The notes under the pieces: generated by a model
Told to the model about the DNA's origin: nothing
What the model saw: only the letters and a program-made list of their open reading frames with translations
Databases searched by the model: none
Source: a bacterium
Lineage (GTDB): Bacteria; Bacteroidota; Ignavibacteria; SZUA-365
DNA length: 64,000 bases
Assembly (NCBI GenBank): GCA_020444325.1
Contig: JAHLLD010000016.1
Span: forward strand, 62,001 to 126,000
Direction of reading: 5' to 3'
Made by a program: the position numbers and the translations under genes
Shown: in pieces, positions 1 to 64,000 of the stretch
Layout of the letters: the number at the start of each line of letters is the position of its first letter
How positions within the stretch are numbered: position 1 is the first letter of the stretch

Positions 1-2
1 CA

Positions 3-1025
3 GGAGCCGCACTGGATCCCATGCGTGCACTCGCGCGGAGCAGTACAGCTCCTGCCGCTGCGATGCACAAGGCAGCATCGCTCCCGATATCCATCGCGAG
101 CGCCAATGGACTCGAGGCCACCAAACGTGCGGTGGCGATGATGCGGGATGGGAAGGATACGCTCGATGCGGTGATCGCGGGAGTGAACCTGGTGGAGAAT
201 GATCCGGAGGATGATACCGTCGGGTATGGCGGACTCCCAAATGAGGACGGCGTGGTGGAACTCGATTCCTGCGTCATGCATGGTCCGACCATGCGCGGCG
301 CCGGAGTTGCGGCTTTGCGCAACATCAAGAATCCCTCACTCGTCGCACAACGTGTGATGGAGCGCACCGATCATGTGCTGCTCGTCGGCGAAGGCGCCCT
401 GCGTTTCGCACGCGCGCATGGCTTCCGCGAGGAAAATCTGCTGACGGATGCTTCGCGCGAAAAGTGGCTTTCATGGAAGGAACATCTGAGCAAACAAGAC
501 GACTGGCTGCCGCCGCATGGGGAGGAAGACAGGGACATCGGCGCGCTGTTCGGAGTGGAAGGTCGTCCCACCGGCACGATCAACTGTCTCGGACTCAACG
601 ACAGGGCGGAGATTTCCGGCGTGACGACGACGAGCGGACTCGCGTTCAAAATTCCAGGACGTGTCGGGGATTCCCCGATTCTCGGTGCGGGACTGTATGT
701 GGACGGCAGCATCGGTGCCGCGGGATCGACCGGTCGCGGGGAAGCCAACCTGCTGTCGCTGGCGAGTTTCCTGATCGTCGAGCGTATGCGGGCGGGGGAT
801 GCGCCGACGGATGCCTGCCTCCAGGCCTGCCAACGCATCGTTGCGCAGACAAAGATGAAGCGCCTCCTCAGCGAGGATGGCATGCCCGCATTCAACGTGA
901 ATTTCTACGCACTCAACGTTCGTGGTGAATTCGGCGGTGCTTCGATCTGGTCGGGCCGGCGGTTCGCCGTCAATGAAGGCGGAGAGAGCCGTCTCGTCGA
1001 CAGCGCATATCTTTTCGAGCGCTGA
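3..1025 (+). CDS. Glycosylasparaginase-type N-terminal nucleophile hydrolase (5' end cut by window)
   Basis: Predicted N4-(beta-N-acetylglucosaminyl)-L-asparaginase / isoaspartyl-peptidase family enzyme, which hydrolyses the GlcNAc-Asn bond after autocatalytic cleavage just before a threonine. The sequence shows the family signature GTINC (threonine nucleophile), followed by GVTTTSGLAFKIPGRVGDSP and GAGLYVDGSIGAAGSTGRGE, which are the substrate loop and glycine-rich core. The N-terminal half carries the GLEATKRAVAMMRDGKDTLDAV and VGYGGLPNEDG blocks. The first ATG is at 21, but the frame is open from base 3 and reads GAALDP before it. That resembles the end of a Tat or Sec signal peptide, so the true start is probably upstream of the window and the enzyme is probably exported. 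The 59-bp gap to ruvB holds a perfect palindrome. Family assignment is confident; the exact substrate is not. Confidence 0.85.
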   Translation, partial: GAALDPMRALARSSTAPAAAMHKAASLPISIASANGLEATKRAVAMMRDGKDTLDAVIAGVNLVENDPEDDTVGYGGLPNEDGVVELDSCVMHGPTMRGAGVAALRNIKNPSLVAQRVMERTDHVLLVGEGALRFARAHGFREENLLTDASREKWLSWKEHLSKQDDWLPPHGEEDRDIGALFGVEGRPTGTINCLGLNDRAEISGVTTTSGLAFKIPGRVGDSPILGAGLYVDGSIGAAGSTGRGEANLLSLASFLIVERMRAGDAPTDACLQACQRIVAQTKMKRLLSEDGMPAFNVNFYALNVRGEFGGASIWSGRRFAVNEGGESRLVDSAYLFER

Positions 1026-1034
1026 TTTCCCAAT

Positions 1035-1057
1035 AAATATGCAGTTTCTGCATATTT
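1035..1057. promoter_or_regulatory. Perfect 10-bp-arm palindrome upstream of ruvB (TATGCA-N5-TGCATA family, copy 1)
   Basis: AAATATGCAG and CTGCATATTT are exact reverse complements separated by TTT. The element sits in the 59-bp gap between the asparaginase-like gene and ruvB, ending 27 bases before the ruvB ATG. It is one of seven copies of TATGCA-N5-TGCATA in the window (core 1038-1054). It could be an operator, an mRNA hairpin or a small dispersed palindromic element; the sequence alone does not decide. Confidence 0.7.
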
Positions 1058-1084
1058 TGAAACAGAACATCACTCGCATACTGC

Positions 1085-2146
1085 ATGACTACACCACGCG
1101 ATTCCGATATAACTGCTCCTGAGGGACGACGCGACGACCGCGAACTCGACCGCGCGCTGCGTCCCATGCACTTCGAGGATTTCACGGGACAGAAATCCAT
1201 CGTCGACAACCTCCACGTGTTCATCACCGCTGCGCGTCAGCGCGGAGAGGCGCTGGACCACGTATTACTTACGGGTCCCCCGGGACTCGGGAAAACCACG
1301 CTGGCGCATATCATTGCGAATGAAATGGGGGCGTCACTGAAAATGTCCTCCGGTCCCGTACTCGACAAACCCGGCGACCTGGCCGGACTGATCACCGGAC
1401 TCGAGGAAGGCGACGCGTTGTTCATCGATGAAATCCACCGCCTTTCTCCCGTGGTCGAGGAATACCTGTATTCCGCCATGGAGGATTACACGCTCGACAT
1501 CATGATCGACAGCGGTCCCAACGCCCGCAGCGTGCAGATCGAACTGAAACCGTTTACGCTTATCGGCGCCACGACGCGGGCTGGACTCCTGACCGCTCCG
1601 CTGCGTGCGCGCTTCGGTATCACCAACCGGCTCGACTACTACGACGTGGATCAGCTCAAGCGCATCGTGCTGCGTTCGGCACGCATCCTCGACATCGCGG
1701 TGGACGAGGATGGCGGCGCATCTGAAATCGCCCGCCGTTCGCGCGGCACGCCCCGCATCGCCAACCGTCTCCTCCGCCGTGCAAGGGATTTCGCGCAGGT
1801 GATCGGCGACGGCGTCATCACACGCGAGATCGCCGACCACGCGCTCAACGCGCTGGAAGTGGACGAGAACGGACTCGACGACATGGACAAGCGCATCCTG
1901 ACGACCATGCTGGAGAAATACGCTGGAGGACCGGTCGGACTCAACACCCTCGCCATTGCGGTCGGTGAGGAACCCGGGACTATCGAGGAAGTCTACGAAC
2001 CGTATCTCATCCAGGAAGGCTATGTGCAGCGCACGCCGCGTGGACGCGAGCTGACCAATGCGGGATATGGACTGCTCGGGAAAGCGCGTCCCACAAAGCG
2101 CGATCAGCCGGGCCTGTTTTCGAAAGGGGATGACGATGCGTCCTGA
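1085..2146 (+). CDS. ruvB: RuvB Holliday junction branch-migration ATPase
   Basis: AAA+ motor that, with RuvA and RuvC, drives branch migration of Holliday junctions during recombinational repair. The 353-residue length is typical. The Walker A motif GPPGLGKTT is at about residues 64-72, Walker B/DEIH follows in [18 protein letters not shown], and the sensor/arginine-finger segment [19 protein letters not shown] is intact. The C-terminal winged-helix part ([10 protein letters not shown] onward, [11 protein letters not shown]-like) is complete. The start at 1085 gives the normal N-terminus; no strong Shine-Dalgarno is visible, and a perfect palindrome lies just upstream. The stop overlaps the start of lptC, indicating translational coupling. 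Confidence 0.97.
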
Positions 2147-2702
2147 CAAGTCGGCGGCATTGCCGCTGCGGGGCATCATCCTGCTCCTTTCTCTCACTAT
2201 CCTCCTGCTCAGCGCCTGTGGCGGAAAGGTGAAGCCACCGGTTGCGAAGTCCGTCCCTGAGGAACTCCCCGATCAGGAAAGCTGGAATTCCACCGTCACG
2301 TTTTCCGACAGCGGCCAGGTGCGCGCCATCCTCCAGGCGGGACATATCCGCATGTACAAATCCCGCAATGAGACATTGCTTGACAGCGGCGTTGTGGTGG
2401 ATTTCTACGGACGCGACGGTGAGCATACCTCGCAGCTCACCTCGAAGCGCGGCAGGGTGGACGATACGCACAAGGATCTCGAGGCCTTCGATGATGTGGT
2501 CTTCCGCAGTGACAGCGGCACCGTCGTGGAAACCGAATACATATACTGGGAGAACATGAACCGCAAGGTTCGCGGCGACCGCTTCGTGACCATTACCTCA
2601 CCTGCCGAGAAACTGCAGGGCTACGGCTTTGAGGCCGACCAGGATCTCAAGAACTACACCGTCTTCGGCAAGGTCACCGGCGAAGCAGAGTTCGACAAGT
2701 AA
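2136..2702 (+). CDS. lptC: LptC-like LPS-export lipoprotein
   Basis: Predicted LptC, the membrane-attached component that passes lipopolysaccharide from the LptBFG transporter to LptA. The product is about 188 residues. It has a lipobox LLLSAC with the lipidated cysteine near residue 28, followed by the LptC jellyroll: repeated beta-hairpins such as [47 protein letters not shown] and [22 protein letters not shown] chose 2136 because AAAGGGG lies 6 bases upstream; an ATG at 2130 is too close to it. The gene overlaps the end of ruvB by 11 bases. Gram-negative LPS export is established for the family; lipidation instead of a TM anchor is common outside Proteobacteria. Confidence 0.85.
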
Positions 2703-2747
2703 TTCAGTACAAACGCTTTTTTGTTTCGAGTTCAGAAGGGAAATCCC

Positions 2748-4472
2748 ATGAAACGCATTTCCACACGCATTGCTTTGCTGCTCTTCATTCTGGTATTCGG
2801 TACTGCATCTGCATCTGCACAGGATATTGCGCAGAAGCTGGATACCGCAATCAAGTCCTACGCTGACGCACGTGTTTTCAATGGATGCGTGCTCGTCGCA
2901 AAAGGTGACGACGTTCTGTATGCAAAAGGATACGGCCTGGCGAGTGAGACCTGGGATATTCCGAACACTGCGGACGTACGTTTCCGCATCGGGTCGGTGA
3001 CCAAGCAGTTCACCGCGGCAGTCATCCTGCGCATGATGGAAGAGGGGAAGCTGGATCTGCAGGCGCACATCAGTGACTACATTCCATACTATCCCAAAAA
3101 ATACGGCAGTGTGATCACGCTGCATCAACTGCTGACACATACTTCGGGACTCCCGAATTTCACGGACTTCCCGGAGTATCTCGAGCACATGGAGTCGGGG
3201 TTGGAGCAGGATTCTGTGATGGCACTGTTCTGGAACAAGGATCTGGATTTCGAACCCGGCAGCAATTATTCCTACAGCAACAGCGGGTACTTCGTGCTGG
3301 GCTGCATTATCGAGAAGGTGGGGAAGACGACGTACGAGCGTGCGCTGCATCACTACCTGCTCGATCCACTCGCGCTGGTGAATACCGGATGCGAGCACAA
3401 GGACATTATCACGAAAAGACTCGCGGAAGGATTTCAACGCACGCCGCTTGGATACAATCACACGCGCTACATCGACATGGAACTGCCGTTTGCTGCAGGC
3501 ATGATGTACTCCACTGTGGGTGATCTTTATCGCTGGACGCGATCACTGCACACCGGCAAGGTGTTCGTCAATGAAGATACATACAACATGATGACCACTG
3601 CCTACACCGACAATTACGGCTATGGTGTCGGTGTGCGTGATATCAGTCTGGGAGACAGAAGCGTTTCGGCTGTCATGCATTCGGGAGGAATCAACGGATT
3701 CACTTCGCAGTGCTGGTATCTTCTCGAAGATGCTTATACGATCGTCGTACTCGATAACGCCATGGGTCCCACCGCCCGCGTTGGCGACGCCATCGTGCGT
3801 GTGCTTTACGACCTCCCGCTGCTTCCCGTGCTCCCCTCCATCGCTGATGAGGTGGCACGTATCGCGGATGCAGAAGGGATGACCGCCGCACTCACGCAGT
3901 ATGATGTCCTGAAGATGACCGAAAAAGAACAGTGGGATTTTGCAGAGCGCGAACTCAACTTGCTCGGGTACTACTATCTCCGACAGGATGAGGTGGATGC
4001 TGCCATTGCCGTGTTTGAAAAAAACATCCAGGAGTATCCGGGATCATCAAACACCTACGACAGCATGGGGGAAGGACTCTACAAAGCGGGACGCTACGAC
4101 GAATCCATCGCCATGTACAAAAAGGCGCTGGAGATGGATCCTTCCAATACAACGGCCGCGCCGATGCTGAAGAAAATGGGTGTCGAAGTCGAGGCGAAAG
4201 AATTAAAGCTGGATGAGGATTTGCTGCAGAGCTTTGTCGGGAAATACGAATTGCAGCCGGGTTTTGTGATCGATATCACGCGGGAGGGGACGCAGCTGTT
4301 TCTGCAGGCAACCGGGCAGCAGCGCTTTGAAATTTATCCCTCAAAGACCAATGAGTTTTATCTCAAGGTTGTCGAAGCGCGCATCACGTTCAACGGCGAC
4401 GGCATTGCACCCGCAGAAAGCCTGGTGCTGCATCAGAACGGAAGGGATATGCCCGCGCAGCGGATGGATTGA
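2748..4472 (+). CDS. Secreted serine beta-lactamase-like hydrolase with C-terminal TPR repeats
   Basis: Class-C/S12 penicillin-binding-fold hydrolase of about 574 residues. A Sec signal peptide (MKRISTRIALLLFILVFGTASASAQ) precedes the catalytic domain. The catalytic triad motifs are all visible: SVTK at 83-86 (nucleophile and general base), YSN at 176-178, and HSGG at 311-314 in place of KTG, as in esterase or peptidase-like members of the family. After about residue 390 come TPR helices (YDSMGEGLYKAGRYDESIAMYKKALEMDPSN) and then a beta-rich tail typical of such Bacteroidota proteins. AGAAGGGA upstream supports the 2748 start. Real beta-lactamase activity is not implied; D-aminopeptidase or esterase activity is equally possible. 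The gene converges with the NFACT gene. Confidence 0.88.
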   Translation: MKRISTRIALLLFILVFGTASASAQDIAQKLDTAIKSYADARVFNGCVLVAKGDDVLYAKGYGLASETWDIPNTADVRFRIGSVTKQFTAAVILRMMEEGKLDLQAHISDYIPYYPKKYGSVITLHQLLTHTSGLPNFTDFPEYLEHMESGLEQDSVMALFWNKDLDFEPGSNYSYSNSGYFVLGCIIEKVGKTTYERALHHYLLDPLALVNTGCEHKDIITKRLAEGFQRTPLGYNHTRYIDMELPFAAGMMYSTVGDLYRWTRSLHTGKVFVNEDTYNMMTTAYTDNYGYGVGVRDISLGDRSVSAVMHSGGINGFTSQCWYLLEDAYTIVVLDNAMGPTARVGDAIVRVLYDLPLLPVLPSIADEVARIADAEGMTAALTQYDVLKMTEKEQWDFAERELNLLGYYYLRQDEVDAAIAVFEKNIQEYPGSSNTYDSMGEGLYKAGRYDESIAMYKKALEMDPSNTTAAPMLKKMGVEVEAKELKLDEDLLQSFVGKYELQPGFVIDITREGTQLFLQATGQQRFEIYPSKTNEFYLKVVEARITFNGDGIAPAESLVLHQNGRDMPAQRMD

Positions 4473-4498
4473 GTCCGGAGGAGGAGGAGGGGGAAGAA

Positions 4499-6181
4499 TC
4501 AGTCATCATTATCCGCACCTTCGGGCAGTGCGGGATCGATGAGTAATACCTTTTCACGGTCTACGAGGACGGAGCCGGGATTGGCTCCCTTCGGTTTGCG
4601 CACGTACTTCTTTTCCGTATAGGCCACCGGGACGCGCTTCGCATTCCGGTGTTTGCTGTAATAGGCGGCGATGGCCGCGGCCTGACGGATAGCCTGCTTT
4701 GAAGGATCTCCCGCCGCACTGCCTACTTTCAGAACGACATGCGAGCCGCCGACGCCGCGCGCGTGGAACCAGAGGTCGTTGGGACGACTGTGGCGCACGG
4801 TGAGCAGGTCGTTATTGGCGGAGTTTTTTCCCGCCCAGACTTCGAAGCCGCCTTCGACGACGAACCGGCGGAAGGGAAAGGGCGATTCATCCTTCTCGCC
4901 TTTCTGTGTCATACCGAGTTCATTCATGAGTTTTGCCTGCTGTTTGAACAGCGTTTTGAGTTCGTTGAGATGTTCACTGTCGCGTACGCTGTCGCGCAGC
5001 ATACTCAGCACCTCGATACGATAGCGCAGGGAAGCGGCGCGTTCCTTCACATACGAAATCGACGCGCGTGTCTGCTGCGCCTTGCCGAAGTAGCGCTGCG
5101 AATTTTCGAGTACCGTGGTGCGTCCCTTCAGGGGAATGCTGACCACGAGCCGGGGATCGGTGAACACGTCAGGCACTGTGATACGTCCCGGCTGCTCCGG
5201 CTGATCATAGAGGTGTATCATCAGCAGGTTACCGAACTTTTCATATTCATCCGCCTGCAGTCGGAGCGTATCGGGATTCGAGAGTTTCCCGAGACTGCGT
5301 TCGAGGCGTTGTAGTTCACGTTCAATGCGGTCGCCCACACGCTTGCGAACGGCGGCGAGTTCTCCGCCGCTGAAGCGCTTGCGGAGATACAGGAAAAGAG
5401 CATCGAGCAGAGGAGATGCAATTTCCTCAAATCCTTCCTCTTCCAGGTGCCGCAGCTGAAAGGGAGCCGCATGCGCAGCCGCACCGTCACGCAGATACAC
5501 ATATCCCGTTCCCCCATCCGAAGCGCGCAACACCTCATTGAGGACTGCTGTGATTGCAGTACGCTTTTCCTGAGCGAGATCGGCAACAGGCTGCGTCAGC
5601 GTGCATTCTGCGCGGAAACATATTTCCTCAGCAAGCGCGCCGGCGAGCCAGGGACGGAGGTGTCGCAGTGCATCGCGCACTGCTTTCTCACCGGCACTTG
5701 AGAAGGCCGATACAACATCCATGTCGCTGAATTCCGGAAGCGCATTCGAATATGCAGTTTCTGCATAATTTGCCGGAGCCGCATGCTGCTTGAAGCTGTC
5801 GAGCAGTGTACCGTCAGCATCCGTCAGCAGCATATTTGCACGCATGGAAAAGAGGAAGGCATACAGTGCGCGTCCGCTCGCCAGCGCGATGCGCACAATG
5901 CGATCGTCCTTTGCAATACGCACACTCTCGATGCGATCTCCCGCCAGATCAGGAAAAAGATCGAGCGAATTTTTCCGCGCCCGCGCAAACTCCGGCTTCA
6001 GGAGCAGCCAGGCGAAATGCGGCTCCGCCGAAAACTGCAGCACCGTCTCATCCTCTCCACGCCGCGTCACCAGCACCAGCTCATTCTTCTGTTGCGTAAA
6101 CGCCGCCATGATCACCGCACCCTTCAGCGCGTCATCCAGTCGCTGCGCCACCGCGCGATATGTCAGCCAGTTGGAGAACAT
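4499..6181 (-). CDS. rqcH: NFACT-family ribosome quality-control protein (RqcH/Rqc2-like)
   Basis: The 560-residue protein belongs to the NFACT family. Bacterial RqcH binds stalled 50S-peptidyl-tRNA complexes and adds C-terminal alanine tails that mark nascent chains for degradation. The N-terminal NFACT-N domain contains the DR pair at about 93-94 (KDDRIVRI), which is needed for tRNA/RQC function in characterised members. A coiled-coil region follows (VGDRIERELQRLERSLGKLS and ERAASLRYRIEVLSMLRDSV). The C-terminal NFACT-R/DUF814 domain is clear in LLTVRHSRPNDLWFHARGVG and GSHVVLKVG. The start MFSNWLTYRAVAQRL matches family N-termini. The gene carries a TATGCA-N5-TGCATA palindrome within its coding sequence. 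Family membership is strong; RQC activity is inferred. Confidence 0.9.
   Translation of the reverse strand: MFSNWLTYRAVAQRLDDALKGAVIMAAFTQQKNELVLVTRRGEDETVLQFSAEPHFAWLLLKPEFARARKNSLDLFPDLAGDRIESVRIAKDDRIVRIALASGRALYAFLFSMRANMLLTDADGTLLDSFKQHAAPANYAETAYSNALPEFSDMDVVSAFSSAGEKAVRDALRHLRPWLAGALAEEICFRAECTLTQPVADLAQEKRTAITAVLNEVLRASDGGTGYVYLRDGAAAHAAPFQLRHLEEEGFEEIASPLLDALFLYLRKRFSGGELAAVRKRVGDRIERELQRLERSLGKLSNPDTLRLQADEYEKFGNLLMIHLYDQPEQPGRITVPDVFTDPRLVVSIPLKGRTTVLENSQRYFGKAQQTRASISYVKERAASLRYRIEVLSMLRDSVRDSEHLNELKTLFKQQAKLMNELGMTQKGEKDESPFPFRRFVVEGGFEVWAGKNSANNDLLTVRHSRPNDLWFHARGVGGSHVVLKVGSAAGDPSKQAIRQAAAIAAYYSKHRNAKRVPVAYTEKKYVRKPKGANPGSVLVDREKVLLIDPALPEGADNDD
5751..5767. repeat. TATGCA-N5-TGCATA palindrome, copy 2, inside the NFACT gene
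   Basis: TATGCAG-TTT-CTGCATA with perfect 7-bp arms, and the same GTTTC spacer as the copy upstream of ruvB. On the minus strand it encodes the residues YAETAY of the NFACT protein, so the element is tolerated inside a housekeeping gene. Confidence 0.6.
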
Positions 6182-6414
6182 GGGTCAGATGTCAGATTGC
6201 AGATTTCAGATGGCAGAGAATGGAAATATGGAAAAACTGAAGAATGAAAACATCAATCACGCAAAATTGGCAGATACGCTGAATGTCTAGCGCCCTGCAC
6301 AGCGGGGCTCAGGCGCGAGTTCCGCGACGCGGAACGAGCTCACGCGTGAGGCACCGCGACAGCGGTGACGAACTCACGCGCGGAATGAGCTCCGCTTCGC
6401 GGAGCGATTGACGC
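6182..6414. other. Intergenic region with GC-rich serial hairpins downstream of gpmI
   Basis: This 233-bp gap is upstream of the NFACT gene and downstream of gpmI. The left part (6186-6216) is a degenerate CAGAT-rich stretch related to the heptamer repeats found near 34.2 and 35.8 kb. The right part contains four consecutive dyads: GTTCCGC-GAC-GCGGAAC (6319-6335), CTCACGCGTGAG (6339-6350), CACCGC-GACA-GCGGTG (6352-6367) and GCTCCGC-TTC-GCGGAGC (6389-6405). The word CTCACGCG recurs three times, and the last copy overlaps the gpmI stop codon. The dyads could act as transcription terminators or mRNA 3'-end structures, although no T-run follows. Confidence 0.55.
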
Positions 6415-8031
6415 TCACGCGATTATGCTCGGCTCGTAATCCTCGGGTTTCTGGAAGCAGAGGAGATTGAAGATGGTGGCGGCGACGTTGGCGAGTCCGG
6501 GCGTTTCGATGTCCGCGAGCTTGTAAGGGGGCTGCTCGCGGGAGTCGAGAATGCAGAAAGGGACGGGATTGAGCGTATGCGATGTTTTCGGTGTGCGCTC
6601 GCCGTTCTTTTCAGTGAACATTTCGTCGGAGTTGCCATGGTCGGCCGTGATGAGCACGATACCCTTCATCTCCATGACCTTCTCCACCAGTCGTCCCACG
6701 CATTCATCTACAGTCTCAATAGCGGTGATGGCTGGCTGCAGCTTGCCACTGTGTCCGACCATGTCGCCGTTGGCGAAATTGATACGTCCGAAGCGGAACC
6801 CTTCATCCAGCAGTTCGATGGCCGCATCGGTGATTTCCACCGCTTTCATTTTCGGTGCCTTGTCGAATTCGATACGGTCGGACGGAATCTCGACGTATTT
6901 CTCGAGTGAGTCGTCGATGTAACCGGAATTGTTGCCGTTCCAGAAATAGGTGACATGTCCGAACTTCTGTGTTTCCGAGATGGCGAAGCTCGTGACCCCT
7001 TCGGCGCAAAGGTATTCGCTCATTGTGCGTTCGATGCTGGGGGGATTGACCAGGTACTGCGGGGGAATGTGCAGATCGCCGTCGTACTCCATCATTCCGG
7101 CGAAGGTGATGTCGGGGAGGGGACCCCGATCGAACTCGCTGAAGTCCTTTTCCGTCAGCGCCCGTGAAATTTCAATCGCGCGGTCGCCGCGGAAGTTGAA
7201 AAAGATCACGGAGTCGCCGTCCGTTATCCGGCCGACGGGACCATTATCATCCGCCACCACGAAAGCATCGAGGTACTGATCGGTGATCTCGCTGTCTTCA
7301 TTGTAGAAAGTCCGTACCGCTTCACTGGCGGAGGTGAATTGGCGTGCCTTGCCGAGCACGTGTGCATCGTACCCCTTTTTCACCACGCTCCAGTCCGCAT
7401 TGTAGCGATCCATGGTCACATTCATGCGTCCACCACCCGATGCGATCTGATAGTCGCGATTCTCTCCATGCGATATATCAGCGAGTTTCTCTTCCAGCGG
7501 CTGCAGGTATCGGAGGGCCGACTTTTCGTCCACATCGCGTCCGTCAAGCAGCACATGCACACGCAGGCTCTGCACGCCGGAGGCATGCGCACGGTCGATC
7601 ATGGCATAGAGATGATCGATATGCGAGTGCACATTGCCATCGGAGAGCAGGCCCATGAAGTGCAGCGTGCCTCCCTTGCTGTGTTTTTCCATGAGGGATG
7701 TCCACAGCTCGGTCTCAAACATGCTGCCGTCCGCGATCGCCCGGTTGACAAGTTTGGCGCCCTGTGCGAAAATGCGTCCCGCCCCCAGCGCATTATGTCC
7801 CACCTCGCTGTTGCCCATATCGTCGTCGGAAGGGAGTCCCACAGCCGGACCATGTGCCTTGAGCTGTGTGTACATTCCTTCACGGAAATATTTATCGAGA
7901 TGCGGCTTGTTCGCTTTGAATATGGCGTTTCCTTCGTATTCCTTCCCGATGCCGTAGCCATCCATGATAATCAGCAGTACGGGTCCCTCAGGTGCAGTAC
8001 AATCGTTGAGGCGTGGGAGTGTCAGTATCAT
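6415..8031 (-). CDS. gpmI: 2,3-bisphosphoglycerate-independent phosphoglycerate mutase
   Basis: Interconverts 3- and 2-phosphoglycerate in glycolysis and gluconeogenesis using a phosphoserine intermediate and two metal ions. The product is 538 residues, slightly longer than the usual ~510. The metal-binding aspartate is in LLIIMDGYG (D24), the catalytic serine is in DMGNSEVGHNALGAGR (S75), and the second metal site is formed by INFANGDMVGHSG and LITADHGNSDEM near the C-terminus. The start at 8031 leaves a ~14-residue extension before the conserved core. The 139-bp gap to the divergent secreted-protein gene must hold both promoters. Confidence 0.96.
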   Translation of the reverse strand: MILTLPRLNDCTAPEGPVLLIIMDGYGIGKEYEGNAIFKANKPHLDKYFREGMYTQLKAHGPAVGLPSDDDMGNSEVGHNALGAGRIFAQGAKLVNRAIADGSMFETELWTSLMEKHSKGGTLHFMGLLSDGNVHSHIDHLYAMIDRAHASGVQSLRVHVLLDGRDVDEKSALRYLQPLEEKLADISHGENRDYQIASGGGRMNVTMDRYNADWSVVKKGYDAHVLGKARQFTSASEAVRTFYNEDSEITDQYLDAFVVADDNGPVGRITDGDSVIFFNFRGDRAIEISRALTEKDFSEFDRGPLPDITFAGMMEYDGDLHIPPQYLVNPPSIERTMSEYLCAEGVTSFAISETQKFGHVTYFWNGNNSGYIDDSLEKYVEIPSDRIEFDKAPKMKAVEITDAAIELLDEGFRFGRINFANGDMVGHSGKLQPAITAIETVDECVGRLVEKVMEMKGIVLITADHGNSDEMFTEKNGERTPKTSHTLNPVPFCILDSREQPPYKLADIETPGLANVAATIFNLLCFQKPEDYEPSIIA

Positions 8032-8170
8032 TACTATCCTCTTTTCCAGAAATCGTGTTCAGCAGAGCAATGTAAGAAATTCCCGTATGCGAATGGGAAT
8101 GCGGGATTTTTCCTGCCTGCCTGCAAATCCGTATCTTTTTTCAAAACGTCACCAGCAGCGGAAGCGTTCG

Positions 8171-9097
8171 ATGTTACGATTTATTTGCCTCTTCTTTTTC
8201 GCCACCGTCTCACTCACCGCGCAGCAGACCGGAGATCACACCTATGTTCCCCCGGTTGGGGAGACAGCGTTCGAGGAAGGAGGTGGCCCTGTCGTCGTCA
8301 TTGACGAAGCGCATCACAACTTTCATACGATGGAAGGACGGTACCGCACATTTGCGGAATTTCTGCGCCGGCACAATTGCACGGTGCTTCCCGGTACGCA
8401 GCCGCTGTCGCTCCCGGTTCTCAGCGGGGCGGATATTTATGTGATCGCGAACGCACTGGGAGAGGACGATGTGGAGGAATGGGCACTGCCGGTGGAAAAC
8501 GCGTTCACGACAGAGGAAGTTGACGCCCTTGCGCGCTGGGTACGGCAGGGAGGTTCGCTCTTCCTGATCGCCGACCACATGCCTTTCCCTGGTGCGGTGG
8601 ACAGCCTTGCGCTGCGCTTTGGCATTCACTTCAGCAACGGATTCGCATTTTATGAAGGGAAACCGGGTCGCGGAATGATGTTTACCCGCGAAAACAAAAC
8701 GCTGCGACCCCACTGGATTACCGACACGAAACTCGATGGCATGTGGGTCGACTCCGTCGTCACCTTTACCGGGTCGGCGTTCCGTATCGACGGTGAGCAT
8801 GTACCGCTGCTGAGTTTCGGCGCACGCATGTTCTCGGTGGAGCCCGACACCGCCTGGGTGTTCGAGGACAAGACGCCTCGCGTGAACATTGAAGCCTGGC
8901 GCCAGGGTGCGGCAATGAAATACGGGAAGGGACGCATCGTCGTATTCGGCGAAGCTGCCATGTTCACTGCGCAGTTCTCGGGCGAGCGCCGTATTCCGAT
9001 GGGACTCAATGCCCCCGAAGGCGCCCGCAACGCCCCGCTGCTTGTCAACATCATCCGCTGGCTGCATCCCATCGATGGGAACACGGACAAACACTGA
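8171..9097 (+). CDS. Secreted DUF4350-like protein
   Basis: A 308-residue exported protein with a short signal peptide (MLRFICLFFFATVSLTAQQ). The fold resembles DUF4350 / glutamine-amidotransferase-like proteins of Bacteroidota: VVVIDEAHHNFHTMEGRY, a TFAEFLRRHNCTVLP helix-strand, LSGADIYVIANALG, EVDALARWVRQGGSLFLIADH, and GKGRIVVFGEAAMFTAQ near the end. I see no amidotransferase catalytic Cys in the expected elbow, so enzymatic activity is doubtful. The start at 8171 is chosen for the signal peptide and a GGAAG upstream. The last residues (DGNTDKH) are read from the first bases of a dispersed repeat, so the native C-terminus was probably altered when the repeat arrived. Confidence 0.8.
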   Translation: MLRFICLFFFATVSLTAQQTGDHTYVPPVGETAFEEGGGPVVVIDEAHHNFHTMEGRYRTFAEFLRRHNCTVLPGTQPLSLPVLSGADIYVIANALGEDDVEEWALPVENAFTTEEVDALARWVRQGGSLFLIADHMPFPGAVDSLALRFGIHFSNGFAFYEGKPGRGMMFTRENKTLRPHWITDTKLDGMWVDSVVTFTGSAFRIDGEHVPLLSFGARMFSVEPDTAWVFEDKTPRVNIEAWRQGAAMKYGKGRIVVFGEAAMFTAQFSGERRIPMGLNAPEGARNAPLLVNIIRWLHPIDGNTDKH

Positions 9098-9255
9098 TAA
9101 AACGGATCAATTGGAACACCGATTACACTGATTTCGCGAATTTTCACGGAAGTTTGGGAAAAGCGTTCTTCCCAATCTCCGTGAAAATCGGTGAAATCCG
9201 TGCTATCCGTGTTCTCACTGATCCGCCGCATCAGCGTTCGTCTGTGTTCCCATTG
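9071..9255. repeat. Dispersed palindromic repeat, copy R1
   Basis: Large imperfect palindrome starting ATCGATGGGAACACGG and ending CTGTGTTCCCATTG, with internal ACGGATTT/AAATCCGT words and an arm pair around GGGAAAAGCG. The left end overlaps the 3' end of the DUF4350-like gene and provides its stop codon. It lies between that gene and pta. Confidence 0.75.
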
Positions 9256-9310
9256 CGTGTTTTAGTAATTTAGTACGCTATTCTCTTTCTCTTCACCAGA
9301 CAGAAGAACC

Positions 9311-10297
9311 ATGAACCCACAGACTTTTATTGACGACCTGAAAAGCAGGGCACAGAAACTCGAGAAGCACATTGTGTATCCGGATGCGACGGATGAGCGC
9401 GCGATTGAGGCGGCACGGATCGTGACGGATGAGAAACTTGCGAAGATCACGCTGGTTGGCGTGGAAGCAGATATTCGCGCGAAAGCCGAAGAAAAGGGCA
9501 TCAGTCTCGACGGCATTGCCATCGTGGATCCCGCGCTGAGCGAGCATATCGAAGATTTCGCGAACACATACTACGAGCTGCGCAAGCACAAGGGCATGAC
9601 GCCGGAAGAGGCGCGGAAGACGGTGGAGCATCCGCTGTTTTTCGGTGATCTGATGGTGCGCAAAGGCATCGCCGACGGCAGTGTGTCGGGCAGTCTTTCG
9701 ACCACGGGTGATGTGATCAAGGCGGGGCTCCATTGCATCGGACTCAAGGAAGGGATCAAAACCGTTTCGAGTCTCTTCGTGATGAAATTCCCGGAGAAGA
9801 TTTATGCCTTCGCCGATTGCGCCGTCCTTCCTCTGCCGGATGCGCAGCAACTGGCTGATATCACCATCAGCACGGCCGACAATTTCCATGCACTCACCGA
9901 AGAAGAACCGCTGGTCGCCATGCTCAGCTTCTCTACCAAGGGAAGTGCGAAGCATGAGCTGATCGACAAGGTGCTCGAAGCGAAGCGCATCGTGCACGAA
10001 CGCAGGCCCGATCTGAAGGTGGACGGCGAGATGCAGTTCGACGCAGCCATCATTCCCGCCATTGGCAAGAAAAAGGCGCCGGAGAGTGAAATCGCAGGCA
10101 ACGCGAACGTCCTCGTCTTCCCCGATCTCCAGGCCGGCAACATCGGTTACAAAATTGCAGAGCGTCTCGGTGGCGCGGAAGCGCTTGGACCCATCGTCCA
10201 GGGCCTCGCGCGTCCCGCCTACGACCTCTCCCGCGGCTGCTCGGTGAACGACATCGTCGTGACCACCGTGTTTAACGCCGTCATGGGCGCGGTGTAA
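9311..10297 (+). CDS. pta: Phosphate acetyltransferase
   Basis: Transfers the acetyl group between CoA and phosphate (acetyl-CoA + Pi to acetyl phosphate + CoA), linking acetyl-CoA to acetate metabolism together with acetate kinase. The product is 328 residues, the size of the short single-domain Pta. Family blocks are visible: [18 protein letters not shown] at the N-terminus, [67 protein letters not shown], and [23 protein letters not shown] near the C-terminus. No ackA is adjacent in the window. The gene is flanked on both sides by dispersed repeats R1 and R2. Confidence 0.95.
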
Positions 10298-10301
10298 TAC
10301 T

Positions 10302-10422
10302 ATCAATGGGAACACGGGTTTTCACGGGTCTTACGGATTTCCACGGAGATTATTGCGAGCGCTTTTTCCAGTCTCCGTGGAAATCTGTACGACCTGTGAG
10401 AATCCGTGTTCTCATTGATTGA
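10302..10422. repeat. Dispersed palindromic repeat, copy R2, between convergent genes
   Basis: Compact 121-bp form: ATCAATGGGAACACGG at the left, a centre around GAGCGCTTTTTCCAG, and AATCCGTGTTCTCATTGAT at the right. It starts 5 bp after the pta stop and overlaps the last codons of the minus-strand T9SS gene, whose ...LINQ-stop lies in the repeat end. A hairpin in this place could terminate transcription from both sides. Confidence 0.8.
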
Positions 10423-12328
10423 TAAGCATTTTGCGGGTGAGGGTGCTTGTGGGGGTAGACAGGCGGTACACGTAGACTCCTGCGGGGAGGGCGTGGGTAT
10501 TGAATACCGCTGAATGGGCGCCGGGGGCGAGAGGTGCGTCGACGAGTCGTGCGATTTCCTTTCCCAGCATGTCATGTACGGTCAATGTCACCAGTCCACT
10601 TCGGATGCTGCTGAAATCTATCGTGGTCGTTCCGGTGGCGGGATTGGGGTAGTTCCGGGAAAGAGTTGTCACCATCGGGGTGTAAACTGGGGCATCCAAT
10701 CCCGTTTTCTGGAAACGAATCCGCCTGCCGATATAGCCCGGTGCGGTCGAGTCGGCGAAGACCGTATCGGTGCCGTCGGTTGCAGTGACCCACCATATCA
10801 CATCAACAAAGACGGTTGTTGGTATGCCATTGAACTCGTCGATAATACCGGCAAGCGTTCCATGATTCAGGGTGAGTCTGGGAAGCCGTCCGCCACTGTC
10901 GGATGCATAAACGCGTGTCGTGCTGCTGTCACCAAACTTCTGGAAGGTGAGGGTGTAGCGCACGCTGTCGCTGAAATATTCGTCCGAGTCAATGGAAAGA
11001 CGCACACTGTCGTACAGGTCGACAGGGTCGGGCCTTGTCCAACTGAACACCTCTTTCAATGAGGCATACACGAGCCTGATGACAGCGTTGTTCGATGGCT
11101 CGACCAGATCAAACGGCGCTGGTGGGTGGGCGAGTTGCGCAAAGGCGGGGAGGCTGCTGTTGAGTTTCTGGTCGTCGCTGCTGGTGACGAGCAGCATCTG
11201 ACCGGTGTTGCCGCGGAGGGGACGGGCGGTGTTCGCCATGAAATAGAACTCCCGGCGGCCGTTGAGCGTGATTTCGGGTGCTGTGAGGGGATGAACGCCG
11301 CTTCCGGGAACGGTGTCGATTTCGCCGGGATGCAGGGCTTCCATGCGCACACGCACGTCGTCGGTGATCGTATTGAGATAGCGATCCTGCGGGGTGAGCA
11401 GAATTTCGAAGGGACGATAAAGAAACACGGCGGGAGTGGTGGAGTCGGGCCAGGTGCATTCGAGCAAAAGCCGGTCGAGTGCACCGGCATTCCAGGTAAG
11501 GGAAGGGGATTGATGAAGATGTGCGGCCTTTCCGGGACGAAGTTCCATACGGATATCGGTTTCGGCCTTGCTGGATTGATAGCACAACCGCGCACGTCCC
11601 TTTTCAAACAGCTCACGGGGAATGATGTATTCTCGCGGATGCAGCAGAGGGATCTCTGTCCCCGAGACTATAAGACGCGACCAGGTGAAGGCGCGGGAAT
11701 CGGCGCTCCACGAATGCCTGGAGGTGTCGACATCGACGGTTGCGTCCCTTATGAAAAGGGTGACATCGCGTCCCGTTTGATCCCAGTCCTCAATCAGTGT
11801 ATCCGACCGCAGCGCCAGGAGGTCCACGCAGAGTGAATCGCCAGCTGTGAGAACGACAGGCGTATGCGCATCAGCGAAGTCGAAGGCAACGCCAACCCGT
11901 TCGTTATCATCATCCGTCAGACGCAGCCGGTATCCGGGAATGCCCGGACCGATAGGAGTGGAAGTCCCTGTGTCATCAGGCGTCGAAGCGACGACGTACC
12001 AGATGACATCGCACTCTGTGGTGTTCGGCGTTTCCATGATAATGGACATGTAGTCGAACAGCTGATTGTGCGTGACAGTCAAACTCGCCGCGCTTCCACC
12101 GCTGTCTGATGGCAGCACGATCTCGCGCTGCAGATTGTCCGCTCGCGCGAAGTGAATTTCGTACGTCGCAGACAACGCCGCGGTCAGCCAGCGAAAACGC
12201 TCATACGCATCCGACCGCGTGAGCGTGAATACCGTTTCATCCACCGGTTCCAGAAGCGCAAATGTCGATACCTGCTGCGCCTGCATCTGCGCACAGAGCA
12301 GCATAAATAAAAGGAGAAAGCGTTTCAT
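10412..12328 (-). CDS. T9SS type-A sorting-domain secreted protein
   Basis: A 638-residue exported protein. The signal peptide is MKRFLLLFMLLCAQMQAQQ, and the C-terminal ~80 residues form a T9SS type-A sorting domain (NYPNPATGTTTIDF ... VTLTVHDMLGKEIARLV ... LPAGVYVYRL ... TRKMLINQ). The middle is beta-rich and contains two similar blocks: an N-terminal FALLEPVDETVFTL...ARADNLQREIVLPSDSGG segment and a later FDLVEPSNNAVIRLV...DSGGRLPRLTLNHG segment. This suggests fibronectin-III-like duplicated domains. No catalytic motif is seen. The same block style (LLDPPDHYVLNLL...DNGMNAELSLTHG) occurs in the next minus-strand gene, so the two are probably paralogues. Likely a surface or extracellular structural or binding protein. 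Confidence 0.85.
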   Translation of the reverse strand: MKRFLLLFMLLCAQMQAQQVSTFALLEPVDETVFTLTRSDAYERFRWLTAALSATYEIHFARADNLQREIVLPSDSGGSAASLTVTHNQLFDYMSIIMETPNTTECDVIWYVVASTPDDTGTSTPIGPGIPGYRLRLTDDDNERVGVAFDFADAHTPVVLTAGDSLCVDLLALRSDTLIEDWDQTGRDVTLFIRDATVDVDTSRHSWSADSRAFTWSRLIVSGTEIPLLHPREYIIPRELFEKGRARLCYQSSKAETDIRMELRPGKAAHLHQSPSLTWNAGALDRLLLECTWPDSTTPAVFLYRPFEILLTPQDRYLNTITDDVRVRMEALHPGEIDTVPGSGVHPLTAPEITLNGRREFYFMANTARPLRGNTGQMLLVTSSDDQKLNSSLPAFAQLAHPPAPFDLVEPSNNAVIRLVYASLKEVFSWTRPDPVDLYDSVRLSIDSDEYFSDSVRYTLTFQKFGDSSTTRVYASDSGGRLPRLTLNHGTLAGIIDEFNGIPTTVFVDVIWWVTATDGTDTVFADSTAPGYIGRRIRFQKTGLDAPVYTPMVTTLSRNYPNPATGTTTIDFSSIRSGLVTLTVHDMLGKEIARLVDAPLAPGAHSAVFNTHALPAGVYVYRLSTPTSTLTRKMLINQ

Positions 12329-12385
12329 CGGCCCCCCGCGTAATCATGTATATATCCGAAAATATACTCGGAAATACTGCTACAT

Positions 12386-12609
12386 TCAATGGGAACGCGG
12401 ACGAACGCGGATATTACGGATAAATGTAGAACGCTGATTTCACAGAATTCACGGATCAAGTCGGAACACAGATCACACGAATTTCGCGGATTTTCACCGA
12501 GGTTTGGATAAATCTCATTTCCCAAACTTCCGTGTAAATCTGTGAGATCTGTGCAACCTGTGTTCAGCCCTGATCCGTCAAATCTGTGTGATCTGTGTTC
12601 CCCTTGATG
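12386..12609. repeat. Dispersed palindromic repeat, copy R3 (long composite form)
   Basis: A ~220-bp composite made of at least two overlapping units, beginning TCAATGGGAACGCGG and ending ATCTGTGTTCCCCTTGATGG, with internal TTTCACAGAATTCACGGATC and CTTCCGTGTAAATCTGTGAG. It occupies most of the 384-bp gap between the two minus-strand T9SS genes; nothing else except the terminator below and ~55 bp of promoter-side sequence was seen there. Confidence 0.75.
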
Positions 12610-12619
12610 GTATCAACAG

Positions 12620-12651
12620 AAAACCCCGCATGGTTGGGCACGCGGGGTTTT
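12620..12651 (-). terminator. Rho-independent terminator after the 12.7-14.3 kb T9SS gene
   Basis: Perfect 10-bp stem AAAACCCCGC / GCGGGGTTTT with a 12-base loop, about 60 bp downstream of the stop codon at 12713 (minus strand). Read on the minus strand the stem ends in a TTTT run. It is symmetrical enough to work in both directions. Confidence 0.85.
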
Positions 12652-12712
12652 CCTGGGTTGGGTAAAGTATAGTTTGGAGGGAATTTCTCTGCCCCCTCCG
12701 GGCATTTTCCTG

Positions 12713-14275
12713 TTACTTCATCACCACCATGCGGCGGGAGAGCACTTTGCCTTCGGCTTCGAGGCGGTAGATGTACACTCCGCTGCGAAGGGAGGAGGCG
12801 TCGTACTGCACGGTGTGCACGCCGGCGTCGAGGGTTTTGTCGACGATGGTGCCGGCTTCCTTGCCGATCAGGTCATAGACCTTGATGGACACGCTGCCGC
12901 GGCGCGTGGTGCTGAACGTGATGCTCGTGCTGGGGTTGAACGGGTTCGGATAGTTCTGCTCGAGCGCCACGGTGGTGGGACGCGGTGCGCCTTTGACACT
13001 GCTGATGGCGTCGGCGATCATGGAGATGTAATGACCGGGCGCGGGATCGCTCTTGGTCGTGTACAGTCCATCCGTCGCATTCACGTACCAGAGGAACTGG
13101 TAGAAGCGCGTCGTCTGCTGACCGCTGATATCCTTCATCAATCCCCACAGCTGTCCATGCGTCAGCGAAAGCTCGGCATTCATGCCGTTGTCATTCGATG
13201 CGATGCGATGGGCGTTGGTGAGGCTCACGCTGTCGACGATGACCCATTCGTAGGTGACGACATCGGAAACCAGATTCGTGTTGAAACGTGAAACCTGAAT
13301 GTCGGTGTACGGATCCTGCGGAACGGGTTTTTCCCAGGTGAAGTCCTGCGTACCAGCCGAGGTGAGAAGGTTGAGTACATAATGATCAGGAGGATCCAGC
13401 AGCGAGAACGCCGTGGGTGCATGCGAAAGAACTTCATAGGGATCGGTCTGACCGAAGATGCTCGGATCGTTGACTGAGTACGCGCGAATCCACTGCGTCT
13501 CGGTCGGCTTCTCACGCTCGATACGCGATGCGACCAGGTAATTCGTCAGTCCCTGAATGAACACGTCACCCGAGAAAATTTCGGCGAGACCGGGATTCTG
13601 CTGATCGAACTCACCGGGGAAGCGCGCGGAGAAGCGCGTCTTCATCGTCACTTCCGAGTAGTTGAGATAGCGGTCGCGGGGAACGACAACAATTTCGTAG
13701 GGACGCAGAAGGAATACGCCGTCAGTCGGCGGGGTCTGCGATGTGAGGTCCACAAGATAATTCGTGACTTCATCGGCCATGAAATCCACGCTGGCGGAAA
13801 CCTGATTCAGGAAGGGCAGGTCAGGCGTCACCGCGATGTACACGCCGGTATCGGCCTTGGTGACGGTCAGACAGATTTCTGCCTCGCCGTCGACGAAGTA
13901 CGTCTCGGGGATGGACCATGTGCTGTCGTCGATACGCGTCAGTTCGGTTCCGTTATGTTTGATCACGGCCCAGCTGTATCCATCGGGATCCGCATTCCAG
14001 GACTGTGTGCTGGAATCGGAGTTCGCGTCGGTATTCACCAGCGTAAGCGTCGTGGGCTGTCCGATCTGATCCCATGAGCGGATGACATTGCCGTTTTCGT
14101 CCTTTGCCGTAAGGGTGAAACACACTTCCTCACCGACAAGACGCTGCATATCGCCCATGACACCGGTTTGTTTGAATTGCACTCCTCCGTTCCCCGGACC
14201 TCCCTGTCCGGCCTGGAGCACTGCGAAGCACATTGACAAGCCAAGCGTCAAAGACAACAGGTGCCTCAATTTCAT
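12713..14275 (-). CDS. T9SS type-A sorting-domain secreted protein (paralogue of the 10.4-12.3 kb gene)
   Basis: A 520-residue exported protein starting MKLRHLLSLTLGLSMCFAVLQAGQGG, with a textbook signal peptide. GGAGG lies 8 bases before the ATG at 14275, so the longer in-frame start at 14290 is unlikely. The C-terminal sorting domain is complete: LEQNYPNPFNPSTSITF, VSIKVYDLIGKEAGTIV, LRSGVYIYRLEAEGKVLSRRMVVMK. The middle has beta-rich segments (FTLTAKDENGNVIRSWDQIG, VVPRDRYLNYSEVTMKTRF) matching counterparts in the neighbouring gene (SDTLIEDWDQTG, LTPQDRYLNTITDDVRVRM). It is preceded by a 220-bp divergent promoter region shared with the plus-strand T9SS gene and followed by an intrinsic terminator. 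Function unknown. Confidence 0.87.
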   Translation of the reverse strand: MKLRHLLSLTLGLSMCFAVLQAGQGGPGNGGVQFKQTGVMGDMQRLVGEEVCFTLTAKDENGNVIRSWDQIGQPTTLTLVNTDANSDSSTQSWNADPDGYSWAVIKHNGTELTRIDDSTWSIPETYFVDGEAEICLTVTKADTGVYIAVTPDLPFLNQVSASVDFMADEVTNYLVDLTSQTPPTDGVFLLRPYEIVVVPRDRYLNYSEVTMKTRFSARFPGEFDQQNPGLAEIFSGDVFIQGLTNYLVASRIEREKPTETQWIRAYSVNDPSIFGQTDPYEVLSHAPTAFSLLDPPDHYVLNLLTSAGTQDFTWEKPVPQDPYTDIQVSRFNTNLVSDVVTYEWVIVDSVSLTNAHRIASNDNGMNAELSLTHGQLWGLMKDISGQQTTRFYQFLWYVNATDGLYTTKSDPAPGHYISMIADAISSVKGAPRPTTVALEQNYPNPFNPSTSITFSTTRRGSVSIKVYDLIGKEAGTIVDKTLDAGVHTVQYDASSLRSGVYIYRLEAEGKVLSRRMVVMK

Positions 14276-14495
14276 ATTGTTTTCCTCCAAGCGAGTGTAT
14301 GAGTTGTAACTATTAAATCAATGTCGTGTTGGGAGTACGGTTTTCACCGAATAAAAGAATATAGCGAGGGTGCGTTGCAGGCGCAAGAGGAAAGATGCTT
14401 CCGTGGAAACCAATTTTTGTTCTTTCCGAATCGCATTGCGCGAAATGCACACTCCGGATATATTCAATCTATCAGCCAGAAAGGAAAGGGACTTC

Positions 14496-17400
14496 ATGCG
14501 TGTTGTGTCCGTTCGTTATGCCGTCCTCACAATACTGACCTTCGTTGCCGCGTTCCACCTGTCACCGGCGCAGACGGCGCTCGATTCCTTGTACAGCTAT
14601 GCCGACAACGGGGTGATCGCTGTCGGGGTGGTGCGGGCGACGGGACAATTCCGTATCGAAGCGTCAGACGGTACTCCCATCCAGTTTCAGAGCACCGGGG
14701 GAGTAACCGGCTATACGAATGTCCATATAGGTACTAACACTTTTACGAACAATTTGTTACACCGGACTGCTCCACCCTTTGGAAGCAGGGCGATGCAGGA
14801 TATCGAGGTCGAGGAGCTGTCGGATCGTGTCCGTGTACGCGCAAGACTGTCGGCAGGGAAGGATGTCCTGCTTTTTCAACAGGATTTCATCCCTTCCATG
14901 GACGGCGATTACGCGTACATCAACATCATCACGGAACTCGAGAATGTGACGGGACATGCAGTATCGGCCGGTGCGCTGCTCATGCAGGATGTGATGATCG
15001 GGGATGAGGATGTGGTCGATATGGAGGTCGACGGCAGCGCGGTAACGACGGAACGCTCCTGGTTCGATTCTGCTGTGCCTGCCGGGTGGGAAGCAACCGC
15101 GGCGGGAAATGGCATCGTGGTGCGGGGACGGCTGCAGAGTGCGACGGCGGACCCTCCCGATCAATTCGTCGTCGGCAACTGGCAGTACGACGGCTACCTC
15201 GGTGCGGCGGTGTGGGATTACACGGCGTCGGGACGCACGATCGTCGATCACGCGACGCTGCTGCAGTGGAATGCTCAGCCAATCGCGTCCGGTGCCACGC
15301 GCAGTCTGCGCACGGACTACGGCTTCCTGGCTACGCGGGAGGCGTTGCTTACATGCTCGCTTCCTGCACTTGTGGTGAACGAGGACAGTTCCGCGTTCAC
15401 GCCATATCCCATTCCCGCCACGGCAACGGTGACGAACATCGGATCTCTGCCGCTCAGCAATATTGATGTGAAGATCGCCCTGCCGCCTGAGTTGATGCTG
15501 GCGGCGGGGGAGAGTGCGATCAAGAGCATTGCGGGACCTCTGAGCCCAGGTTCCAGTATGCCGCTGCAGTGGCTCTGTGACGCTGCGACGGTGGATACGG
15601 CGACACCGGTGAGGGTAGATTTTTCCATCATCGCTCCACCGGAGCTCACGGCGCAATGCAGTGCGCAGACCGTGCTGCCGCCCGTGGCGACGATGGATTT
15701 CGTCATCGACTGCGGCGACACCGTCGTCCTCAAACGCAGTGAAGAGGGACTCGGCTATACACCGGATCCATTTTCCGTATCCGTGCTCGTGCGCAATACC
15801 GGGGGACGCGCGCTGCGATCGCTGCAGGCGGAACTGCAACTCCCGTCATCGCTCGTCCTGGCCACTGGCAGTCTCACCGTGCCCGTGCTTCCCGATCCCC
15901 TGCTTCCCGGCAGTGTCGCCGTTGTCAGCTGGCAGCTCCGCGGTATTCAGCAATTGCAGTCCGTCACCGCCACGTATACGGTGCGCGTGTTCGGACAGGA
16001 GCTGGAACGCCAGTGCAGTAACGAGGTGCTGCTTCCCCCGTATTCGGAAGAGCCCTGCATGGAACCCGGCACCAATACGGCGGGTACGGATTTCTGGATT
16101 GGCTTTCTTCCCGATCTCGTCGGCTCGGCCGACGTGTACCTCCGCGTTTTTATCTCCGCGCCGTCGGGCGCCGAGGTCACCCTGCGTTCGTCGGTCGACA
16201 ACAGCATCGAGCATCTCTCCATTCCCGCCGGCGCGATGAAAAGCCTGGAGGTCGCCGCGGAACACAATGCGATTCCCGTGGAAATACCCGCGCAGAAGGG
16301 ATTGCGTCTTCAGAGCACAACACCCGTGCATGTATTTGCGGGGAATTTCCGTGATCGCCATTCGGATGGGATGACAATTCTCCCGACGCATGCACTCGGG
16401 ACGAGGTATGTGACGGCGGGATACAACTTCGCTGAAGCCTATGAGCATTTCAGCGTCATGGCGACCGAGGACGGCACCGTGGTGAGTATTACGCCGAGCG
16501 CGATGACCTCCCTGCTGCGTCCACCGGGATTGGCTTTCGACGTGACACTGAACGCGGGTGAAGTGTACTATGTAAAATCCTATGTCGCGGGATCCGGGGG
16601 GTCGGTTACCGGCTCCGTGATCGAATCGTCGCATCCCGTGGCCGTGTTTTCCGGGGCGGAATCCGGATGGGTGCCTGATCAGGGCAATCGCCTCGACTTT
16701 CTCAATCCTCTCGCTGAGCAGATGATTCCCGTGCGTTATCTCGGGACGGAATATGTTGCCGTACCCTTCCGTTCCCGCAGACGCGGGGATACCTATCGCG
16801 TCGTCGCGACGGAAGACAATACCAGCTATACCGTCAATGGTGGACCAGCGATTTCCCTGCCTGCGGAGGGGAGCTGGCATGAGGATATCCTCTCAACTCC
16901 CTCACTGATCGAAGCGGACAAGCCCGTGCTGGTTGCACAGTATGCGAATTCCGCCACCTGGGATGCTTCGACCAATGAATACGGTGACGGCTCGATGCTG
17001 CTGCTCGTGCCAACCGACCGCTTCATGAGCTGTCACTACTTTCCTGCAGGCATGCTGCTGGCGGATGCTGCCCTGGTGACGAATACCAGCGTCTCGGTCA
17101 ACAGCGACAGCTGGCTCGAGGTGGACGATACACCGCAGCTTGCATCATCGACGTTTACCGCCGAATGCATGGTGAATGCAAACGGCAGTGGGGCGGTGAT
17201 GTCACGCTTTGCCGGCGGGAACGCGGCCTGGGAAGTGCAGTATGATTTCAACCGCGCCCGCCTCGCGCTGGCCGTGGGACGTCCCCCTTTGCAGCAGCTG
17301 TTCTACACAAGCGACAATGTGCTTTTGCCCGGACGCTGGCGGCATGTGGCACTGGTCATGAATGGTTCTGCGGGATATGCGAAACTGTATCTCGGGGGAC

Positions 17401-18278
17401 AGGAGGTACTCAATGCGAGTTTTACCGGACAGGATTTTGCGGGCAGCGGTGGCGGCGTGGCCTTCGGCGGCGTGTACAACGTATCAAATCAATCCCTCTT
17501 CTGGGGACAGCTGGATGAATGCCGGTACTGGCAGATTGAACGCAGCGCCGCGCAGCTGCGTGCTGCGATGGACGGAAGGCTCAGTGCGCTCGATCGTGCT
17601 GGACTCGTGGGGTACTGGGCGTTCTGTGACGGATACAAAGACCAGAGCGGATTGGGACAGGACATGCATCCAAAGGGCAATCCGGTTCTTCAACCCAGCT
17701 GGGGACTTTCAGCGAACTACAATTGCGAGGCGCAGGACGATTCTAATTTTGTCAACCTCGTCGCTCCAGCCACGGCACAGTCCGCAATCACGGTGAATTA
17801 CGTGCCCCTGCCGTCGAACGCCTTTTCCCCGATCTCCGGCGGATGGACCTATGCCAGACTGAAGCTGCCCACAGGCATCAATCGCATCGAAACCAGCGAC
17901 GCAGCCGGAATCGGTGCCAGCAGCTATGGCTTCGCTTACCACGACGCGTACACCACATACACGGGTTTCCGCGTGTCGTCACAGACGCAGTCTGCTGGCG
18001 TCATCCCAGCTGCGCAGTCGCTGCAGCTGCATGCTCCCTATCCGTCACCACTGCAGGGAACGGGTACCGTCACGTTCACGCTGCCACGTTCCGGTCAGAC
18101 ACGGCTGCTGCTCTGTGATATGCTCGGTCGCGTGCGCAGCGTGCTGCTCGATGCCGACATGCGAGCAGGGGAGCACCACGTCGCCATAAATCTGCGCAAT
18201 ATTTCCAGCGGTACGTATATCCTTCGGCTGATTTCCGGAGAAAAGGAGTCGCAGCGCACTATTGTACTTCTGCGTTGA
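14496..18278 (+). CDS. Giant T9SS secreted protein with Ig-like, IgGFc-binding-like and LamG-like domains
   Basis: A 1260-residue exported protein. The start at 14496 follows AAAGGGA and gives the signal peptide MRVVSVRYAVLTILTFVAAFHLSPAQ; an in-frame ATG at 14370 would bury it. In order: an N-terminal beta-domain; two CARDB-like modules beginning with a cysteine (for example DCGDTVVLKRSEEGLGYTPD and the NTGGRALRSLQAELQLPSSL part); a segment from about residue 520 (GTDFWIGFLPDLVGSADVYL) that resembles the IgGFc-binding N-terminal domain; a LamG/concanavalin-like domain around 870-1030 (WLEVDDTPQLASSTFTAECM ... LPGRWRHVALVMNGSAGYAKLYLGG); and a C-terminal type-A sorting domain (PYPSPLQGTGTVTFTLP ... 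LLLCDMLGRVRSV ... GTYILRLISG). Probably a surface adhesin-like protein. It heads a run of same-strand genes, 22 bp before the beta-barrel gene. Confidence 0.85.
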   Translation: MRVVSVRYAVLTILTFVAAFHLSPAQTALDSLYSYADNGVIAVGVVRATGQFRIEASDGTPIQFQSTGGVTGYTNVHIGTNTFTNNLLHRTAPPFGSRAMQDIEVEELSDRVRVRARLSAGKDVLLFQQDFIPSMDGDYAYINIITELENVTGHAVSAGALLMQDVMIGDEDVVDMEVDGSAVTTERSWFDSAVPAGWEATAAGNGIVVRGRLQSATADPPDQFVVGNWQYDGYLGAAVWDYTASGRTIVDHATLLQWNAQPIASGATRSLRTDYGFLATREALLTCSLPALVVNEDSSAFTPYPIPATATVTNIGSLPLSNIDVKIALPPELMLAAGESAIKSIAGPLSPGSSMPLQWLCDAATVDTATPVRVDFSIIAPPELTAQCSAQTVLPPVATMDFVIDCGDTVVLKRSEEGLGYTPDPFSVSVLVRNTGGRALRSLQAELQLPSSLVLATGSLTVPVLPDPLLPGSVAVVSWQLRGIQQLQSVTATYTVRVFGQELERQCSNEVLLPPYSEEPCMEPGTNTAGTDFWIGFLPDLVGSADVYLRVFISAPSGAEVTLRSSVDNSIEHLSIPAGAMKSLEVAAEHNAIPVEIPAQKGLRLQSTTPVHVFAGNFRDRHSDGMTILPTHALGTRYVTAGYNFAEAYEHFSVMATEDGTVVSITPSAMTSLLRPPGLAFDVTLNAGEVYYVKSYVAGSGGSVTGSVIESSHPVAVFSGAESGWVPDQGNRLDFLNPLAEQMIPVRYLGTEYVAVPFRSRRRGDTYRVVATEDNTSYTVNGGPAISLPAEGSWHEDILSTPSLIEADKPVLVAQYANSATWDASTNEYGDGSMLLLVPTDRFMSCHYFPAGMLLADAALVTNTSVSVNSDSWLEVDDTPQLASSTFTAECMVNANGSGAVMSRFAGGNAAWEVQYDFNRARLALAVGRPPLQQLFYTSDNVLLPGRWRHVALVMNGSAGYAKLYLGGQEVLNASFTGQDFAGSGGGVAFGGVYNVSNQSLFWGQLDECRYWQIERSAAQLRAAMDGRLSALDRAGLVGYWAFCDGYKDQSGLGQDMHPKGNPVLQPSWGLSANYNCEAQDDSNFVNLVAPATAQSAITVNYVPLPSNAFSPISGGWTYARLKLPTGINRIETSDAAGIGASSYGFAYHDAYTTYTGFRVSSQTQSAGVIPAAQSLQLHAPYPSPLQGTGTVTFTLPRSGQTRLLLCDMLGRVRSVLLDADMRAGEHHVAINLRNISSGTYILRLISGEKESQRTIVLLR

Positions 18279-18300
18279 TCTGTGTATTCTGGCAACACCT

Positions 18301-19101
18301 ATGAAAACGCATCGTATACTCCTCTTGTGTCTTTTCCTGTTCTGCACATGCGTCCCTGCGACGCTGCAGGCACAGTTCCGTTCGGATACGCCCTTGCGCT
18401 CCGCTGCAGCACCCTATGAGAGCGACATTCTCTCCGCGCGTCCCGTGCGCTATGTGCTGGGACTCGGTCCCGGGGCAATGTACTACACACACGACGGCAG
18501 TTTCTCGCCATCCTGTGACTGCAATTTCAGCGACCAGAGTGACACGCAATTCCATTTCGCCGGGGAATTCCTCGTGCAGTATCCCAAGCTCGGATTCGCG
18601 TACGGCGTGCTCGTGACGTACTACGACGTTTCCGCTGAATTTTCGCGCGAGGAAGTGCGTCCCTCCATCGTTGTCGGAGATGATCCGCCCATCGATGTCG
18701 AGTACCGCAACACGTCCAACGTCACCCTGCAATGGCTGAGCGTCACGCCGGAATTTCTCTGGTACATCCCGCGCAGCAGTGCGTTTTTGATGGCGGGACT
18801 CGAACTCGGCTTTCCGCTCGACGCACGTTACGATCACATTGAGCACATCCTGACACCGGGTATCACCTATTACGACGGCAACACCGACAATGTGCTGGTC
18901 GAGGAAAGTGACATCCCTGACGGAACGCGCATGCGTTTCGCCATTGCTCTCGGACTCGGTTATGAAATTCATCTTGGTCCCTCGGTTTCCATCACGCCGC
19001 ATGCAGGTCTCAATCTGCCGCTGACCACGGTGTCGTCTACTGACGACAGCTGGCGCGTGACGACTGCCTACGGACTGCTTATGCTACAACTCAGACTCTG
19101 A
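18301..19101 (+). CDS. Outer-membrane beta-barrel protein
   Basis: A 266-residue protein with a signal peptide (MKTHRILLLCLFLFCTCVPATLQAQ), followed by alternating amphipathic strands characteristic of an 8- to 10-strand outer-membrane barrel: YVLGLGPGAMYYTHDGSF, TQFHFAGEFLVQYPKLGFAYGVLVTYYDV, FLMAGLELGFPLDARY, RMRFAIALGLGYEIHLGPSVSITPHAGLNLPL and a C-terminal strand ending in L-R-L. It lies 22 bp after the giant T9SS gene and 3 bp before the PorE-like lipoprotein, so it is probably co-transcribed. A PorP/SprF-like or PorF-like role in the T9SS is possible from context, but no specific motif proves it. Confidence 0.75.
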   Translation: MKTHRILLLCLFLFCTCVPATLQAQFRSDTPLRSAAAPYESDILSARPVRYVLGLGPGAMYYTHDGSFSPSCDCNFSDQSDTQFHFAGEFLVQYPKLGFAYGVLVTYYDVSAEFSREEVRPSIVVGDDPPIDVEYRNTSNVTLQWLSVTPEFLWYIPRSSAFLMAGLELGFPLDARYDHIEHILTPGITYYDGNTDNVLVEESDIPDGTRMRFAIALGLGYEIHLGPSVSITPHAGLNLPLTTVSSTDDSWRVTTAYGLLMLQLRL

Positions 19102-19104
19102 TAC

Positions 19105-20700
19105 ATGTCACGACACTATGCAATAGGTATCGTGCTTGGGGCGCTTTTCCTCGCCTCCTGCACGAGCATTTACGAGGCGGGGACTGACCTCGACGGGAAG
19201 TGGGCGGTCGCTCCGGTGACGCACGCAAACAGCGACGCGGACGACCTTGCTCCGCTGCCTTCGGCGAAGGGACTGTATTTTACTTCAAACCGTGCAGTTG
19301 GCGACGAAGAACTCGACCGCATGTTTCTGCTTCCCAAAGGGGAAACCGCTCCGCTGCTTCTGCGCACCACGTCGGGAGAAATCAAGAACGGAGCCTTGCT
19401 GCTGCTTCCCGGCAGCGGCGGCGAGGTGATGTTCACCGAGTGCTACAGGGACGATGCCGTCGGAGATTGCGATATCGTTGAAGGACGCCTCAGCGGCGCC
19501 GGCACGGAAGTCATGGATGTGCATCTCGTCAAAGAAGTGAACAACGTCGAATGGGATCATCATCCGACGATGAGCGGTGACGGCGGTCCGGGTTCCATGC
19601 TGATCTTTGCCTCCGAGCGCTACGGCGGCAATGGTGGCAGCGACCTGTGGATGAGCCTGCGCACGGAAAAAGGCTGGAGTGCGCCGGTGAATCTCGGGTC
19701 CACACTCAATTCCTCCGGCAACGAGATTACGCCGTGGATTACACCCGCAGGAGATGAACTGTACTTTGCGTCTGATGCATTGCCCGGTCGTGGTGGGTTC
19801 GATATCTACCGCAGCCGGCGCAGCGGAAAGGGCACGACTTCGAAGTGGAGTGAACCCGAAGCGCTGGGCGCGCCCGTGAATACGGAAAGTGATGAAGTGT
19901 TTTTTCACGGTCCCGCCGATGGCGATACGCTGTACTTCGCATCCAACCGTGAGGGAGGGAAGGGCGGCTTCGACATTTATCGTGCCGCGCGTATGCGCAT
20001 CGTCACACCGCCTCCGCCACCACCGCCCGTGAAGAAGGAGAAGCAGATCGTACTGCGCCTCCGCGCCGTGAACGCATATACGATGGAGCCGATCGATGCC
20101 GTCATCAACGTCGCCTCCGGTGACAATGAAACGGAAATCGGCGAAGGCTACGGTGTGGTGGAAGTCCCGCTGCGCTTCAACAAGCTCTATAATATTTCCG
20201 CCACGAAAGCCGGTTTCCAGAATGCCGTTGAGGAGTACCAATCCAACGGAGAGACGTATATCAAAGGACGCGCGAAGCCGGAAGGGGACAAGCTGGTTCT
20301 CGAACACTCTGTGATCATGCTGCCCATCGCGGAAGATGAGCGCAAGATTTATGCATTCACCGTGGAGTTCGATTTCAACCTTTCCAACATTCGTCCCGAA
20401 GAAGAGCGCAAGCTCGACAGCGCCGCCATCCTTCTCGAGCAGTTCCCGCAATCCACCGTTGTCATTTCCGGTCACACCGATTCCGTCGGCACCGTTTCGT
20501 ACAACGTCAAGCTCGGGTACCGACGGGCGAAGCAAGTGAGCAAATATGTGCTCGACTGGCTGCGTACGCATGGTGTGAAGCTGCTCAACGAAGCGGAAAT
20601 CCGCACCTACGGAGAGTCCGAACCCGTCGCGCCGAATCGAACGGACGAGGGAAGGCAGCGTAACCGGCGCGTGGAAATTGCCATCGTACGAAATCGCTGA
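19105..20700 (+). CDS. PorE-like OmpA-family lipoprotein with PD40 propeller
   Basis: A 531-residue lipoprotein (lipobox LFLASC, Cys near 19). It contains four PD40/WD40-like blades with the family's LYF(A/T)S(N/D) words: LYFTSNRAVGDEELDRMF, LIFASERYGGNGGSDLW, LYFASDALPGRGGFDIY and LYFASNREGGKGGFDIY. A polyproline linker follows, then a carboxypeptidase-regulatory-like domain (VLRLRAVNAYTMEPIDAVIN) and a C-terminal OmpA peptidoglycan-binding domain (VVISGHTDSVGTVSYNVKLG ... RRAKQVSKYV ... GRQRNRRVEIAI). The order PD40-CRD-OmpA is that of the T9SS accessory protein PorE, minus its N-terminal TPR. It probably tethers an outer-membrane complex to the cell wall. It sits between a beta-barrel gene and rsmG. 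The T9SS role is inferred from architecture and neighbours. Confidence 0.82.
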   Translation: MSRHYAIGIVLGALFLASCTSIYEAGTDLDGKWAVAPVTHANSDADDLAPLPSAKGLYFTSNRAVGDEELDRMFLLPKGETAPLLLRTTSGEIKNGALLLLPGSGGEVMFTECYRDDAVGDCDIVEGRLSGAGTEVMDVHLVKEVNNVEWDHHPTMSGDGGPGSMLIFASERYGGNGGSDLWMSLRTEKGWSAPVNLGSTLNSSGNEITPWITPAGDELYFASDALPGRGGFDIYRSRRSGKGTTSKWSEPEALGAPVNTESDEVFFHGPADGDTLYFASNREGGKGGFDIYRAARMRIVTPPPPPPPVKKEKQIVLRLRAVNAYTMEPIDAVINVASGDNETEIGEGYGVVEVPLRFNKLYNISATKAGFQNAVEEYQSNGETYIKGRAKPEGDKLVLEHSVIMLPIAEDERKIYAFTVEFDFNLSNIRPEEERKLDSAAILLEQFPQSTVVISGHTDSVGTVSYNVKLGYRRAKQVSKYVLDWLRTHGVKLLNEAEIRTYGESEPVAPNRTDEGRQRNRRVEIAIVRNR

Positions 20701-20706
20701 CATCAT

Positions 20707-20723
20707 TATGCAGAACGTGCATA
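20707..20723. promoter_or_regulatory. TATGCA-N5-TGCATA palindrome, copy 3, overlapping the rsmG start codon
   Basis: ATTATGCA-GAACG-TGCATAAT with perfect 8-bp arms (20705-20725). The ATG of rsmG at 20708 is the second to fourth base of the core, so the initiation codon would be in a hairpin stem in the mRNA. Confidence 0.6.
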
Positions 20724-21385
20724 ATCTGGAAAGCGTCGTCATCCTCCTGCAGCAGGCCGGCGTGCAGGTGGAAGCGCAGCAGCAGGAACTGCTGCAGCGC
20801 TATGTGGACCTTCTGCTCGATTGGAATTCCCGCATCAATCTGATTTCGCGCAAAGACCAGGAGCAGGTCTGGCGCAATCATATGCTCCATTCGCTTATCG
20901 TTCTTGCCCAGCTCCCCATGCCACGCGAAGGATGGATCACCGATATCGGCAGTGGAGGGGGACTCCCCGGCATACCCCTCGCAATCCTGCTGCCCGGCGT
21001 GCAGTTCCTCCTTGTCGATTCCGTGGGAAAGAAAATCCGCACCGTACAGGAAATGGCCTCAGCGCTTGAACTGCCGAACGTGCGCACCGTGCATGGACGC
21101 GTGGAGGATGATGTCGTGCTCGGCGACTACGCGGGTAAGGCGGATATTGTCACGGCGCGTGCCGTCACGCGTCTCGAAGCCCTGCTGCGCTGGGCGCGTC
21201 CCCTCTTGCGCACCGATGGTCCGCGTCGCCTTGTGGTCTGGAAAGGCGGAGATCTGACGGAGGAGATCACCGAGGCGCGGCGCAATCCCGTACTCGGGGG
21301 TATAGAGGAAATCAGTATGGATATTCCCGGGGAGGAGTATTTCCGTACCGAAGAAAAGAAACTGCTCAACATACGCTATCGATGA
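20708..21385 (+). CDS. rsmG: 16S rRNA m7G527 methyltransferase RsmG (GidB)
   Basis: SAM-dependent enzyme that methylates N7 of G527 in 16S rRNA. About 225 residues from the ATG at 20708; an in-frame ATG at 20678 lies inside the preceding gene. Family motifs are present: LLLDWNSRINLISRKDQEQVW, RNHMLHSLIVLAQLP, the SAM-binding loop ITDIGSGGGLPGIPLAI, VDSVGKKIRTVQEMA, and DIVTARAVTRLEALLRWARPLL. The stop overlaps the next ORF in an ATGA arrangement. The start codon lies in a perfect palindrome, suggesting that initiation could be controlled by mRNA structure or by a bound factor. No gidA (mnmG) neighbour is present. Confidence 0.93.
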   Translation: MQNVHNLESVVILLQQAGVQVEAQQQELLQRYVDLLLDWNSRINLISRKDQEQVWRNHMLHSLIVLAQLPMPREGWITDIGSGGGLPGIPLAILLPGVQFLLVDSVGKKIRTVQEMASALELPNVRTVHGRVEDDVVLGDYAGKADIVTARAVTRLEALLRWARPLLRTDGPRRLVVWKGGDLTEEITEARRNPVLGGIEEISMDIPGEEYFRTEEKKLLNIRYR

Positions 21386-22137
21386 ACGCCCGCATTTCCA
21401 TGCTGCTTTTGCTGCTTCCCCTGCTGACGGGCTGCAGTCTTCTGCGCAGTGCCGCAGGGGGAAACGTGGATCGCGAACGCTATGCGCTGGCGCGTGAAGC
21501 CGCCGCGCTGGAAGTACGCCATCAGGGCGTGCTGCAGCTGTCGGATCGCCTTTTGCGCAAGCCGGATCCATCCGATGCCGACCTGGTGCTGCAGCTTCGT
21601 GAGGATTTCATCCTCCGCATGCTCGCACAGTTGCGCGGCAGAAAGGGATGGATCGACGCGGAGACCGCGTATGTCATCGATTCGGTGGACGGCGACCTGT
21701 ACAACGGCTCGGCTCTCGTGACGCTGCATCTCAACGTGCGCAATGAGGGATACGGGGTTGATGTGCGGTTGTTGATGGACACGCAGCTCGCACTTGTACC
21801 TGACGGCGATGCGCTGCGCGTGGAGTTCGAGCCCTATCATGTTGCGCCCGATGTGCAGGCCGGTGGAGTGCTCTCCGCCGCGGAGGATATCATTGCCGAT
21901 GTGATCCGGGTGAAGCTGGGAACGCTGCGTGAGCAGTTTCCGCCGCTGCGCCTGCCGCTCGGAATTGATCAGCAGCTTACCATCAGTGGCGGCAGTACGC
22001 CGTATGAGGGAACGCCCCGCCTTGTTATCAATACTCCGCGCAGACTGCTCGACTACAACATGCAGCTGCGCGATGTTCTCATCTTCGATGACTTTGTGCT
22101 CGTCTCCGCAAACCTCACAACCCTGAGGGTGCGATGA
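21382..22137 (+). CDS. Predicted lipoprotein of unknown function (first of two)
   Basis: A 251-residue protein with a clear lipobox (LLPLLTGC, Cys 18). After it comes an alpha-helical segment (REAAALEVRHQGVLQLSDRLL), then a long beta-rich domain with alternating amphipathic strands (SALVTLHLNVRNEGYGVDVRLLMD, DALRVEFEPYHVAPDVQAGG, RLPLGIDQQLTISG). The pattern of long strands with a helix recalls lipid-binding TULIP-like lipoproteins such as DUF1439 or DUF4403 members, but I cannot show homology. It overlaps rsmG by 4 bases and the following lipoprotein ORF by 4 bases, so it is translationally coupled in the run. Function unknown. Confidence 0.75.
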   Translation: MNARISMLLLLLPLLTGCSLLRSAAGGNVDRERYALAREAAALEVRHQGVLQLSDRLLRKPDPSDADLVLQLREDFILRMLAQLRGRKGWIDAETAYVIDSVDGDLYNGSALVTLHLNVRNEGYGVDVRLLMDTQLALVPDGDALRVEFEPYHVAPDVQAGGVLSAAEDIIADVIRVKLGTLREQFPPLRLPLGIDQQLTISGGSTPYEGTPRLVINTPRRLLDYNMQLRDVLIFDDFVLVSANLTTLRVR

Positions 22138-22186
22138 TGACTGGGCGTGCACAGCTGTGGCCTGCGCGGTCCTTTGCGCCCGAAAA

Positions 22187-22269
22187 TATGCAGAAAGTGC
22201 ATAATTCTGGCCGCAGGAATATGCAGAAAGTGCATAAAGAGGGATGCTGGAATATGCACAAACTGCATA
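22187..22269. promoter_or_regulatory. Three TATGCA-N5-TGCATA palindromes at exact 33-bp spacing
   Basis: Cores at 22187-22203 (spacer GAAAG), 22220-22236 (GAAAG) and 22253-22269 (CAAAC). Each contains an in-frame ATG at its second base, encoding MQKVHN, MQKVHK and MHKLHK, so the second lipoprotein has three alternative start codons, each embedded in a perfect dyad. The spacing is 33 bp, which is 11 codons and close to three helical turns. Confidence 0.7.
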
Positions 22270-23105
22270 AAGCCGTCCGCGGCCTGGCAGTTCTGACCTT
22301 GAGCATACTTGTGGCGGCCTGTTCCTCGATCGATTTGCCAACAGTGGAACAGTCGGAACGGCGTATCGGTGATCTGAGGGAACGCATTGCTTCGGGCGAT
22401 GCAACGCTGGATCTGTACGCAAAGCGCTACGGGCAGCAGACGGATGGATCGGTTTCTCTGCGCAGTGACGTTCTGAACAGGTTGTTCGGCGCGCTTGCAT
22501 CGGCACGGAGTGATGATGTGGTCGTCGGCTTTCCTCCCACGCGGCCGTTGCTGCAGGAGAAAAAATCGATTCTTGGCATTCGGTACACCAACAGGCTGGA
22601 TATCGACAGTGGACGCGTGGCGGTGAATCTCAAAGAAGCGCGGCTGCTGGCGGTGCGGGGTGATGAACTGCGCGTACTCCTGGATATGGAGGGCAGTGGC
22701 AGGATCGCGGTATCAGGGACATACACCGGCATCAGTGCGTCTTCGTCCCCGCGCATCGAACTTTCATTGCGTGACACCGTGGCCTTTCGTGTACGGACGG
22801 CAAAAGACGGACAGCTGCTTCTCGAACCGCGGAGAAAGCTGGTGCAGCTGCTTGCGACTCTGCATGTGTCGTTGCTGGGGTGGGAGATACCATGGACGGA
22901 GGAGATTCCGCTGCAGGTGACAGACATCATCGACCCGGTCTGCCTGCCGTCGATGATTGCGACGGAGATAAAACTTCCGGTCCCCGCAACAACGTACGGA
23001 GACCGGAATTATGAATTCGTCGCGCATCCGGTGGAGTTCCTGAACACGCGTGTCAGGCTTGGGGCAGAGCGCCTGACCTGGCAGTTCGACTGCGTATTCC
23101 GCTAG
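22254..23105 (+). CDS. Predicted lipoprotein of unknown function (second of two)
   Basis: About 283 residues from the ATG at 22254. This start gives a normal lipoprotein signal (MHKLHKAVRG then LAVLTLSILVAAC, Cys 23) and has AGAGGGA 9 bases upstream. In-frame ATGs at 22134, 22188 and 22221 would add a basic extension with an 11-residue MQKVHN-type repeat. The mature part is beta-rich: SVSLRSDVLNRLFGALAS, NRLDIDSGRVAVNLKEARLLAV, ELRVLLDMEGSGRIAVSGTYTG, PRIELSLRDTVAFRV, LLATLHVSLLGWEIPWTEEIPLQV. It may be distantly related to the preceding lipoprotein. It ends only 3 bp from the stop of the convergent giant gene, with no room for a terminator between them. Confidence 0.75.
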   Translation: MHKLHKAVRGLAVLTLSILVAACSSIDLPTVEQSERRIGDLRERIASGDATLDLYAKRYGQQTDGSVSLRSDVLNRLFGALASARSDDVVVGFPPTRPLLQEKKSILGIRYTNRLDIDSGRVAVNLKEARLLAVRGDELRVLLDMEGSGRIAVSGTYTGISASSSPRIELSLRDTVAFRVRTAKDGQLLLEPRRKLVQLLATLHVSLLGWEIPWTEEIPLQVTDIIDPVCLPSMIATEIKLPVPATTYGDRNYEFVAHPVEFLNTRVRLGAERLTWQFDCVFR

Positions 23106-23108
23106 CCG

Positions 23109-26100
23109 TTATTTCATCAATATCATTCTCTTCACGCGAACCTCGTCGCCGCTGCGAAGCACCGCGAAGTAACTTCCTGACTCGAGTCCCGCACCGTCGA
23201 ACTGCACCCGATGCACACCGGCAGAATGCAGGCCTTCTGCGAGTACATCGATTTCCCGTCCCAGCATGTCATACACACGCAGATTCACCGCCGCCTCTTC
23301 CGGGAGGAAGAAGGCGATTTCCGTCGTGGGATTGAAGGGATTGGGTGTGTTCTGGAACAGGGAAACGGTCGAGGGCAGTGCAATCAGACGCTGTCCACCC
23401 GCATCGCAGATTCCGGTGGCCATGAAGCTGCCATCCGTTGTGGTTGATGAGGCGATGCCTTCCGTCCATGCAAAATTCTCGAGCAGCAGTGGCGTGTTGT
23501 CTGCATTGCCGAGGAGGACGAGACAGCGCAATTCAACCAGCACTCCAGTCGAAGGTGAGGAAGGCTGATCAACGGTGATGCTCACGCGCAGGTCATTTCC
23601 TTCAGCGGTGGCGGTGAAGTTCGCCGTGCCGGTGTTGCTGCTGATATCCTCCGGCCACAGCATTGACCGGTTGAAGACGAGGTCGGCCGTGAATGACCGT
23701 GTGCCCGTCAGCGCCAGGTTCACGGCGTTATCGAGACGCATCGGGATGGTGACGTACGTGCCAATTTCTCCTTCCAGCGAAGGAACAGAGATGGCGGATG
23801 TGGCGGCGTCCACGCGTCCCGCAATACTCACCGTGGCAGAGTCGTCACATGCCTGCGTGGTGAAGATGCGCAGCAGGTCAGTGATGTCGCCGTCCGTCAG
23901 CGCATCCATGCGCAGCGTGATCGTGACCGATTCGCCGCCGGCGAGCGTGGTGTCCCGCGTGATGGGGGACAGGATGGAAAGGTTCGGGTCGGACAGCGCA
24001 TTCCACTGCACGCGCATGGGACGCTGCTGGGGATTGCGGATGGTAACCACATCAGTCGCGTTGGCACCTATGCCCAGTGTTCCAAAGTCCACCATGAGAG
24101 GCAAGACCTCGGGCGCATGCGGCGCGTAGCTGTACGTGATTGACGTCATCTGGCCGGACTGATCGCAGGGCTGCGCGGTGTAGGCCAGATCGGCAGCGTA
24201 GTTACCGTAGGCGGTGGGGAGCAGGGTAACGGTGAATGTTTCCGTTGCCCCCGGTGCAATCGTGCGCACGGTCACATTATCATATGAGAAGCCTTCCGGC
24301 ACGCCGCTGACATCGATGTCCACCGTGGCATCCACAGTACCGGTGTTGCTGAACACATAATCCACGGTCTGGGGGAATTCACATTCGTACAGTTCACCGA
24401 AATCGTGATCGGTTACTGTCCACGTCACATTGGCGGAATCCTTCCTCGCGGTGAAGGGGATTTCCAAGCGCGGCGTGTTTTCCGCATTGCTTAGTACGAC
24501 GAGGATGGCCGATCTGTCGCTGCCCACTGCGCCGTAATTGAATTCCAGCTGGACGGTTTCACTGCCTCCGGGATCGATGGTCAAAGGCGTCGATGGGGAT
24601 AGCACGCTGAAATCTCCTGGATGCGTCCCTTCAAAGCGCAGTTCCGAGATGGTGAGAGGGAGTCCGCCGGTATTCCTCAATGTCGCTGTCGCATGCGAGG
24701 TCTGCTCTTCAGGACAGAGGAGGGAAGGAAATTCTTCCGCCGTCTGTGCGATTTGCGGCTTGCGTGAGCTCGATGCGATGAGTGGGACAAGCAGGGAATC
24801 GTCGCACGGGAAAGTGGTATGGAAGAACATCGCACCGCTGGCGTCGCCCTCGGACGTGGGGAAGAAGGCGAGACGGAACACGATACTGTCACCCGGTGCG
24901 AGCGTATCGGGCAGGGCGAGGGAGTCGAGCCAGGCCATGGAATCGAGCACCGCAAACGGCGGTGTGCTGATCAGGAATGCCAGGCTGTCGAGTATCATGT
25001 CGGTGATTGTCGGATTGTGCAGCACGACCTGTGTGAAAGAAGTATCGCCGACTGCCGCGAAATCGAAAATCACAGGATTCGGATTGGCCACCAGGGCTGT
25101 GGGCACCATGTTGCCGCGGATGATGATGTCTTCGGTGAAGCCGCAGGGTGTGGTTTCGAGACGGACATAGCCTTCGAAAGGACCGTGAACGGATGGATGC
25201 ACATACCCGCGCAATGTATCACGTTGTCCGGGAAGCAGTGTACGCGAAAGCGATCCGGTGAATGAAACCGTTGTACCGAGGTCGCTGTCGAGGCTGTCGA
25301 TGATGACAGGGAGGTCGCCCTCATTCGCGAGAATGAATTCGAATTCCACCGGCAGTGCACAGGCGTAAAGCTCACCGACATCGACGGTGTCGGGGAAGAC
25401 GATGGAGCGGATGCTGTCTTTATGTCCAGACAGCGGCAGCGTCACGAGCGGCGAGCCCGGGACGTCAGTGTCGAGTTCCAGAACGGCATCGAAGTCGCCG
25501 ACGCGTGTCGGGAAGAAGCGCAACGGAATGCGCAGCGTGTCCTCAGGCTTCATGAGTACATCGGGTGGAATCGTGAACCCGCCAATGACGGAGAAAGCAT
25601 CCTTGTCCGTTCCCGTGATACGGAGTCCGCTCACCGTCACATCCTGATTTCCCGTGTTAACGATCACGGCTTCATCATCGCTCCAGGTGTCGGGACATTT
25701 CAAATCCTCGAAGCGCGGGGGATTGCCCTTGATATCAGTCACCGTCGAGATGATGGTGAACAGGCTGTCGCTCTTGTCGCCGAGCGGAGGCACGTAGCCC
25801 CAGGCGCGGATGGTGCGGTCGTTTCCTCCAGAGAGGACGAGTTTGGTCTTGCGGTCGAAAGCGGCACTCTGCACTGTTGCAGAATGTCCGCTGAACGTAT
25901 GCAGGGCTGCGCCGTCGCGTCCATCCCATATCCTGACGGTGTTGTCAGCAGCCGCGGAGATAACGCGCGTGCCACCGTTGGCCAGGGACACTGAGCGCAC
26001 CGAGCCGCTGTGTCCATTCATCCGCTTGCTCTGCTCCCACTTGAGCGTATTCCACAGGCGCACCGTGCGGTCGTCGGAGCCGGAAGCGATGAGTAGTCCG

Positions 26101-28139
26101 TCATTGGAAATATCCAGCGCGCGCACTGCGCCACTGTGTCCGCTGAGTGTGCGCTGCCGGGCGCCCCCGCTGAAATCGAGTATGGCGATGCCGTTGCCGC
26201 GGGCGGAGGCGACGAAGTCGAGGTTGGGACTGATGGCGACAGCGCCGTCGGCGTTGGTGTCACTGTTGTTCGTCCATGCAGGGGTCCACGACCACACCTG
26301 CCACAGCACAATGTTATTGCTCGACGCGCCGACGAGATAATTCCCGTCCGCCGAAAAGCGCAGGCTGTGTACCGGGCCGCTCAGCTGCGTGAGTTCCTTG
26401 ATCATGTTTCCGGTACGCGTATCCCAGATGCGGACGTTGCCGTCGGACCCACCGGAAGCCAGGTACTTTACATCGGGTGAGAAATCGATGGTGTTCACCG
26501 AACTCGAATGCGCGTCAATGAGACTGATGTACGTCGCATCCTTCGGGTAGAAGAGTTTGATCTGTCCATTCGCCAGCGCGGCCGCACTGAGGACACCCGA
26601 AGGAGCCACAGCGATCTCGTTGATGGCATCGGGCTGCAGTCCCGCCCACACATTGTCAATCGATGCGATGCGTTCTTCACGCGTGAGTACGAAGCCGAGG
26701 CATTCGTCGCTGGGCGTATCGGGTACGCGCCAGTTGTAGACGAAGTTGTACACGTTGTCGGTGATGCTGGTCCATGACGACCCTGCATCGGTACTGTATT
26801 CCAGTTCGGCGACCTGCGTGCTGCTGATGCCCGTCCACTCCGTGCGGAAGAACGTTCCTGAGAACAGTTTTTCCCCGCCATTTGGTTGAATCAGCCGCAG
26901 GGGAGCGGGATCATAGCTGCCGCCGGCGAGGGAACTGCCTTCCCCGCAGGGCGCGTCGCTGACAATTTCCAGCTCGGCGGTGATGCGGTCGGTGACGACG
27001 GGACGAAATTGAATGCGCAGAGTGCGGCTCGATCCGGCCGCGAGGTCGAACGGGGGCGCACTGCCGCCGTAGTCAAGAATGCGGAAGGAAGCGTCTGTTG
27101 TCGTGATGGAAGTGACATGGATGCTCGTGCCCTGTGCGCGGAGTACGATGTTGTCCGTTCTCGATTGTCCCGCCGGCACCAGTCCGAAATCCAGCAGCCG
27201 CACATTGGTGTTGAGTGCGACGATGTCGTTCGGATTGATGCTGACGGTGGATGTGCGCGTTTCAACGTCGCCGATTTTGCGCAGCGTCACGCTCAGCGAG
27301 CGTTCGGTATCGCAGCCGTCCGTTTCATAGATGAGTGTGCAGGGAGGATAGATGAAAATCTCACTTCCGATCTGATCGAAAATGTTTTTCGCTTCCTGGG
27401 CGGTGAGCACATCCTCGAACCAGCGTCCCCCCGTACGGTTGGCGATGCGGCGGAGGGAGAGGTTGACGGTGTTGGGACTCACGGTGATTGTGTATACGCG
27501 GATATTCGCTGCGTTGGCGGCATTGATGATCTGGTTTTCGATGGCCGTGGTCAGTCCCTGAAAAGCATCGGTCATGAACACGATATAGCGGTCACCCGGA
27601 CGATTCTTCGTCACATCGATCGCACCGGTTCCCGCATCGAGGAAGGCGCCTTCAAAATCAGTGCCGCCACCGGAGGCAGTGAGCGCGCTGATGGTGTTGA
27701 GGATGTCGGCCTTGTTGCTGGTGTAGGGAGTCAGGATGCGGCTGTCGTCATCGAACGATGTAATCACGCTTGCCGCCGGAGGATAGCTGAGGTCCGACAC
27801 CAACTGCGTCGAAGCGGACTGCAGGTTGGCAAGCCTGTTATCGATGGACATGCTGAAGCTGACGTCGAAGGTGAAGGTGATGGACACCTGCGGCGTGACG
27901 GGCGGGGGACAGCTGACGGATTTCACGGGGCGCACGATGCCGTTTTCCACCACGGTGAAATCACTGGGCTGATAGTTGATGATGGCTTTGCCCGCACCGT
28001 CCTTGGCTTCGAACACCACGCCGATCTCCGGGTAAGCGGAGCCGTCGGTCGAAAGAATGTCGAACTGCAGCTGTGCCCGCAGTGGCAGGGCGGTTACGAG
28101 CAGCAGCAATGCGGTGAGCGGAATGTATATGCGTTTCAT
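23109..28139 (-). CDS. Giant T9SS protein: VWA domain, WD40 propeller, ASPM/HYDIN-like repeats, cohesin-like domain
   Basis: A 1676-residue exported protein. The start at 28139 has GGAG upstream and a clear signal peptide (MKRIYIPLTALLLLVTALPLRAQ); the longer in-frame ATG at 28355 is unlikely. Domain order: a VWA domain with MIDAS FDVSFSMS and GGGTDFEGA / YIVFMTDAFQGL; an ASPM/SPD-2-hydin-like module; a beta-propeller of about seven WD40 repeats between roughly residues 500 and 800 (SVNTIDFSPDVKYLASGGSD, NVRIWDTRTG, AVRALDISNDGLLIASGSDD); several further hydin-like 'choice-of-anchor D' modules that share DVGELYAC, DFGELYEC and FGTLGIGAN; a cohesin-like domain (EGEIGTYVTIPMRLDNAVNL); and a type-A sorting domain (NTPNPFNPTTEIAFFLP ... 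VYDMLGREIDVLAEG ... RMILMK). WD40 in a secreted protein is uncommon. It is 37 bp downstream of the OmpA-barrel gene, probably an operon. Confidence 0.87.
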   Translation of the reverse strand: MKRIYIPLTALLLLVTALPLRAQLQFDILSTDGSAYPEIGVVFEAKDGAGKAIINYQPSDFTVVENGIVRPVKSVSCPPPVTPQVSITFTFDVSFSMSIDNRLANLQSASTQLVSDLSYPPAASVITSFDDDSRILTPYTSNKADILNTISALTASGGGTDFEGAFLDAGTGAIDVTKNRPGDRYIVFMTDAFQGLTTAIENQIINAANAANIRVYTITVSPNTVNLSLRRIANRTGGRWFEDVLTAQEAKNIFDQIGSEIFIYPPCTLIYETDGCDTERSLSVTLRKIGDVETRTSTVSINPNDIVALNTNVRLLDFGLVPAGQSRTDNIVLRAQGTSIHVTSITTTDASFRILDYGGSAPPFDLAAGSSRTLRIQFRPVVTDRITAELEIVSDAPCGEGSSLAGGSYDPAPLRLIQPNGGEKLFSGTFFRTEWTGISSTQVAELEYSTDAGSSWTSITDNVYNFVYNWRVPDTPSDECLGFVLTREERIASIDNVWAGLQPDAINEIAVAPSGVLSAAALANGQIKLFYPKDATYISLIDAHSSSVNTIDFSPDVKYLASGGSDGNVRIWDTRTGNMIKELTQLSGPVHSLRFSADGNYLVGASSNNIVLWQVWSWTPAWTNNSDTNADGAVAISPNLDFVASARGNGIAILDFSGGARQRTLSGHSGAVRALDISNDGLLIASGSDDRTVRLWNTLKWEQSKRMNGHSGSVRSVSLANGGTRVISAAADNTVRIWDGRDGAALHTFSGHSATVQSAAFDRKTKLVLSGGNDRTIRAWGYVPPLGDKSDSLFTIISTVTDIKGNPPRFEDLKCPDTWSDDEAVIVNTGNQDVTVSGLRITGTDKDAFSVIGGFTIPPDVLMKPEDTLRIPLRFFPTRVGDFDAVLELDTDVPGSPLVTLPLSGHKDSIRSIVFPDTVDVGELYACALPVEFEFILANEGDLPVIIDSLDSDLGTTVSFTGSLSRTLLPGQRDTLRGYVHPSVHGPFEGYVRLETTPCGFTEDIIIRGNMVPTALVANPNPVIFDFAAVGDTSFTQVVLHNPTITDMILDSLAFLISTPPFAVLDSMAWLDSLALPDTLAPGDSIVFRLAFFPTSEGDASGAMFFHTTFPCDDSLLVPLIASSSRKPQIAQTAEEFPSLLCPEEQTSHATATLRNTGGLPLTISELRFEGTHPGDFSVLSPSTPLTIDPGGSETVQLEFNYGAVGSDRSAILVVLSNAENTPRLEIPFTARKDSANVTWTVTDHDFGELYECEFPQTVDYVFSNTGTVDATVDIDVSGVPEGFSYDNVTVRTIAPGATETFTVTLLPTAYGNYAADLAYTAQPCDQSGQMTSITYSYAPHAPEVLPLMVDFGTLGIGANATDVVTIRNPQQRPMRVQWNALSDPNLSILSPITRDTTLAGGESVTITLRMDALTDGDITDLLRIFTTQACDDSATVSIAGRVDAATSAISVPSLEGEIGTYVTIPMRLDNAVNLALTGTRSFTADLVFNRSMLWPEDISSNTGTANFTATAEGNDLRVSITVDQPSSPSTGVLVELRCLVLLGNADNTPLLLENFAWTEGIASSTTTDGSFMATGICDAGGQRLIALPSTVSLFQNTPNPFNPTTEIAFFLPEEAAVNLRVYDMLGREIDVLAEGLHSAGVHRVQFDGAGLESGSYFAVLRSGDEVRVKRMILMK

Positions 28140-28176
28140 CTTTTCACTCCTTCGCCGGAGGGCATGGGTACAACAA

Positions 28177-30177
28177 TCAGTCCAGACCGGTTTCCACGAC
28201 AATCTGCACGGTACGGCAATAATTGCGTCCCTCAGGCAGATCGTTGTCAAAGAGCAGACGGTCACTTCCCACCGCCTCAAGCTGCACGACTGCGCCTCGC
28301 AGAGCTTTGTTGAGCGCATCGCGCACTGAGGTGCAGCGGTCGAGTGCGAGTTCACGGTTGATTTCCTGGCTGCCGGTACGATCGGCGTAGCCGTAGATGG
28401 TCACGCGCGAACGCGGGGTGATGGCATCGCGTACGAGATCGAGAATGCGTTTGTTCTCCGCACCGATATCGGAGGATTTGAAGTCGAAGAGGATAAGACT
28501 GAAGCGGTCGATGCGGCGATTTCCGCGCTGTTCGACCACTTCGGTTGTACGCGTTTCCGTGTCGAATGGAATCGCTGTACGAGCAGTACTCGACTGTCCC
28601 GCCCTGTCTTCAACCTGCAGTGTGATGTCCACATTGCGTCCCGCTTCCGGGATACGCGTGGTATCGATGCGCCAGTCCACGCTTTCGGGCGCGTCGCCAT
28701 CGCCGTTGTATTCGGCGTAGGACTCGTTGCCCTGGGTGACGCGGAGCGACCAGTGGCGGAGTCCCGCATCGGACATGATTTCAGGAATGAGGGCGATGGT
28801 GGGAGTGGAGACGCTCTGGTCGACAGACTGCCAGCGCACGGGTGCGAGCACGGCGTAGGTGTCGGAAGTGATTTCCACGCGACGCGCTTCCTGCTGTCCC
28901 TCCACCGTTTCGGTACTCGGCGCTTCGGCCGGGAGATTGCGGTCGCGCAGGCGGATACGTTTTGCGTCAATATTCCAGACGCGCACCAGATAATCGCGCA
29001 CCGCTTCGGCGCGGCTGCGCGAGAGGCGGCGGTTGTTGCGCTCCGCTCCGGTGGCATTGTTGCAGCCGGTGAGCGTGATGGTAGAGGAGGGATTACGCTG
29101 CATGCGGCTGCCGACCACATTCAGCAGGTCCGCATAAATGGAAAGTGTATTATTCGGGAGACTGCTTTCATCGAAGCCCGTCGTCGCGCCGGTGGCAAGC
29201 ATATGCATGCTGGTGGAATCGAGATCCGCATTGTTTTGCGGGAAGAACACGTAAGGCAGCAGCGGGAAGAGTTCGCTGCGTGTGAGACGTTCCACCACCA
29301 CACGCGCATTGTCGCGCAGACTGCCGTCCGCCGCACGCGCCAGTGCACGGATACCCGTTTTGAGCGAGGGTGGGGGAGGAGGCGGTGGTGGTGGCGGGGG
29401 AGGAGGCGCTTTCGGGATGTGGTACATGAGCGCCAGGGAGCCTTCGAAGCCATGGACATTCCAGTCGACCCCGCTCGTCAGGGACGTTGCAGCAAGCCGC
29501 ACCGCGGCCTCAGGCCAGAGGGACCACTGTCCCCCCAGCGGCATCCCGTAACGGAGTCCCGCCGAAAACGCCGCATACATTGATGCGCCGTCGGGCATCG
29601 CACCGGAGAACTGGTTGCGTTCACGCTGAAGATCGTCGAAGGTGGCGTCTTCTGGACGCAGGAGATCTTCGGTCTGTGCATAGTCATTGGTCAGCAGGTA
29701 GCCGAGGTGCACGCCCGTGAACAGCGTGAACGCGCTGCCGGGAATCGGGCGGTAGCCGATGGTGGGACGAAAGTCGAGCATACCGACCGTTGCATCCAGC
29801 TGATGTTCGACCGTCGCCATCTCGGGTCCCCGCGCCGTGAGCACCGGACCAATATCCTCTTCCTGCGTGAGCATGCCGGAGAGATCGCCGTAGCGCAGCA
29901 GGAGATGCAGCGTCCACTGCGCGTCGATGACGAAGCGTGAGGCGAGTCCAAACGCCGGACCCATACCGTCCCCACCGTCATAGCCCGTACAGCAGCTCGG
30001 CACACCGGGCAGCTCCGAGAACGCCGCATCATGCACGTTATACGACACACCGCCCACAACACCGATCGCGGGACGATCCATCACAGGTTCATCAGCGTCC
30101 TTCTTCTGCGCAACGCCGTGTGAAATAATGAAAAGCGTCAGAATTACCGGGAGGAATCCCTTCAATAGTGGATACAC
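28177..30177 (-). CDS. Outer-membrane barrel protein with polyproline linker and two OmpA-like domains
   Basis: A 666-residue protein. A signal peptide (MYPLLKGFLPVILTLFIISHGVAQ) is followed by a beta-barrel-like N-terminal domain (TLHLLLRYGDLSGML, GYRPIPGSAFTLFTGVHLGYLL, MYAAFSAGLRYGMPLGGQWSLWPEAAVRLAA), then a run of about a dozen prolines. An OmpA-like domain follows, with TLTGCNNATG and RLSRSRAEAVRDYLVRVWNI. After a beta-rich spacer comes a second, more canonical OmpA domain (VTIYGYADRTGSQEINRELALDRCTSVRDALNKAL). Two OmpA domains in tandem are unusual; the first has TGCNNATG where GHTD is expected, so it may not bind peptidoglycan. It lies 37 bp upstream of the VWA/WD40 giant and probably anchors or presents it (inference). 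Confidence 0.82.
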   Translation of the reverse strand: MYPLLKGFLPVILTLFIISHGVAQKKDADEPVMDRPAIGVVGGVSYNVHDAAFSELPGVPSCCTGYDGGDGMGPAFGLASRFVIDAQWTLHLLLRYGDLSGMLTQEEDIGPVLTARGPEMATVEHQLDATVGMLDFRPTIGYRPIPGSAFTLFTGVHLGYLLTNDYAQTEDLLRPEDATFDDLQRERNQFSGAMPDGASMYAAFSAGLRYGMPLGGQWSLWPEAAVRLAATSLTSGVDWNVHGFEGSLALMYHIPKAPPPPPPPPPPPPPSLKTGIRALARAADGSLRDNARVVVERLTRSELFPLLPYVFFPQNNADLDSTSMHMLATGATTGFDESSLPNNTLSIYADLLNVVGSRMQRNPSSTITLTGCNNATGAERNNRRLSRSRAEAVRDYLVRVWNIDAKRIRLRDRNLPAEAPSTETVEGQQEARRVEITSDTYAVLAPVRWQSVDQSVSTPTIALIPEIMSDAGLRHWSLRVTQGNESYAEYNGDGDAPESVDWRIDTTRIPEAGRNVDITLQVEDRAGQSSTARTAIPFDTETRTTEVVEQRGNRRIDRFSLILFDFKSSDIGAENKRILDLVRDAITPRSRVTIYGYADRTGSQEINRELALDRCTSVRDALNKALRGAVVQLEAVGSDRLLFDNDLPEGRNYCRTVQIVVETGLD

Positions 30178-30269
30178 GGAGTACCTGTCCTGAGTGAGCG
30201 TGGATGAAGCGGACGTCCGTCAAGGAGACAACCGGAAGTTACGGTACGATGCACTTAAATAAAACAGAG

Positions 30270-30434
30270 GGGGGAACACTGATTAACTCGGGAACACGGA
30301 CAAAACGGAGAACACCAATCAATGGGAACACGGATTTCACGGATTTGTACGGATTTCCACGGAGATAGGGGAAAGCGCTCGCAATACCCTCCGTGGAAAT
30401 CAGTAAGACCCGTGCAAATCCGTGTTCCCACTGA
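30270..30434. repeat. Dispersed palindromic repeat, copy R4
   Basis: The segment 30290-30418 is identical over about 129 bp to 30843-30971 (R5), offset 553 bp. The two are direct repeats flanking the VOC-family gene. The right end (30400-30434) overlaps the 3' end of that gene and supplies its final residues and stop. The other ~90 bp between the OmpA-barrel gene start and R4 form its promoter side, with nothing recognised. Confidence 0.8.
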
Positions 30435-30819
30435 AGGAAGTGTCATCATTGATACTCATGAGTTCGATCGGGGCACCGTTTTCGATGATCATGGCAACGC
30501 GGATGCCGTCGGATGGGGCGTTGGGCCAGGTTAGTACTTCGCGTCCCTCGAGTGCTGCATCGAGGTCATCAACCACAAAGGCGAGATGGGGCACGCGTTG
30601 GATGAGTTCGGCAATGGGACTCCCTTCCTCGAAGCGCATCCATTCGACGCCGAATTCACTTTCCGCGAAACCGCTGACATACATCCCGAACTGCGGCAGA
30701 TAGCGTTCTCCCGCCCGCACCTCATCCGTCGGGATACCGCAGTGATGATACCGCCATCCCCGCTGCGCTATCGCAGATGGAAATTCATGTTCCCTGCGAG
30801 AATGTGTTGGTTCTGGCAT
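30400..30819 (-). CDS. VOC-superfamily (glyoxalase-like) protein with repeat-encoded C-terminus
   Basis: A 139-residue single VOC domain. The fold words are GWRYHHCGIPTDEV (first metal-side His), RYLPQFGMYVSGFAESEFGV, HLAFVVDDLDAALEGREVL (second half) and RVAMIIENGAPIELMSI with the final Glu. AGGAG lies 8 bases before the ATG, supporting the start. The substrate cannot be told from sequence; VOC members include glyoxalases, dioxygenases and antibiotic-binding proteins. The last residues, SGNTDLHGSY, come from the adjacent dispersed repeat, whose reading frame translates as NTDLHG elsewhere, so the original stop has been replaced. Bounded by identical direct repeats R4 and R5 like a cassette. 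Confidence 0.82.
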   Translation of the reverse strand: MPEPTHSRREHEFPSAIAQRGWRYHHCGIPTDEVRAGERYLPQFGMYVSGFAESEFGVEWMRFEEGSPIAELIQRVPHLAFVVDDLDAALEGREVLTWPNAPSDGIRVAMIIENGAPIELMSINDDTSFSGNTDLHGSY

Positions 30820-30838
30820 GTGAAGGGCTCCTGAATTG

Positions 30839-31041
30839 AGTTGGGAACACGGACAAAACGGAGAACACCAATCAATGGGAACACGGATTTCACGGATTTG
30901 TACGGATTTCCACGGAGATAGGGGAAAGCGCTCGCAATACCCTCCGTGGAAATCAGTAAGACCCGTGCAAACCCGTGTTACCGTTGAAGACGTGTTATCG
31001 TTGAGGGCGTGTTATCGTTGAGGGCGTGTTCCCGTTGATGG
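30839..31041. repeat. Dispersed palindromic repeat, copy R5, with a 17-bp tandem tail
   Basis: Same unit as R4, extended at its right end by four 17-bp tandem copies of the CGTGTTATCGTTGAGGG type (30974-30990, 30991-31007, 31008-31024, 31025-31041). Copies two and three are identical; copies one and four are diverged. The tandem part overlaps the stop codon of the 31.0-31.4 kb membrane-protein gene. Confidence 0.8.
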
Positions 31042-31407
31042 GACTTCATTGATTCGCAGGGCGATGATGGCGAAGGTGAGCAGGATGAGAGACGATACAG
31101 TGATGAAGGTATCGTGGAAGTAGAAGAGTCCGGCCAATGCGGTGATCGACCACATGGCGAGTCCTGTCCACGTCATCACACGATCGAACTTCGCGCGGCG
31201 TGGTGAACGCGGGAAGGACACCCGTGGCGGCTTCCCCTCCTGTTCTTCGATGACAGGCTCCTGTCCGGGAAACAGGCGCAGTATGAAGCGAGCATACGGC
31301 CGTGCCAGTCGCGGATTGGTTTTCGCCAGCAGCAGGAGGCTCACAACAATCACCAACAACAGCGCCATAAACGCCGCAATCCCGTAAAAGAATATTCCGA
31401 TGTTCAT
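31012..31407 (-). CDS. Small membrane protein of unknown function
   Basis: A 131-residue protein with AAGGAGAAAAGG just before its ATG. Three hydrophobic segments are visible: residues ~4-29 (IFFYGIAAFMALLLVIVVSL), ~82-98 (WTGLAMWSITALAGLFYF) and ~101-117 (FITVSSLILLTFAIIAL). A basic, proline-rich cytoplasmic loop lies between the first two (ARPYARFILRLFPGQEPVIE, PRSPRRAKFDR). No family was recognised. The tail VPSTGTRPQR is read through the terminal part of repeat R5 and its 17-bp tandem copies. Flanked by repeats R5 and R6. Confidence 0.7.
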   Translation of the reverse strand: MNIGIFFYGIAAFMALLLVIVVSLLLLAKTNPRLARPYARFILRLFPGQEPVIEEQEGKPPRVSFPRSPRRAKFDRVMTWTGLAMWSITALAGLFYFHDTFITVSSLILLTFAIIALRINEVPSTGTRPQR

Positions 31408-31436
31408 CCTTTTCTCCTTGTCATCTCCTTAAAGAT

Positions 31437-31560
31437 ATCAATGGGAACACAGATTCGCACGGATTTATACGGATTTCCACGGAGACAGGGGAAAGCGCTC
31501 GCAAAAACCTCCGTGGAAATCCGTAAGACCCGTGCGGATCCGTGTTCTCATCGATTGATT
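31437..31560. repeat. Dispersed palindromic repeat, copy R6
   Basis: A clean ~124-bp unit: left arm ATCAATGGGAACACAG with ACGGATTT words at 10- to 11-bp intervals, a centre with GGGGAAAGCGCTCGC, and a right arm with CCGTGTTCTCATCGATTGAT. Very similar to R7; the two flank the toxin-antitoxin pair. The right end lies about 10 bp before the proposed TA promoter. Confidence 0.82.
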
Positions 31561-31570
31561 GAACTCTGCC

Positions 31571-31599
31571 TTGATGCTGTATCCCATTTGTGCTACATT
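31571..31599 (+). promoter_or_regulatory. Candidate promoter of the RelB/YafQ operon
   Basis: TTGATG, a 17-base spacer, then TACATT, placed 30 bases before the antitoxin ATG and just after repeat R6. Each hexamer matches the housekeeping sigma consensus at 4 of 6 positions. The sigma specificity of this organism is unknown, so this is tentative. Confidence 0.4.
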
Positions 31600-31628
31600 T
31601 TGAGAGCAACTTATTGAAGGAGACTGCA

Positions 31629-31889
31629 ATGAACAAGACATCCATGGTACGAGCGCGAATAGAACCGGATTTGAAGACGGATGCGGAGTTGGTATTTCGT
31701 CAGCTCGGCCTCAGTGCTACGCAGGCGATCACGCTGTTTTACAAACAGGTCGTGCTGCGGGGGGGACTCCCTTTCGACATTGAAATTCCCAGGAACACAA
31801 CACAAAAAACCTTCGATGAGACGGACGCCGGGAAGAATGTCATCGTATGCAAGGATGTTGATGACATGTTCCGTGCGCTCGATATTTGA
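31629..31889 (+). CDS. RelB/DinJ-family antitoxin
   Basis: 86 residues. The N-terminal ribbon-helix-helix part is MVRARIEPDLKTDAELVFRQLGLSATQAITLFYKQVVLRGGLPFDI, which is the RelB/DinJ signature. The acidic C-terminal tail (KTFDETDAGKNVIVCKDVDDMF) would wrap the toxin. GAAGGAG lies 7 bases upstream of the ATG at 31629. The stop overlaps the toxin ATG (TGATG), the usual TA coupling. By analogy with DinJ-YafQ, the antitoxin neutralises the toxin and autorepresses the operon. Confidence 0.92.
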   Translation: MNKTSMVRARIEPDLKTDAELVFRQLGLSATQAITLFYKQVVLRGGLPFDIEIPRNTTQKTFDETDAGKNVIVCKDVDDMFRALDI

Positions 31890-32158
31890 TGCGTACTCCG
31901 TCGTATACACGGCAGTTCGAACGTGACGTGCAGCGCATGAAGCGTCGCGGCAAGCCTATGGAGAAACTCAAAAGCATGATCCGGACGCTTGTGGAGGAAC
32001 GCACACCCGATCCCCTGCACAGGGATCACGCATTGATAGGGAACTGGAAGGGACGAAGGGAGTGTCATCTCGAGTACGACTGGCTGCTCATCTACAAGAT
32101 CGACGCCGATCGCATCATCTTCGAACGCACCGGCACCCACACCGACCTCTTCAAATAA
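31889..32158 (+). CDS. YafQ-family mRNA interferase toxin
   Basis: 89 residues with the RelE/YafQ fold. All residues known to matter in E. coli YafQ are present at a constant offset of three: H47, H60, D64, W65, R80, H84 and F88 (E. coli H50, H63, D67, W68, R83, H87, F91), in DHALIGNWKGRRECHLEYDW and FERTGTHTDLF. The protein is therefore probably an active ribosome-dependent mRNA endonuclease. The ATG at 31889 overlaps the antitoxin stop; a TTG at 31886 is also possible. The stop is 6 bp before repeat R7. Confidence 0.92.
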   Translation: MRTPSYTRQFERDVQRMKRRGKPMEKLKSMIRTLVEERTPDPLHRDHALIGNWKGRRECHLEYDWLLIYKIDADRIIFERTGTHTDLFK

Positions 32159-32164
32159 CCTCCA

Positions 32165-32317
32165 ATCAATGGGAACGCGGATTTTCACGGATTTATACGG
32201 ATTTCCACGGAGACAGGGGAAAGCGCTCGCAAAAACTTCCGTGGAAATCCGTAAGACCCGTGCGGATCCGTGTTCCCATTGATTGGTGTTGTCCGTTTTG
32301 TCCGTGTTCCCATTGAC
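32165..32317. repeat. Dispersed palindromic repeat, copy R7
   Basis: A ~120-bp core starting ATCAATGGGAACGCGG and ending CCGTGTTCCCATTGATTGG, so the termini are 15/16 inverted repeats. A short extra GTCCGTTTTGTCCGTGTTCCCATTGA follows. It begins 6 bp after the toxin stop. Its last bases provide the start of the dinB -35 hexamer. Confidence 0.82.
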
Positions 32318-32361
32318 ATTGTCGCGGTCACTTTGTACTATTGGTTAGACAAATATCTAAC
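32313..32361 (+). promoter_or_regulatory. dinB promoter with overlapping dyad operator
   Basis: TTGACA (32313-32318), a 17-base spacer, TACTAT (32336-32341): a near-consensus sigma70-type promoter. Immediately downstream, over the expected start site, is the perfect dyad GTTAGA-N6-TCTAAC (32344-32361). The position is ideal for a repressor. It does not match the E. coli, Bacillus or alphaproteobacterial LexA boxes; a lineage-specific LexA or another dimeric repressor is plausible. The -35 hexamer is formed at the junction with repeat R7. Confidence 0.72.
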
Positions 32362-32385
32362 ACTCGTACGGCAGAGGAAATGGTG

Positions 32386-33594
32386 ATGAGTGAAGCGGGA
32401 GCGCCACCGACGCGCTGCATGCATCTGGACATGGATACGTTTTTTGTTTCCGTGGAGCGGCTGATGGATCCGTCGCTGAACGGGAGGCCGGTGATCGTGG
32501 GCGGCACGCCGTTTCAGCGCGGGGTTGTGGCGGGTTGTTCGCGGGAGGCGCGGCGCTACGGTGTGCATTCCGCCATGCCGTTGCGGCAGGCGTATGAATG
32601 CTGTCCCCAGGCGGTCTTTCTCCATCCCAATTTCACGCATTACGCCGAGTATTCGGACCGCGTGGCCGAGCTGCTGGAAGATTCCGTTCCCGTGCTCGAA
32701 AAGGCGTCCATCGACGAATTCTACCTCGACATCAGCGGCTGCGGCCGCGTGCTGGGCGAGGAAGGGGGATGGGGGCAGCGTCTGAAGCACAGCATCATGG
32801 GCGAACTGCAGCTGCCGCTCACTTACGGTATTGCGCGCAACAAGCTTGTGGCCAAGGTGGCCACCAATGTGGGGAAGGGACATGGAGATGTGCGGGTGGA
32901 CGATGGACGCGAGGCGGAGTTTCTCGCGCCGCATCGCGTGCGCATTCTGCCCGGCGTGGGCGAGGTGATGGAGCGCGACCTGCTGGCCATGGGCATGCCG
33001 CGCATCGGCAGCATCGCCCGTCTTTCCATACAGCTGTTCACCAACATGTTCGGCAGGCATGGACGCTCGCTGCACGAGCATTCACGCGGCATCGACTACA
33101 CGCCGGTGCTGCCCTACCGGCGGCAGAAGTCCCTCGGTGCAGAACACACCTATCTCGAAGATGTGCTCGATCCCCGCGCGATGACGGCCACGCTCAAACA
33201 GCTCGCCCAGCGGGTGGGACACGATCTGCGCGAGAAGGGCTTTCTCACGCGCAGCATCACCGTCAAACTGCGCTACGCAGATTTCGTCACCGCCACCAAA
33301 ACCCTGCACTGTGACTATACCAACGCCGACCACGCCCTGTACCGCATGGCCGAGCGCATTTTTCAGTCCCTCTACACCCGCCGCGTACGCGTACGCCTGC
33401 TGGGCATCTCCACGTCCGATCTCATCGAGGATTACGGACAGCTCTTCCTTTTCGAAGAGGAGGAGGAGAAGTTCGACGGATTGTATACCGGCCTCGACGA
33501 TATCCGGCGGCGCTTCGGGAAAGGGGCGATCACGTATGGTAGCGTGCTGGAGCAGAAACAGGAGGAACTGCGGAAGAGGAGGAATGCGGCGTAG
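32386..33594 (+). CDS. dinB: Y-family DNA polymerase IV
   Basis: Error-prone translesion polymerase of about 402 residues. Catalytic carboxylates are visible in CMHLDMDTFFVSVE and KASIDEFYLDISG. The fingers region is RPVIVGGTPFQRGVVAGCSREARRYG; the helix-hairpin-helix thumb includes RILPGVGEVMERDLLAMGM; the little finger follows (GAEHTYLEDVLDPRAMTATL). The C-terminal QLFLF is a beta-clamp-binding pentapeptide. AGAGGA lies 7 bases before the ATG at 32386; ATG 32380 is an alternative. It has its own promoter and operator and is preceded by the toxin-antitoxin cassette and repeat R7. SOS-type control is likely but unproven. Confidence 0.95.
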   Translation: MSEAGAPPTRCMHLDMDTFFVSVERLMDPSLNGRPVIVGGTPFQRGVVAGCSREARRYGVHSAMPLRQAYECCPQAVFLHPNFTHYAEYSDRVAELLEDSVPVLEKASIDEFYLDISGCGRVLGEEGGWGQRLKHSIMGELQLPLTYGIARNKLVAKVATNVGKGHGDVRVDDGREAEFLAPHRVRILPGVGEVMERDLLAMGMPRIGSIARLSIQLFTNMFGRHGRSLHEHSRGIDYTPVLPYRRQKSLGAEHTYLEDVLDPRAMTATLKQLAQRVGHDLREKGFLTRSITVKLRYADFVTATKTLHCDYTNADHALYRMAERIFQSLYTRRVRVRLLGISTSDLIEDYGQLFLFEEEEEKFDGLYTGLDDIRRRFGKGAITYGSVLEQKQEELRKRRNAA

Positions 33595-33630
33595 CGATGA
33601 CCTGTGTGCGTTTGGTAAGCTGCTGGTAAG

Positions 33631-33675
33631 GCGAACACGGATTTTCACGGATGAGTACGGATTTTCGCGGAGAAC
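33631..33675. repeat. Dispersed palindromic repeat, copy R8 (left-arm fragment)
   Basis: Only the left arm is present (GCGAACACGGATTTTCACGG then ATGAGTACGGATTTTCGCGG), ending just before the ribosome binding site of the next gene. Confidence 0.65.
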
Positions 33676-33693
33676 TTAATAAAGGAGATGGAT

Positions 33694-34224
33694 ATGGAAA
33701 CGAGGAAGACGGCAGGGGTGCGGTATCAGGGGGTGCTGATCACGGTGAAGGATATGGCGGTGTCGCGGCGGTTTTATGAGGAATTGCTGGGACAGGAGGT
33801 GGAATTCGATTTCGGGGAGGATGTGAGTTACCGGGCGGGCTTTGCGCTGCATGACGCCGAGCATTTCGCGGCGTTGCTGGAGGAAGGAACCGGGGCGGAA
33901 GTTCGTCATCGAGGAATGTGTCCTGGAATGGAGCTGTATTTCGAGTGCGAGGAACTTGAAGACCTGGCGCGGCTGCTGCGCAGGGAAGACATACGCTTCG
34001 TACATGAAATTCGCGAGCAGCCCTGGGCGCAGCAGGTGTTCCGCATCAAGGATCCCGATGGCTGGATCGTGGAAATCGGCGAACCGATGTACCTTGTCGT
34101 CCGGCGTCTCGCCGAGCGCGGCTACGACCTCGTCGCCATCTCGCGCCGCACCTCTCTCCCCGAAGGCACGGTCGCCACCATGCTCGCCCGCACCGCCATC
34201 TCACAGGAGCAGCTGTTCGGGTGA
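33694..34224 (+). CDS. VOC-superfamily protein with C-terminal HTH-like helix pair
   Basis: 176 residues from the ATG at 33694, which has AAAGGAG 6 bases upstream; ATG 33688 overlaps that site. The VOC domain shows GVLITVKDMAVSRRFYEELLGQ, the second strand AGFALHDAEHFAALLEE, MELYFECEELEDLARLLR and FRIKDPDGWIVEIGEPM with the metal-ligand Glu. After it comes RLAERGYDLVAISRRTSLPEG-TVATML, a helix-turn-helix-like tail found in a subgroup of VOC proteins. The substrate is unknown. It sits between repeat R8 and the heptamer array. Confidence 0.85.
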   Translation: METRKTAGVRYQGVLITVKDMAVSRRFYEELLGQEVEFDFGEDVSYRAGFALHDAEHFAALLEEGTGAEVRHRGMCPGMELYFECEELEDLARLLRREDIRFVHEIREQPWAQQVFRIKDPDGWIVEIGEPMYLVVRRLAERGYDLVAISRRTSLPEGTVATMLARTAISQEQLFG

Positions 34225-34374
34225 TTGCAAATAGCAAATTGCAGATGGCAGATGGCAGATAGCAGATTGCAGATAGCAGATTGCAGATGGCAGATAGCAG
34301 ATAGCAGATAGCAGATGGCAGATTGCAGATAGCAGATGGCTCATCGTCCCCACGCAGAGCGTGGGGACGATGAG
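34225..34374. repeat. GCAGATN heptamer array plus perfect CTCATCGTCCCCACGC hairpin
   Basis: From 34225 to 34339 there are about 16 tandem 7-bp units of the form GCAGAT followed by G, A or T (the first units read GCAAATN). Immediately after is a perfect 16-bp inverted repeat, CTCATCGTCCCCACGC (34340-34355), a 3-base AGA loop and GCGTGGGGACGATGAG (34359-34374). The same pair of elements recurs after the permease gene. No ORF of interest lies in this 219-bp gap. Confidence 0.8.
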
Positions 34375-34443
34375 GCATACTGACCACTTGCATCAGGGGT
34401 GGGGGGATCGTAGTATGAGAGCATACGCAAACATACGGGAGCG

Positions 34444-35763
34444 ATGATGAAGCAGGATGCATCCGGGAGCATCGGTCTATGGCAGGCTGTTGCGATGGCG
34501 GTGGGGACAATGATCGGGGCGAGTATTTTTTCAATCTTCGGGGTAGGAGCGGAACTGGCGAAGGAGGATTTGCCCCTTGCCTTCCTGTTGTCCGGTGGAT
34601 ATGCGATCATTGTCGCGTATTCCTATGCCAAGCTGGCACCGCGCATTGTGTCGAATGCGGGTCCGATAGCGTTCATTCTCAAGGGGATCGGGGACAATCT
34701 CGCAACGGGTGTGCTGAGCGTGCTGATGTGGCTGACCTACGTGGTCTCGGTGGCGTTGTTCGCGAAGGGCTTCGGGGGCTATCTGCTGCCGCTGATCGGA
34801 TTCAACGCAGGTGGCGCAGCGATGACCGTCGCCGTAATTGCGGTAGTCATGCTGTTCACGGTGCTGAATTTCTTCGGGTCGAAGGCGGTAGGGAAGGCGG
34901 AATTGTATTTCGTCATCATCAAGGTCGGGATCCTGATGGTCTTCGTCGGCTTTGGCGCGTTGACGGTGAAGCAGCAGCTGCTGCAGCCATCGTTCAGCAG
35001 TACGGAAGTGAATGGTTTGCTGCATGCGTCCGTCATTTTTTTCCTTTCCTACATGGGGTTCGGACTGATCACGAATGCGTCCGAGCATATTCGTGATGCG
35101 AAACGCATTGTTCCCCGTGCGATTTATATCAGCATCGGTATTGTTCTTTTCGTGTACGTCGCGGTATCCGTGACTGCAGTGGGGAATCTGACTATCGCGC
35201 AGCTCACCAAAGCGAGCGAGAATGCCCTGGCCATTGCAGCGGAACCCTTTCTCGGGAAAGCGGGATTCCTGCTCATCTCCATCGGGGCACTGTTTTCCAT
35301 CGCATCGGCGCTCAACGCGACGCTGTATGGGGGAGCCAACGTGTCTTACGCCCTGGCGAAGGACGGGGAACTGCCGGAATTCTTCGAGCGCAAAATGTGG
35401 TTCGGATCGGTGGAAGGACTGTATATCACTGCGGCGCTGAGCGCTGCCCTGGCTGTGCTGGTGGATCTCGGCGGGATCGCGGCACTCAACAGCACCATCT
35501 TCACTGTCATTTATATCTTCGTACTCATCTCCCATTTTCGGCTGGCATCCGAAGTCGGCGGCAGCCGCATCCTTCTCGGCATCAATATCCTCATCATCTC
35601 AACCGTATTCTGCCTGCTCATATACTACCAGTGGCAGAGCAGCCGCACCGTGATGTTCGTCACCTTCGGTGTCTTCGCCGGTGCGCTCATTGTTGAATCC
35701 GTTTTCCGCTACGGCCGCAAGCGCCTCCTCCACATCGTTCACAAGATTGAGCGGGAATTCTGA
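34444..35763 (+). CDS. APC-superfamily amino-acid permease
   Basis: A 439-residue inner-membrane transporter with about 12 hydrophobic segments. The first helix carries the APC signature GLWQAVAMAVGTMIGASIFS, with an unwound GxxIGxxIF-type motif, followed by SGGYAIIVAYSYAKLAPRIV. Other helices include VLSVLMWLTYVVSVALFA, MTVAVIAVVMLFTVLNFFGS, VIIKVGILMVFVGFG and ISIGIVLFVYVAVSVTAVG. The substrate is probably an amino acid or amine, not determinable here. Two adjacent ATGs (34444, 34447) are possible; GGGAG fits 34447 slightly better. The gene is bounded on both sides by GCAGATN/CGTCCCCACGC repeats. Confidence 0.88.
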   Translation: MMKQDASGSIGLWQAVAMAVGTMIGASIFSIFGVGAELAKEDLPLAFLLSGGYAIIVAYSYAKLAPRIVSNAGPIAFILKGIGDNLATGVLSVLMWLTYVVSVALFAKGFGGYLLPLIGFNAGGAAMTVAVIAVVMLFTVLNFFGSKAVGKAELYFVIIKVGILMVFVGFGALTVKQQLLQPSFSSTEVNGLLHASVIFFLSYMGFGLITNASEHIRDAKRIVPRAIYISIGIVLFVYVAVSVTAVGNLTIAQLTKASENALAIAAEPFLGKAGFLLISIGALFSIASALNATLYGGANVSYALAKDGELPEFFERKMWFGSVEGLYITAALSAALAVLVDLGGIAALNSTIFTVIYIFVLISHFRLASEVGGSRILLGINILIISTVFCLLIYYQWQSSRTVMFVTFGVFAGALIVESVFRYGRKRLLHIVHKIEREF

Positions 35764-35990
35764 GCACACAGCGCAGATGGCAGATGGCAGATAGCAATTA
35801 CGACAGGAGCAGGGTTTGCTTCCCGTGAGGTATTCCCGGATGTCTGTCGGATTAGGGGAAGCAATCCCTGATTGCAAATTACAGATTACAAATGGCAGAA
35901 CGTCCCCACGCAGCCTGTCACGCCGTAGTCCCGAAGGGGCAAAGGCGGAAGCGTGGGGACGATGGATCTGCAATCTGCAATTTGAAATTT
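35764..35990. repeat. Second copy of the GCAGAT / CGTCCCCACGC repeat, downstream of the permease
   Basis: Short CAGATGGCAGATGGCAGATA run at 35774-35797, then degenerate GATTGCAAATTACAGATTAC-like units. CGTCCCCACGC (35901-35911) pairs with GCGTGGGGACG (35951-35961). Here the loop holds ~39 bases that include GTCCCGAAGGGGC. TGCAATCTGCAATTTGAAAT follows up to the DUF302 stop. Confidence 0.7.
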
Positions 35991-35991
35991 G

Positions 35992-36381
35992 TTATTCGAG
36001 CCCGGCGATGACGCGTTTGAGGCGGGATTGGACTTCATTGGCGATGTCGACGAGGTCGGGATTGTCGATGCCCATCATGGAGGCGAGGGGATCGACGGCG
36101 GCGACTTCGATACCGGTTTCAAGCTGCTGCACGATGACGTTGCACGGAAGCATGGTGCCGACTTTGTCCTCCGCCGTCAGTGCCTGATGCGCGAAGGGGG
36201 GATTGCAGGCGCCGAGAATGCGGTAGGGACGAAAGTCGACATCCAGTTTTTTCTTCAGGGTTTCCCTGACATCGATTTCAGTGAGCACACCGAAGCCTTC
36301 CGCCTTCAGTGCTTCTGTGACTTTCTCAATAGCTTCGTCGAAACTGCCGTCAATGGTTTTGGCAAAATAATAGGGTGCCAT
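35992..36381 (-). CDS. DUF302-family protein
   Basis: A 129-residue soluble protein starting MAPYYFAKTIDGSFDEAIEKV, with AGAGGAG 5 bases upstream; a longer in-frame ATG at 36444 is less likely. DUF302 features are present: EALKAEGFGVLTEIDVRETL, then YRILGACNPPFAHQAL with the conserved cysteine, and a MLPCNVIVQQL strand followed by DPLASMMGI. Members are often found beside metal- or sulfur-related genes; their biochemical role is not established. It is divergent from the copper-efflux cluster across a 262-bp gap, which is consistent with, but does not prove, joint regulation. Confidence 0.9.
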   Translation of the reverse strand: MAPYYFAKTIDGSFDEAIEKVTEALKAEGFGVLTEIDVRETLKKKLDVDFRPYRILGACNPPFAHQALTAEDKVGTMLPCNVIVQQLETGIEVAAVDPLASMMGIDNPDLVDIANEVQSRLKRVIAGLE

Positions 36382-36643
36382 GCTGTCTCCTCTGAACTTG
36401 TGATCTGTATGAAAAACATTACTTCGATTTCGAATCATCCGCAAGCGCGAATGTAGTTGTCTGATGCCTTTTCGGGGGACAGCGATTCATTTCTCTTCCC
36501 CGTCTGAATAATCATGCGCTATCCGGGAATTGCCGGCTAATGTATGATAAGTCATGCAATAATGTGGGCGAGTTGTGGGATGGAACGGAGTTGCCCATTC
36601 TACCGTTGTGGCTAATGACTTGCATTCCTGCGCAGGAATCCGG

Positions 36644-37045
36644 ATGTTACTTGTCGTGAAAAAGAGCTTTTCCATATCGATGATACTGCTGCTGCTGGTG
36701 AGCATCACCGGAGTTACCGTGAATACGCATTACTGTCACGGGGCAGCCCGGTACACGGCGGTGGCGGTGGATGCCGATCACGCAAGCTGCTGTGGTGATG
36801 ATATGGACCGCTGCCCGAGTTGTGAAGACAGGGTAAGCAGCAAGGTGCTGGATGTGCAGACGGTGTTCGTCGCTTCGTTCGACCAGCATCAGCTCAACGC
36901 GGCACCGGTCATGCTTCCGGTCGCCTTCGACAGCGAGCCTGCTCCCGTGCAGCCTGTCCTTGCGCTGCGCCCGATTTCCCACGGTCCTCCCGGACTCCCA
37001 CCCGGAAGTGCCATCCCCATTCTCATTCAATCCTTCCTGAATTAA
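36644..37045 (+). CDS. HYC_CC_PP-type cysteine-rich protein preceding metal efflux genes
   Basis: About 133 residues with an N-terminal hydrophobic segment (SFSISMILLLLVSITGVTV). It then has the arrangement His-Tyr-Cys (29-31), Cys-Cys (49-50) and CPSC (57-60), and a proline-rich C-terminus (ISHGPPGLPPGSAIP). This HYC...CC...PP layout is a known small family found next to heavy-metal RND pumps in Bacteroidota. The cysteines and histidine probably bind Cu or a related ion in the periplasm; function is not established. The start at 36644 follows CAGGA; a longer in-frame ATG at 36575 lacks support. It is 111 bp upstream of cusA. Confidence 0.75.
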   Translation: MLLVVKKSFSISMILLLLVSITGVTVNTHYCHGAARYTAVAVDADHASCCGDDMDRCPSCEDRVSSKVLDVQTVFVASFDQHQLNAAPVMLPVAFDSEPAPVQPVLALRPISHGPPGLPPGSAIPILIQSFLN

Positions 37046-37156
37046 GTCCCGCATATCCTCAGGTACGTGGACAGGTATTTCTATCTGTTCCGCGGCGTTG
37101 CCATGTCCCGTCCGGCCATGACATGAACAGTTCATTTTTGAACAAGGATATGCTCC

Positions 37157-40100
37157 ATGCTCAACACCATCATTCGTTTCTTCCTCGACAATAAAGTCGT
37201 CACCTTCAGCCTGCTGATTCTGCTGCTGGGCTGGGGCGTGATGACCGCGCCGTTCGCGTGGGAGAACGATGTGCTGCCCCGCGACCCGGTACCGGTGGAC
37301 GCCATTCCGGATATCGGGGAAAATCAGCAGATCGTCTTCACACAGTGGAAGGGGAGATCGCCACAGGATGTGGAGGATCAGATCACCTATCCGCTCACCA
37401 CGGCGCTTCTCGGACTCCCAGGCGTGAAAACGATACGCTCGAATTCCATGTTCGGCTTCTCCAGCATCTATGTGATTTTTGAAGACGGGGTGGATTTCTA
37501 CTGGTCCCGATCCCGCATCCTCGAAAAACTCAATTCCCTTCCTCCCAACACACTGCCTTCAAGCGTGCAGCCGCAGCTGGGCCCCGATGCCACGGCACTG
37601 GGACAGGTGTTCTGGTACACGATTGAGGGAAGGGACAATGAGGGGAATCCCCTCGGAGGCTGGGATCTCGACGAGCTGCGCTCGGTGCAGGATTACTATG
37701 TGAAATACGCACTCAGCAGCGTGCAGGGGGTGGCTGAAGTCGCCTCCGTTGGTGGGTACGTAAAAGAATACGAGATCGACATTGATCCCGATGCAATGAA
37801 GGCGCATGGCGTCACGTTGCGTGACGTCGTCAAAGGTGTGCGGGAAAGCAATGTCGATGTCGGCGCCAAGACTATCGAAATCAATCGCGTCGAGTACTTC
37901 GTGCGCGGACTCGGTTACGTGAAGAACATCTCCGACATCGAAAGTGCAGTGGTGAAGGTGCGCGACAATACGCCGATTCGTGTGCGAGACGTGGCGCATG
38001 TCACTGTCGGACCCGCCACCCGCCGCGGGGCACTTGACAAGACGGGCGCCGAAGTCGCGGGCGGCGTGGTCGTAGCGCGGTACGGCGACAATCCACTCGC
38101 CGTCATCGATCGGGTGAAGGAAAAGATCAGCGAGATCGAAGCGGGACTGCCGGAGAAGGTCCTCGATGATGGACGCGTTTCCAAACTGCATATCGTTCCG
38201 TTTTATGATCGCACGCAGCTCATCAAGGAAACTCTGGGTACGCTTGAAGAAGCGCTGTCCCTCGAAATTCTCATTACCATCATCGTCGTGATCGTGATGG
38301 TAATCAACTTGCGTGCATCGCTGCTGATATCCAGCCTGCTTCCCGTTGCGGTGCTGATGGTGTTCATCGCCATGAAATATGTGGGTGTGGATGCAAACAT
38401 CGTTGCGCTTTCCGGTATCGCGATCGCCATCGGGACGATGGTGGATATGGGTATCATTCTCACCGAGAACATCCTGCGGCACATGGATGAAGCACCCGCC
38501 GGCGATTCGCTGCGCGACATTATTGCGCGCGCATCGACGGAAGTTGGCTCGGCAATCATCACCGCGATTTCCACCACGGTGGTGAGCTTCCTGCCCGTCT
38601 TCACCCTGCAGGCAGCTGAAGGAAAGCTCTTTACTCCTCTCGCATACACCAAGACCTTTGCGCTTCTTGCGGCTGTCGTGGTGGCGCTGGTGTTCCTTCC
38701 CGCCATAGCGCACATGGTGTATTCCTTCCGGCTGCGTAATCGGGGAGTGCTGAAAGCGCAGCGCGGTATTCGCGGACTCGGATGGTACTGGTCCGCCTTG
38801 CTCGCCGCAGGCGGCATTGCACTCTGGATCGCGGGATTCAGCTGGGCCGGAGGAACGTTGCTGCTCATCGCCATCGGCAACGCCCTGCGCCTGTATTACG
38901 AACCGCAGGGCAAGCGCTGGCTGCAGTGGGTGAGTCCCGCCGTCGCCGTGCTCTCCATCACCTGGTTGCTCAGCGAGAAGTGGATGCCGCTGGGCGCCGA
39001 TCAGTCCCTCCTTGTGAACGGACTTTTCATCCTCGCCATCATTCTCCTCGTACTCGGCTTCTTCCTGCTCCTCATCCGTTTCTACACGCCTATCCTGCGA
39101 TGGACGCTCGAGCATAAGGGACGCTTCCTGAGCATCGTTGGGTTCCTGCTGCTGTGGGGATTGCTGGTGTGGCAGGGCGTGGAAGGGATTTTCGGCGGTG
39201 CAGCGGATCTCGTGGAGAAAACAGGAATCGAATTGCGGGAGTCGCGTCCCTGGAAAAACCTGTCCTCGCTCTTCCCCGGCACGGGAAAGGAATTTATGCC
39301 GGCGCTGGATGAAGGCGCCTTCCTGCTTATGCCCACATCCATGCCCCATGCGGGTATGGAGGAAAACCTCCGCGTCGTGCGGAAGCTCGACATGTCCGTC
39401 GCCGCCATCCCGGAAGTCGAACAGGTGGTCGGGAAACTGGGACGCGTGGAATCGCCGCTTGATCCCGCGCCGATCTCCATGTATGAGAACGTCATCCTCT
39501 ATCGTCCCGAATACAAGGTCGACGAGCACGGCAACCGTCTCCGCTTTTGTGTGGATGACGATGGGAAGTTCGTGCGTGACGCGCAGGGGAAGCTGGTACC
39601 GGATGATGGGGGACAGTATTTCCGGAACTGGCGCGACCACATACACAGTGCCGATGACATCTGGCAGGAGATCGTGAAGGCTTCGTCCATTCCCGGTGTC
39701 ACCTCCGCACCCAAACTGCAGCCCATCGAGACGCGTCTCGTCATGCTGCAGACGGGCATGCGCGCTCCGATGGGTATCAAGGTGTATGGTCCCGACCTCG
39801 AGACCATCGAGAAGTTCGGTCTCGAGCTTGAAGATGAACTCAAACAGGTGCCCGGAGTGAAAGCTTCCGCGGTGTTCGCCGACCGCATCGTCGGCAAACC
39901 GTATATGGAGATAGAGTGGGAACGTGATGCGCTGGCGCGCTACGGCATCAGCATTGCGGATGCGCAGCAGTACCTCGAGGTCGCCGTGGGTGGCATGCCG
40001 TTGAGCACGACGGTAGAGGGAAGGGAGCGCTACGCGATGCGCGTGCGCTATCCCCGTGAATTGCGCGGCGATCCTGATGCACTCAGGAAGATTCTGCTTC

Positions 40101-40966
40101 CCGCTGCCATGGGCGTGCAGATTCCTCTCGGCGAGGTTGCCCGGATCAAGTATGAACGCGGTCCCCAGAGTATCAAAAGCGAAGACACTTTCCTCGTCGG
40201 CTATGTGATCTTCGACCGCGAGGAAGGCGAAGCGGAAGTGGATGTGGTGCAGCGTGCGCAGCAGCATTTGAAAGACCGCATTGCGGCGGGCGCGCTCACC
40301 GTTCCCCCCGGTGTGTCCTGGAAATTCGCAGGCAGTTATGAAAACCAGATTCGCGCCGAGAAGCGGCTCAGCATTGTGATCCCGATTTCGCTGCTCGTGA
40401 TATTTCTCATCCTCTACCTGCAGTTCCGTTCCGTCCCGGTGACCATGATGATATTCTCCGCCATTGCCGTGGCGTTCAGCGGGGGATTCATTCTCATCTG
40501 GCTGTATGGACAGGGGTGGTTCATGAACTTCCCGGTGTTCGGGGAAAACCTGCGGCACATTTTCCAGATGCACCCGGTGAACCTCAGTGTCGCCGTGTGG
40601 GTGGGCTTCATCGCGCTATTCGGCATCGCGACCGATGACGGTGTGGTGATGGCGACGTATCTCGATCAGAGCTTCCGCAGCCACAAGCCGTTCGGCGTGA
40701 AGGAAGTGCGGGAGGCCGTGATCGCAGCGGGACAGCGACGGATTCGTCCCTGTCTCATGACCACGGCCACAACGCTGCTGGCCCTGCTGCCGGTGCTGAC
40801 ATCCACCGGAAGGGGGTCGGACATCATGGTACCCATGGCCATTCCCAGTTTCGGAGGCATGGCTGTCGCGCTGGTCACACTGTTCGTCGTGCCCGTGCTG
40901 TACAGCTGGCTGGAGGAGAGGAAGGAAATCCGTTCGATGAAAAAGGAGGGCAGTCATGAAGCGTAA
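37157..40966 (+). CDS. cusA: CusA/CzcA-type heavy-metal RND efflux pump
   Basis: A 1269-residue inner-membrane HME-RND transporter that exports Cu(I)/Ag(I) or divalent metals through a tripartite complex using the proton gradient. Family blocks: DAIPDIGENQQIVFTQWKGR, EDQITYPLTTALLGLPGVKT, RSNSMFGFSSIYVIFEDGVD, the TM4 proton-relay GIAIAIGTMVDMGIILTEN, FMPALDEGAFLLMPTSMPHA, and FGIATDDGVVMATYLDQSF near the end. It is ~200 residues longer than E. coli CusA because of extra hydrophobic segments after TM6 (WYWSALLAAGGIALWIAG ... LFILAIILLVLGFFLLLIRF), as in other Bacteroidota members. Methionines in FMPALDEG...LLMPTSM favour monovalent copper or silver. It overlaps the TolC-like gene by 11 bases. 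Confidence 0.94.
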   Translation: MLNTIIRFFLDNKVVTFSLLILLLGWGVMTAPFAWENDVLPRDPVPVDAIPDIGENQQIVFTQWKGRSPQDVEDQITYPLTTALLGLPGVKTIRSNSMFGFSSIYVIFEDGVDFYWSRSRILEKLNSLPPNTLPSSVQPQLGPDATALGQVFWYTIEGRDNEGNPLGGWDLDELRSVQDYYVKYALSSVQGVAEVASVGGYVKEYEIDIDPDAMKAHGVTLRDVVKGVRESNVDVGAKTIEINRVEYFVRGLGYVKNISDIESAVVKVRDNTPIRVRDVAHVTVGPATRRGALDKTGAEVAGGVVVARYGDNPLAVIDRVKEKISEIEAGLPEKVLDDGRVSKLHIVPFYDRTQLIKETLGTLEEALSLEILITIIVVIVMVINLRASLLISSLLPVAVLMVFIAMKYVGVDANIVALSGIAIAIGTMVDMGIILTENILRHMDEAPAGDSLRDIIARASTEVGSAIITAISTTVVSFLPVFTLQAAEGKLFTPLAYTKTFALLAAVVVALVFLPAIAHMVYSFRLRNRGVLKAQRGIRGLGWYWSALLAAGGIALWIAGFSWAGGTLLLIAIGNALRLYYEPQGKRWLQWVSPAVAVLSITWLLSEKWMPLGADQSLLVNGLFILAIILLVLGFFLLLIRFYTPILRWTLEHKGRFLSIVGFLLLWGLLVWQGVEGIFGGAADLVEKTGIELRESRPWKNLSSLFPGTGKEFMPALDEGAFLLMPTSMPHAGMEENLRVVRKLDMSVAAIPEVEQVVGKLGRVESPLDPAPISMYENVILYRPEYKVDEHGNRLRFCVDDDGKFVRDAQGKLVPDDGGQYFRNWRDHIHSADDIWQEIVKASSIPGVTSAPKLQPIETRLVMLQTGMRAPMGIKVYGPDLETIEKFGLELEDELKQVPGVKASAVFADRIVGKPYMEIEWERDALARYGISIADAQQYLEVAVGGMPLSTTVEGRERYAMRVRYPRELRGDPDALRKILLPAAMGVQIPLGEVARIKYERGPQSIKSEDTFLVGYVIFDREEGEAEVDVVQRAQQHLKDRIAAGALTVPPGVSWKFAGSYENQIRAEKRLSIVIPISLLVIFLILYLQFRSVPVTMMIFSAIAVAFSGGFILIWLYGQGWFMNFPVFGENLRHIFQMHPVNLSVAVWVGFIALFGIATDDGVVMATYLDQSFRSHKPFGVKEVREAVIAAGQRRIRPCLMTTATTLLALLPVLTSTGRGSDIMVPMAIPSFGGMAVALVTLFVVPVLYSWLEERKEIRSMKKEGSHEA

Positions 40967-42239
40967 TCATATCATTCCCGCAATACTGCTTGTCCTGCTT
41001 ATCCCCGCACTGCTGCTTGCGCAGCAGGAGGCGGAGGATGCGCTTCCCGCGTCGAAGGTGACATTGTCCGAACTCGAGGATATGGCCCTTCAGCGCAACG
41101 CCGGCATCACGGCTTCGAGGCTGCGCTACGACGCGGCACGGGAACAGGAGACGCAGACCACAGCGCTGCCCGACACCAAAGTCGGCTTCGGATATTTCGT
41201 CCAGCCCGTGGAAACCCGGCTCGGACCCCAGCGCGCATCTATCAGTGTTTCACAATCCTTCCCCTGGTTCGGGACGCTCGGTGCTGAAGAAAATGCAGCT
41301 GAAGCACGTTCCCGTCAGCAGCATACGCGGATTGAGGACACCCGTCTGCGCGTGCTTCTCGATCTGAGGCGCAGCTGGTATCAGTTGTACGTCCTGCATC
41401 GCAGCGAAGATATCACGCGCCAGCATCTCGCACTGGTACGTTCGTTGCGTGAAATCGCCTTCAGTCGCTACGAAACGGGGAAGCAGCCGTTTTCACATCT
41501 GCTGCGTCTGGACGCCGAGATTGCGAAGCTCGAAACCTCGCTGGAGGATGTGGTCGATGACCGGCGTCCCCTGCTGCGTGAGTTGTCCCGTCTCGTGCGC
41601 CATGACGTGCGGGGCGACATGCTGCTGCTTCCGGACTCTCTTCCCATCCCTGTGGTGATGGAGGGTGAGAACGCTCTTGATCAGCGTACCCGACAGCATC
41701 CGCGGCTGCGTGAGCTGGAAGAGGAGGGGAGGTACTGGTCCGCCCGCGGCAGCGCCGCAGAGAAACAGGGGTATCCATCATTCACTCTCGGACTCACCTA
41801 CACCTCCATTGCTCCGCGTGACGACATTGATGTTCCGGATAACGGACGCGACGCCATTATTCCACAGGTTGGCGTTTCCTTCCCGCTTTTCGGATCACGC
41901 TACGGCGCGATGGAGGAGGAAGCTCAGTTGCGGGCACGCGCTGCAGATGCGGAGCGGGAGGAGCTGCAGCAGCGATTCGCGACGCAGCTCAGTGCCCGCA
42001 TGCGTGATCTTGGCGAAGCCCGGCGTGCGCTGGAACTGGCGAAGCGGCTCGAAAAGCTCTCACGCGAAACCCTTGATGTACTGATGAAGGAATACAGCAC
42101 CGGCAGTGCGGGCATTGAAGATCTGCTGACGGTGGAACGCGATGTACTGCGCCATGCGCTCGACGGCGAACGTGCACGGACCCGGGCCCGCATTGCGGCC
42201 GATGAAATTGAATATCTGACTGCACAGGATAAGGAATAG
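40956..42239 (+). CDS. TolC/CusC-family outer-membrane efflux protein
   Basis: A 427-residue protein that would form the outer-membrane channel of the metal-efflux complex. The signal peptide is MKRNHIIPAILLVLLIPALLLAQQ, followed by two long helical-hairpin halves (LSELEDMALQRNAGITASRLRYDAAREQETQ; AEREELQQRFATQLSARMRD and ALELAKRLEKLSRETLDVLMKEYSTG). Strand segments fit the barrel (VGVSFPLFGSRYG, ISVSQSFPWFG). GGAGG lies 6 bases upstream of the ATG, and the start overlaps the cusA end. The membrane-fusion gene follows 4 bp later. Confidence 0.9.
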   Translation: MKRNHIIPAILLVLLIPALLLAQQEAEDALPASKVTLSELEDMALQRNAGITASRLRYDAAREQETQTTALPDTKVGFGYFVQPVETRLGPQRASISVSQSFPWFGTLGAEENAAEARSRQQHTRIEDTRLRVLLDLRRSWYQLYVLHRSEDITRQHLALVRSLREIAFSRYETGKQPFSHLLRLDAEIAKLETSLEDVVDDRRPLLRELSRLVRHDVRGDMLLLPDSLPIPVVMEGENALDQRTRQHPRLRELEEEGRYWSARGSAAEKQGYPSFTLGLTYTSIAPRDDIDVPDNGRDAIIPQVGVSFPLFGSRYGAMEEEAQLRARAADAEREELQQRFATQLSARMRDLGEARRALELAKRLEKLSRETLDVLMKEYSTGSAGIEDLLTVERDVLRHALDGERARTRARIAADEIEYLTAQDKE

Positions 42240-42243
42240 CACA

Positions 42244-44034
42244 ATGACGATGAATATGAAGCAATGGAATATCAGGCGGGTGCTGCAGATTGCCGGACTC
42301 CTGTTTGCAGGAATGGCGCTCGGTTGGTTGTTTTTCGGAGGCGGGTCCGGCAGCAGCACCGGCGCAGGCGAACACGACCACGCCGCATCCACGGAAACGC
42401 ACACGATATGGACCTGCTCGATGCATCCGCAGATTCAGCAGGATGAACCCGGACTTTGTCCGATCTGCGGCATGGAGCTGATTCCACTCGACAAGGACGC
42501 CTCGGCGGACTCCCCGGATCGGCTGCAGATGACCGAAGAGGCCGTACAGGCAGCGAACATCCGCACCGTGCGCGTGCAGAAGGAATTGCCATACCGCGAG
42601 ATTCGACTGCCCGGCAAAGTGCAGCCCGATGAGACACGCGAGGCGGAAATCACCGCCCGGGTAGCGGGGCGTATTGAGAAGCTGTTCGTGAATACCACCG
42701 GACAGCGGGTCGGACATGGACAGAAACTTGCCGAACTCTATTCCCCCGATCTTATTGCGGCGCAGAAGGAATTGCTCGAGGCCGTGAAGATGAAGGATCG
42801 GAGTCCGGCCTACCTCGACGCCGCGCGCAGCAAGCTGCGTTACTGGGACCTGACCGACGAGCAGATCAGCGCGATAGAGCAAAGCGGACAGGTTCGCCGC
42901 ACGCTCGATATTCTTTCGCCGCAGGCCGGAACCGTGCTCATGCGCCATGTCAGTGAAGGGGATTATGTGCGTGAGGGACAGTCCCTCTTCGCCATCGCTG
43001 ATCTCTCGCGCGTGTGGTTGCAGTTCGACGCCTATGAGAGCGATCTCGCGTGGCTGCGCGAGGGAATGCCCATGCAATTCACCCTGGCGGCGGTACCGGG
43101 ACGAGAGTTCGAAGCACGCATCAGTTTCATCGATCCGGTCATCGATCCCTCCACACGCGTGGCGCATGTGCGTGTGGAAATGCAGAACAGCGCGGGATTG
43201 CTCAAACCGGAAATGTTCGCCACCGGGCATGTGAAGAGTCTGCTTGAAGGAAAGGAGAAGGCGCTGGTCATTCCGCGCAGTGCCGTGCTCTGGACCGGTG
43301 AACGCTCCGTCGTCTGGGTGCGCGATCCTGAGTCGCCGGACCCCGTATTCCACTACCGCGAGGTGCGTCTCGGGGCCGAAGCGGGCGACAGCTACATTGT
43401 TGAGAGTGGTCTCGGTGCAGGTGAGCGCGTTGTCGCGCAGGGGACATTTTCCCTCGATGCGGCGGCACAGTTGCAGGGCAAGGCGAGCATGATGAATCCC
43501 GCAGCCGCTGCGGGTATGGACAGGGCGCATGGCATGCCGCACGGGCATGTGGAACGCATGCGAGGCGTGCCTGCGGATTTTCGCCGACAATTGCACACGC
43601 TGTTCAGCAGCTATGAAAAAATCAGCGAGGCACTCATCGCCTCCGATCCCTCCGCCGTGCCGAAAGCGGCAGTGGCCATGCGGGAAATGCTGCCGGATAT
43701 GGGAACGTCCGGACTCTCGGATCGCGGGAAACTCCGCTGGGCGGAACTACGGAAATCCCTCACCGGCGACCTGGAATCCCTTCAGCAGTCCCGTGATCTC
43801 GAAAAGCAGCGTCTGCGCTACGCGGAGCTGGGCGGACAATTGCAGGCGGCACTCACCACGTTTGGCGTGGAGGGTGATACAGTGTACCTTGCATACTGTC
43901 CCATGGCATTTAACGATGACGGTGCATACTGGCTGACCTCCTCGCCGGAGATCCGCAACCCGTATTTCGGCGATGCCATGCTCAAATGCGGCGTTGTCAA
44001 AGGCGCCATAGGTACAAACGAAGCACGTAAATAA
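42244..44034 (+). CDS. cusB: CusB-type periplasmic adaptor with N-terminal metal-binding domain and C-terminal DUF3347-like domain
   Basis: A 596-residue membrane-fusion protein linking CusA to the outer-membrane channel. An N-terminal membrane anchor (QIAGLLFAGMALGWLFFGGG) precedes a heavy-metal-binding domain: CSMHP at 58-62 and CPICGM at 72-77. Then come the barrel-sandwich/lipoyl part (RVAGRIEKLFVNTTGQRVGHG), the hairpin helices (DLIAAQKELLEAVKM), the second lipoyl half (DILSPQAGTVLMRHVSEGDYV), and the beta-barrel with DLSRVWLQFDAYESDL. The tail from ~430 is DUF3347-like (RQLHTLFSSYEKISEALIAS ... YCPMAFNDDGAYWLTSSPEI), which often binds metal through its YCPM motif. AAGGA is 8 bases upstream of the start. 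Confidence 0.93.
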   Translation: MTMNMKQWNIRRVLQIAGLLFAGMALGWLFFGGGSGSSTGAGEHDHAASTETHTIWTCSMHPQIQQDEPGLCPICGMELIPLDKDASADSPDRLQMTEEAVQAANIRTVRVQKELPYREIRLPGKVQPDETREAEITARVAGRIEKLFVNTTGQRVGHGQKLAELYSPDLIAAQKELLEAVKMKDRSPAYLDAARSKLRYWDLTDEQISAIEQSGQVRRTLDILSPQAGTVLMRHVSEGDYVREGQSLFAIADLSRVWLQFDAYESDLAWLREGMPMQFTLAAVPGREFEARISFIDPVIDPSTRVAHVRVEMQNSAGLLKPEMFATGHVKSLLEGKEKALVIPRSAVLWTGERSVVWVRDPESPDPVFHYREVRLGAEAGDSYIVESGLGAGERVVAQGTFSLDAAAQLQGKASMMNPAAAAGMDRAHGMPHGHVERMRGVPADFRRQLHTLFSSYEKISEALIASDPSAVPKAAVAMREMLPDMGTSGLSDRGKLRWAELRKSLTGDLESLQQSRDLEKQRLRYAELGGQLQAALTTFGVEGDTVYLAYCPMAFNDDGAYWLTSSPEIRNPYFGDAMLKCGVVKGAIGTNEARK

Positions 44035-44090
44035 CATTTCAGTGAAGAACATCTTCGCTTACAATCCACAAATCAAATAAAGGAGACGCC

Positions 44091-44426
44091 ATGAAAACCA
44101 CGTTTTTTGCAATGCTCGCAGCGATCATGTTGTTCACCGCATGTGGCGGTGGAGAATCCGACAAGCAGGACGAAGGCATGCAGAATGAAGGCACCGAGCA
44201 AATGGACAGCAACGGTGAAGCAACACAGGCCGTGTTCTACTGCCCGATGAAATGCGAAGGCGAAAAAACCTATGCCGAGCCCGGTACCTGTCCCGTCTGC
44301 GGCATGGACCTTGTCGAGCAGGGCGCCGCAGATGACGGCCACATGGAAGATGGTCACATGCACGAAGGGGACCATGAAGGTCACGATCACGGCAACATGG
44401 ACGAAGGCGAAGAGAGCAGCTATTAA
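44091..44426 (+). CDS. Small metal-binding lipoprotein with His/Met-rich tail
   Basis: A 111-residue lipoprotein (lipobox MLFTAC, Cys 18). Residues 50-74 form a heavy-metal-binding domain like that of CusB (FYCPMKCEGEKTYAEPGTC then PVCGMDL). The last ~30 residues are rich in His, Met and acidic residues (DGHMEDGHMHEGDHEGHDHG), typical of periplasmic Cu/Ag-binding segments. It is the last gene of the efflux cluster and is followed by a strong terminator. A role as metal chaperone or sink feeding CusB, like CusF but unrelated in fold, is inferred from domain and position. Confidence 0.85.
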   Translation: MKTTFFAMLAAIMLFTACGGGESDKQDEGMQNEGTEQMDSNGEATQAVFYCPMKCEGEKTYAEPGTCPVCGMDLVEQGAADDGHMEDGHMHEGDHEGHDHGNMDEGEESSY

Positions 44427-44444
44427 TCGCTCGATCATCGCAGC

Positions 44445-44480
44445 AACGAAAAAGGGTCCCACACGGGACCCTTTTTCGTT
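44445..44480. terminator. Bidirectional intrinsic terminator
   Basis: Perfect 16-bp inverted repeat AACGAAAAAGGGTCCC / GGGACCCTTTTTCGTT with a 4-base ACAC loop. It lies between the convergent metal-binding lipoprotein and DUF4382 genes. A- and T-runs flank the stem on both strands. Confidence 0.93.
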
Positions 44481-44495
44481 GAACATTCGATAATC

Positions 44496-45281
44496 TTATT
44501 CCAGCGTCACAGTGCCGATGGCGTTGTCTGCTCCGGCGGTGACGGTGATGCCCGTCTGGCTGTAGGTGTTGTCCATCGTGTCGGTGATGGTGATATCATA
44601 CTCGCCGGGGGGCAGGTAGGCAATGCGGAACTCGCCCGTCGTGATGTCCACCGGCGTCGAGGTGACTTCCACGCCATTCTGCGAGGCGACGGCGAGGGGA
44701 GCGCTTTCGGGATTGCTCACGGTGCCGGAGATGGATCCGGTCGTCGCCATTTCAACCACGCGAAGTGTCGGCTTCAGCTTGTAACCGTTGGGATGCTGCG
44801 GATTGCCCGTAGTGACGATGGATGCATGGGCATCGAAATCGATCACGAATTCATACGTGGAACCGGCAACGAGATCAAAGTTGGTGATGAGCTTGAGTCC
44901 CGTCTGCTCCGCGCTGGGAATGGTTACCGTATGGGTCACGCCATCGACCACCACTTCTGCATCAGTAACCATCAGGCGGATCTGCGTCACCTTGCCGGGA
45001 TCCACATCCGCGCGTCCCAGTTCGATGGAATTGCCGTTGTTCCACTCCAGAAGATTGATGGTAACAGGGTTGCCGGAGAGCACGACCCAACCGCCATTCA
45101 TGCTGACGGCGACTTCACTGAACGTGATGTTGACCTCATCGTATTCCGCAGGAGCATCGGTCAGACTGACTGCAATGGTTGCTTTCGTTGCAGGCTGATT
45201 GCCATCGTCGTCATCACTGCAGGCCGTGAAGCCCAGTGTGACAGCCAACAGCAATGCCAGAAGAATTCGAGTTGATTTCAT
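44496..45281 (-). CDS. DUF4382 lipoprotein with carboxypeptidase-regulatory-like domain
   Basis: 261 residues from the ATG at 45281 (MKSTRILLALLLAVTLGFTAC, lipidated Cys 21, then an acidic DDDDG). The DUF4382 core is KATIAVSLTDAPAEYDEVNITFSEVAV ... VNLLEW-like (VTINLLEWNNGNSIELGRAD) ... VTQIRLMVTDAEVVVDG. After a linker, a C-terminal regulatory-like beta-sandwich (GSISGTVSNPESAPLAVASQ ... GEFRIAYLPPGEYDITITD) follows. Longer in-frame start 45389 is rejected because the signal peptide begins at 45281. A surface or periplasmic role is likely; no enzymatic motif. Confidence 0.85.
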   Translation of the reverse strand: MKSTRILLALLLAVTLGFTACSDDDDGNQPATKATIAVSLTDAPAEYDEVNITFSEVAVSMNGGWVVLSGNPVTINLLEWNNGNSIELGRADVDPGKVTQIRLMVTDAEVVVDGVTHTVTIPSAEQTGLKLITNFDLVAGSTYEFVIDFDAHASIVTTGNPQHPNGYKLKPTLRVVEMATTGSISGTVSNPESAPLAVASQNGVEVTSTPVDITTGEFRIAYLPPGEYDITITDTMDNTYSQTGITVTAGADNAIGTVTLE

Positions 45282-45438
45282 GGGAACCTCTTCATTGATA
45301 TTGATCGAAATTGCTCTATCTACCCAGTTTGATGCTTTTTTGCGCTCTGAGGATGCGCTAACATACTCAATACTACGCAATATACGCACTCATGGTTCCT
45401 GTCGCGCCCGCCTACGTCACGCTGCGCTAACGAAGCCC

Positions 45439-45626
45439 GAGATCGAAATCGAAATCGAAGTCGAAATCGAAATCGAAGTCGAAGTCGAAATCGATGTCGA
45501 AATCGAAATCGCCTGTCGCGGCGTAGTTGAGCGGAGCGAAACGAAGCCGGAAAATCGAAATCGAAATCGCCTGTCGCGGCGTAGTTGAGCGAAGCGAAAC
45601 GAAGCCGGAAAATCGAAATCGATTCT
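45439..45626. repeat. GAAATC hexanucleotide microsatellite with two 58-bp direct repeats
   Basis: About 12 tandem hexamers of GAAATC/GAAGTC (45439-45510), followed by a 58-bp unit containing GCCTGTCGCGGCGTAGTTGA and ACGAAGCCGGAAAATCG, repeated directly at 45511-45568 and 45569-45626. The flank CGCCTACGTCACGCTGCG (45409-45426) reappears reverse-complemented with one mismatch near 62.09 kb beside the other microsatellite. The 357-bp gap between the DUF4382 gene and rtcB is mainly this element plus ~130 bp of AT-richer leader sequence. Confidence 0.8.
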
Positions 45627-45638
45627 ACGGGGCAAAAA

Positions 45639-47075
45639 CTATCCTTTAATTACCCCAAGTGGCTTAAACCGCGCCACCCGCAGCGTAATTCCCGCATTGT
45701 GCATGACGGAGACGACGTCTGCGACATCCTTGTACGCGTGGGGCATTTCTTCGGCGATGGTGCGTTTGCCGGTGGCCTGGATTTCGACGCCGCGGTCGCG
45801 CAGTTCGGCGATCATGTCGCGTCCTACGCTGGCTTTCATCGCTTTTTTGCGGCTCATGTGGCGTCCCGCGCCGTGACAGGAGCTTCCGAAGGTTTCACGC
45901 ATGGCCTTGTCGGTGCCGATGGTGAGGTAGGAGTAGCGTCCCATATCGCCGGGAATCAGCACGGGTTGTCCGAGATCGCGGTATTTGGCAGGGACGTGAG
46001 GATTTTTCGGTCCGTACGCCCGCGTGGCGCCTTTGCGGTGCATGCAGACGCGCTGCGGACTGCCATCCACCTCATGCGTCTCGAACTTTGCGATGTTGTG
46101 GCAGATGTCGTACACGGGCTGGAAGCCGGCATCACGCGGAGAGATCGCCAGTGCTTCGAGAAACGCCTTCTCGGCGAGATGCATGATGACCTGGCGATTG
46201 GCGAACGCGTAATTCGCAGCACAGCGCATGGCGCCGATGTATGCGCGTCCCTCATCACTGCGCAGGGGAGCGCAGGCAAGCTGACGATCCGGTATTGCAA
46301 TGCCGTATTTCTCCGTGGCGCGCTGCGTGACCTTCAGGAAATCATCGCAGACCTGGTAGCCGAAGCCGCGGCTGCCGCAGTGAATCAGCACCACGATACC
46401 GTCCGTCTCCAGCCCGAAACGCTCCGCCGCTTCCGGGTGATGGATTTCGTCCACGCGTCCGATTTCCAGGAAGTGATTGCCCGAGCCGAGCGTTCCCAGC
46501 TGATCGGCACCGCGCTGCCAGGGCCGCGCATCCACTGCCTCCGGATCCGCATCCGCCAGGCAGCCGCCTTCTTCGATGAACTGCAATTGTTCCTCACTCC
46601 CGAATCCCCGCTGCACGGCCCAGGCCGCGCCCTGGAGGGCCACATCGCGCAGTTCCTTTTTCGATAACTTTTTTATCGCACGGGAGGCCCCCACACCGGT
46701 GGGGACGTGTTGGAAGAGGCTGCTTACGAGCTGGCGGATGCGTGGACGCACATCCGCATCCTTCAGTTTCGTCGCCACAAGGCGTACGCCGCAGTTGATG
46801 TCATATCCCACTCCGCCGGGGGAAATGACGCCTTCTTCGCTGTCCGTCGCGCAGACGCCGCCGATGGGGAAGCCGTAGCCCCAGTGAATATCCGGCATCG
46901 CGAGGGAATAGCGGACGATACCCGGCAAATGGGCAACGTTGGACACCTGCTCCAGGCTTTTATCCTGCCGGATGACATCCATCATCGCCGCACTTGCATA
47001 CACGCGTCCCGGAACCCGCATCCCGCCCGTTTTCGGGATTTCCCAGCTGTTCTCGTCGATCTGTCGCAGTTTCAT
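45639..47075 (-). CDS. rtcB: RtcB RNA ligase
   Basis: 478-residue GTP/Mn-dependent ligase that joins RNA 3'-phosphate or 2',3'-cyclic phosphate ends to 5'-OH ends. Metal- and guanylate-binding segments are intact: GGVGYDINCGVRL, GSGNHFLEIGRVDE, VVLIHCGSRGFGYQV, and the guanylylation-site region SSCHGAGRHMSRKKA. The N-terminal PDIHWGYGFPIGGV block is also present. The start at 47075 (MKLRQIDENSWEIPK) is preferred to the in-frame ATG at 47135. No archease or rtcA neighbour is present, so the role may be RNA repair or tRNA maturation. Confidence 0.95.
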   Translation of the reverse strand: MKLRQIDENSWEIPKTGGMRVPGRVYASAAMMDVIRQDKSLEQVSNVAHLPGIVRYSLAMPDIHWGYGFPIGGVCATDSEEGVISPGGVGYDINCGVRLVATKLKDADVRPRIRQLVSSLFQHVPTGVGASRAIKKLSKKELRDVALQGAAWAVQRGFGSEEQLQFIEEGGCLADADPEAVDARPWQRGADQLGTLGSGNHFLEIGRVDEIHHPEAAERFGLETDGIVVLIHCGSRGFGYQVCDDFLKVTQRATEKYGIAIPDRQLACAPLRSDEGRAYIGAMRCAANYAFANRQVIMHLAEKAFLEALAISPRDAGFQPVYDICHNIAKFETHEVDGSPQRVCMHRKGATRAYGPKNPHVPAKYRDLGQPVLIPGDMGRYSYLTIGTDKAMRETFGSSCHGAGRHMSRKKAMKASVGRDMIAELRDRGVEIQATGKRTIAEEMPHAYKDVADVVSVMHNAGITLRVARFKPLGVIKG

Positions 47076-47433
47076 ATTCGCTTCCTTTCTCTCGTGTATC
47101 GCAGGAAATATTGGGAACATTGTGGAGAGATTCAATCAAACGTAGATGCGCTGAGAGCAACGTGCATTGACACCGATATACAAGAGATATTGACATCCAG
47201 AAATAAAAATCGTAAGGTATCAGGAACCTGTGCTGCCTGTATTCTCGCTGTTTCCGTTTCGTGTGGATTGCGGTCTGGTCGACACAGGGGAGAGGGTTGT
47301 TTCTTCCCGGGGGAGGAAGCACCCCGTGACATGACCGTCATCGCATCGGCTTTGGATAGTACGCTGCGGGGCTGGTGCCCTGCCTCTTTAAAGCACCGTT
47401 CACCGAGTATCGGCTCGAAACAGGAGGTTCGGT
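47076..47433. other. Divergent 358-bp intergenic region between rtcB and the A gene
   Basis: An AT-richer patch (about 47130-47225) contains two TTGACA hexamers (47167-47172 and 47190-47195). The second is followed 17 bases later by TAAGGT, a weak -10. GGAGG stands just before the downstream ATG. No repeat copy, RNA gene or ORF could be supported. Confidence 0.35.
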
Positions 47434-50400
47434 ATGAAACTCTGTCAGCTCACCCTCCACGCAGTACTGCTCCTTCTTGTACTCGGCAAGGCTCAGGCCG
47501 GTTCGTCACAGGATTCCGTCCTCATACACAACGCACCGGTGTATTTCACCGCGAACGCCGGACAGTGGGATACGCAGGTTCGGTTCGCCGCGCTCGGGAC
47601 GCAGAGTTCTGCGTGGCTGTGCGATGACGGGATTGTCCTTGTTCGATCCAGGAAGTCGCTGAAGTTTCCAGAAGAACTCGGCATCAGTACCAAACCGCGA
47701 GCGGATCAGGAGATGGTAAAACTCACTTTTCAGAACCCGTCGCCACGAATGCGGGTTGTCGCGGCGGATACGACCTTCGCTCGTACGCAGTTCTACCTTG
47801 GGCGAGATTCGGCGAACTGGCATGAATCGGTCTCCAATCACCGAGCCGTACGGTACCAGAATATTTGGGATGGTGTCGACATGGAATATACCGTTGGAGA
47901 GAACGGGGTCCTGCGACAGACTTTTTTTATTGCGCCTGGTACGAATTTGGCGCAAAACTGTCTAAAAGCAAGTGGTGCGGGAGCCGGTGAGATCCGTATC
48001 ATGCTGAACGAAGCGCTTGCAGGTGCCGCGGTCAATTCGATCTCAAACGGCGGTTTCAAATTCAAGGACACGCTCGCCCTGACGATGGAATACAATACCG
48101 GGTTGTATTTCGGTCAGGACCACGGTTGCCATGCAGTGACGCGCAACGGCGAGCTTGTACTGCTGGGATGGACTGGCGACCCGGCGTTACCACTTCGAAA
48201 CGCCCTTCAGGACACACTCTACGACAGAGGGGCTGTTTTCGTCATGCGATTCGACAGCACCGGAAGAGATTACCGGTATTGCACGTACATCAGGGGAGAT
48301 CCTCCTCTTGTACAGAACAGACTGCGATCACTGGCAGTCGATTCCGAAGGTGATGCCTATGGAGTCGTCGGTACGCAGGAGGGAATGCCGCTACTCTCGA
48401 ATACTTATCAGGGTTTTCCTGAGTACAGTCCGAATGTATTGGATACAACCTTCGCACCATACCTGCTCCGACTCACGCCGGATGGCATGCTCCGGGGTTC
48501 TACATATCTGGGGGGGCCGGGGCATTTCTGGGTGAAGCATCTCGTTGTCTCGGATCGCGGTGTTTTCGTTGCGGGCGAAAGCAATTACGCACCTCTCCGC
48601 ACCACGCCCAACGCGCTTCTCGGCTCGAACCGCGATGCCGCGAAACACGCCGTAGCCTGTGCGCGGCTTACGCACGGCCTGGATTCCCTCGTTTTTCTCT
48701 CGTACGTCATTGCTATGACGCAGGCCCCGCATGTTGCGGGCGGATTCACCAACTATGTGAGCGACATCAATCCTGACGGAGATGGCAATCTTTTGCTTGC
48801 ATTCAATATATCAGAATCAGCTAACGACACCGTGACCATCCCCGGTATCGGACGTGGTGAGTACGATGGCTACCTGGTTGCGAAGCTGTCAGCGGACGGT
48901 AAACGGATGCTGTTCGCCAGGCACATCGATTTTCCGGACATTTCCGGGGATCGTTGGGGTGGGGTATTTGGAGGCATTTTCTCGGTCAACATTCGCGCCG
49001 ATGGACAGATTGATGTTTTTGGTAACACCGTCCAGGATTCGCCGGAACCTCCCTCGCTTCCTCCCGGCTGGATCGATGATGCCGTGGTGTCGCCGCCTTC
49101 CGGTTCGGGTTCGGACCAGCTGAAATGGGCGATGCGCATGAGCGCCGCGGGAGAATTTCTCTATGGTGTGTACTATGGGCGTTCGCAAGGATTCAGCGCC
49201 ATGTCGAAGCTCACACGAAACAACACCTGTGGCGGATATTTGTGGACATGCCCGAACATGATCCGGCGAGATATTCTCCGGCCGGTGGATCCCGTCAGCA
49301 GTGTGGGGGACACTCTGCACGAACACTTCTTCCTCGACATCGGCGATGACCTGCGTGTGCGCACCGCTACGGGTTGGGACGCGGCGTATATCCCGAAATA
49401 TTTCGATTCTGACGGAACGCTGTCGACCGACGCACACGGATACTCCTATCTCCTGGGCCGTACGTACTGGAAGGAGAATTATCGGTACTTCAACTCGTGG
49501 AAACCGCTCTCCACAGCGGAACTGGGGTTTTTCTATCTCACGCGCTTTCGCTTTTACACGCCCTGCTGGCAGGTGGGATGCGAGATCGTAACGCCGGATA
49601 CCATTCATATCGAGCGCCGACGAGGGTATTATGCTCCCGACGAATTCACGGTAGGATATACGGTCACCAACTACAGCGCCGCGAAATCCGCGCGTATCGA
49701 TCATGCTGTGATCGAATTGCCTCCAGGTTTGCAACTTGTCTCAGGAATGCCGTCGCAGCAAATGTCACCGCCTGAGCTGGCTCCGGGAAATTCCGCCTAC
49801 TGTTCCTGGCGGGTGCGCATCACCGATCCAGGACTCTTGACAGATCACGGCCTCTCCGATACCGCACTGATCCGATGCCGCGTGTATTATGTCGATCCGG
49901 AATCGGGCCAGACCTGGCCGATGGGCGAGGAACTCTGCGAGAAGGATATCGTGGTCAATGTCTACGACGAGCCCGACCCGAATCTTGTCTGTACGGTTGC
50001 GGGTCCTGATTCGCTGTTCTGGCGCGGATCTGGGTATTCTCCGTTTCCGGGTGGCAATCCCGGACCTGTGACTTATCACGTCACCCTCACGAATCTGGAG
50101 AAGGATACGATCGATATCACGTCCTTTATCATGCGTGCCTTCGAGCATTGCCGGATTGTCGGTACTCCGCAGTTCCCAGGCCTGCGGCTTGCACCCGGCG
50201 CGACACACGCATTTGATGTCCTCGTCCTTGTCGATCCGGTGCTCGTTCCACGCACGATCCGCATCGAAACAGACGCTCTCGATATCTACAACGTTCCGGT
50301 CAGCAGCTGCGCGGCGGAGACGCGCGTGCCGGGTGTGCGGGATCTGCCATGTGCGGTCACGGGTCCTGCCCGGATCCGGTGGTATCCCAAATCCGGCCAG

Positions 50401-52422
50401 GCGTACCCTGGTCTGCTCACTCTGACGCTGCATCTGGACAGTCCGCTCGACACTGTGCGTGCAGGTGTGTGTACCTGGATTGATACATCATCGGCTCCGC
50501 ATGTATCCCTTGCACCGGGTGATTCCGCGAGTCGTCCGCCGGTCGATATCGCAGAAGGAGGGACATACGAACCATACTGGCGTTTCGTGCTCGCTCGTCC
50601 GCCCTCGTCGAACGCGTCCGATACCATCCGTTTCACCTATGAAGCAGACGGCGTGCAGTACGCGTGCGTGTATGTGATCACCATCGATGTGATCCTGATC
50701 GAGAAAAGCGTGATCTGTGATCTCATGGGAACGGATTCCCTCTCCATCGCACAGATCCAAGCGCGAGAACAGGCGCAGCTGCATTACGCGCTCACCAACA
50801 CCGGTACGATAACTGTGGATGTGGACCGGTACGAGCTCGCCATCGTTCCTGCTGCGGGATTCCCGGAAGCAGGTCTTATCAGTCTCGATCCGCTCGTGCG
50901 TGCGGGTGGGAGCATTGATCCGGGCGATGATATCACGATGGACTGGAACCTCCATGCGCTGATTCTGCGTACATCACGCACGGCGGAGTGTACCGTCACC
51001 GCGTACGATGCGAACGACAGCGTGCTTGCCGTGTGCACGCACACGATCGCGCTTGAAGGACTCGATGGGCTGATCTGCACGATGACCGCGACAGACTCGG
51101 TGCACTTCAATCGCGCGGAACTGCGATATGAGCCTGAAGAGATTACGGCAACATTTTCACTCGAGAACCTTCTCGACACCGAAGAAACGAACATCGAAGC
51201 GGTTATAGATCTCACGCAGTCGCCGCGGTTCATGCTCGATCCTTCTGAAACCGCGAGCAAAGCCATCTCCGTCCTCGACAGTCACTCCACTGCGAATCTC
51301 ACCTGGATTCTCATCCCACAGCCCGCAACTACCGCCGAGGATCAGGAAATCATCGTGCGCTACCGTTCCGATGAGCAGAGCGAGTGGAAAGAGTGCAGCG
51401 TGATTATTCACATCGAAGTCTGGCCGGAAGAGATGGGCATTGCCTGTGCAACCGGTGGACACGATTCCCTCTACGCAGATCCGTACTACGAACGTTTCAT
51501 CCCTAATCCGCTATTCGTGTCGTACACGGTGACGAATACCGGGACAATCGCTCTCACGGGCTGTGAGGCTTCGATTGTCCTTCCTCCCGAATTCATCCTT
51601 GACGGATCGGACAGCACGCAGCTATTCACATCGCCGGAGTTTGCAAATCAGCAGGGGGGCCCTGTCCCTCCCGGCACACTTCTCCCGAACGCATCCTGCA
51701 CGCGGTGGTGGATGATCACACCGTCCACTCAGCTGACGGCAGTAGGAACAGTGGACATTCGCTGGCAGTGGCGCAGTGATCAGCAGGGAAGTGGTGATGG
51801 GTGCAGTTCGTCCATCGAAGTCGTCTTCGATTCCCCGGGCAGTATCGTGCTTTCGCCGAAGCACCTGTACTTCGAAGCCGAGCGCGGCGGACCAATCCCC
51901 GCTGCGCAGAACGTCCTCCTGTGGACGGGCGGGGGAAACTCCATGCCCTGGAGCATGCAGCCTTCCGAAACCTGGCTGAATGCAAATCCACTCTCCGGCA
52001 GCCAGGAAGCCACGGTCGCTGTGCAGCCGAACAGCACGATGCTCGATGTGGGTGGACACGCAGCCGCACTGAACGTGTCCGCAACTCCATCGAATCGCAG
52101 CATCGCAGTGACATACGTGATTCGAAAGAGCACCGGTGTTGGCGATCCGTCTCTACCCACCGCGTTAACCCTCGAAGCATGGCCGCAGCCGGTCACGATC
52201 GGTGGTATGCTGCAGGTGGCCATTGCGGGTGCGGGAGATGAGAGCTATCGTCTGTCCCTGTACGACATGCTCGGACGCGAACGACTTTCCCGCACGCTAG
52301 AAGCTGGCGAACAGTGGAGGATATCTGTGTCCGGCGCACAGTTCACTCCGGGAAGCTACATACTTCGCGTCACAGCTGCGGACGGTGCGCAGGTGTCGAG
52401 GCTTATATCGGTGATCAGATGA
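47434..52422 (+). CDS. Giant T9SS secreted protein A (DUF7948-like N-terminus, propeller, six Ig-like modules, BACON-like domain)
   Basis: A 1662-residue exported protein with AGGAGG before the ATG and signal peptide MKLCQLTLHAVLLLLVLGKAQAG. Residues ~30-200 match the DUF7948-type domain that precedes SBBP repeats (VYFTANAGQWDTQVRFAA ... TQFYLGRDSANWHESVSNHR ... AVRYQNIWDGVDMEYTV). A propeller-like SBBP region follows. From ~710 come six ~110-residue modules, each starting with a cysteine and a D-S pair (CEIVTPDTIHIERRRGYYAP, CTVAGPDSLFWRGSGYSPFP, CATGGHDSLYADPYYERFIP). Next is a BACON-like domain (LYFEAERGGPIPAAQNVLLW, WSMQPSETWLNANPLSG) and a type-A sorting domain (LEAWPQPVTIGGMLQVAI, LSLYDMLGRERLSRTL, GSYILRVTAADG). 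It is a paralogue of the gene at 56785, nearly identical over the C-terminal third. Confidence 0.87.
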   Translation: MKLCQLTLHAVLLLLVLGKAQAGSSQDSVLIHNAPVYFTANAGQWDTQVRFAALGTQSSAWLCDDGIVLVRSRKSLKFPEELGISTKPRADQEMVKLTFQNPSPRMRVVAADTTFARTQFYLGRDSANWHESVSNHRAVRYQNIWDGVDMEYTVGENGVLRQTFFIAPGTNLAQNCLKASGAGAGEIRIMLNEALAGAAVNSISNGGFKFKDTLALTMEYNTGLYFGQDHGCHAVTRNGELVLLGWTGDPALPLRNALQDTLYDRGAVFVMRFDSTGRDYRYCTYIRGDPPLVQNRLRSLAVDSEGDAYGVVGTQEGMPLLSNTYQGFPEYSPNVLDTTFAPYLLRLTPDGMLRGSTYLGGPGHFWVKHLVVSDRGVFVAGESNYAPLRTTPNALLGSNRDAAKHAVACARLTHGLDSLVFLSYVIAMTQAPHVAGGFTNYVSDINPDGDGNLLLAFNISESANDTVTIPGIGRGEYDGYLVAKLSADGKRMLFARHIDFPDISGDRWGGVFGGIFSVNIRADGQIDVFGNTVQDSPEPPSLPPGWIDDAVVSPPSGSGSDQLKWAMRMSAAGEFLYGVYYGRSQGFSAMSKLTRNNTCGGYLWTCPNMIRRDILRPVDPVSSVGDTLHEHFFLDIGDDLRVRTATGWDAAYIPKYFDSDGTLSTDAHGYSYLLGRTYWKENYRYFNSWKPLSTAELGFFYLTRFRFYTPCWQVGCEIVTPDTIHIERRRGYYAPDEFTVGYTVTNYSAAKSARIDHAVIELPPGLQLVSGMPSQQMSPPELAPGNSAYCSWRVRITDPGLLTDHGLSDTALIRCRVYYVDPESGQTWPMGEELCEKDIVVNVYDEPDPNLVCTVAGPDSLFWRGSGYSPFPGGNPGPVTYHVTLTNLEKDTIDITSFIMRAFEHCRIVGTPQFPGLRLAPGATHAFDVLVLVDPVLVPRTIRIETDALDIYNVPVSSCAAETRVPGVRDLPCAVTGPARIRWYPKSGQAYPGLLTLTLHLDSPLDTVRAGVCTWIDTSSAPHVSLAPGDSASRPPVDIAEGGTYEPYWRFVLARPPSSNASDTIRFTYEADGVQYACVYVITIDVILIEKSVICDLMGTDSLSIAQIQAREQAQLHYALTNTGTITVDVDRYELAIVPAAGFPEAGLISLDPLVRAGGSIDPGDDITMDWNLHALILRTSRTAECTVTAYDANDSVLAVCTHTIALEGLDGLICTMTATDSVHFNRAELRYEPEEITATFSLENLLDTEETNIEAVIDLTQSPRFMLDPSETASKAISVLDSHSTANLTWILIPQPATTAEDQEIIVRYRSDEQSEWKECSVIIHIEVWPEEMGIACATGGHDSLYADPYYERFIPNPLFVSYTVTNTGTIALTGCEASIVLPPEFILDGSDSTQLFTSPEFANQQGGPVPPGTLLPNASCTRWWMITPSTQLTAVGTVDIRWQWRSDQQGSGDGCSSSIEVVFDSPGSIVLSPKHLYFEAERGGPIPAAQNVLLWTGGGNSMPWSMQPSETWLNANPLSGSQEATVAVQPNSTMLDVGGHAAALNVSATPSNRSIAVTYVIRKSTGVGDPSLPTALTLEAWPQPVTIGGMLQVAIAGAGDESYRLSLYDMLGRERLSRTLEAGEQWRISVSGAQFTPGSYILRVTAADGAQVSRLISVIR

Positions 52423-52423
52423 G

Positions 52424-52509
52424 ATCAATGGGAACGCCGATTTTCACGGGTATTACTGATTTTCGCGGAAGAGGGGGGGGGGGGGCGGATTTGCTGATTT
52501 CCGTGTTAA
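52424..52509. repeat. Dispersed palindromic repeat, copy R9, with a 13-base G tract
   Basis: ATCAATGGGAACGCCGATTT begins 1 bp after the stop of gene A. The centre of the unit is replaced by a run of 13 G (52473-52485). The remnant of the right arm ends CTGATTTCCGTGTTAACC. From 52510 to 52600 there is no recognisable feature. Confidence 0.65.
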
Positions 52510-52599
52510 CCAGCGTGATTGCGCTGGTGTTGGCAGATACGAAGGCGCCTGCCGACAACGACTCCGCGCAGCGGAGGCGAAAACCACCCACTCCCTTAT

Positions 52600-53145
52600 C
52601 GCAGCACATGCAGCATTATGAGTACTATTCCCGAAAAAAAGGTTATTAAATGCTTGCATTGTGCGGTTTTTTTTTTTATCTTTCGGTATCGGTTACGGCA
52701 ATCCGAAAATATGAGGAACGGTCTCCCTGAAGATCTGCATGGGGGACACCGTGAATTCTACGCCACTGCGGCGATACAGCGATTGTTCTACCAATGAAGA
52801 GGTGAGGTTTGGAGACTGGGGATGAAATGTAGCACCGGGTGCAAAGGGAGCGACGCGAAGAGTCGGCATACGGGGCAAAGCTGGGACAGAGGACACGCGG
52901 CGAGGGAAGTAGGTTCGCCTGTTTCTGATACCGCAGAGTTATCCGCAACAACATCGTAACCACGAAACCAACGTATGATCGGTACATGGACACCGCTTGG
53001 TCGCTTGCGTACCTGGCTGTTCTCCCTGTATCGCCGAGCGCAATAATCAACAGCCGACCTCACGGACCTGAGTCTCCCGCAAAGAAGCATCAGGTGCCAC
53101 AAGGCCGGCAAGGTCCGTAGACCACCAGTAATTACAGGAATTCCA
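52600..53145. repeat. Long conserved leader of gene B (copy 1 of ~545-bp block)
   Basis: This block is almost identical to 62342-62886, upstream of B'; the offset is 9741-9742 bp with few substitutions and a one-base indel. It starts near ATGAGTACTATTCCCG and includes a T11 run (52667-52677; interrupted in copy 2), CCCTGAAGATCTGCATGGGG and many dyads. Minus-strand ORFs exist in both copies, but no protein family was recognised. It most likely represents a promoter/5'-leader conserved by recent duplication or gene conversion. Confidence 0.75.
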
Positions 53146-56100
53146 ATGAAGAATTCAACTTTATCGCATGCCGGTGAGAGGCCGTGCGTGCATGTATTGA
53201 CCGTCACTGCTGCGTGCATACTATTCCGACGCATCGGATCAACACTTTTCAGCATCGCATGCATCCTGGCATTGCTCGTCACGAGCACCCCCGTCACACT
53301 GAACGCGCAGACGGAATGGAAAGACAGGTATATCTCGATTGCGAGGGAGAATCAAACAAATCCCACCGTGGCCCAACCAACGCAAACTGCGCAGACGGTG
53401 ACTGTGTGGGAGGATCGACGTAACGACGCTACCGGTACCGATATTTACATTCAAAGCATTGACAATTCGACGGGGGTACCGCAGTGGGTTGCTGCACCTG
53501 TCAATGCCGATGCGGTGAAGGATCGTTTCGATGGCATGGCAGTGTGCCGGGCAGCCAATGATCAGCGTAATCCACGTGCGGCGTATGACGGGATGAACGG
53601 CGTGATTGTCGTATGGGAGGATTATCGAAACGACCCCACGCTGCAGGTTGCCGAAATCTGGGCGCAACGTATTGACCTGTTGACGGGATTGCCCGATCCG
53701 GCCTGGCCGCTGGACGGGATTCCCGTGTGCCAGACAGGTTATCACGCGGAACGCCCGAGAATCGCAGGCACTATGGACGGCGCGTTCATTACCTGGATCG
53801 ACCATCGCAACAACCTGTGGTCGCCGGTGAATCGTGACGTGTACGTTCAGTACATTAAAAGCGCATCCGCAACGTTCCCACCACCTCCGACGAATTGGAT
53901 CGCGAACGGTATTTCCGTCTCCGCCAATCCTCAGCACGACCAGATCAACCCCGAACTCGATGTCGATAATATCGTCACTCTGGACATGCTGGGTTTGATG
54001 ACACAGGGAGTGGTGATCACTTATCAGGATGACCGGTATCTCGGGGCGACCAGCGGAATGCCGGTCTGGTCGGTATTCGTCAACCGCATAAGCGCGGATG
54101 GCAATCAGCTGTATACATTTGGTGGTCTCGGTGGTGATGTTGCCGTTGATGCGTCAACCGGCGAACATCAGCGTCTTCCACGAGTTGTCACAACCGGCAA
54201 ACAACCGTACGTGACCGATCGCAGGGCAATTGTGGTCTGGGAAGACGATGTCGGTGGGGGAGCGAGCAGTACGGACATCTACTTTCAGGCGATCAGCAAT
54301 CTCGGCTTTTCTCCAAACAATCAACCGGGACAGCCGTACTGGCAGAACAGTACTCCGGTATGCACGGCACCGGGCGTGCAGACCGGTCCGATTCCAGTAC
54401 TTTTCGAGTACTTCAATCAAATCTCGCAGACGTACATACCGTACGTCACTGTCGGTTGGGAGGATTACCGTGACTATGCCGTCAACGGGATCGATCTTTA
54501 CGGCGGGCTGATTGATGCCATCACTCCTGCCGTCGTAAATCCAGGTGCCATGAACGGAGATATCATCAGCGCCCTGCCGTATGATCAGACTCAGCTTTCG
54601 ATGGACAATATCGGGTTGTCAAGCTCGTACGACAACACGGTGTTTGTCTGGAAGCATTTCAATGGCGTCGAAGCAAACATCCACTATCAGAAGATTTACA
54701 TCCCTGGCTGGATGCTGCTTCAGCCGCTGCATGGATTTCCGGTCACTGAGGCGAAGGCCGATCAAGTCCTTCCCCAGGCGAACAAGGAGGTCTTTGTCTG
54801 GCAGGATGGTCGGCGTGATCCGATTCCTGGTGACAATCAGGATGACGAGAACATCTACGCGCAGACACCCGGCGAGTGCACCGGCCCCACGGGCATGAAG
54901 TGGCGTGACAAATTCGCATACTGGACATATGGACACGATGCGCAGAATTACCGGATGGCCAGTGACACCACGGATGGAACAACCTACGTCGTCTGGGATG
55001 AAGAGCGCTATCCCTTTGGGCAGCCCGGGGATGCAGCACGCATCGTCTTCATCCAGAAATTCGACAAGGACGGTGTTCCACGGTGGAGCAATAATGGCGT
55101 GGCGCTGAGTATCTACAACGTACCAGGGGTGCAACTATTTTCACTGAACGCGTCACTCCCGGACGTATGTATAGACGGAGCTGGAGGTGCCCGTGTCGTC
55201 TGGCAGCAGCAGCCGCTAAATGGAAACCCGACGCAAGTTGTTGTTCCTGTGCATATTAACGCCTTAGCGACGATAGATTACGCTAGCGGCGGTTCTTGGC
55301 TTTATTATGGCTCTCCCATAATCGAACCACGTATTACGGCAATCAACGACGTTAATCACCATGCTGTTGTTGCAGGCATAGTTGATTATGGAGGTGGGCG
55401 CAGAGAGGCTCATTGTGGACTCTGGACAGTTAAAAACAACGTGGTGACTACCCCAATTCAAGCCACAGGATGGTTCCCAAATCAACCAGGGTGGCATACC
55501 GATCTGAATGTCATGTATGATGGTGTGAAGTACGTGTATATCTTGACAAATGATGTCCAGAATAGCAATATCGATATCACATGTGTTGATCGATTTACTA
55601 ACATATCTTATCAGAACAATGTGGTCGCAGGCTACAACGCGTTCGGTGGTCATGATCTCAACCTCGACAACAACGATATTGCTACGGGGAGCGCTGCGCT
55701 TGTTGCGTATTCGTACCAGCAAGCACCCGGAGCACCATTTGATGTATACTTCCGACATTGTCGCCTATGGACTTTGTCCGCACCGGTACAACTGACAAAC
55801 AATGCCGTTCCCACGGACAGCAAATATCCGGCAATTGCGTCGGACAATGTCTTCAACATTGCTGAAATGGGTGCACTGATCGCGTGGGATACAAAGTACA
55901 CAGTGCCCGGCACCTCCTGGATTTATCACAAGGTCGAATCCAACCGCGTGGCTTTTCCTGGCCCGACAACAGTGTTCCCGGCCAATTTTCAGATTGCCGC
56001 AGGTTTGCCAGGCCCATCGTATCCTGATATCACCCGCGTCATAAACCAATCCCCTGGAAACTACTCACCTCGTGGTGTGGTCGTATGGGAAGGTGGCGGA

Positions 56101-56676
56101 GAGAGTTCTCCCTGTAGCCTTGCGCGTCCAGTGGAAATCTATGCGCAGTACATGGATTATGATCCAGCAAGTGGAAATATCGGAGCGCAATGGCCACAGC
56201 CGGAGATGGTTGGTCCTGGACCGGGAAACTATATGCAGACAGGTCCTACCGTGAAACAGTCCATCCCATCAACGGTTGCCGTGTTCTGGGATGATACTCA
56301 GACCGGGAACAATGGTATTATGGGCACGCGAATGGATGTCGGAAGTACTGTCATTGATTGGGCGAAGCGAACCCGGGATGAGGCCCTGCCAATACAACCT
56401 GGTCAGCTGACGATCATCGATATCTGGCCTCAGCCCGCACATTCCGGATGTGAAGTCGCTATTTCGCTGCATGCAGATGTGGATGCGACGGTCAGCTTCG
56501 AACTCTATGACCTGCTAGGCCGACGAATCGCGGTCCTGTATAGTGGGTTCATGGAGAGGTCCGAACTTACGGTCAGATTCAGTCCATCAGCGTATGATCT
56601 GAATACCGGAACCTACTTGCTGCGTGCTCGCAGTGAAGAGGGACAGACGAGTCGTACGATTACCGTCGTCCGTTAA
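53146..56676 (+). CDS. Giant T9SS secreted protein B (repeated W-E-D-x-R-N propeller motifs)
   Basis: A 1176-residue exported protein with AGGA 6 bases before the ATG. The signal region is long, with a first hydrophobic stretch VHVLTVTAACILF and the main one FSIACILALLVTSTPVTLNAQ. The mature part is built of blades marked by W-[EQI]-D-x-R-[NR] followed by D-[IL]-Y-x-Q: TVTVWEDRRNDATGTDIYIQ, VIVVWEDYRNDPTLQVAEIW, GAFITWIDHRNN, VTVGWEDYRDYAVNGIDLYG, VFVWQDGRRDPI. This is a common secreted beta-propeller-like repeat. A degenerate type-A sorting domain closes it (DIWPQPAHSGCEVAISLHAD, FELYDLLGRRIAVLYSG, GTYLLRARSEEGQTS). The stretch ~55.2-55.7 kb is more AT-rich than the rest. A strong terminator follows. 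Confidence 0.85.
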   Translation: MKNSTLSHAGERPCVHVLTVTAACILFRRIGSTLFSIACILALLVTSTPVTLNAQTEWKDRYISIARENQTNPTVAQPTQTAQTVTVWEDRRNDATGTDIYIQSIDNSTGVPQWVAAPVNADAVKDRFDGMAVCRAANDQRNPRAAYDGMNGVIVVWEDYRNDPTLQVAEIWAQRIDLLTGLPDPAWPLDGIPVCQTGYHAERPRIAGTMDGAFITWIDHRNNLWSPVNRDVYVQYIKSASATFPPPPTNWIANGISVSANPQHDQINPELDVDNIVTLDMLGLMTQGVVITYQDDRYLGATSGMPVWSVFVNRISADGNQLYTFGGLGGDVAVDASTGEHQRLPRVVTTGKQPYVTDRRAIVVWEDDVGGGASSTDIYFQAISNLGFSPNNQPGQPYWQNSTPVCTAPGVQTGPIPVLFEYFNQISQTYIPYVTVGWEDYRDYAVNGIDLYGGLIDAITPAVVNPGAMNGDIISALPYDQTQLSMDNIGLSSSYDNTVFVWKHFNGVEANIHYQKIYIPGWMLLQPLHGFPVTEAKADQVLPQANKEVFVWQDGRRDPIPGDNQDDENIYAQTPGECTGPTGMKWRDKFAYWTYGHDAQNYRMASDTTDGTTYVVWDEERYPFGQPGDAARIVFIQKFDKDGVPRWSNNGVALSIYNVPGVQLFSLNASLPDVCIDGAGGARVVWQQQPLNGNPTQVVVPVHINALATIDYASGGSWLYYGSPIIEPRITAINDVNHHAVVAGIVDYGGGRREAHCGLWTVKNNVVTTPIQATGWFPNQPGWHTDLNVMYDGVKYVYILTNDVQNSNIDITCVDRFTNISYQNNVVAGYNAFGGHDLNLDNNDIATGSAALVAYSYQQAPGAPFDVYFRHCRLWTLSAPVQLTNNAVPTDSKYPAIASDNVFNIAEMGALIAWDTKYTVPGTSWIYHKVESNRVAFPGPTTVFPANFQIAAGLPGPSYPDITRVINQSPGNYSPRGVVVWEGGGESSPCSLARPVEIYAQYMDYDPASGNIGAQWPQPEMVGPGPGNYMQTGPTVKQSIPSTVAVFWDDTQTGNNGIMGTRMDVGSTVIDWAKRTRDEALPIQPGQLTIIDIWPQPAHSGCEVAISLHADVDATVSFELYDLLGRRIAVLYSGFMERSELTVRFSPSAYDLNTGTYLLRARSEEGQTSRTITVVR

Positions 56677-56711
56677 TTATGTTGTTGCCTCGTACAACAC
56701 CACACGACGAT

Positions 56712-56754
56712 ATGGAGAGGTGGCGCGTGCCACCTCTCCATTGAATATTTTTTT
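56712..56754 (+). terminator. Intrinsic terminator after gene B
   Basis: Perfect 13-bp stem ATGGAGAGGTGGC / GCCACCTCTCCAT with a GCGT loop (56712-56741), followed by TGAATATTTTTTTA. It lies 36 bp after the stop of gene B and 31 bp before the next ATG. Confidence 0.93.
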
Positions 56755-56784
56755 AAATCATCCTGCACAGCATGCGGCACCGCC

Positions 56785-59700
56785 ATGAGATTTCCGAACA
56801 ACTTTTCTGCATCATTGCTTTTTTTACTCCTCATCCTGACCGCAACCTCATACGCAGGTGATCCACCCATGCGGCGCGATGTTCTCAGCAGGATTCCACT
56901 GCAGTTCATCGAGAACGGTGGCCAGTGGGATGCCCCCGTGGAATTCGGTGTGATTCGCGGTATGGAAAAAGCAGCGTTCAGCCGGGAAGGTGTGACGATT
57001 TTTCGTCCCCAGCGTCGCTCGGTGGCACTGCCTTCGTATTCTGAGGGTGGGATGTCAAATGGCATGGATGCTGAGATATGGGGAAAAGTTGAGCGGCTTG
57101 GGCTGCATTTCATACGGCCGTCTGTCAAACTTCGGGTGACGGGTTCGGGACTGACCGACACGAAGACGAACTTCTACATCGGCAGCGATTCCTCGCGATG
57201 GAGTGCGGGACTCGATTCCTTCACCGGTGTACGCTACGCAGATGTGTGGGAGGGAATCGATGTCAGCTTCACGGAGAAGGGTGGTAAACTCGTGCAGCGC
57301 ATTGACATCGGAGCTGGTGAGGATCTTGCATCGGTAGCTTTCAGTGCCTCCGGCTTTGCACATGGGGAAGCGTTGCAGAGCGCTCGATGGTTTGATGATA
57401 ACGGACACGCAGTCCCGGCGGGAGGCGGATTCGAACAGTATGGTGACACCATTCGGCTGCGACCTTACCGCAATTTCCTCGAGCGGCGCATGGTGATTGA
57501 GACGGAGTTTAATACGTTACTGGGGGGGAGTGGAATCGAAGAGCTCCATGGCTACGATATTGATGAGAAAGGGAGAATCGTCGTGGCGATGTTGACTACG
57601 TCGACCGATCTGCCTGTGATAAATGCCTCGCAGGAGATGCACAGAGGTGGTAGCCTCCCTCTGGAGACGGACTACTATATAGCCAGTTTTGATGCCGAAA
57701 TGCAGATATGTAATTGGTCTACCTACCTTGGCGGCAGCGAGGATGAAGCCTTTCATGCGTATGTAGATTTATTACACGGAGACCTCCGCGGATGTATTAC
57801 ACCTCACCTTGAAAAGCTGGAAACATCGGGATCCAACACATATATGCTTGGGACCACGGAATCCTATGATTTTCCGATTTCATCGAATGCTATGCAGAAA
57901 AACCGTCAACCTCCAACGATGGGCGAGACGACAGCAACTACGTTGACAATGTTTGATGATACAGGTCAGCTTGTTCAATCAACCTGGGTTGGCGGACCTG
58001 CAATGTTCAGTCCATTCAGTCTTGATGCAAGCAGTCAGGGCGATGTCCTTGTCGGAGGTATTACCAGCGGGGAGCAGTGGTTTGTCCAACCAGGGGCTCT
58101 ACTGGATAGCAATACAGTTGACCAACCATATGTAGACTCCATAATGACGATCTTGAGTTTCGTCAAGTTCACGAAGGATTTGGACAGCGTGCAAGCGGGC
58201 ACGTACTTGTTCCCTTTCCCGGGAGTAAAAACGGCCGGGACATCAGGATTGATGACGGAGATAACCGAGCAGGGTGAACTCGTGATTGCGATTCAGCTCG
58301 TGGACAGTACAACGCATCCTCCGGCGATTGCATCCTGGCAATCCAGTGGGGGTAAGGAGGATCTATTGGTGTGCAAGGTCAATGCGTCGTTCACCGATTA
58401 TGTCTTCACTACATGGCTTGGGGGGAAGGTTATCGCAGGATCGGATCTCGCCGTAACGAAGGATGGTGATGTGATTGTTGCGGGTATCGACTTTACTGGA
58501 GATCTCGTTATGCGACATCCACTTTCCTCCACATACAGTACAGCAAAAGGAGTACAAAGTCATTTTGTAGCTAAAATTCCTGGTCGGGGAGGAGTTGCTG
58601 ATTTCGTGACATATCTCCCCTGGTTGGAGAAATCGGCGAATTTGTCGTTTGGCAGCAGTGTAGATGTACTCGATTGTGGAGATATACTCGTTTTTGGTAT
58701 TGGCATAACCGACAGTATTCTGTTTCAGAATCCCGATGATACCGTATCAAGTGTTTTCCAAAATGGTCAGACACCCTACCTTCTGGCACTTGATCCGACG
58801 GGACAAAATATCCGTTACAGTAGCTACTGGCATTTTGACGGGTCGTATCCGAATCAGCAAACGCTAGGATTTGGCGTGTCGGGTGGTCGCCTGGTGAGTG
58901 CCCCGGGCAGCCCGACGTCGCTACATACAGAGGTTCACAATGGACAGTTGTATCTCGGTGGTTACATCCCCAGTATCTACAAAGACAGCTTGACCACCTT
59001 CCACGAGTTTCAACCACTCTATGGCGGGGGAGAGCAGGATGTGGCGCTGATTCGCACGCGAGCGCCGGGCTGTGCGCTGCTGGCATGTTCAGTTGAGATG
59101 GAGGATACGGTACGCATCAGCCGCACGCCGCCGTGGATTTCACCGGAACGCCTGCTCGTGGACGTTGAAGTGGCGAATGTGGATCCGGTGCGCAGCGCGG
59201 GTGAGGTGGAATGTGTGCTGACGCTGCCTCCAGGACTCGTGCTCGATCCTTCAACACAGTCCCTTCGCCAAACGCTTTCCGGAACGATCGCACCGGGAAG
59301 GACTGAACATTTCACATGGACACTGCGCGTGGATACATCCGCACTCGTGCTCGCTGCGGACAGCGGTCTGTGGATCGATGCGGTGACGTATTACAAGGTC
59401 GGTGATAATCCCCGGGAAGGGGCGCCTGCAGCCCTGCCCTGTGAGCATTACCTGCGCTTCGAACAGGTCGAGCATCTCGAACCGCTGCTGGCCTGCAACG
59501 TGGAGATGCCGGATTCGATTCTCGTCAATGGCACCGGCGACAACTATTTCCCACAGCCTTTCACGGTACGGTTTACGACGGAGAACACAGGCACGGAAGC
59601 AGTGACGTTCGCACGTTTCGGTCTGTATCCCGGTGGAGACATTGGTGCGATCCCGGTACCGGCGAATCAAAAGTATCAGCCGGGTGTGACGCTGCCTCCG

Positions 59701-61908
59701 GGCGAGACGCACGCGCTTACCTGGCAGGTACGCACCGAGCGCAGGGCAGAGGACCGCTGGATGCGCGTGCTCGTGGCGGGAGAGGACGCGATCGGCAACC
59801 CGATCACCTTCTGCGAGCAAGAGGTGTTTGTGCCCGGACTCTTGTCACCGCGCTGTCAACCTGCGTCGACGGTTGAGATACGAGTCGATCCTTCGACGGG
59901 CGCGTATACCCCGGATCCGTTCGAGGTCGGCATGACAATGCAGCAAGTGCTCGATACCACGCTTCTCGACTGCGTCGGGGTGATTGACCTTTCTGCCTGT
60001 CGTTATGTCGGACTCGCCAGTGGCGAGACCCTGCAGCGTCCGGCCGTGCGTCTTTCGGCCGACGAAAGCGATACCCTGCGCTGGCAATTGTCGCTGTCGT
60101 CCATTCCGTCTGTCACTGCGTACGACACCGTCGTCTACCAGACGTATTCCGCTGGTGAGCTGCGCAGCAGTTGCCTGCAGGTGTTTCGTATCGTGACGCT
60201 GTCGGAAAACGTCTCCTGTGCCATCACGGCCGGGGATTCACTCACGCAGCAGGACCTGCTCTCCCGTACTCCCGTTCCACTCTCGGGTATCCTGCGCAAC
60301 ATCGGTACTGTCCCGGTGAGCGTGGACCATCTCAGGCTTTCGATACCCGCCGGGAGCGGGGTGTATGCCGACGAAGCGCTCATGCAGACGGGCAGAACCC
60401 TGGGACCGAATGAGGACCTTGTCATCGACTGGACGCTGCACGCGCGTATTCTCCGAAACAGCCGCGACGTTTTGCTTGAAGTATCCGCTTTCGATGATAC
60501 CGACAGTTTGCTCACGAGCTGTATGCACAATCTGCATATTGCGGGTGGACCCGAACTGCAGTGCATGCTGTCCGCTGCAGATACGGTACGATTCGACCGG
60601 CAGGGTCCCGCGTATGATCCGGATCCGTGTCCTGTTACCGTAGACCTTCGCAACCTGCTCGATGAAGAAGAACGCAGCGTTGACGCGCACATTGACCTTT
60701 CATCTGCAACACGCTTTACGCTGGCAAGCGGAGAAACCACGGAGAAAACCATCACGGTCATCGACAGCCAGGCAACGGGGACGGTAACCTGGCTTCTCAT
60801 CCCGCAGCCTGCATCTACCGCCGAGGATCAGGAGGTCATCGTGCGCTATCGATCCGACGAGCAGACGGAGTGGAAAGAGTGCAGTGTGATTATTCACATC
60901 GAAGCCTGGCCGGAGGAAACGGGCACAGACTGTGCAACAGGGGGACACGATTCCCTTTACGCAGATCCGTACTACGAACGTTTCATCCCTGATCCGCTCT
61001 TTGTGTCGTACACCGTAACGAATACCGGGACAATCGCTCTCACGGGCTGTGAGGCTTCGATTATCCTTCCTCCCGAGTTCGTCCTTGCCGGATCGGACAG
61101 TACGCAGCTGTTCACATCACCGGAGTTTGCAAATCAGCAGGGCGGACCCGTTTCACCCGGAACACTTCTTCCGAACGCATCCTGCACACGGTGGTGGATG
61201 ATCACGCCGTCGAATCAGCTTACGGCAGCCGGACCTGTTAACGTAACGTGGCAATGGCGTTCCGATCAGCAGGGAAGTAGTGATGGATGCAGTTCGTCCA
61301 TCGAAGTCGTCTTCGATTCCCCGGGCAGTGTCGTGCTCTCCCCGAAGCACCTGTACTTCGAAGCCGAACGCGGCGGACCGCTTCCCGCAGCGCAGAGCGT
61401 GCAGTTGTGGACGGGCGGAGGATTGTCCATGCCCTGGAGCATGCAGCCCACTGAAACCTGGTTGAATGCAAATCCACTCTCCGGCAGCCAGGAAGCCACG
61501 GTCGTTGTGCAGCCGAACAGCACGATGCTTGATGTCGGTGGACACGGAGCCGCACTGAACGTATCCGCAACCCCGTCGAATCGCAGCATCGCAGTGACAT
61601 ACGTGATCCGGAAGAGCACCGGTGTTGACGATCCGTCGCTACCTGCCGCTTTAACCCTTGAAGCGTGGCCGCAACCGGTCGCAATTGGTGGCATGCTGCA
61701 GGTGGCCATTCCCGGTGCGGGAGATGAGAGCTATCGCCTGTCGCTTTACGACATGCTTGGACGCGAACGCCTCTCCCGCACGCTCGAAGCCGGTGGACAG
61801 TGGGGCATAGCTGTGTCCGGCACACAGTTCACTCCGGGAAGCTACATCCTTCGCGTCACAGCTGCGGACGGTGCGCAGGTGTCGAAGCTTATATCGGTGA
61901 TCAGGTAG
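56785..61908 (+). CDS. Giant T9SS secreted protein A' (paralogue of A)
   Basis: A 1707-residue exported protein with the same layout as A: signal peptide (MRFPNNFSASLLFLLLILTATSYAG), DUF7948-like domain (LQFIENGGQWDAPVEFGVIR ... TNFYIGSDSSRWSAGLDSFT ... GVRYADVWEGIDVSF), an SBBP/propeller region, six cysteine-started Ig-like modules (CSVEMEDTVRISRTPPWISP, CNVEMPDSILVNGTGDNYFP, CAITAGDSLTQQDLLSRTPV, CMLSAADTVRFDRQGPAYDP, CATGGHDSLYADPYYERFIP), a BACON-like domain and a type-A sorting domain. The C-terminal ~530 residues are almost the same as in A at protein and DNA level, while the N-terminal two thirds differ strongly. The 57.5-59.0 kb part is visibly more AT-rich. No good ribosome binding site is seen; 108 bp separate it from B. 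Confidence 0.87.
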   Translation: MRFPNNFSASLLFLLLILTATSYAGDPPMRRDVLSRIPLQFIENGGQWDAPVEFGVIRGMEKAAFSREGVTIFRPQRRSVALPSYSEGGMSNGMDAEIWGKVERLGLHFIRPSVKLRVTGSGLTDTKTNFYIGSDSSRWSAGLDSFTGVRYADVWEGIDVSFTEKGGKLVQRIDIGAGEDLASVAFSASGFAHGEALQSARWFDDNGHAVPAGGGFEQYGDTIRLRPYRNFLERRMVIETEFNTLLGGSGIEELHGYDIDEKGRIVVAMLTTSTDLPVINASQEMHRGGSLPLETDYYIASFDAEMQICNWSTYLGGSEDEAFHAYVDLLHGDLRGCITPHLEKLETSGSNTYMLGTTESYDFPISSNAMQKNRQPPTMGETTATTLTMFDDTGQLVQSTWVGGPAMFSPFSLDASSQGDVLVGGITSGEQWFVQPGALLDSNTVDQPYVDSIMTILSFVKFTKDLDSVQAGTYLFPFPGVKTAGTSGLMTEITEQGELVIAIQLVDSTTHPPAIASWQSSGGKEDLLVCKVNASFTDYVFTTWLGGKVIAGSDLAVTKDGDVIVAGIDFTGDLVMRHPLSSTYSTAKGVQSHFVAKIPGRGGVADFVTYLPWLEKSANLSFGSSVDVLDCGDILVFGIGITDSILFQNPDDTVSSVFQNGQTPYLLALDPTGQNIRYSSYWHFDGSYPNQQTLGFGVSGGRLVSAPGSPTSLHTEVHNGQLYLGGYIPSIYKDSLTTFHEFQPLYGGGEQDVALIRTRAPGCALLACSVEMEDTVRISRTPPWISPERLLVDVEVANVDPVRSAGEVECVLTLPPGLVLDPSTQSLRQTLSGTIAPGRTEHFTWTLRVDTSALVLAADSGLWIDAVTYYKVGDNPREGAPAALPCEHYLRFEQVEHLEPLLACNVEMPDSILVNGTGDNYFPQPFTVRFTTENTGTEAVTFARFGLYPGGDIGAIPVPANQKYQPGVTLPPGETHALTWQVRTERRAEDRWMRVLVAGEDAIGNPITFCEQEVFVPGLLSPRCQPASTVEIRVDPSTGAYTPDPFEVGMTMQQVLDTTLLDCVGVIDLSACRYVGLASGETLQRPAVRLSADESDTLRWQLSLSSIPSVTAYDTVVYQTYSAGELRSSCLQVFRIVTLSENVSCAITAGDSLTQQDLLSRTPVPLSGILRNIGTVPVSVDHLRLSIPAGSGVYADEALMQTGRTLGPNEDLVIDWTLHARILRNSRDVLLEVSAFDDTDSLLTSCMHNLHIAGGPELQCMLSAADTVRFDRQGPAYDPDPCPVTVDLRNLLDEEERSVDAHIDLSSATRFTLASGETTEKTITVIDSQATGTVTWLLIPQPASTAEDQEVIVRYRSDEQTEWKECSVIIHIEAWPEETGTDCATGGHDSLYADPYYERFIPDPLFVSYTVTNTGTIALTGCEASIILPPEFVLAGSDSTQLFTSPEFANQQGGPVSPGTLLPNASCTRWWMITPSNQLTAAGPVNVTWQWRSDQQGSSDGCSSSIEVVFDSPGSVVLSPKHLYFEAERGGPLPAAQSVQLWTGGGLSMPWSMQPTETWLNANPLSGSQEATVVVQPNSTMLDVGGHGAALNVSATPSNRSIAVTYVIRKSTGVDDPSLPAALTLEAWPQPVAIGGMLQVAIPGAGDESYRLSLYDMLGRERLSRTLEAGGQWGIAVSGTQFTPGSYILRVTAADGAQVSKLISVIR
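60522..60538. repeat. TATGCA-N5-TGCATA palindrome, copy 7, inside gene A'
   Basis: TATGCA-CAATC-TGCATA with perfect 6-bp arms, encoding CMHNLHI in the fourth-fifth module junction of A'. The corresponding position in gene A reads differently, so it is not part of the conserved paralogue sequence. Confidence 0.5.
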
Positions 61909-61923
61909 CATCTCGAGACACCA

Positions 61924-62025
61924 ATCAATGGGAACACCCGCCTTCGTCCTGTAATACAGGACTTCGGCGGGCACGCGGATTTTCACGGGTCGTAAGGATT
62001 TTCACGGAAAAGGGGGGAGGTCGGA
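61924..62025. repeat. Dispersed palindromic repeat, copy R10, interrupted by a 35-base hairpin
   Basis: Left end ATCAATGGGAACAC, then an extra hairpin from 61937 to 61971 (CCCGCC...GGCGGG with nested TCCTGTA/TACAGGA and TTCG opposite TTCG), then the repeat continues GCGGATTTTCACGGGTCGTA and ends in AAAAGGGGGGAGG. It lies 15 bp after the stop of A', mirroring R9 after A. Confidence 0.7.
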
Positions 62026-62112
62026 TCTGCTGAAATTTGTGGCACTCGCTCTTCCGGCTTCGTTTAGCTCTCGCGTGCCCGCCGTAGTTGCGCGCAGCGT
62101 CACGTAGGCGGG

Positions 62113-62209
62113 CCTTCGCTCTCGCCCTCGCCCTCGCCTTCGCCCTCGCCTTCGCTCTCGCCTTCGCCCTCGAATTCGCTCTCGCCATCGCCTTCGCCTT
62201 CGCCTTCGC
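62113..62209. repeat. CTCGCC/TTCGCC hexanucleotide microsatellite
   Basis: About 16 tandem hexamers of [CT]TCGC[CT] type. It is flanked on the right by CTTCCGGCTTCGCTTCGC, the reverse complement (with one mismatch) of the sequence flanking the GAAATC array near 45.6 kb, and on the left by GCGCAGCGTCACGTAGGCGG, matching the other flank there. Confidence 0.8.
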
Positions 62210-62341
62210 ACTTCCGGCTTCGCTTCGCCCGCACCATACAAGCATTGGTGCATGATATTAGCGATAGCTACGGCGGGACGAGACGCCGCGACATGCGATC
62301 TCCTGCAGCACAGCGTAGTCGACACCCACACACTCCCTAAT

Positions 62342-62886
62342 TGCAGCACGTGCAGCAGTATGAGTACTATTCCCGAAAAAAAGGTTTTAAAATATTTGCA
62401 TTGTGCGGTTTTGATTTTTATCTTTTGGTATCGGTGACAGCAATCCGAAAATATGAGGAACGGTCTCCCTGAAAATCTGCATGGGGACACCGTGAATTCT
62501 ACGCCACTGCGGCGATACAGCGATTGTTCTACCAATGAAGAGGTGAGGTTTGGAGACTGGGGATGAAATGTAGCACCGGGTGCAAAGGGAGCGACGCGAA
62601 GAGTCGGCATACGGGGCAAAGCTGGGACAGAGGACACGCGGCGAGGGAAGTAGGTTCGCCTGTTTCTGATACCGCAGAGTTATCCGCAACAACATCGTAA
62701 CCACGAAACCAACGTATGATCGGTACATGGACACCGCTTGGTCGCTTGCGTACCTGGCTGTTCTCCCTGTATCGCCGAGCGCAATAATCAACAGCCGACC
62801 TCACGGACCTGAGTCTCCCGCAAAGAAGCATCAGGTGCCACAAGGCCGGCAAGGTCCGTAGACCACCAGTAATTACAGGAATTCCA
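62342..62886. repeat. Long conserved leader of gene B' (copy 2 of ~545-bp block)
   Basis: Near-identical to 52600-53145. Identity continues into the first ~60 codons of B' and stops abruptly after ...TEWKD. The rest of the 978-bp gap between A' and B' holds repeat R10, the hexamer array and about 130 bp (62210-62341) with nothing recognised. Confidence 0.75.
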
Positions 62887-64000
62887 ATGAAGAATTCAAC
62901 TTCTTCGCATGCCGGTGCGAGGCCGTGCATGCATGTATTGACCGTCACTGCTGCGTGCAGACTATTCCGACGCATCGGATCAACCATTTTCGGCATCGCC
63001 TGCATCCTGGCACTGCTCGTCACGAGCACCCCCGTGACACTGAACGCGCAGACGGAATGGAAAGACCGTCCTATTGTCCATAAGAAGGAAAATCAGCTTT
63101 CACCAGCGATCGCCAGACCAGCCCGACTGGATTACACCATTGTTGTCTGGGAGGATTTCAGGAATGAGGGTGACTATGACATCTACGTACAGAAAATAGA
63201 CAATGTTACAGGTCTCCCATTGTGGATGGAGCCAGATGGTATCGCCGTATGCACTGAGGAGGGAGATCAACGCTATCCCCGGGCAGCATACGATTCACTC
63301 GGTGGCGTAATCATTACATGGGTGGATGAGAGATCTGGTTACAAAAATGTTTATGCACAACGAATCTCCGCGACAACTGGTGAGGTGGATGCGAACTGGC
63401 CGTCAGACGGTGCTGTAGTCTGTGAGCAAGATGCCAACTGTGAACATGTAAGGATTGCAGGCACAGCTGATGGTGCATTTATAACTTGGCTTGACTACCG
63501 TGATTACTCAAGCGGCGTCAACCGGAAGGTGTACGCCCAGTATATGCTAAGCTCAACTGCGACCTATCCACAATCGACTAACTGGGTACAGGATGGGATC
63601 GAAGTAGCTGACAATATTGATGAGGGAGATCAAGCGAACCCGGAAATTGCTAGAGAATATGATTGGGACAGTGGAAAGGCTAATTGTGTAGTCTCGTTTC
63701 AGAAGTACGTAGATGTCAACGGTGATATGTATTGGAACGTCTATGCGGCAAAACTTGATGCGACCGGAGACAAAGAGTATGGAGGTGCAGATATTGCGCT
63801 AGCTACAAATGAATCTGATCAGCTTTACCCGAAAATTGTCTGCAGTGGTGAAGATGTAAGTAGAGATGAACCACGCGCGATCGTTGTATGGCAAGACTCA
63901 CGGGAGGATCATTCCAGCCAGCCAAAACTGTATGACATCTATTCACGTACTATCGATGCAGACGGAAATATTCCAGGAAACACTGGAGATATTGTATGCG
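62887..64000 (+). CDS. Giant secreted protein B' (paralogue of B; 3' end beyond window)
   Basis: The reading frame is open from the ATG at 62887 to the end of the window (371 codons, no stop). The first ~60 residues are nearly identical to B (MKNSTSSHAGARPCMHVLTV ... LLVTSTPVTLNAQTEWKDR), including the signal peptide. Then the sequence diverges to related but different blades: IVVWEDFRNEGDYDIYVQKI, VIITWVDERSGYKNVYAQRI, AFITWLDYRDYSSG, AIVVWQDSREDHSSQPKLYD. From about 63.06 kb onward the DNA is clearly more AT-rich than the leader. It carries the same W-[EV]-D-x-R motif set as B and should end in a T9SS domain beyond the window (inference). Confidence 0.87.
   Translation, partial: MKNSTSSHAGARPCMHVLTVTAACRLFRRIGSTIFGIACILALLVTSTPVTLNAQTEWKDRPIVHKKENQLSPAIARPARLDYTIVVWEDFRNEGDYDIYVQKIDNVTGLPLWMEPDGIAVCTEEGDQRYPRAAYDSLGGVIITWVDERSGYKNVYAQRISATTGEVDANWPSDGAVVCEQDANCEHVRIAGTADGAFITWLDYRDYSSGVNRKVYAQYMLSSTATYPQSTNWVQDGIEVADNIDEGDQANPEIAREYDWDSGKANCVVSFQKYVDVNGDMYWNVYAAKLDATGDKEYGGADIALATNESDQLYPKIVCSGEDVSRDEPRAIVVWQDSREDHSSQPKLYDIYSRTIDADGNIPGNTGDIVC

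Follow-up and report, generated by a model that had tools for sequence, protein, structure and literature searches.

The window, that is, the whole stretch of 64,000 nucleotides analysed here, corresponds to positions 62001–126000 of contig C16 of a 4.65-Mb genome assembled in 25 contigs. Its right-hand part contains two types of genes, A and B, arranged in alternation, together with the following associated features:

47434–52422, plus strand: A0, an unpaired A protein of 1662 amino acids
51247–52418, plus strand: homogenised C-terminal third of A0, 88% identical at the DNA level to A1 and A2
52553–53145, plus strand: leader 1, the shared region upstream of B1
53052–53129, plus strand: leader element directly preceding the B1 start, conserved and foldable; B genes of G009 and G011 (another genus) have a similar element upstream
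53146–56676, plus strand: B1, 1176 amino acids, predicted propeller with a long signal peptide and a weak T9SS C-terminal domain
56785–61908, plus strand: A1, the predicted cognate partner of B1, 1707 amino acids
60733–61904, plus strand: homogenised C-terminal third of A1, including a 378-nt stretch identical to A2 (A1 residues 1493–1619)
62308–62886, plus strand: leader 2, the shared region upstream of B2
from 62887 past the window edge (64000) to window-equivalent position 66330, plus strand: B2, 1147 amino acids, completed on contig C16
window-equivalent 66396–71393, outside the window on contig C16: A2, the predicted partner of B2

The period of about 9.35–9.75 kb proposed for this array by the first-pass annotation agrees with start-to-start distances of 9351 nt (A0 to A1) and 9741 nt (B1 to B2), and its suggestion that the array extends past the window is confirmed by the rest of contig C16, which completes B2 and adds A2. 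The gene order on this contig is A0, leader-B1-A1, leader-B2-A2, an MNT/HepT-like pair and the contig end, while the upstream neighbour of A0 is a divergent rtcB gene, with no B there. The pair directly 3' of A2, comprising a nucleotidyltransferase (PF01909) and a HepT-like protein (PF01934) at window-equivalent positions of about 71474–72104 (L004, about 9475–10105), is likely a toxin-antitoxin module. The contig ends 844 nt past A2 in a simple repeat, cutting off the far end of the array in the source genome. Of the two findings that together would have refuted the first-pass annotation, only one was obtained: past B2 and A2 the contig shows no additional unit, but in relatives the genes are paired. 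A third unit, leader-B3-A3, is located on the minus strand of contig C1. The DNA repeats at 51247–52418/60733–61904 (88%) and 52566–53325/62308–63066 (95.8%) are far beyond chance.

Several other features were noted in the window. The minus-strand region 23109–28355 encodes a 1748-aa protein with a WD40-type propeller and HYDIN/ASH Ig-like domains, and the T9SS protein encoded at 14370–18278 combines IgGFc-binding-type with laminin-G-like domains. A dispersed repeat, GGCGTAGTTGAGCGAAGCGAAACGAAGCC, often found beside simple hexamer-like tracts, occurs at positions 45520–45606 of the window, near rtcB before A0, as well as at C3:216875, C3:231124, C2:510681 and C3:648. It was detected at seven places in the genome, including one just upstream of the A copy on contig C3; the reversed control gave none.

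Proteins of family A carry DUF7948 (PF25778) in all seven members, weak matches to BACON_2 and CARDB-type domains and a T9SS sorting domain. In A0 the order is signal peptide, DUF7948, predicted propeller region, beta-sandwich stack, BACON-like domain and T9SS type A C-terminal domain. For residues 21–1190 of A1, the AlphaFold2 model (pLDDT 73, pTM 0.53) has integrin alpha ectodomains, CylK and sialidases as its top PDB fold matches (best E 5e-18, with low global TM-scores), and A is modelled as a predicted N-terminal propeller head on a beta-sandwich stalk. The model of B (pLDDT 72, pTM 0.63) consists almost wholly of beta structure, and most of its fold matches are multi-propeller proteins and sialidase-like propellers; both fold models are of moderate quality (pLDDT 72–73, pTM 0.53–0.63), with low global TM-scores. 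PDB sequence searches with the A and B profiles gave no match at E 0.01. The signal-peptide region of B1 ends with LNAQTEWKD. The assignment of these proteins to the type IX secretion system, made earlier from the sequence, holds for A0 and A1, which score 26.2 and 28.9 bits with TIGR04183 (cut-off 23); B1 alone falls just below with 20.8 bits, all 11 B relatives match the same sorting-domain model, and the source genome encodes SprA (SprA_N 171.6 bits, cut-off 27).

The spacing of the genes indicates which B belongs with which A. The gap between B and the downstream A is 65–108 nt (108 nt for B1-A1 and 65 nt for B2-A2), while that between A and the next B is 723–978 nt and holds the shared leader. 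Genes of type B are present in nine of the 100 genomes searched, including the source genome, all belonging to the same family or order. In relatives, A lies directly 3' of B on the same strand in 13 of 13 B genes with an assembled 3' side; two B genes at contig ends and one fragment (G004 C310) are outside this count. The loci with B followed by A are as follows:

G002: C299
G003: C285
G004: C354, C343 and C225
G007: C119
G008: two distant loci
G009: C126, twice (convergent)
G011: C178 and C85
G013: C438

The short B-A gap, the long leader-bearing A-B gap and the invariable succession of B and A define the unit as leader-B-A, and this order is conserved across the family and order. On sequence grounds, B1 is the partner of A1 and B2 that of A2; A0-B1 and A1-B2 are not cognate. 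The earlier proposal that the products work as pairs gains strength from the co-inheritance of B and A, but in the register leader-B-A rather than A-B. A often occurs without B, both in the source genome (A0, the C3 copy and two genes on C17) and in relatives, and therefore need not act as part of a pair.

One genome per species was sampled, and most of the relatives' genomes are fragmented assemblies. The complete genome of a congener (G001) has no B, and at matching search strength it contains only broken 3' ends of A. These isolated ends, lacking the remainder of the gene, are located at L177:10376–10978 and L178:8794–9486, one of them beside an apparent nucleotidyltransferase-like reading frame. 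Scanning of contigs for B-like genes yielded mostly matches of 22–32% to the general propeller repeat, plus one close genome. A remote B-like gene (L094), with no A directly after it, was not counted as B. No match of the A and B searches was located near rtcB in relatives where both were found, so that the position of A0 does not look conserved.

The co-divergence of the two genes was evaluated from protein identities in units with both genes long enough, using the part of A corresponding to A1 residues 41–1250. The identity of B correlated with that of the N-terminal and middle parts of the downstream A (r = 0.87, Mantel p = 0.0005, eight units). With two units added, the correlation was 0.87 for B with the downstream A, 0.47 for B with the upstream A, the pairing assumed by the first-pass annotation, and 0.41 for swapped partners; swapping B1/A1 with B3/A3 costs no correlation because both are of one type. 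The second unit (U2) resembles a unit of G011 (B 55%, A 47%) and the third (U3) a unit of G002 (B 62%, A 57%). Cassette types are patchily common to several genera: B3/A3 is shared with G002 and G009, B2/A2 with G011, and A0 with G004; the nearest relatives of the N-terminal and middle part of A0 are A genes of G004 and G011. These comparisons of protein sequences demonstrate that B has been passed on jointly with the N-terminal and middle parts of A, in separate types of old origin.

A different history is recorded in the C-terminal third of A. In this part (A1 residues 1381–1615) the five main copies of the source genome are about 89–100% identical, while most within-genome pairs are 20–50% identical in the N-terminal and middle parts. 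In the C-terminal tree A0, A1, A2, A3 and the C3 copy form one clade with a support of 99.6; the same clade was rejected for the N-terminal (residues 41–250, AU p = 8.6e-5) and middle (residues 751–1250, AU p = 4e-83) parts, where the interiors of the source-genome paralogues cluster with genes of other genera. A1 and A2 of G008 follow the same pattern (one clade rejected with p = 0.0035 and 4.8e-5, C-terminal support 100). The trees were of the quick type, and the groups for the AU tests were chosen after the identities had been seen. Synonymous divergence (NG86, 100-codon blocks) is saturated along most of A and, in source-genome pairs, falls at about codons 1250–1340 to mostly 0–0.5; for A0 the values in the C-terminal third are mostly 0.3–0.5, compared with saturation upstream. 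The boundary was found in a second genus as well, since two pairs of G008 show dS of 0.03–0.9 past the same position (0.46–0.93 for A1-A2 alone). The second of these pairs, a tandem of A-type genes that belongs to a different subfamily and has no B (G008, L168:4111–14002), contains a C-terminal-third block with dS of 0.03 at the same place. Identical tracts of 378 nt (A1-A2), 318 and 189 nt (A2-C3 copy) and 279 nt (C17 pair) are placed differently in different pairs, which implies several conversion events. A2 and the C3 copy are 87–100% identical on either side of the propeller region (residues 218–719) and 46–59% identical inside it, and the final approximately 45 residues of A2 follow the C17 type, while the preceding sequence follows A1.

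At the other end of the cassette, leaders 1, 2 and 3 are identical over 403–459 nt of non-coding DNA. Leader 1 is identical to the other two copies over 403–420 nt, and 459 nt (62427–62885) are the same in leader 2 and its counterpart on contig C1, leader 3, ending one base before the start codon; the signal-peptide coding sequence of B3 has diverged although the leaders of U2 and U3 are identical. The untranslated leader of B1 is roughly 450 nt long, with a TTG/TATCTTTCG motif upstream that we presume, by eye and by comparison with Bacteroidota promoters in general, to be promoter-like. The leaders of three B genes within G011 are 82–90% alike; between genera only blocks survive, the best being about 90 nt before the start codon. 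Four sequences of the leader element, folded singly, gave the same hairpins (z from -1.8 to -3.4). The whole 471-nt leader folds no better than shuffles (z 0.59), only its last approximately 110 nt do. Although 94% of cells pair in the element alignment, too few pairs vary and there is no covariation to speak of. Neither the leader nor the element had a match in Rfam. A leader-like word in G027 proved unrelated when read.

The near-identical C-terminal thirds, saturated interiors and identical leaders indicate that both ends are homogenised, while the interiors are old cognate cassettes. Together, the trees, the dS profile and the identical tracts demonstrate, at the level of sequence comparison, that gene conversion between copies of one genome has repeatedly overwritten the leader as well as the C-terminal third of A. 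The near-identity of the C-terminal third had been recorded by the first-pass annotation, which missed its cause.

Alternatively, new interiors could enter resident loci by horizontal transfer via the conserved ends, so that diversity comes from between cells and not from conversion among resident copies. The patchy sharing of cassette types across genera is consistent with this, and surface genes of Porphyromonas gingivalis have been described as exchanging alleles likewise (PMC5266723). However, one and the same genome has several types at different loci, and intragenomic exchange is still required for its ends to become homogenised; we consider this explanation, taken as a replacement for conversion, rather unlikely, while both processes may operate.

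If a single unit had recently been duplicated in tandem, and selection had then driven the interiors apart quickly while the ends stayed as they were, this would account for the tandem period of 9.4–9.7 kb and the near-identical ends. Such a scenario is nevertheless very improbable, because the AU tests contradict it: genes of other genera surround the interiors in the trees, synonymous sites of the interiors are saturated, which makes them far older than the ends, and for each of A0, A2 and A3 other genomes contain interior relatives that are closer than A1. Purifying selection on a shared C-terminal anchor of beta-sandwich, BACON-like and T9SS sorting domains, without recombination, could be invoked because these domains are presumably functional and their sequence is conserved between genera (about 50%). 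Such selection requires equal dS in the C-terminal and middle parts, but dS also collapses at the boundary, and protein-level constraint cannot give exact tracts of up to 378 nt and a non-coding leader identical over 403–459 nt, which makes this explanation extremely unlikely. The original model of A-B pairs with A as a stalk and B as a head, suggested by the alternation of A and B and the many stalk-like domains of A, is hardly credible, since register and co-divergence favour B with the downstream A, A has its own predicted propeller before the beta-sandwich domains, and B is also modelled as propellers.

The locus is thus probably part of a small multigene family of leader-B-A cassettes encoding secreted, likely surface-attached binding proteins, with gene-converted ends and old cognate interiors. 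B and A would share one transcript that starts at a promoter in the leader; their products would pass through Sec and then the type IX system and would form a cognate complex in which A contributes a beta-sandwich stalk topped by a propeller head and B contributes further propellers; both may function in binding. The shared ends could keep expression and anchoring uniform and provide homology for duplicating, deleting and exchanging whole cassettes, leading to a changing repertoire of binding heads. Turnover is consistent with such a repertoire, as exemplified by the complete congener genome described above. A more far-reaching version is put forward only tentatively, with more doubt than confidence: active recombination would swap, duplicate and lose matched B-A head cassettes between an expression leader and an anchor, both of them shared, so that both partners diversify with cognate matching kept, and the foldable element would set the expression of the pair.

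Most known families of variable surface proteins consist of single genes and come from pathogens. Homogenisation of both ends is seen here in T9SS-bearing bacteria of at least two genera and involves a gene pair with co-diverging members, so that joint diversification of paired surface proteins can be put to the test at this locus. The near-identical ends also account for the tendency of such loci to break assemblies.

Kgp, RgpA and HagA of P. gingivalis are also large T9SS proteins with near-identical repeated modules and allelic exchange, whose repeats break assemblies (PMC5266723). Their gingipain and cleaved-adhesin modules are, however, unrelated in sequence to A and B, and no cleaved-adhesin, DUF2436 or C25 protease domains were found in Pfam scans of A and B. 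In Kgp, RgpA and HagA the adhesins are shared and the protease is unique, whereas here the anchor end is shared, and the propellers and stalk are unique. A has the same content (PF25778, TIGR04183 and a weak BACON_2) as T9SS type A proteins with DUF7948 and BACON-like domains, of which no described member was found in a co-inherited two-gene unit with a propeller-only partner. The modelled layout of A, with several beta-sandwich domains lined up after a propeller, resembles that of integrin alpha; with about 10% sequence identity, a low global TM-score and no PDB sequence match at E 0.01, this is a fold resemblance and a layout analogy, homology not being shown. No description of such paired T9SS units was found in the limited, open-access literature searched.

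The closest parallel is provided by the babA/babB and homA/homB adhesins of Helicobacter pylori, in which gene conversion between paralogues of one genome keeps the 3' segments evolving in concert and the upstream segments diverge; chimeras arise in the 5' region too (PMC2795765, PMC4552749). The likeness lies in the clustering of within-genome paralogues in one segment and not in another, as seen in the AU tests, trees and dS profile; neither A nor B matched a Helicobacter outer-membrane family in Pfam/NCBIfam (A: DUF7948, T9SS; B: propeller/T9SS). The bab and hom genes are single genes of outer-membrane proteins, whereas the cassettes described here encode T9SS substrates, are homogenised at the 5' end over a long non-coding leader, and showed no phase-variable repeat in the coding start. 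The pattern is a known one, bab/hom-like conversion, from which the present loci depart by a two-gene cassette with matched partners and a long shared leader.
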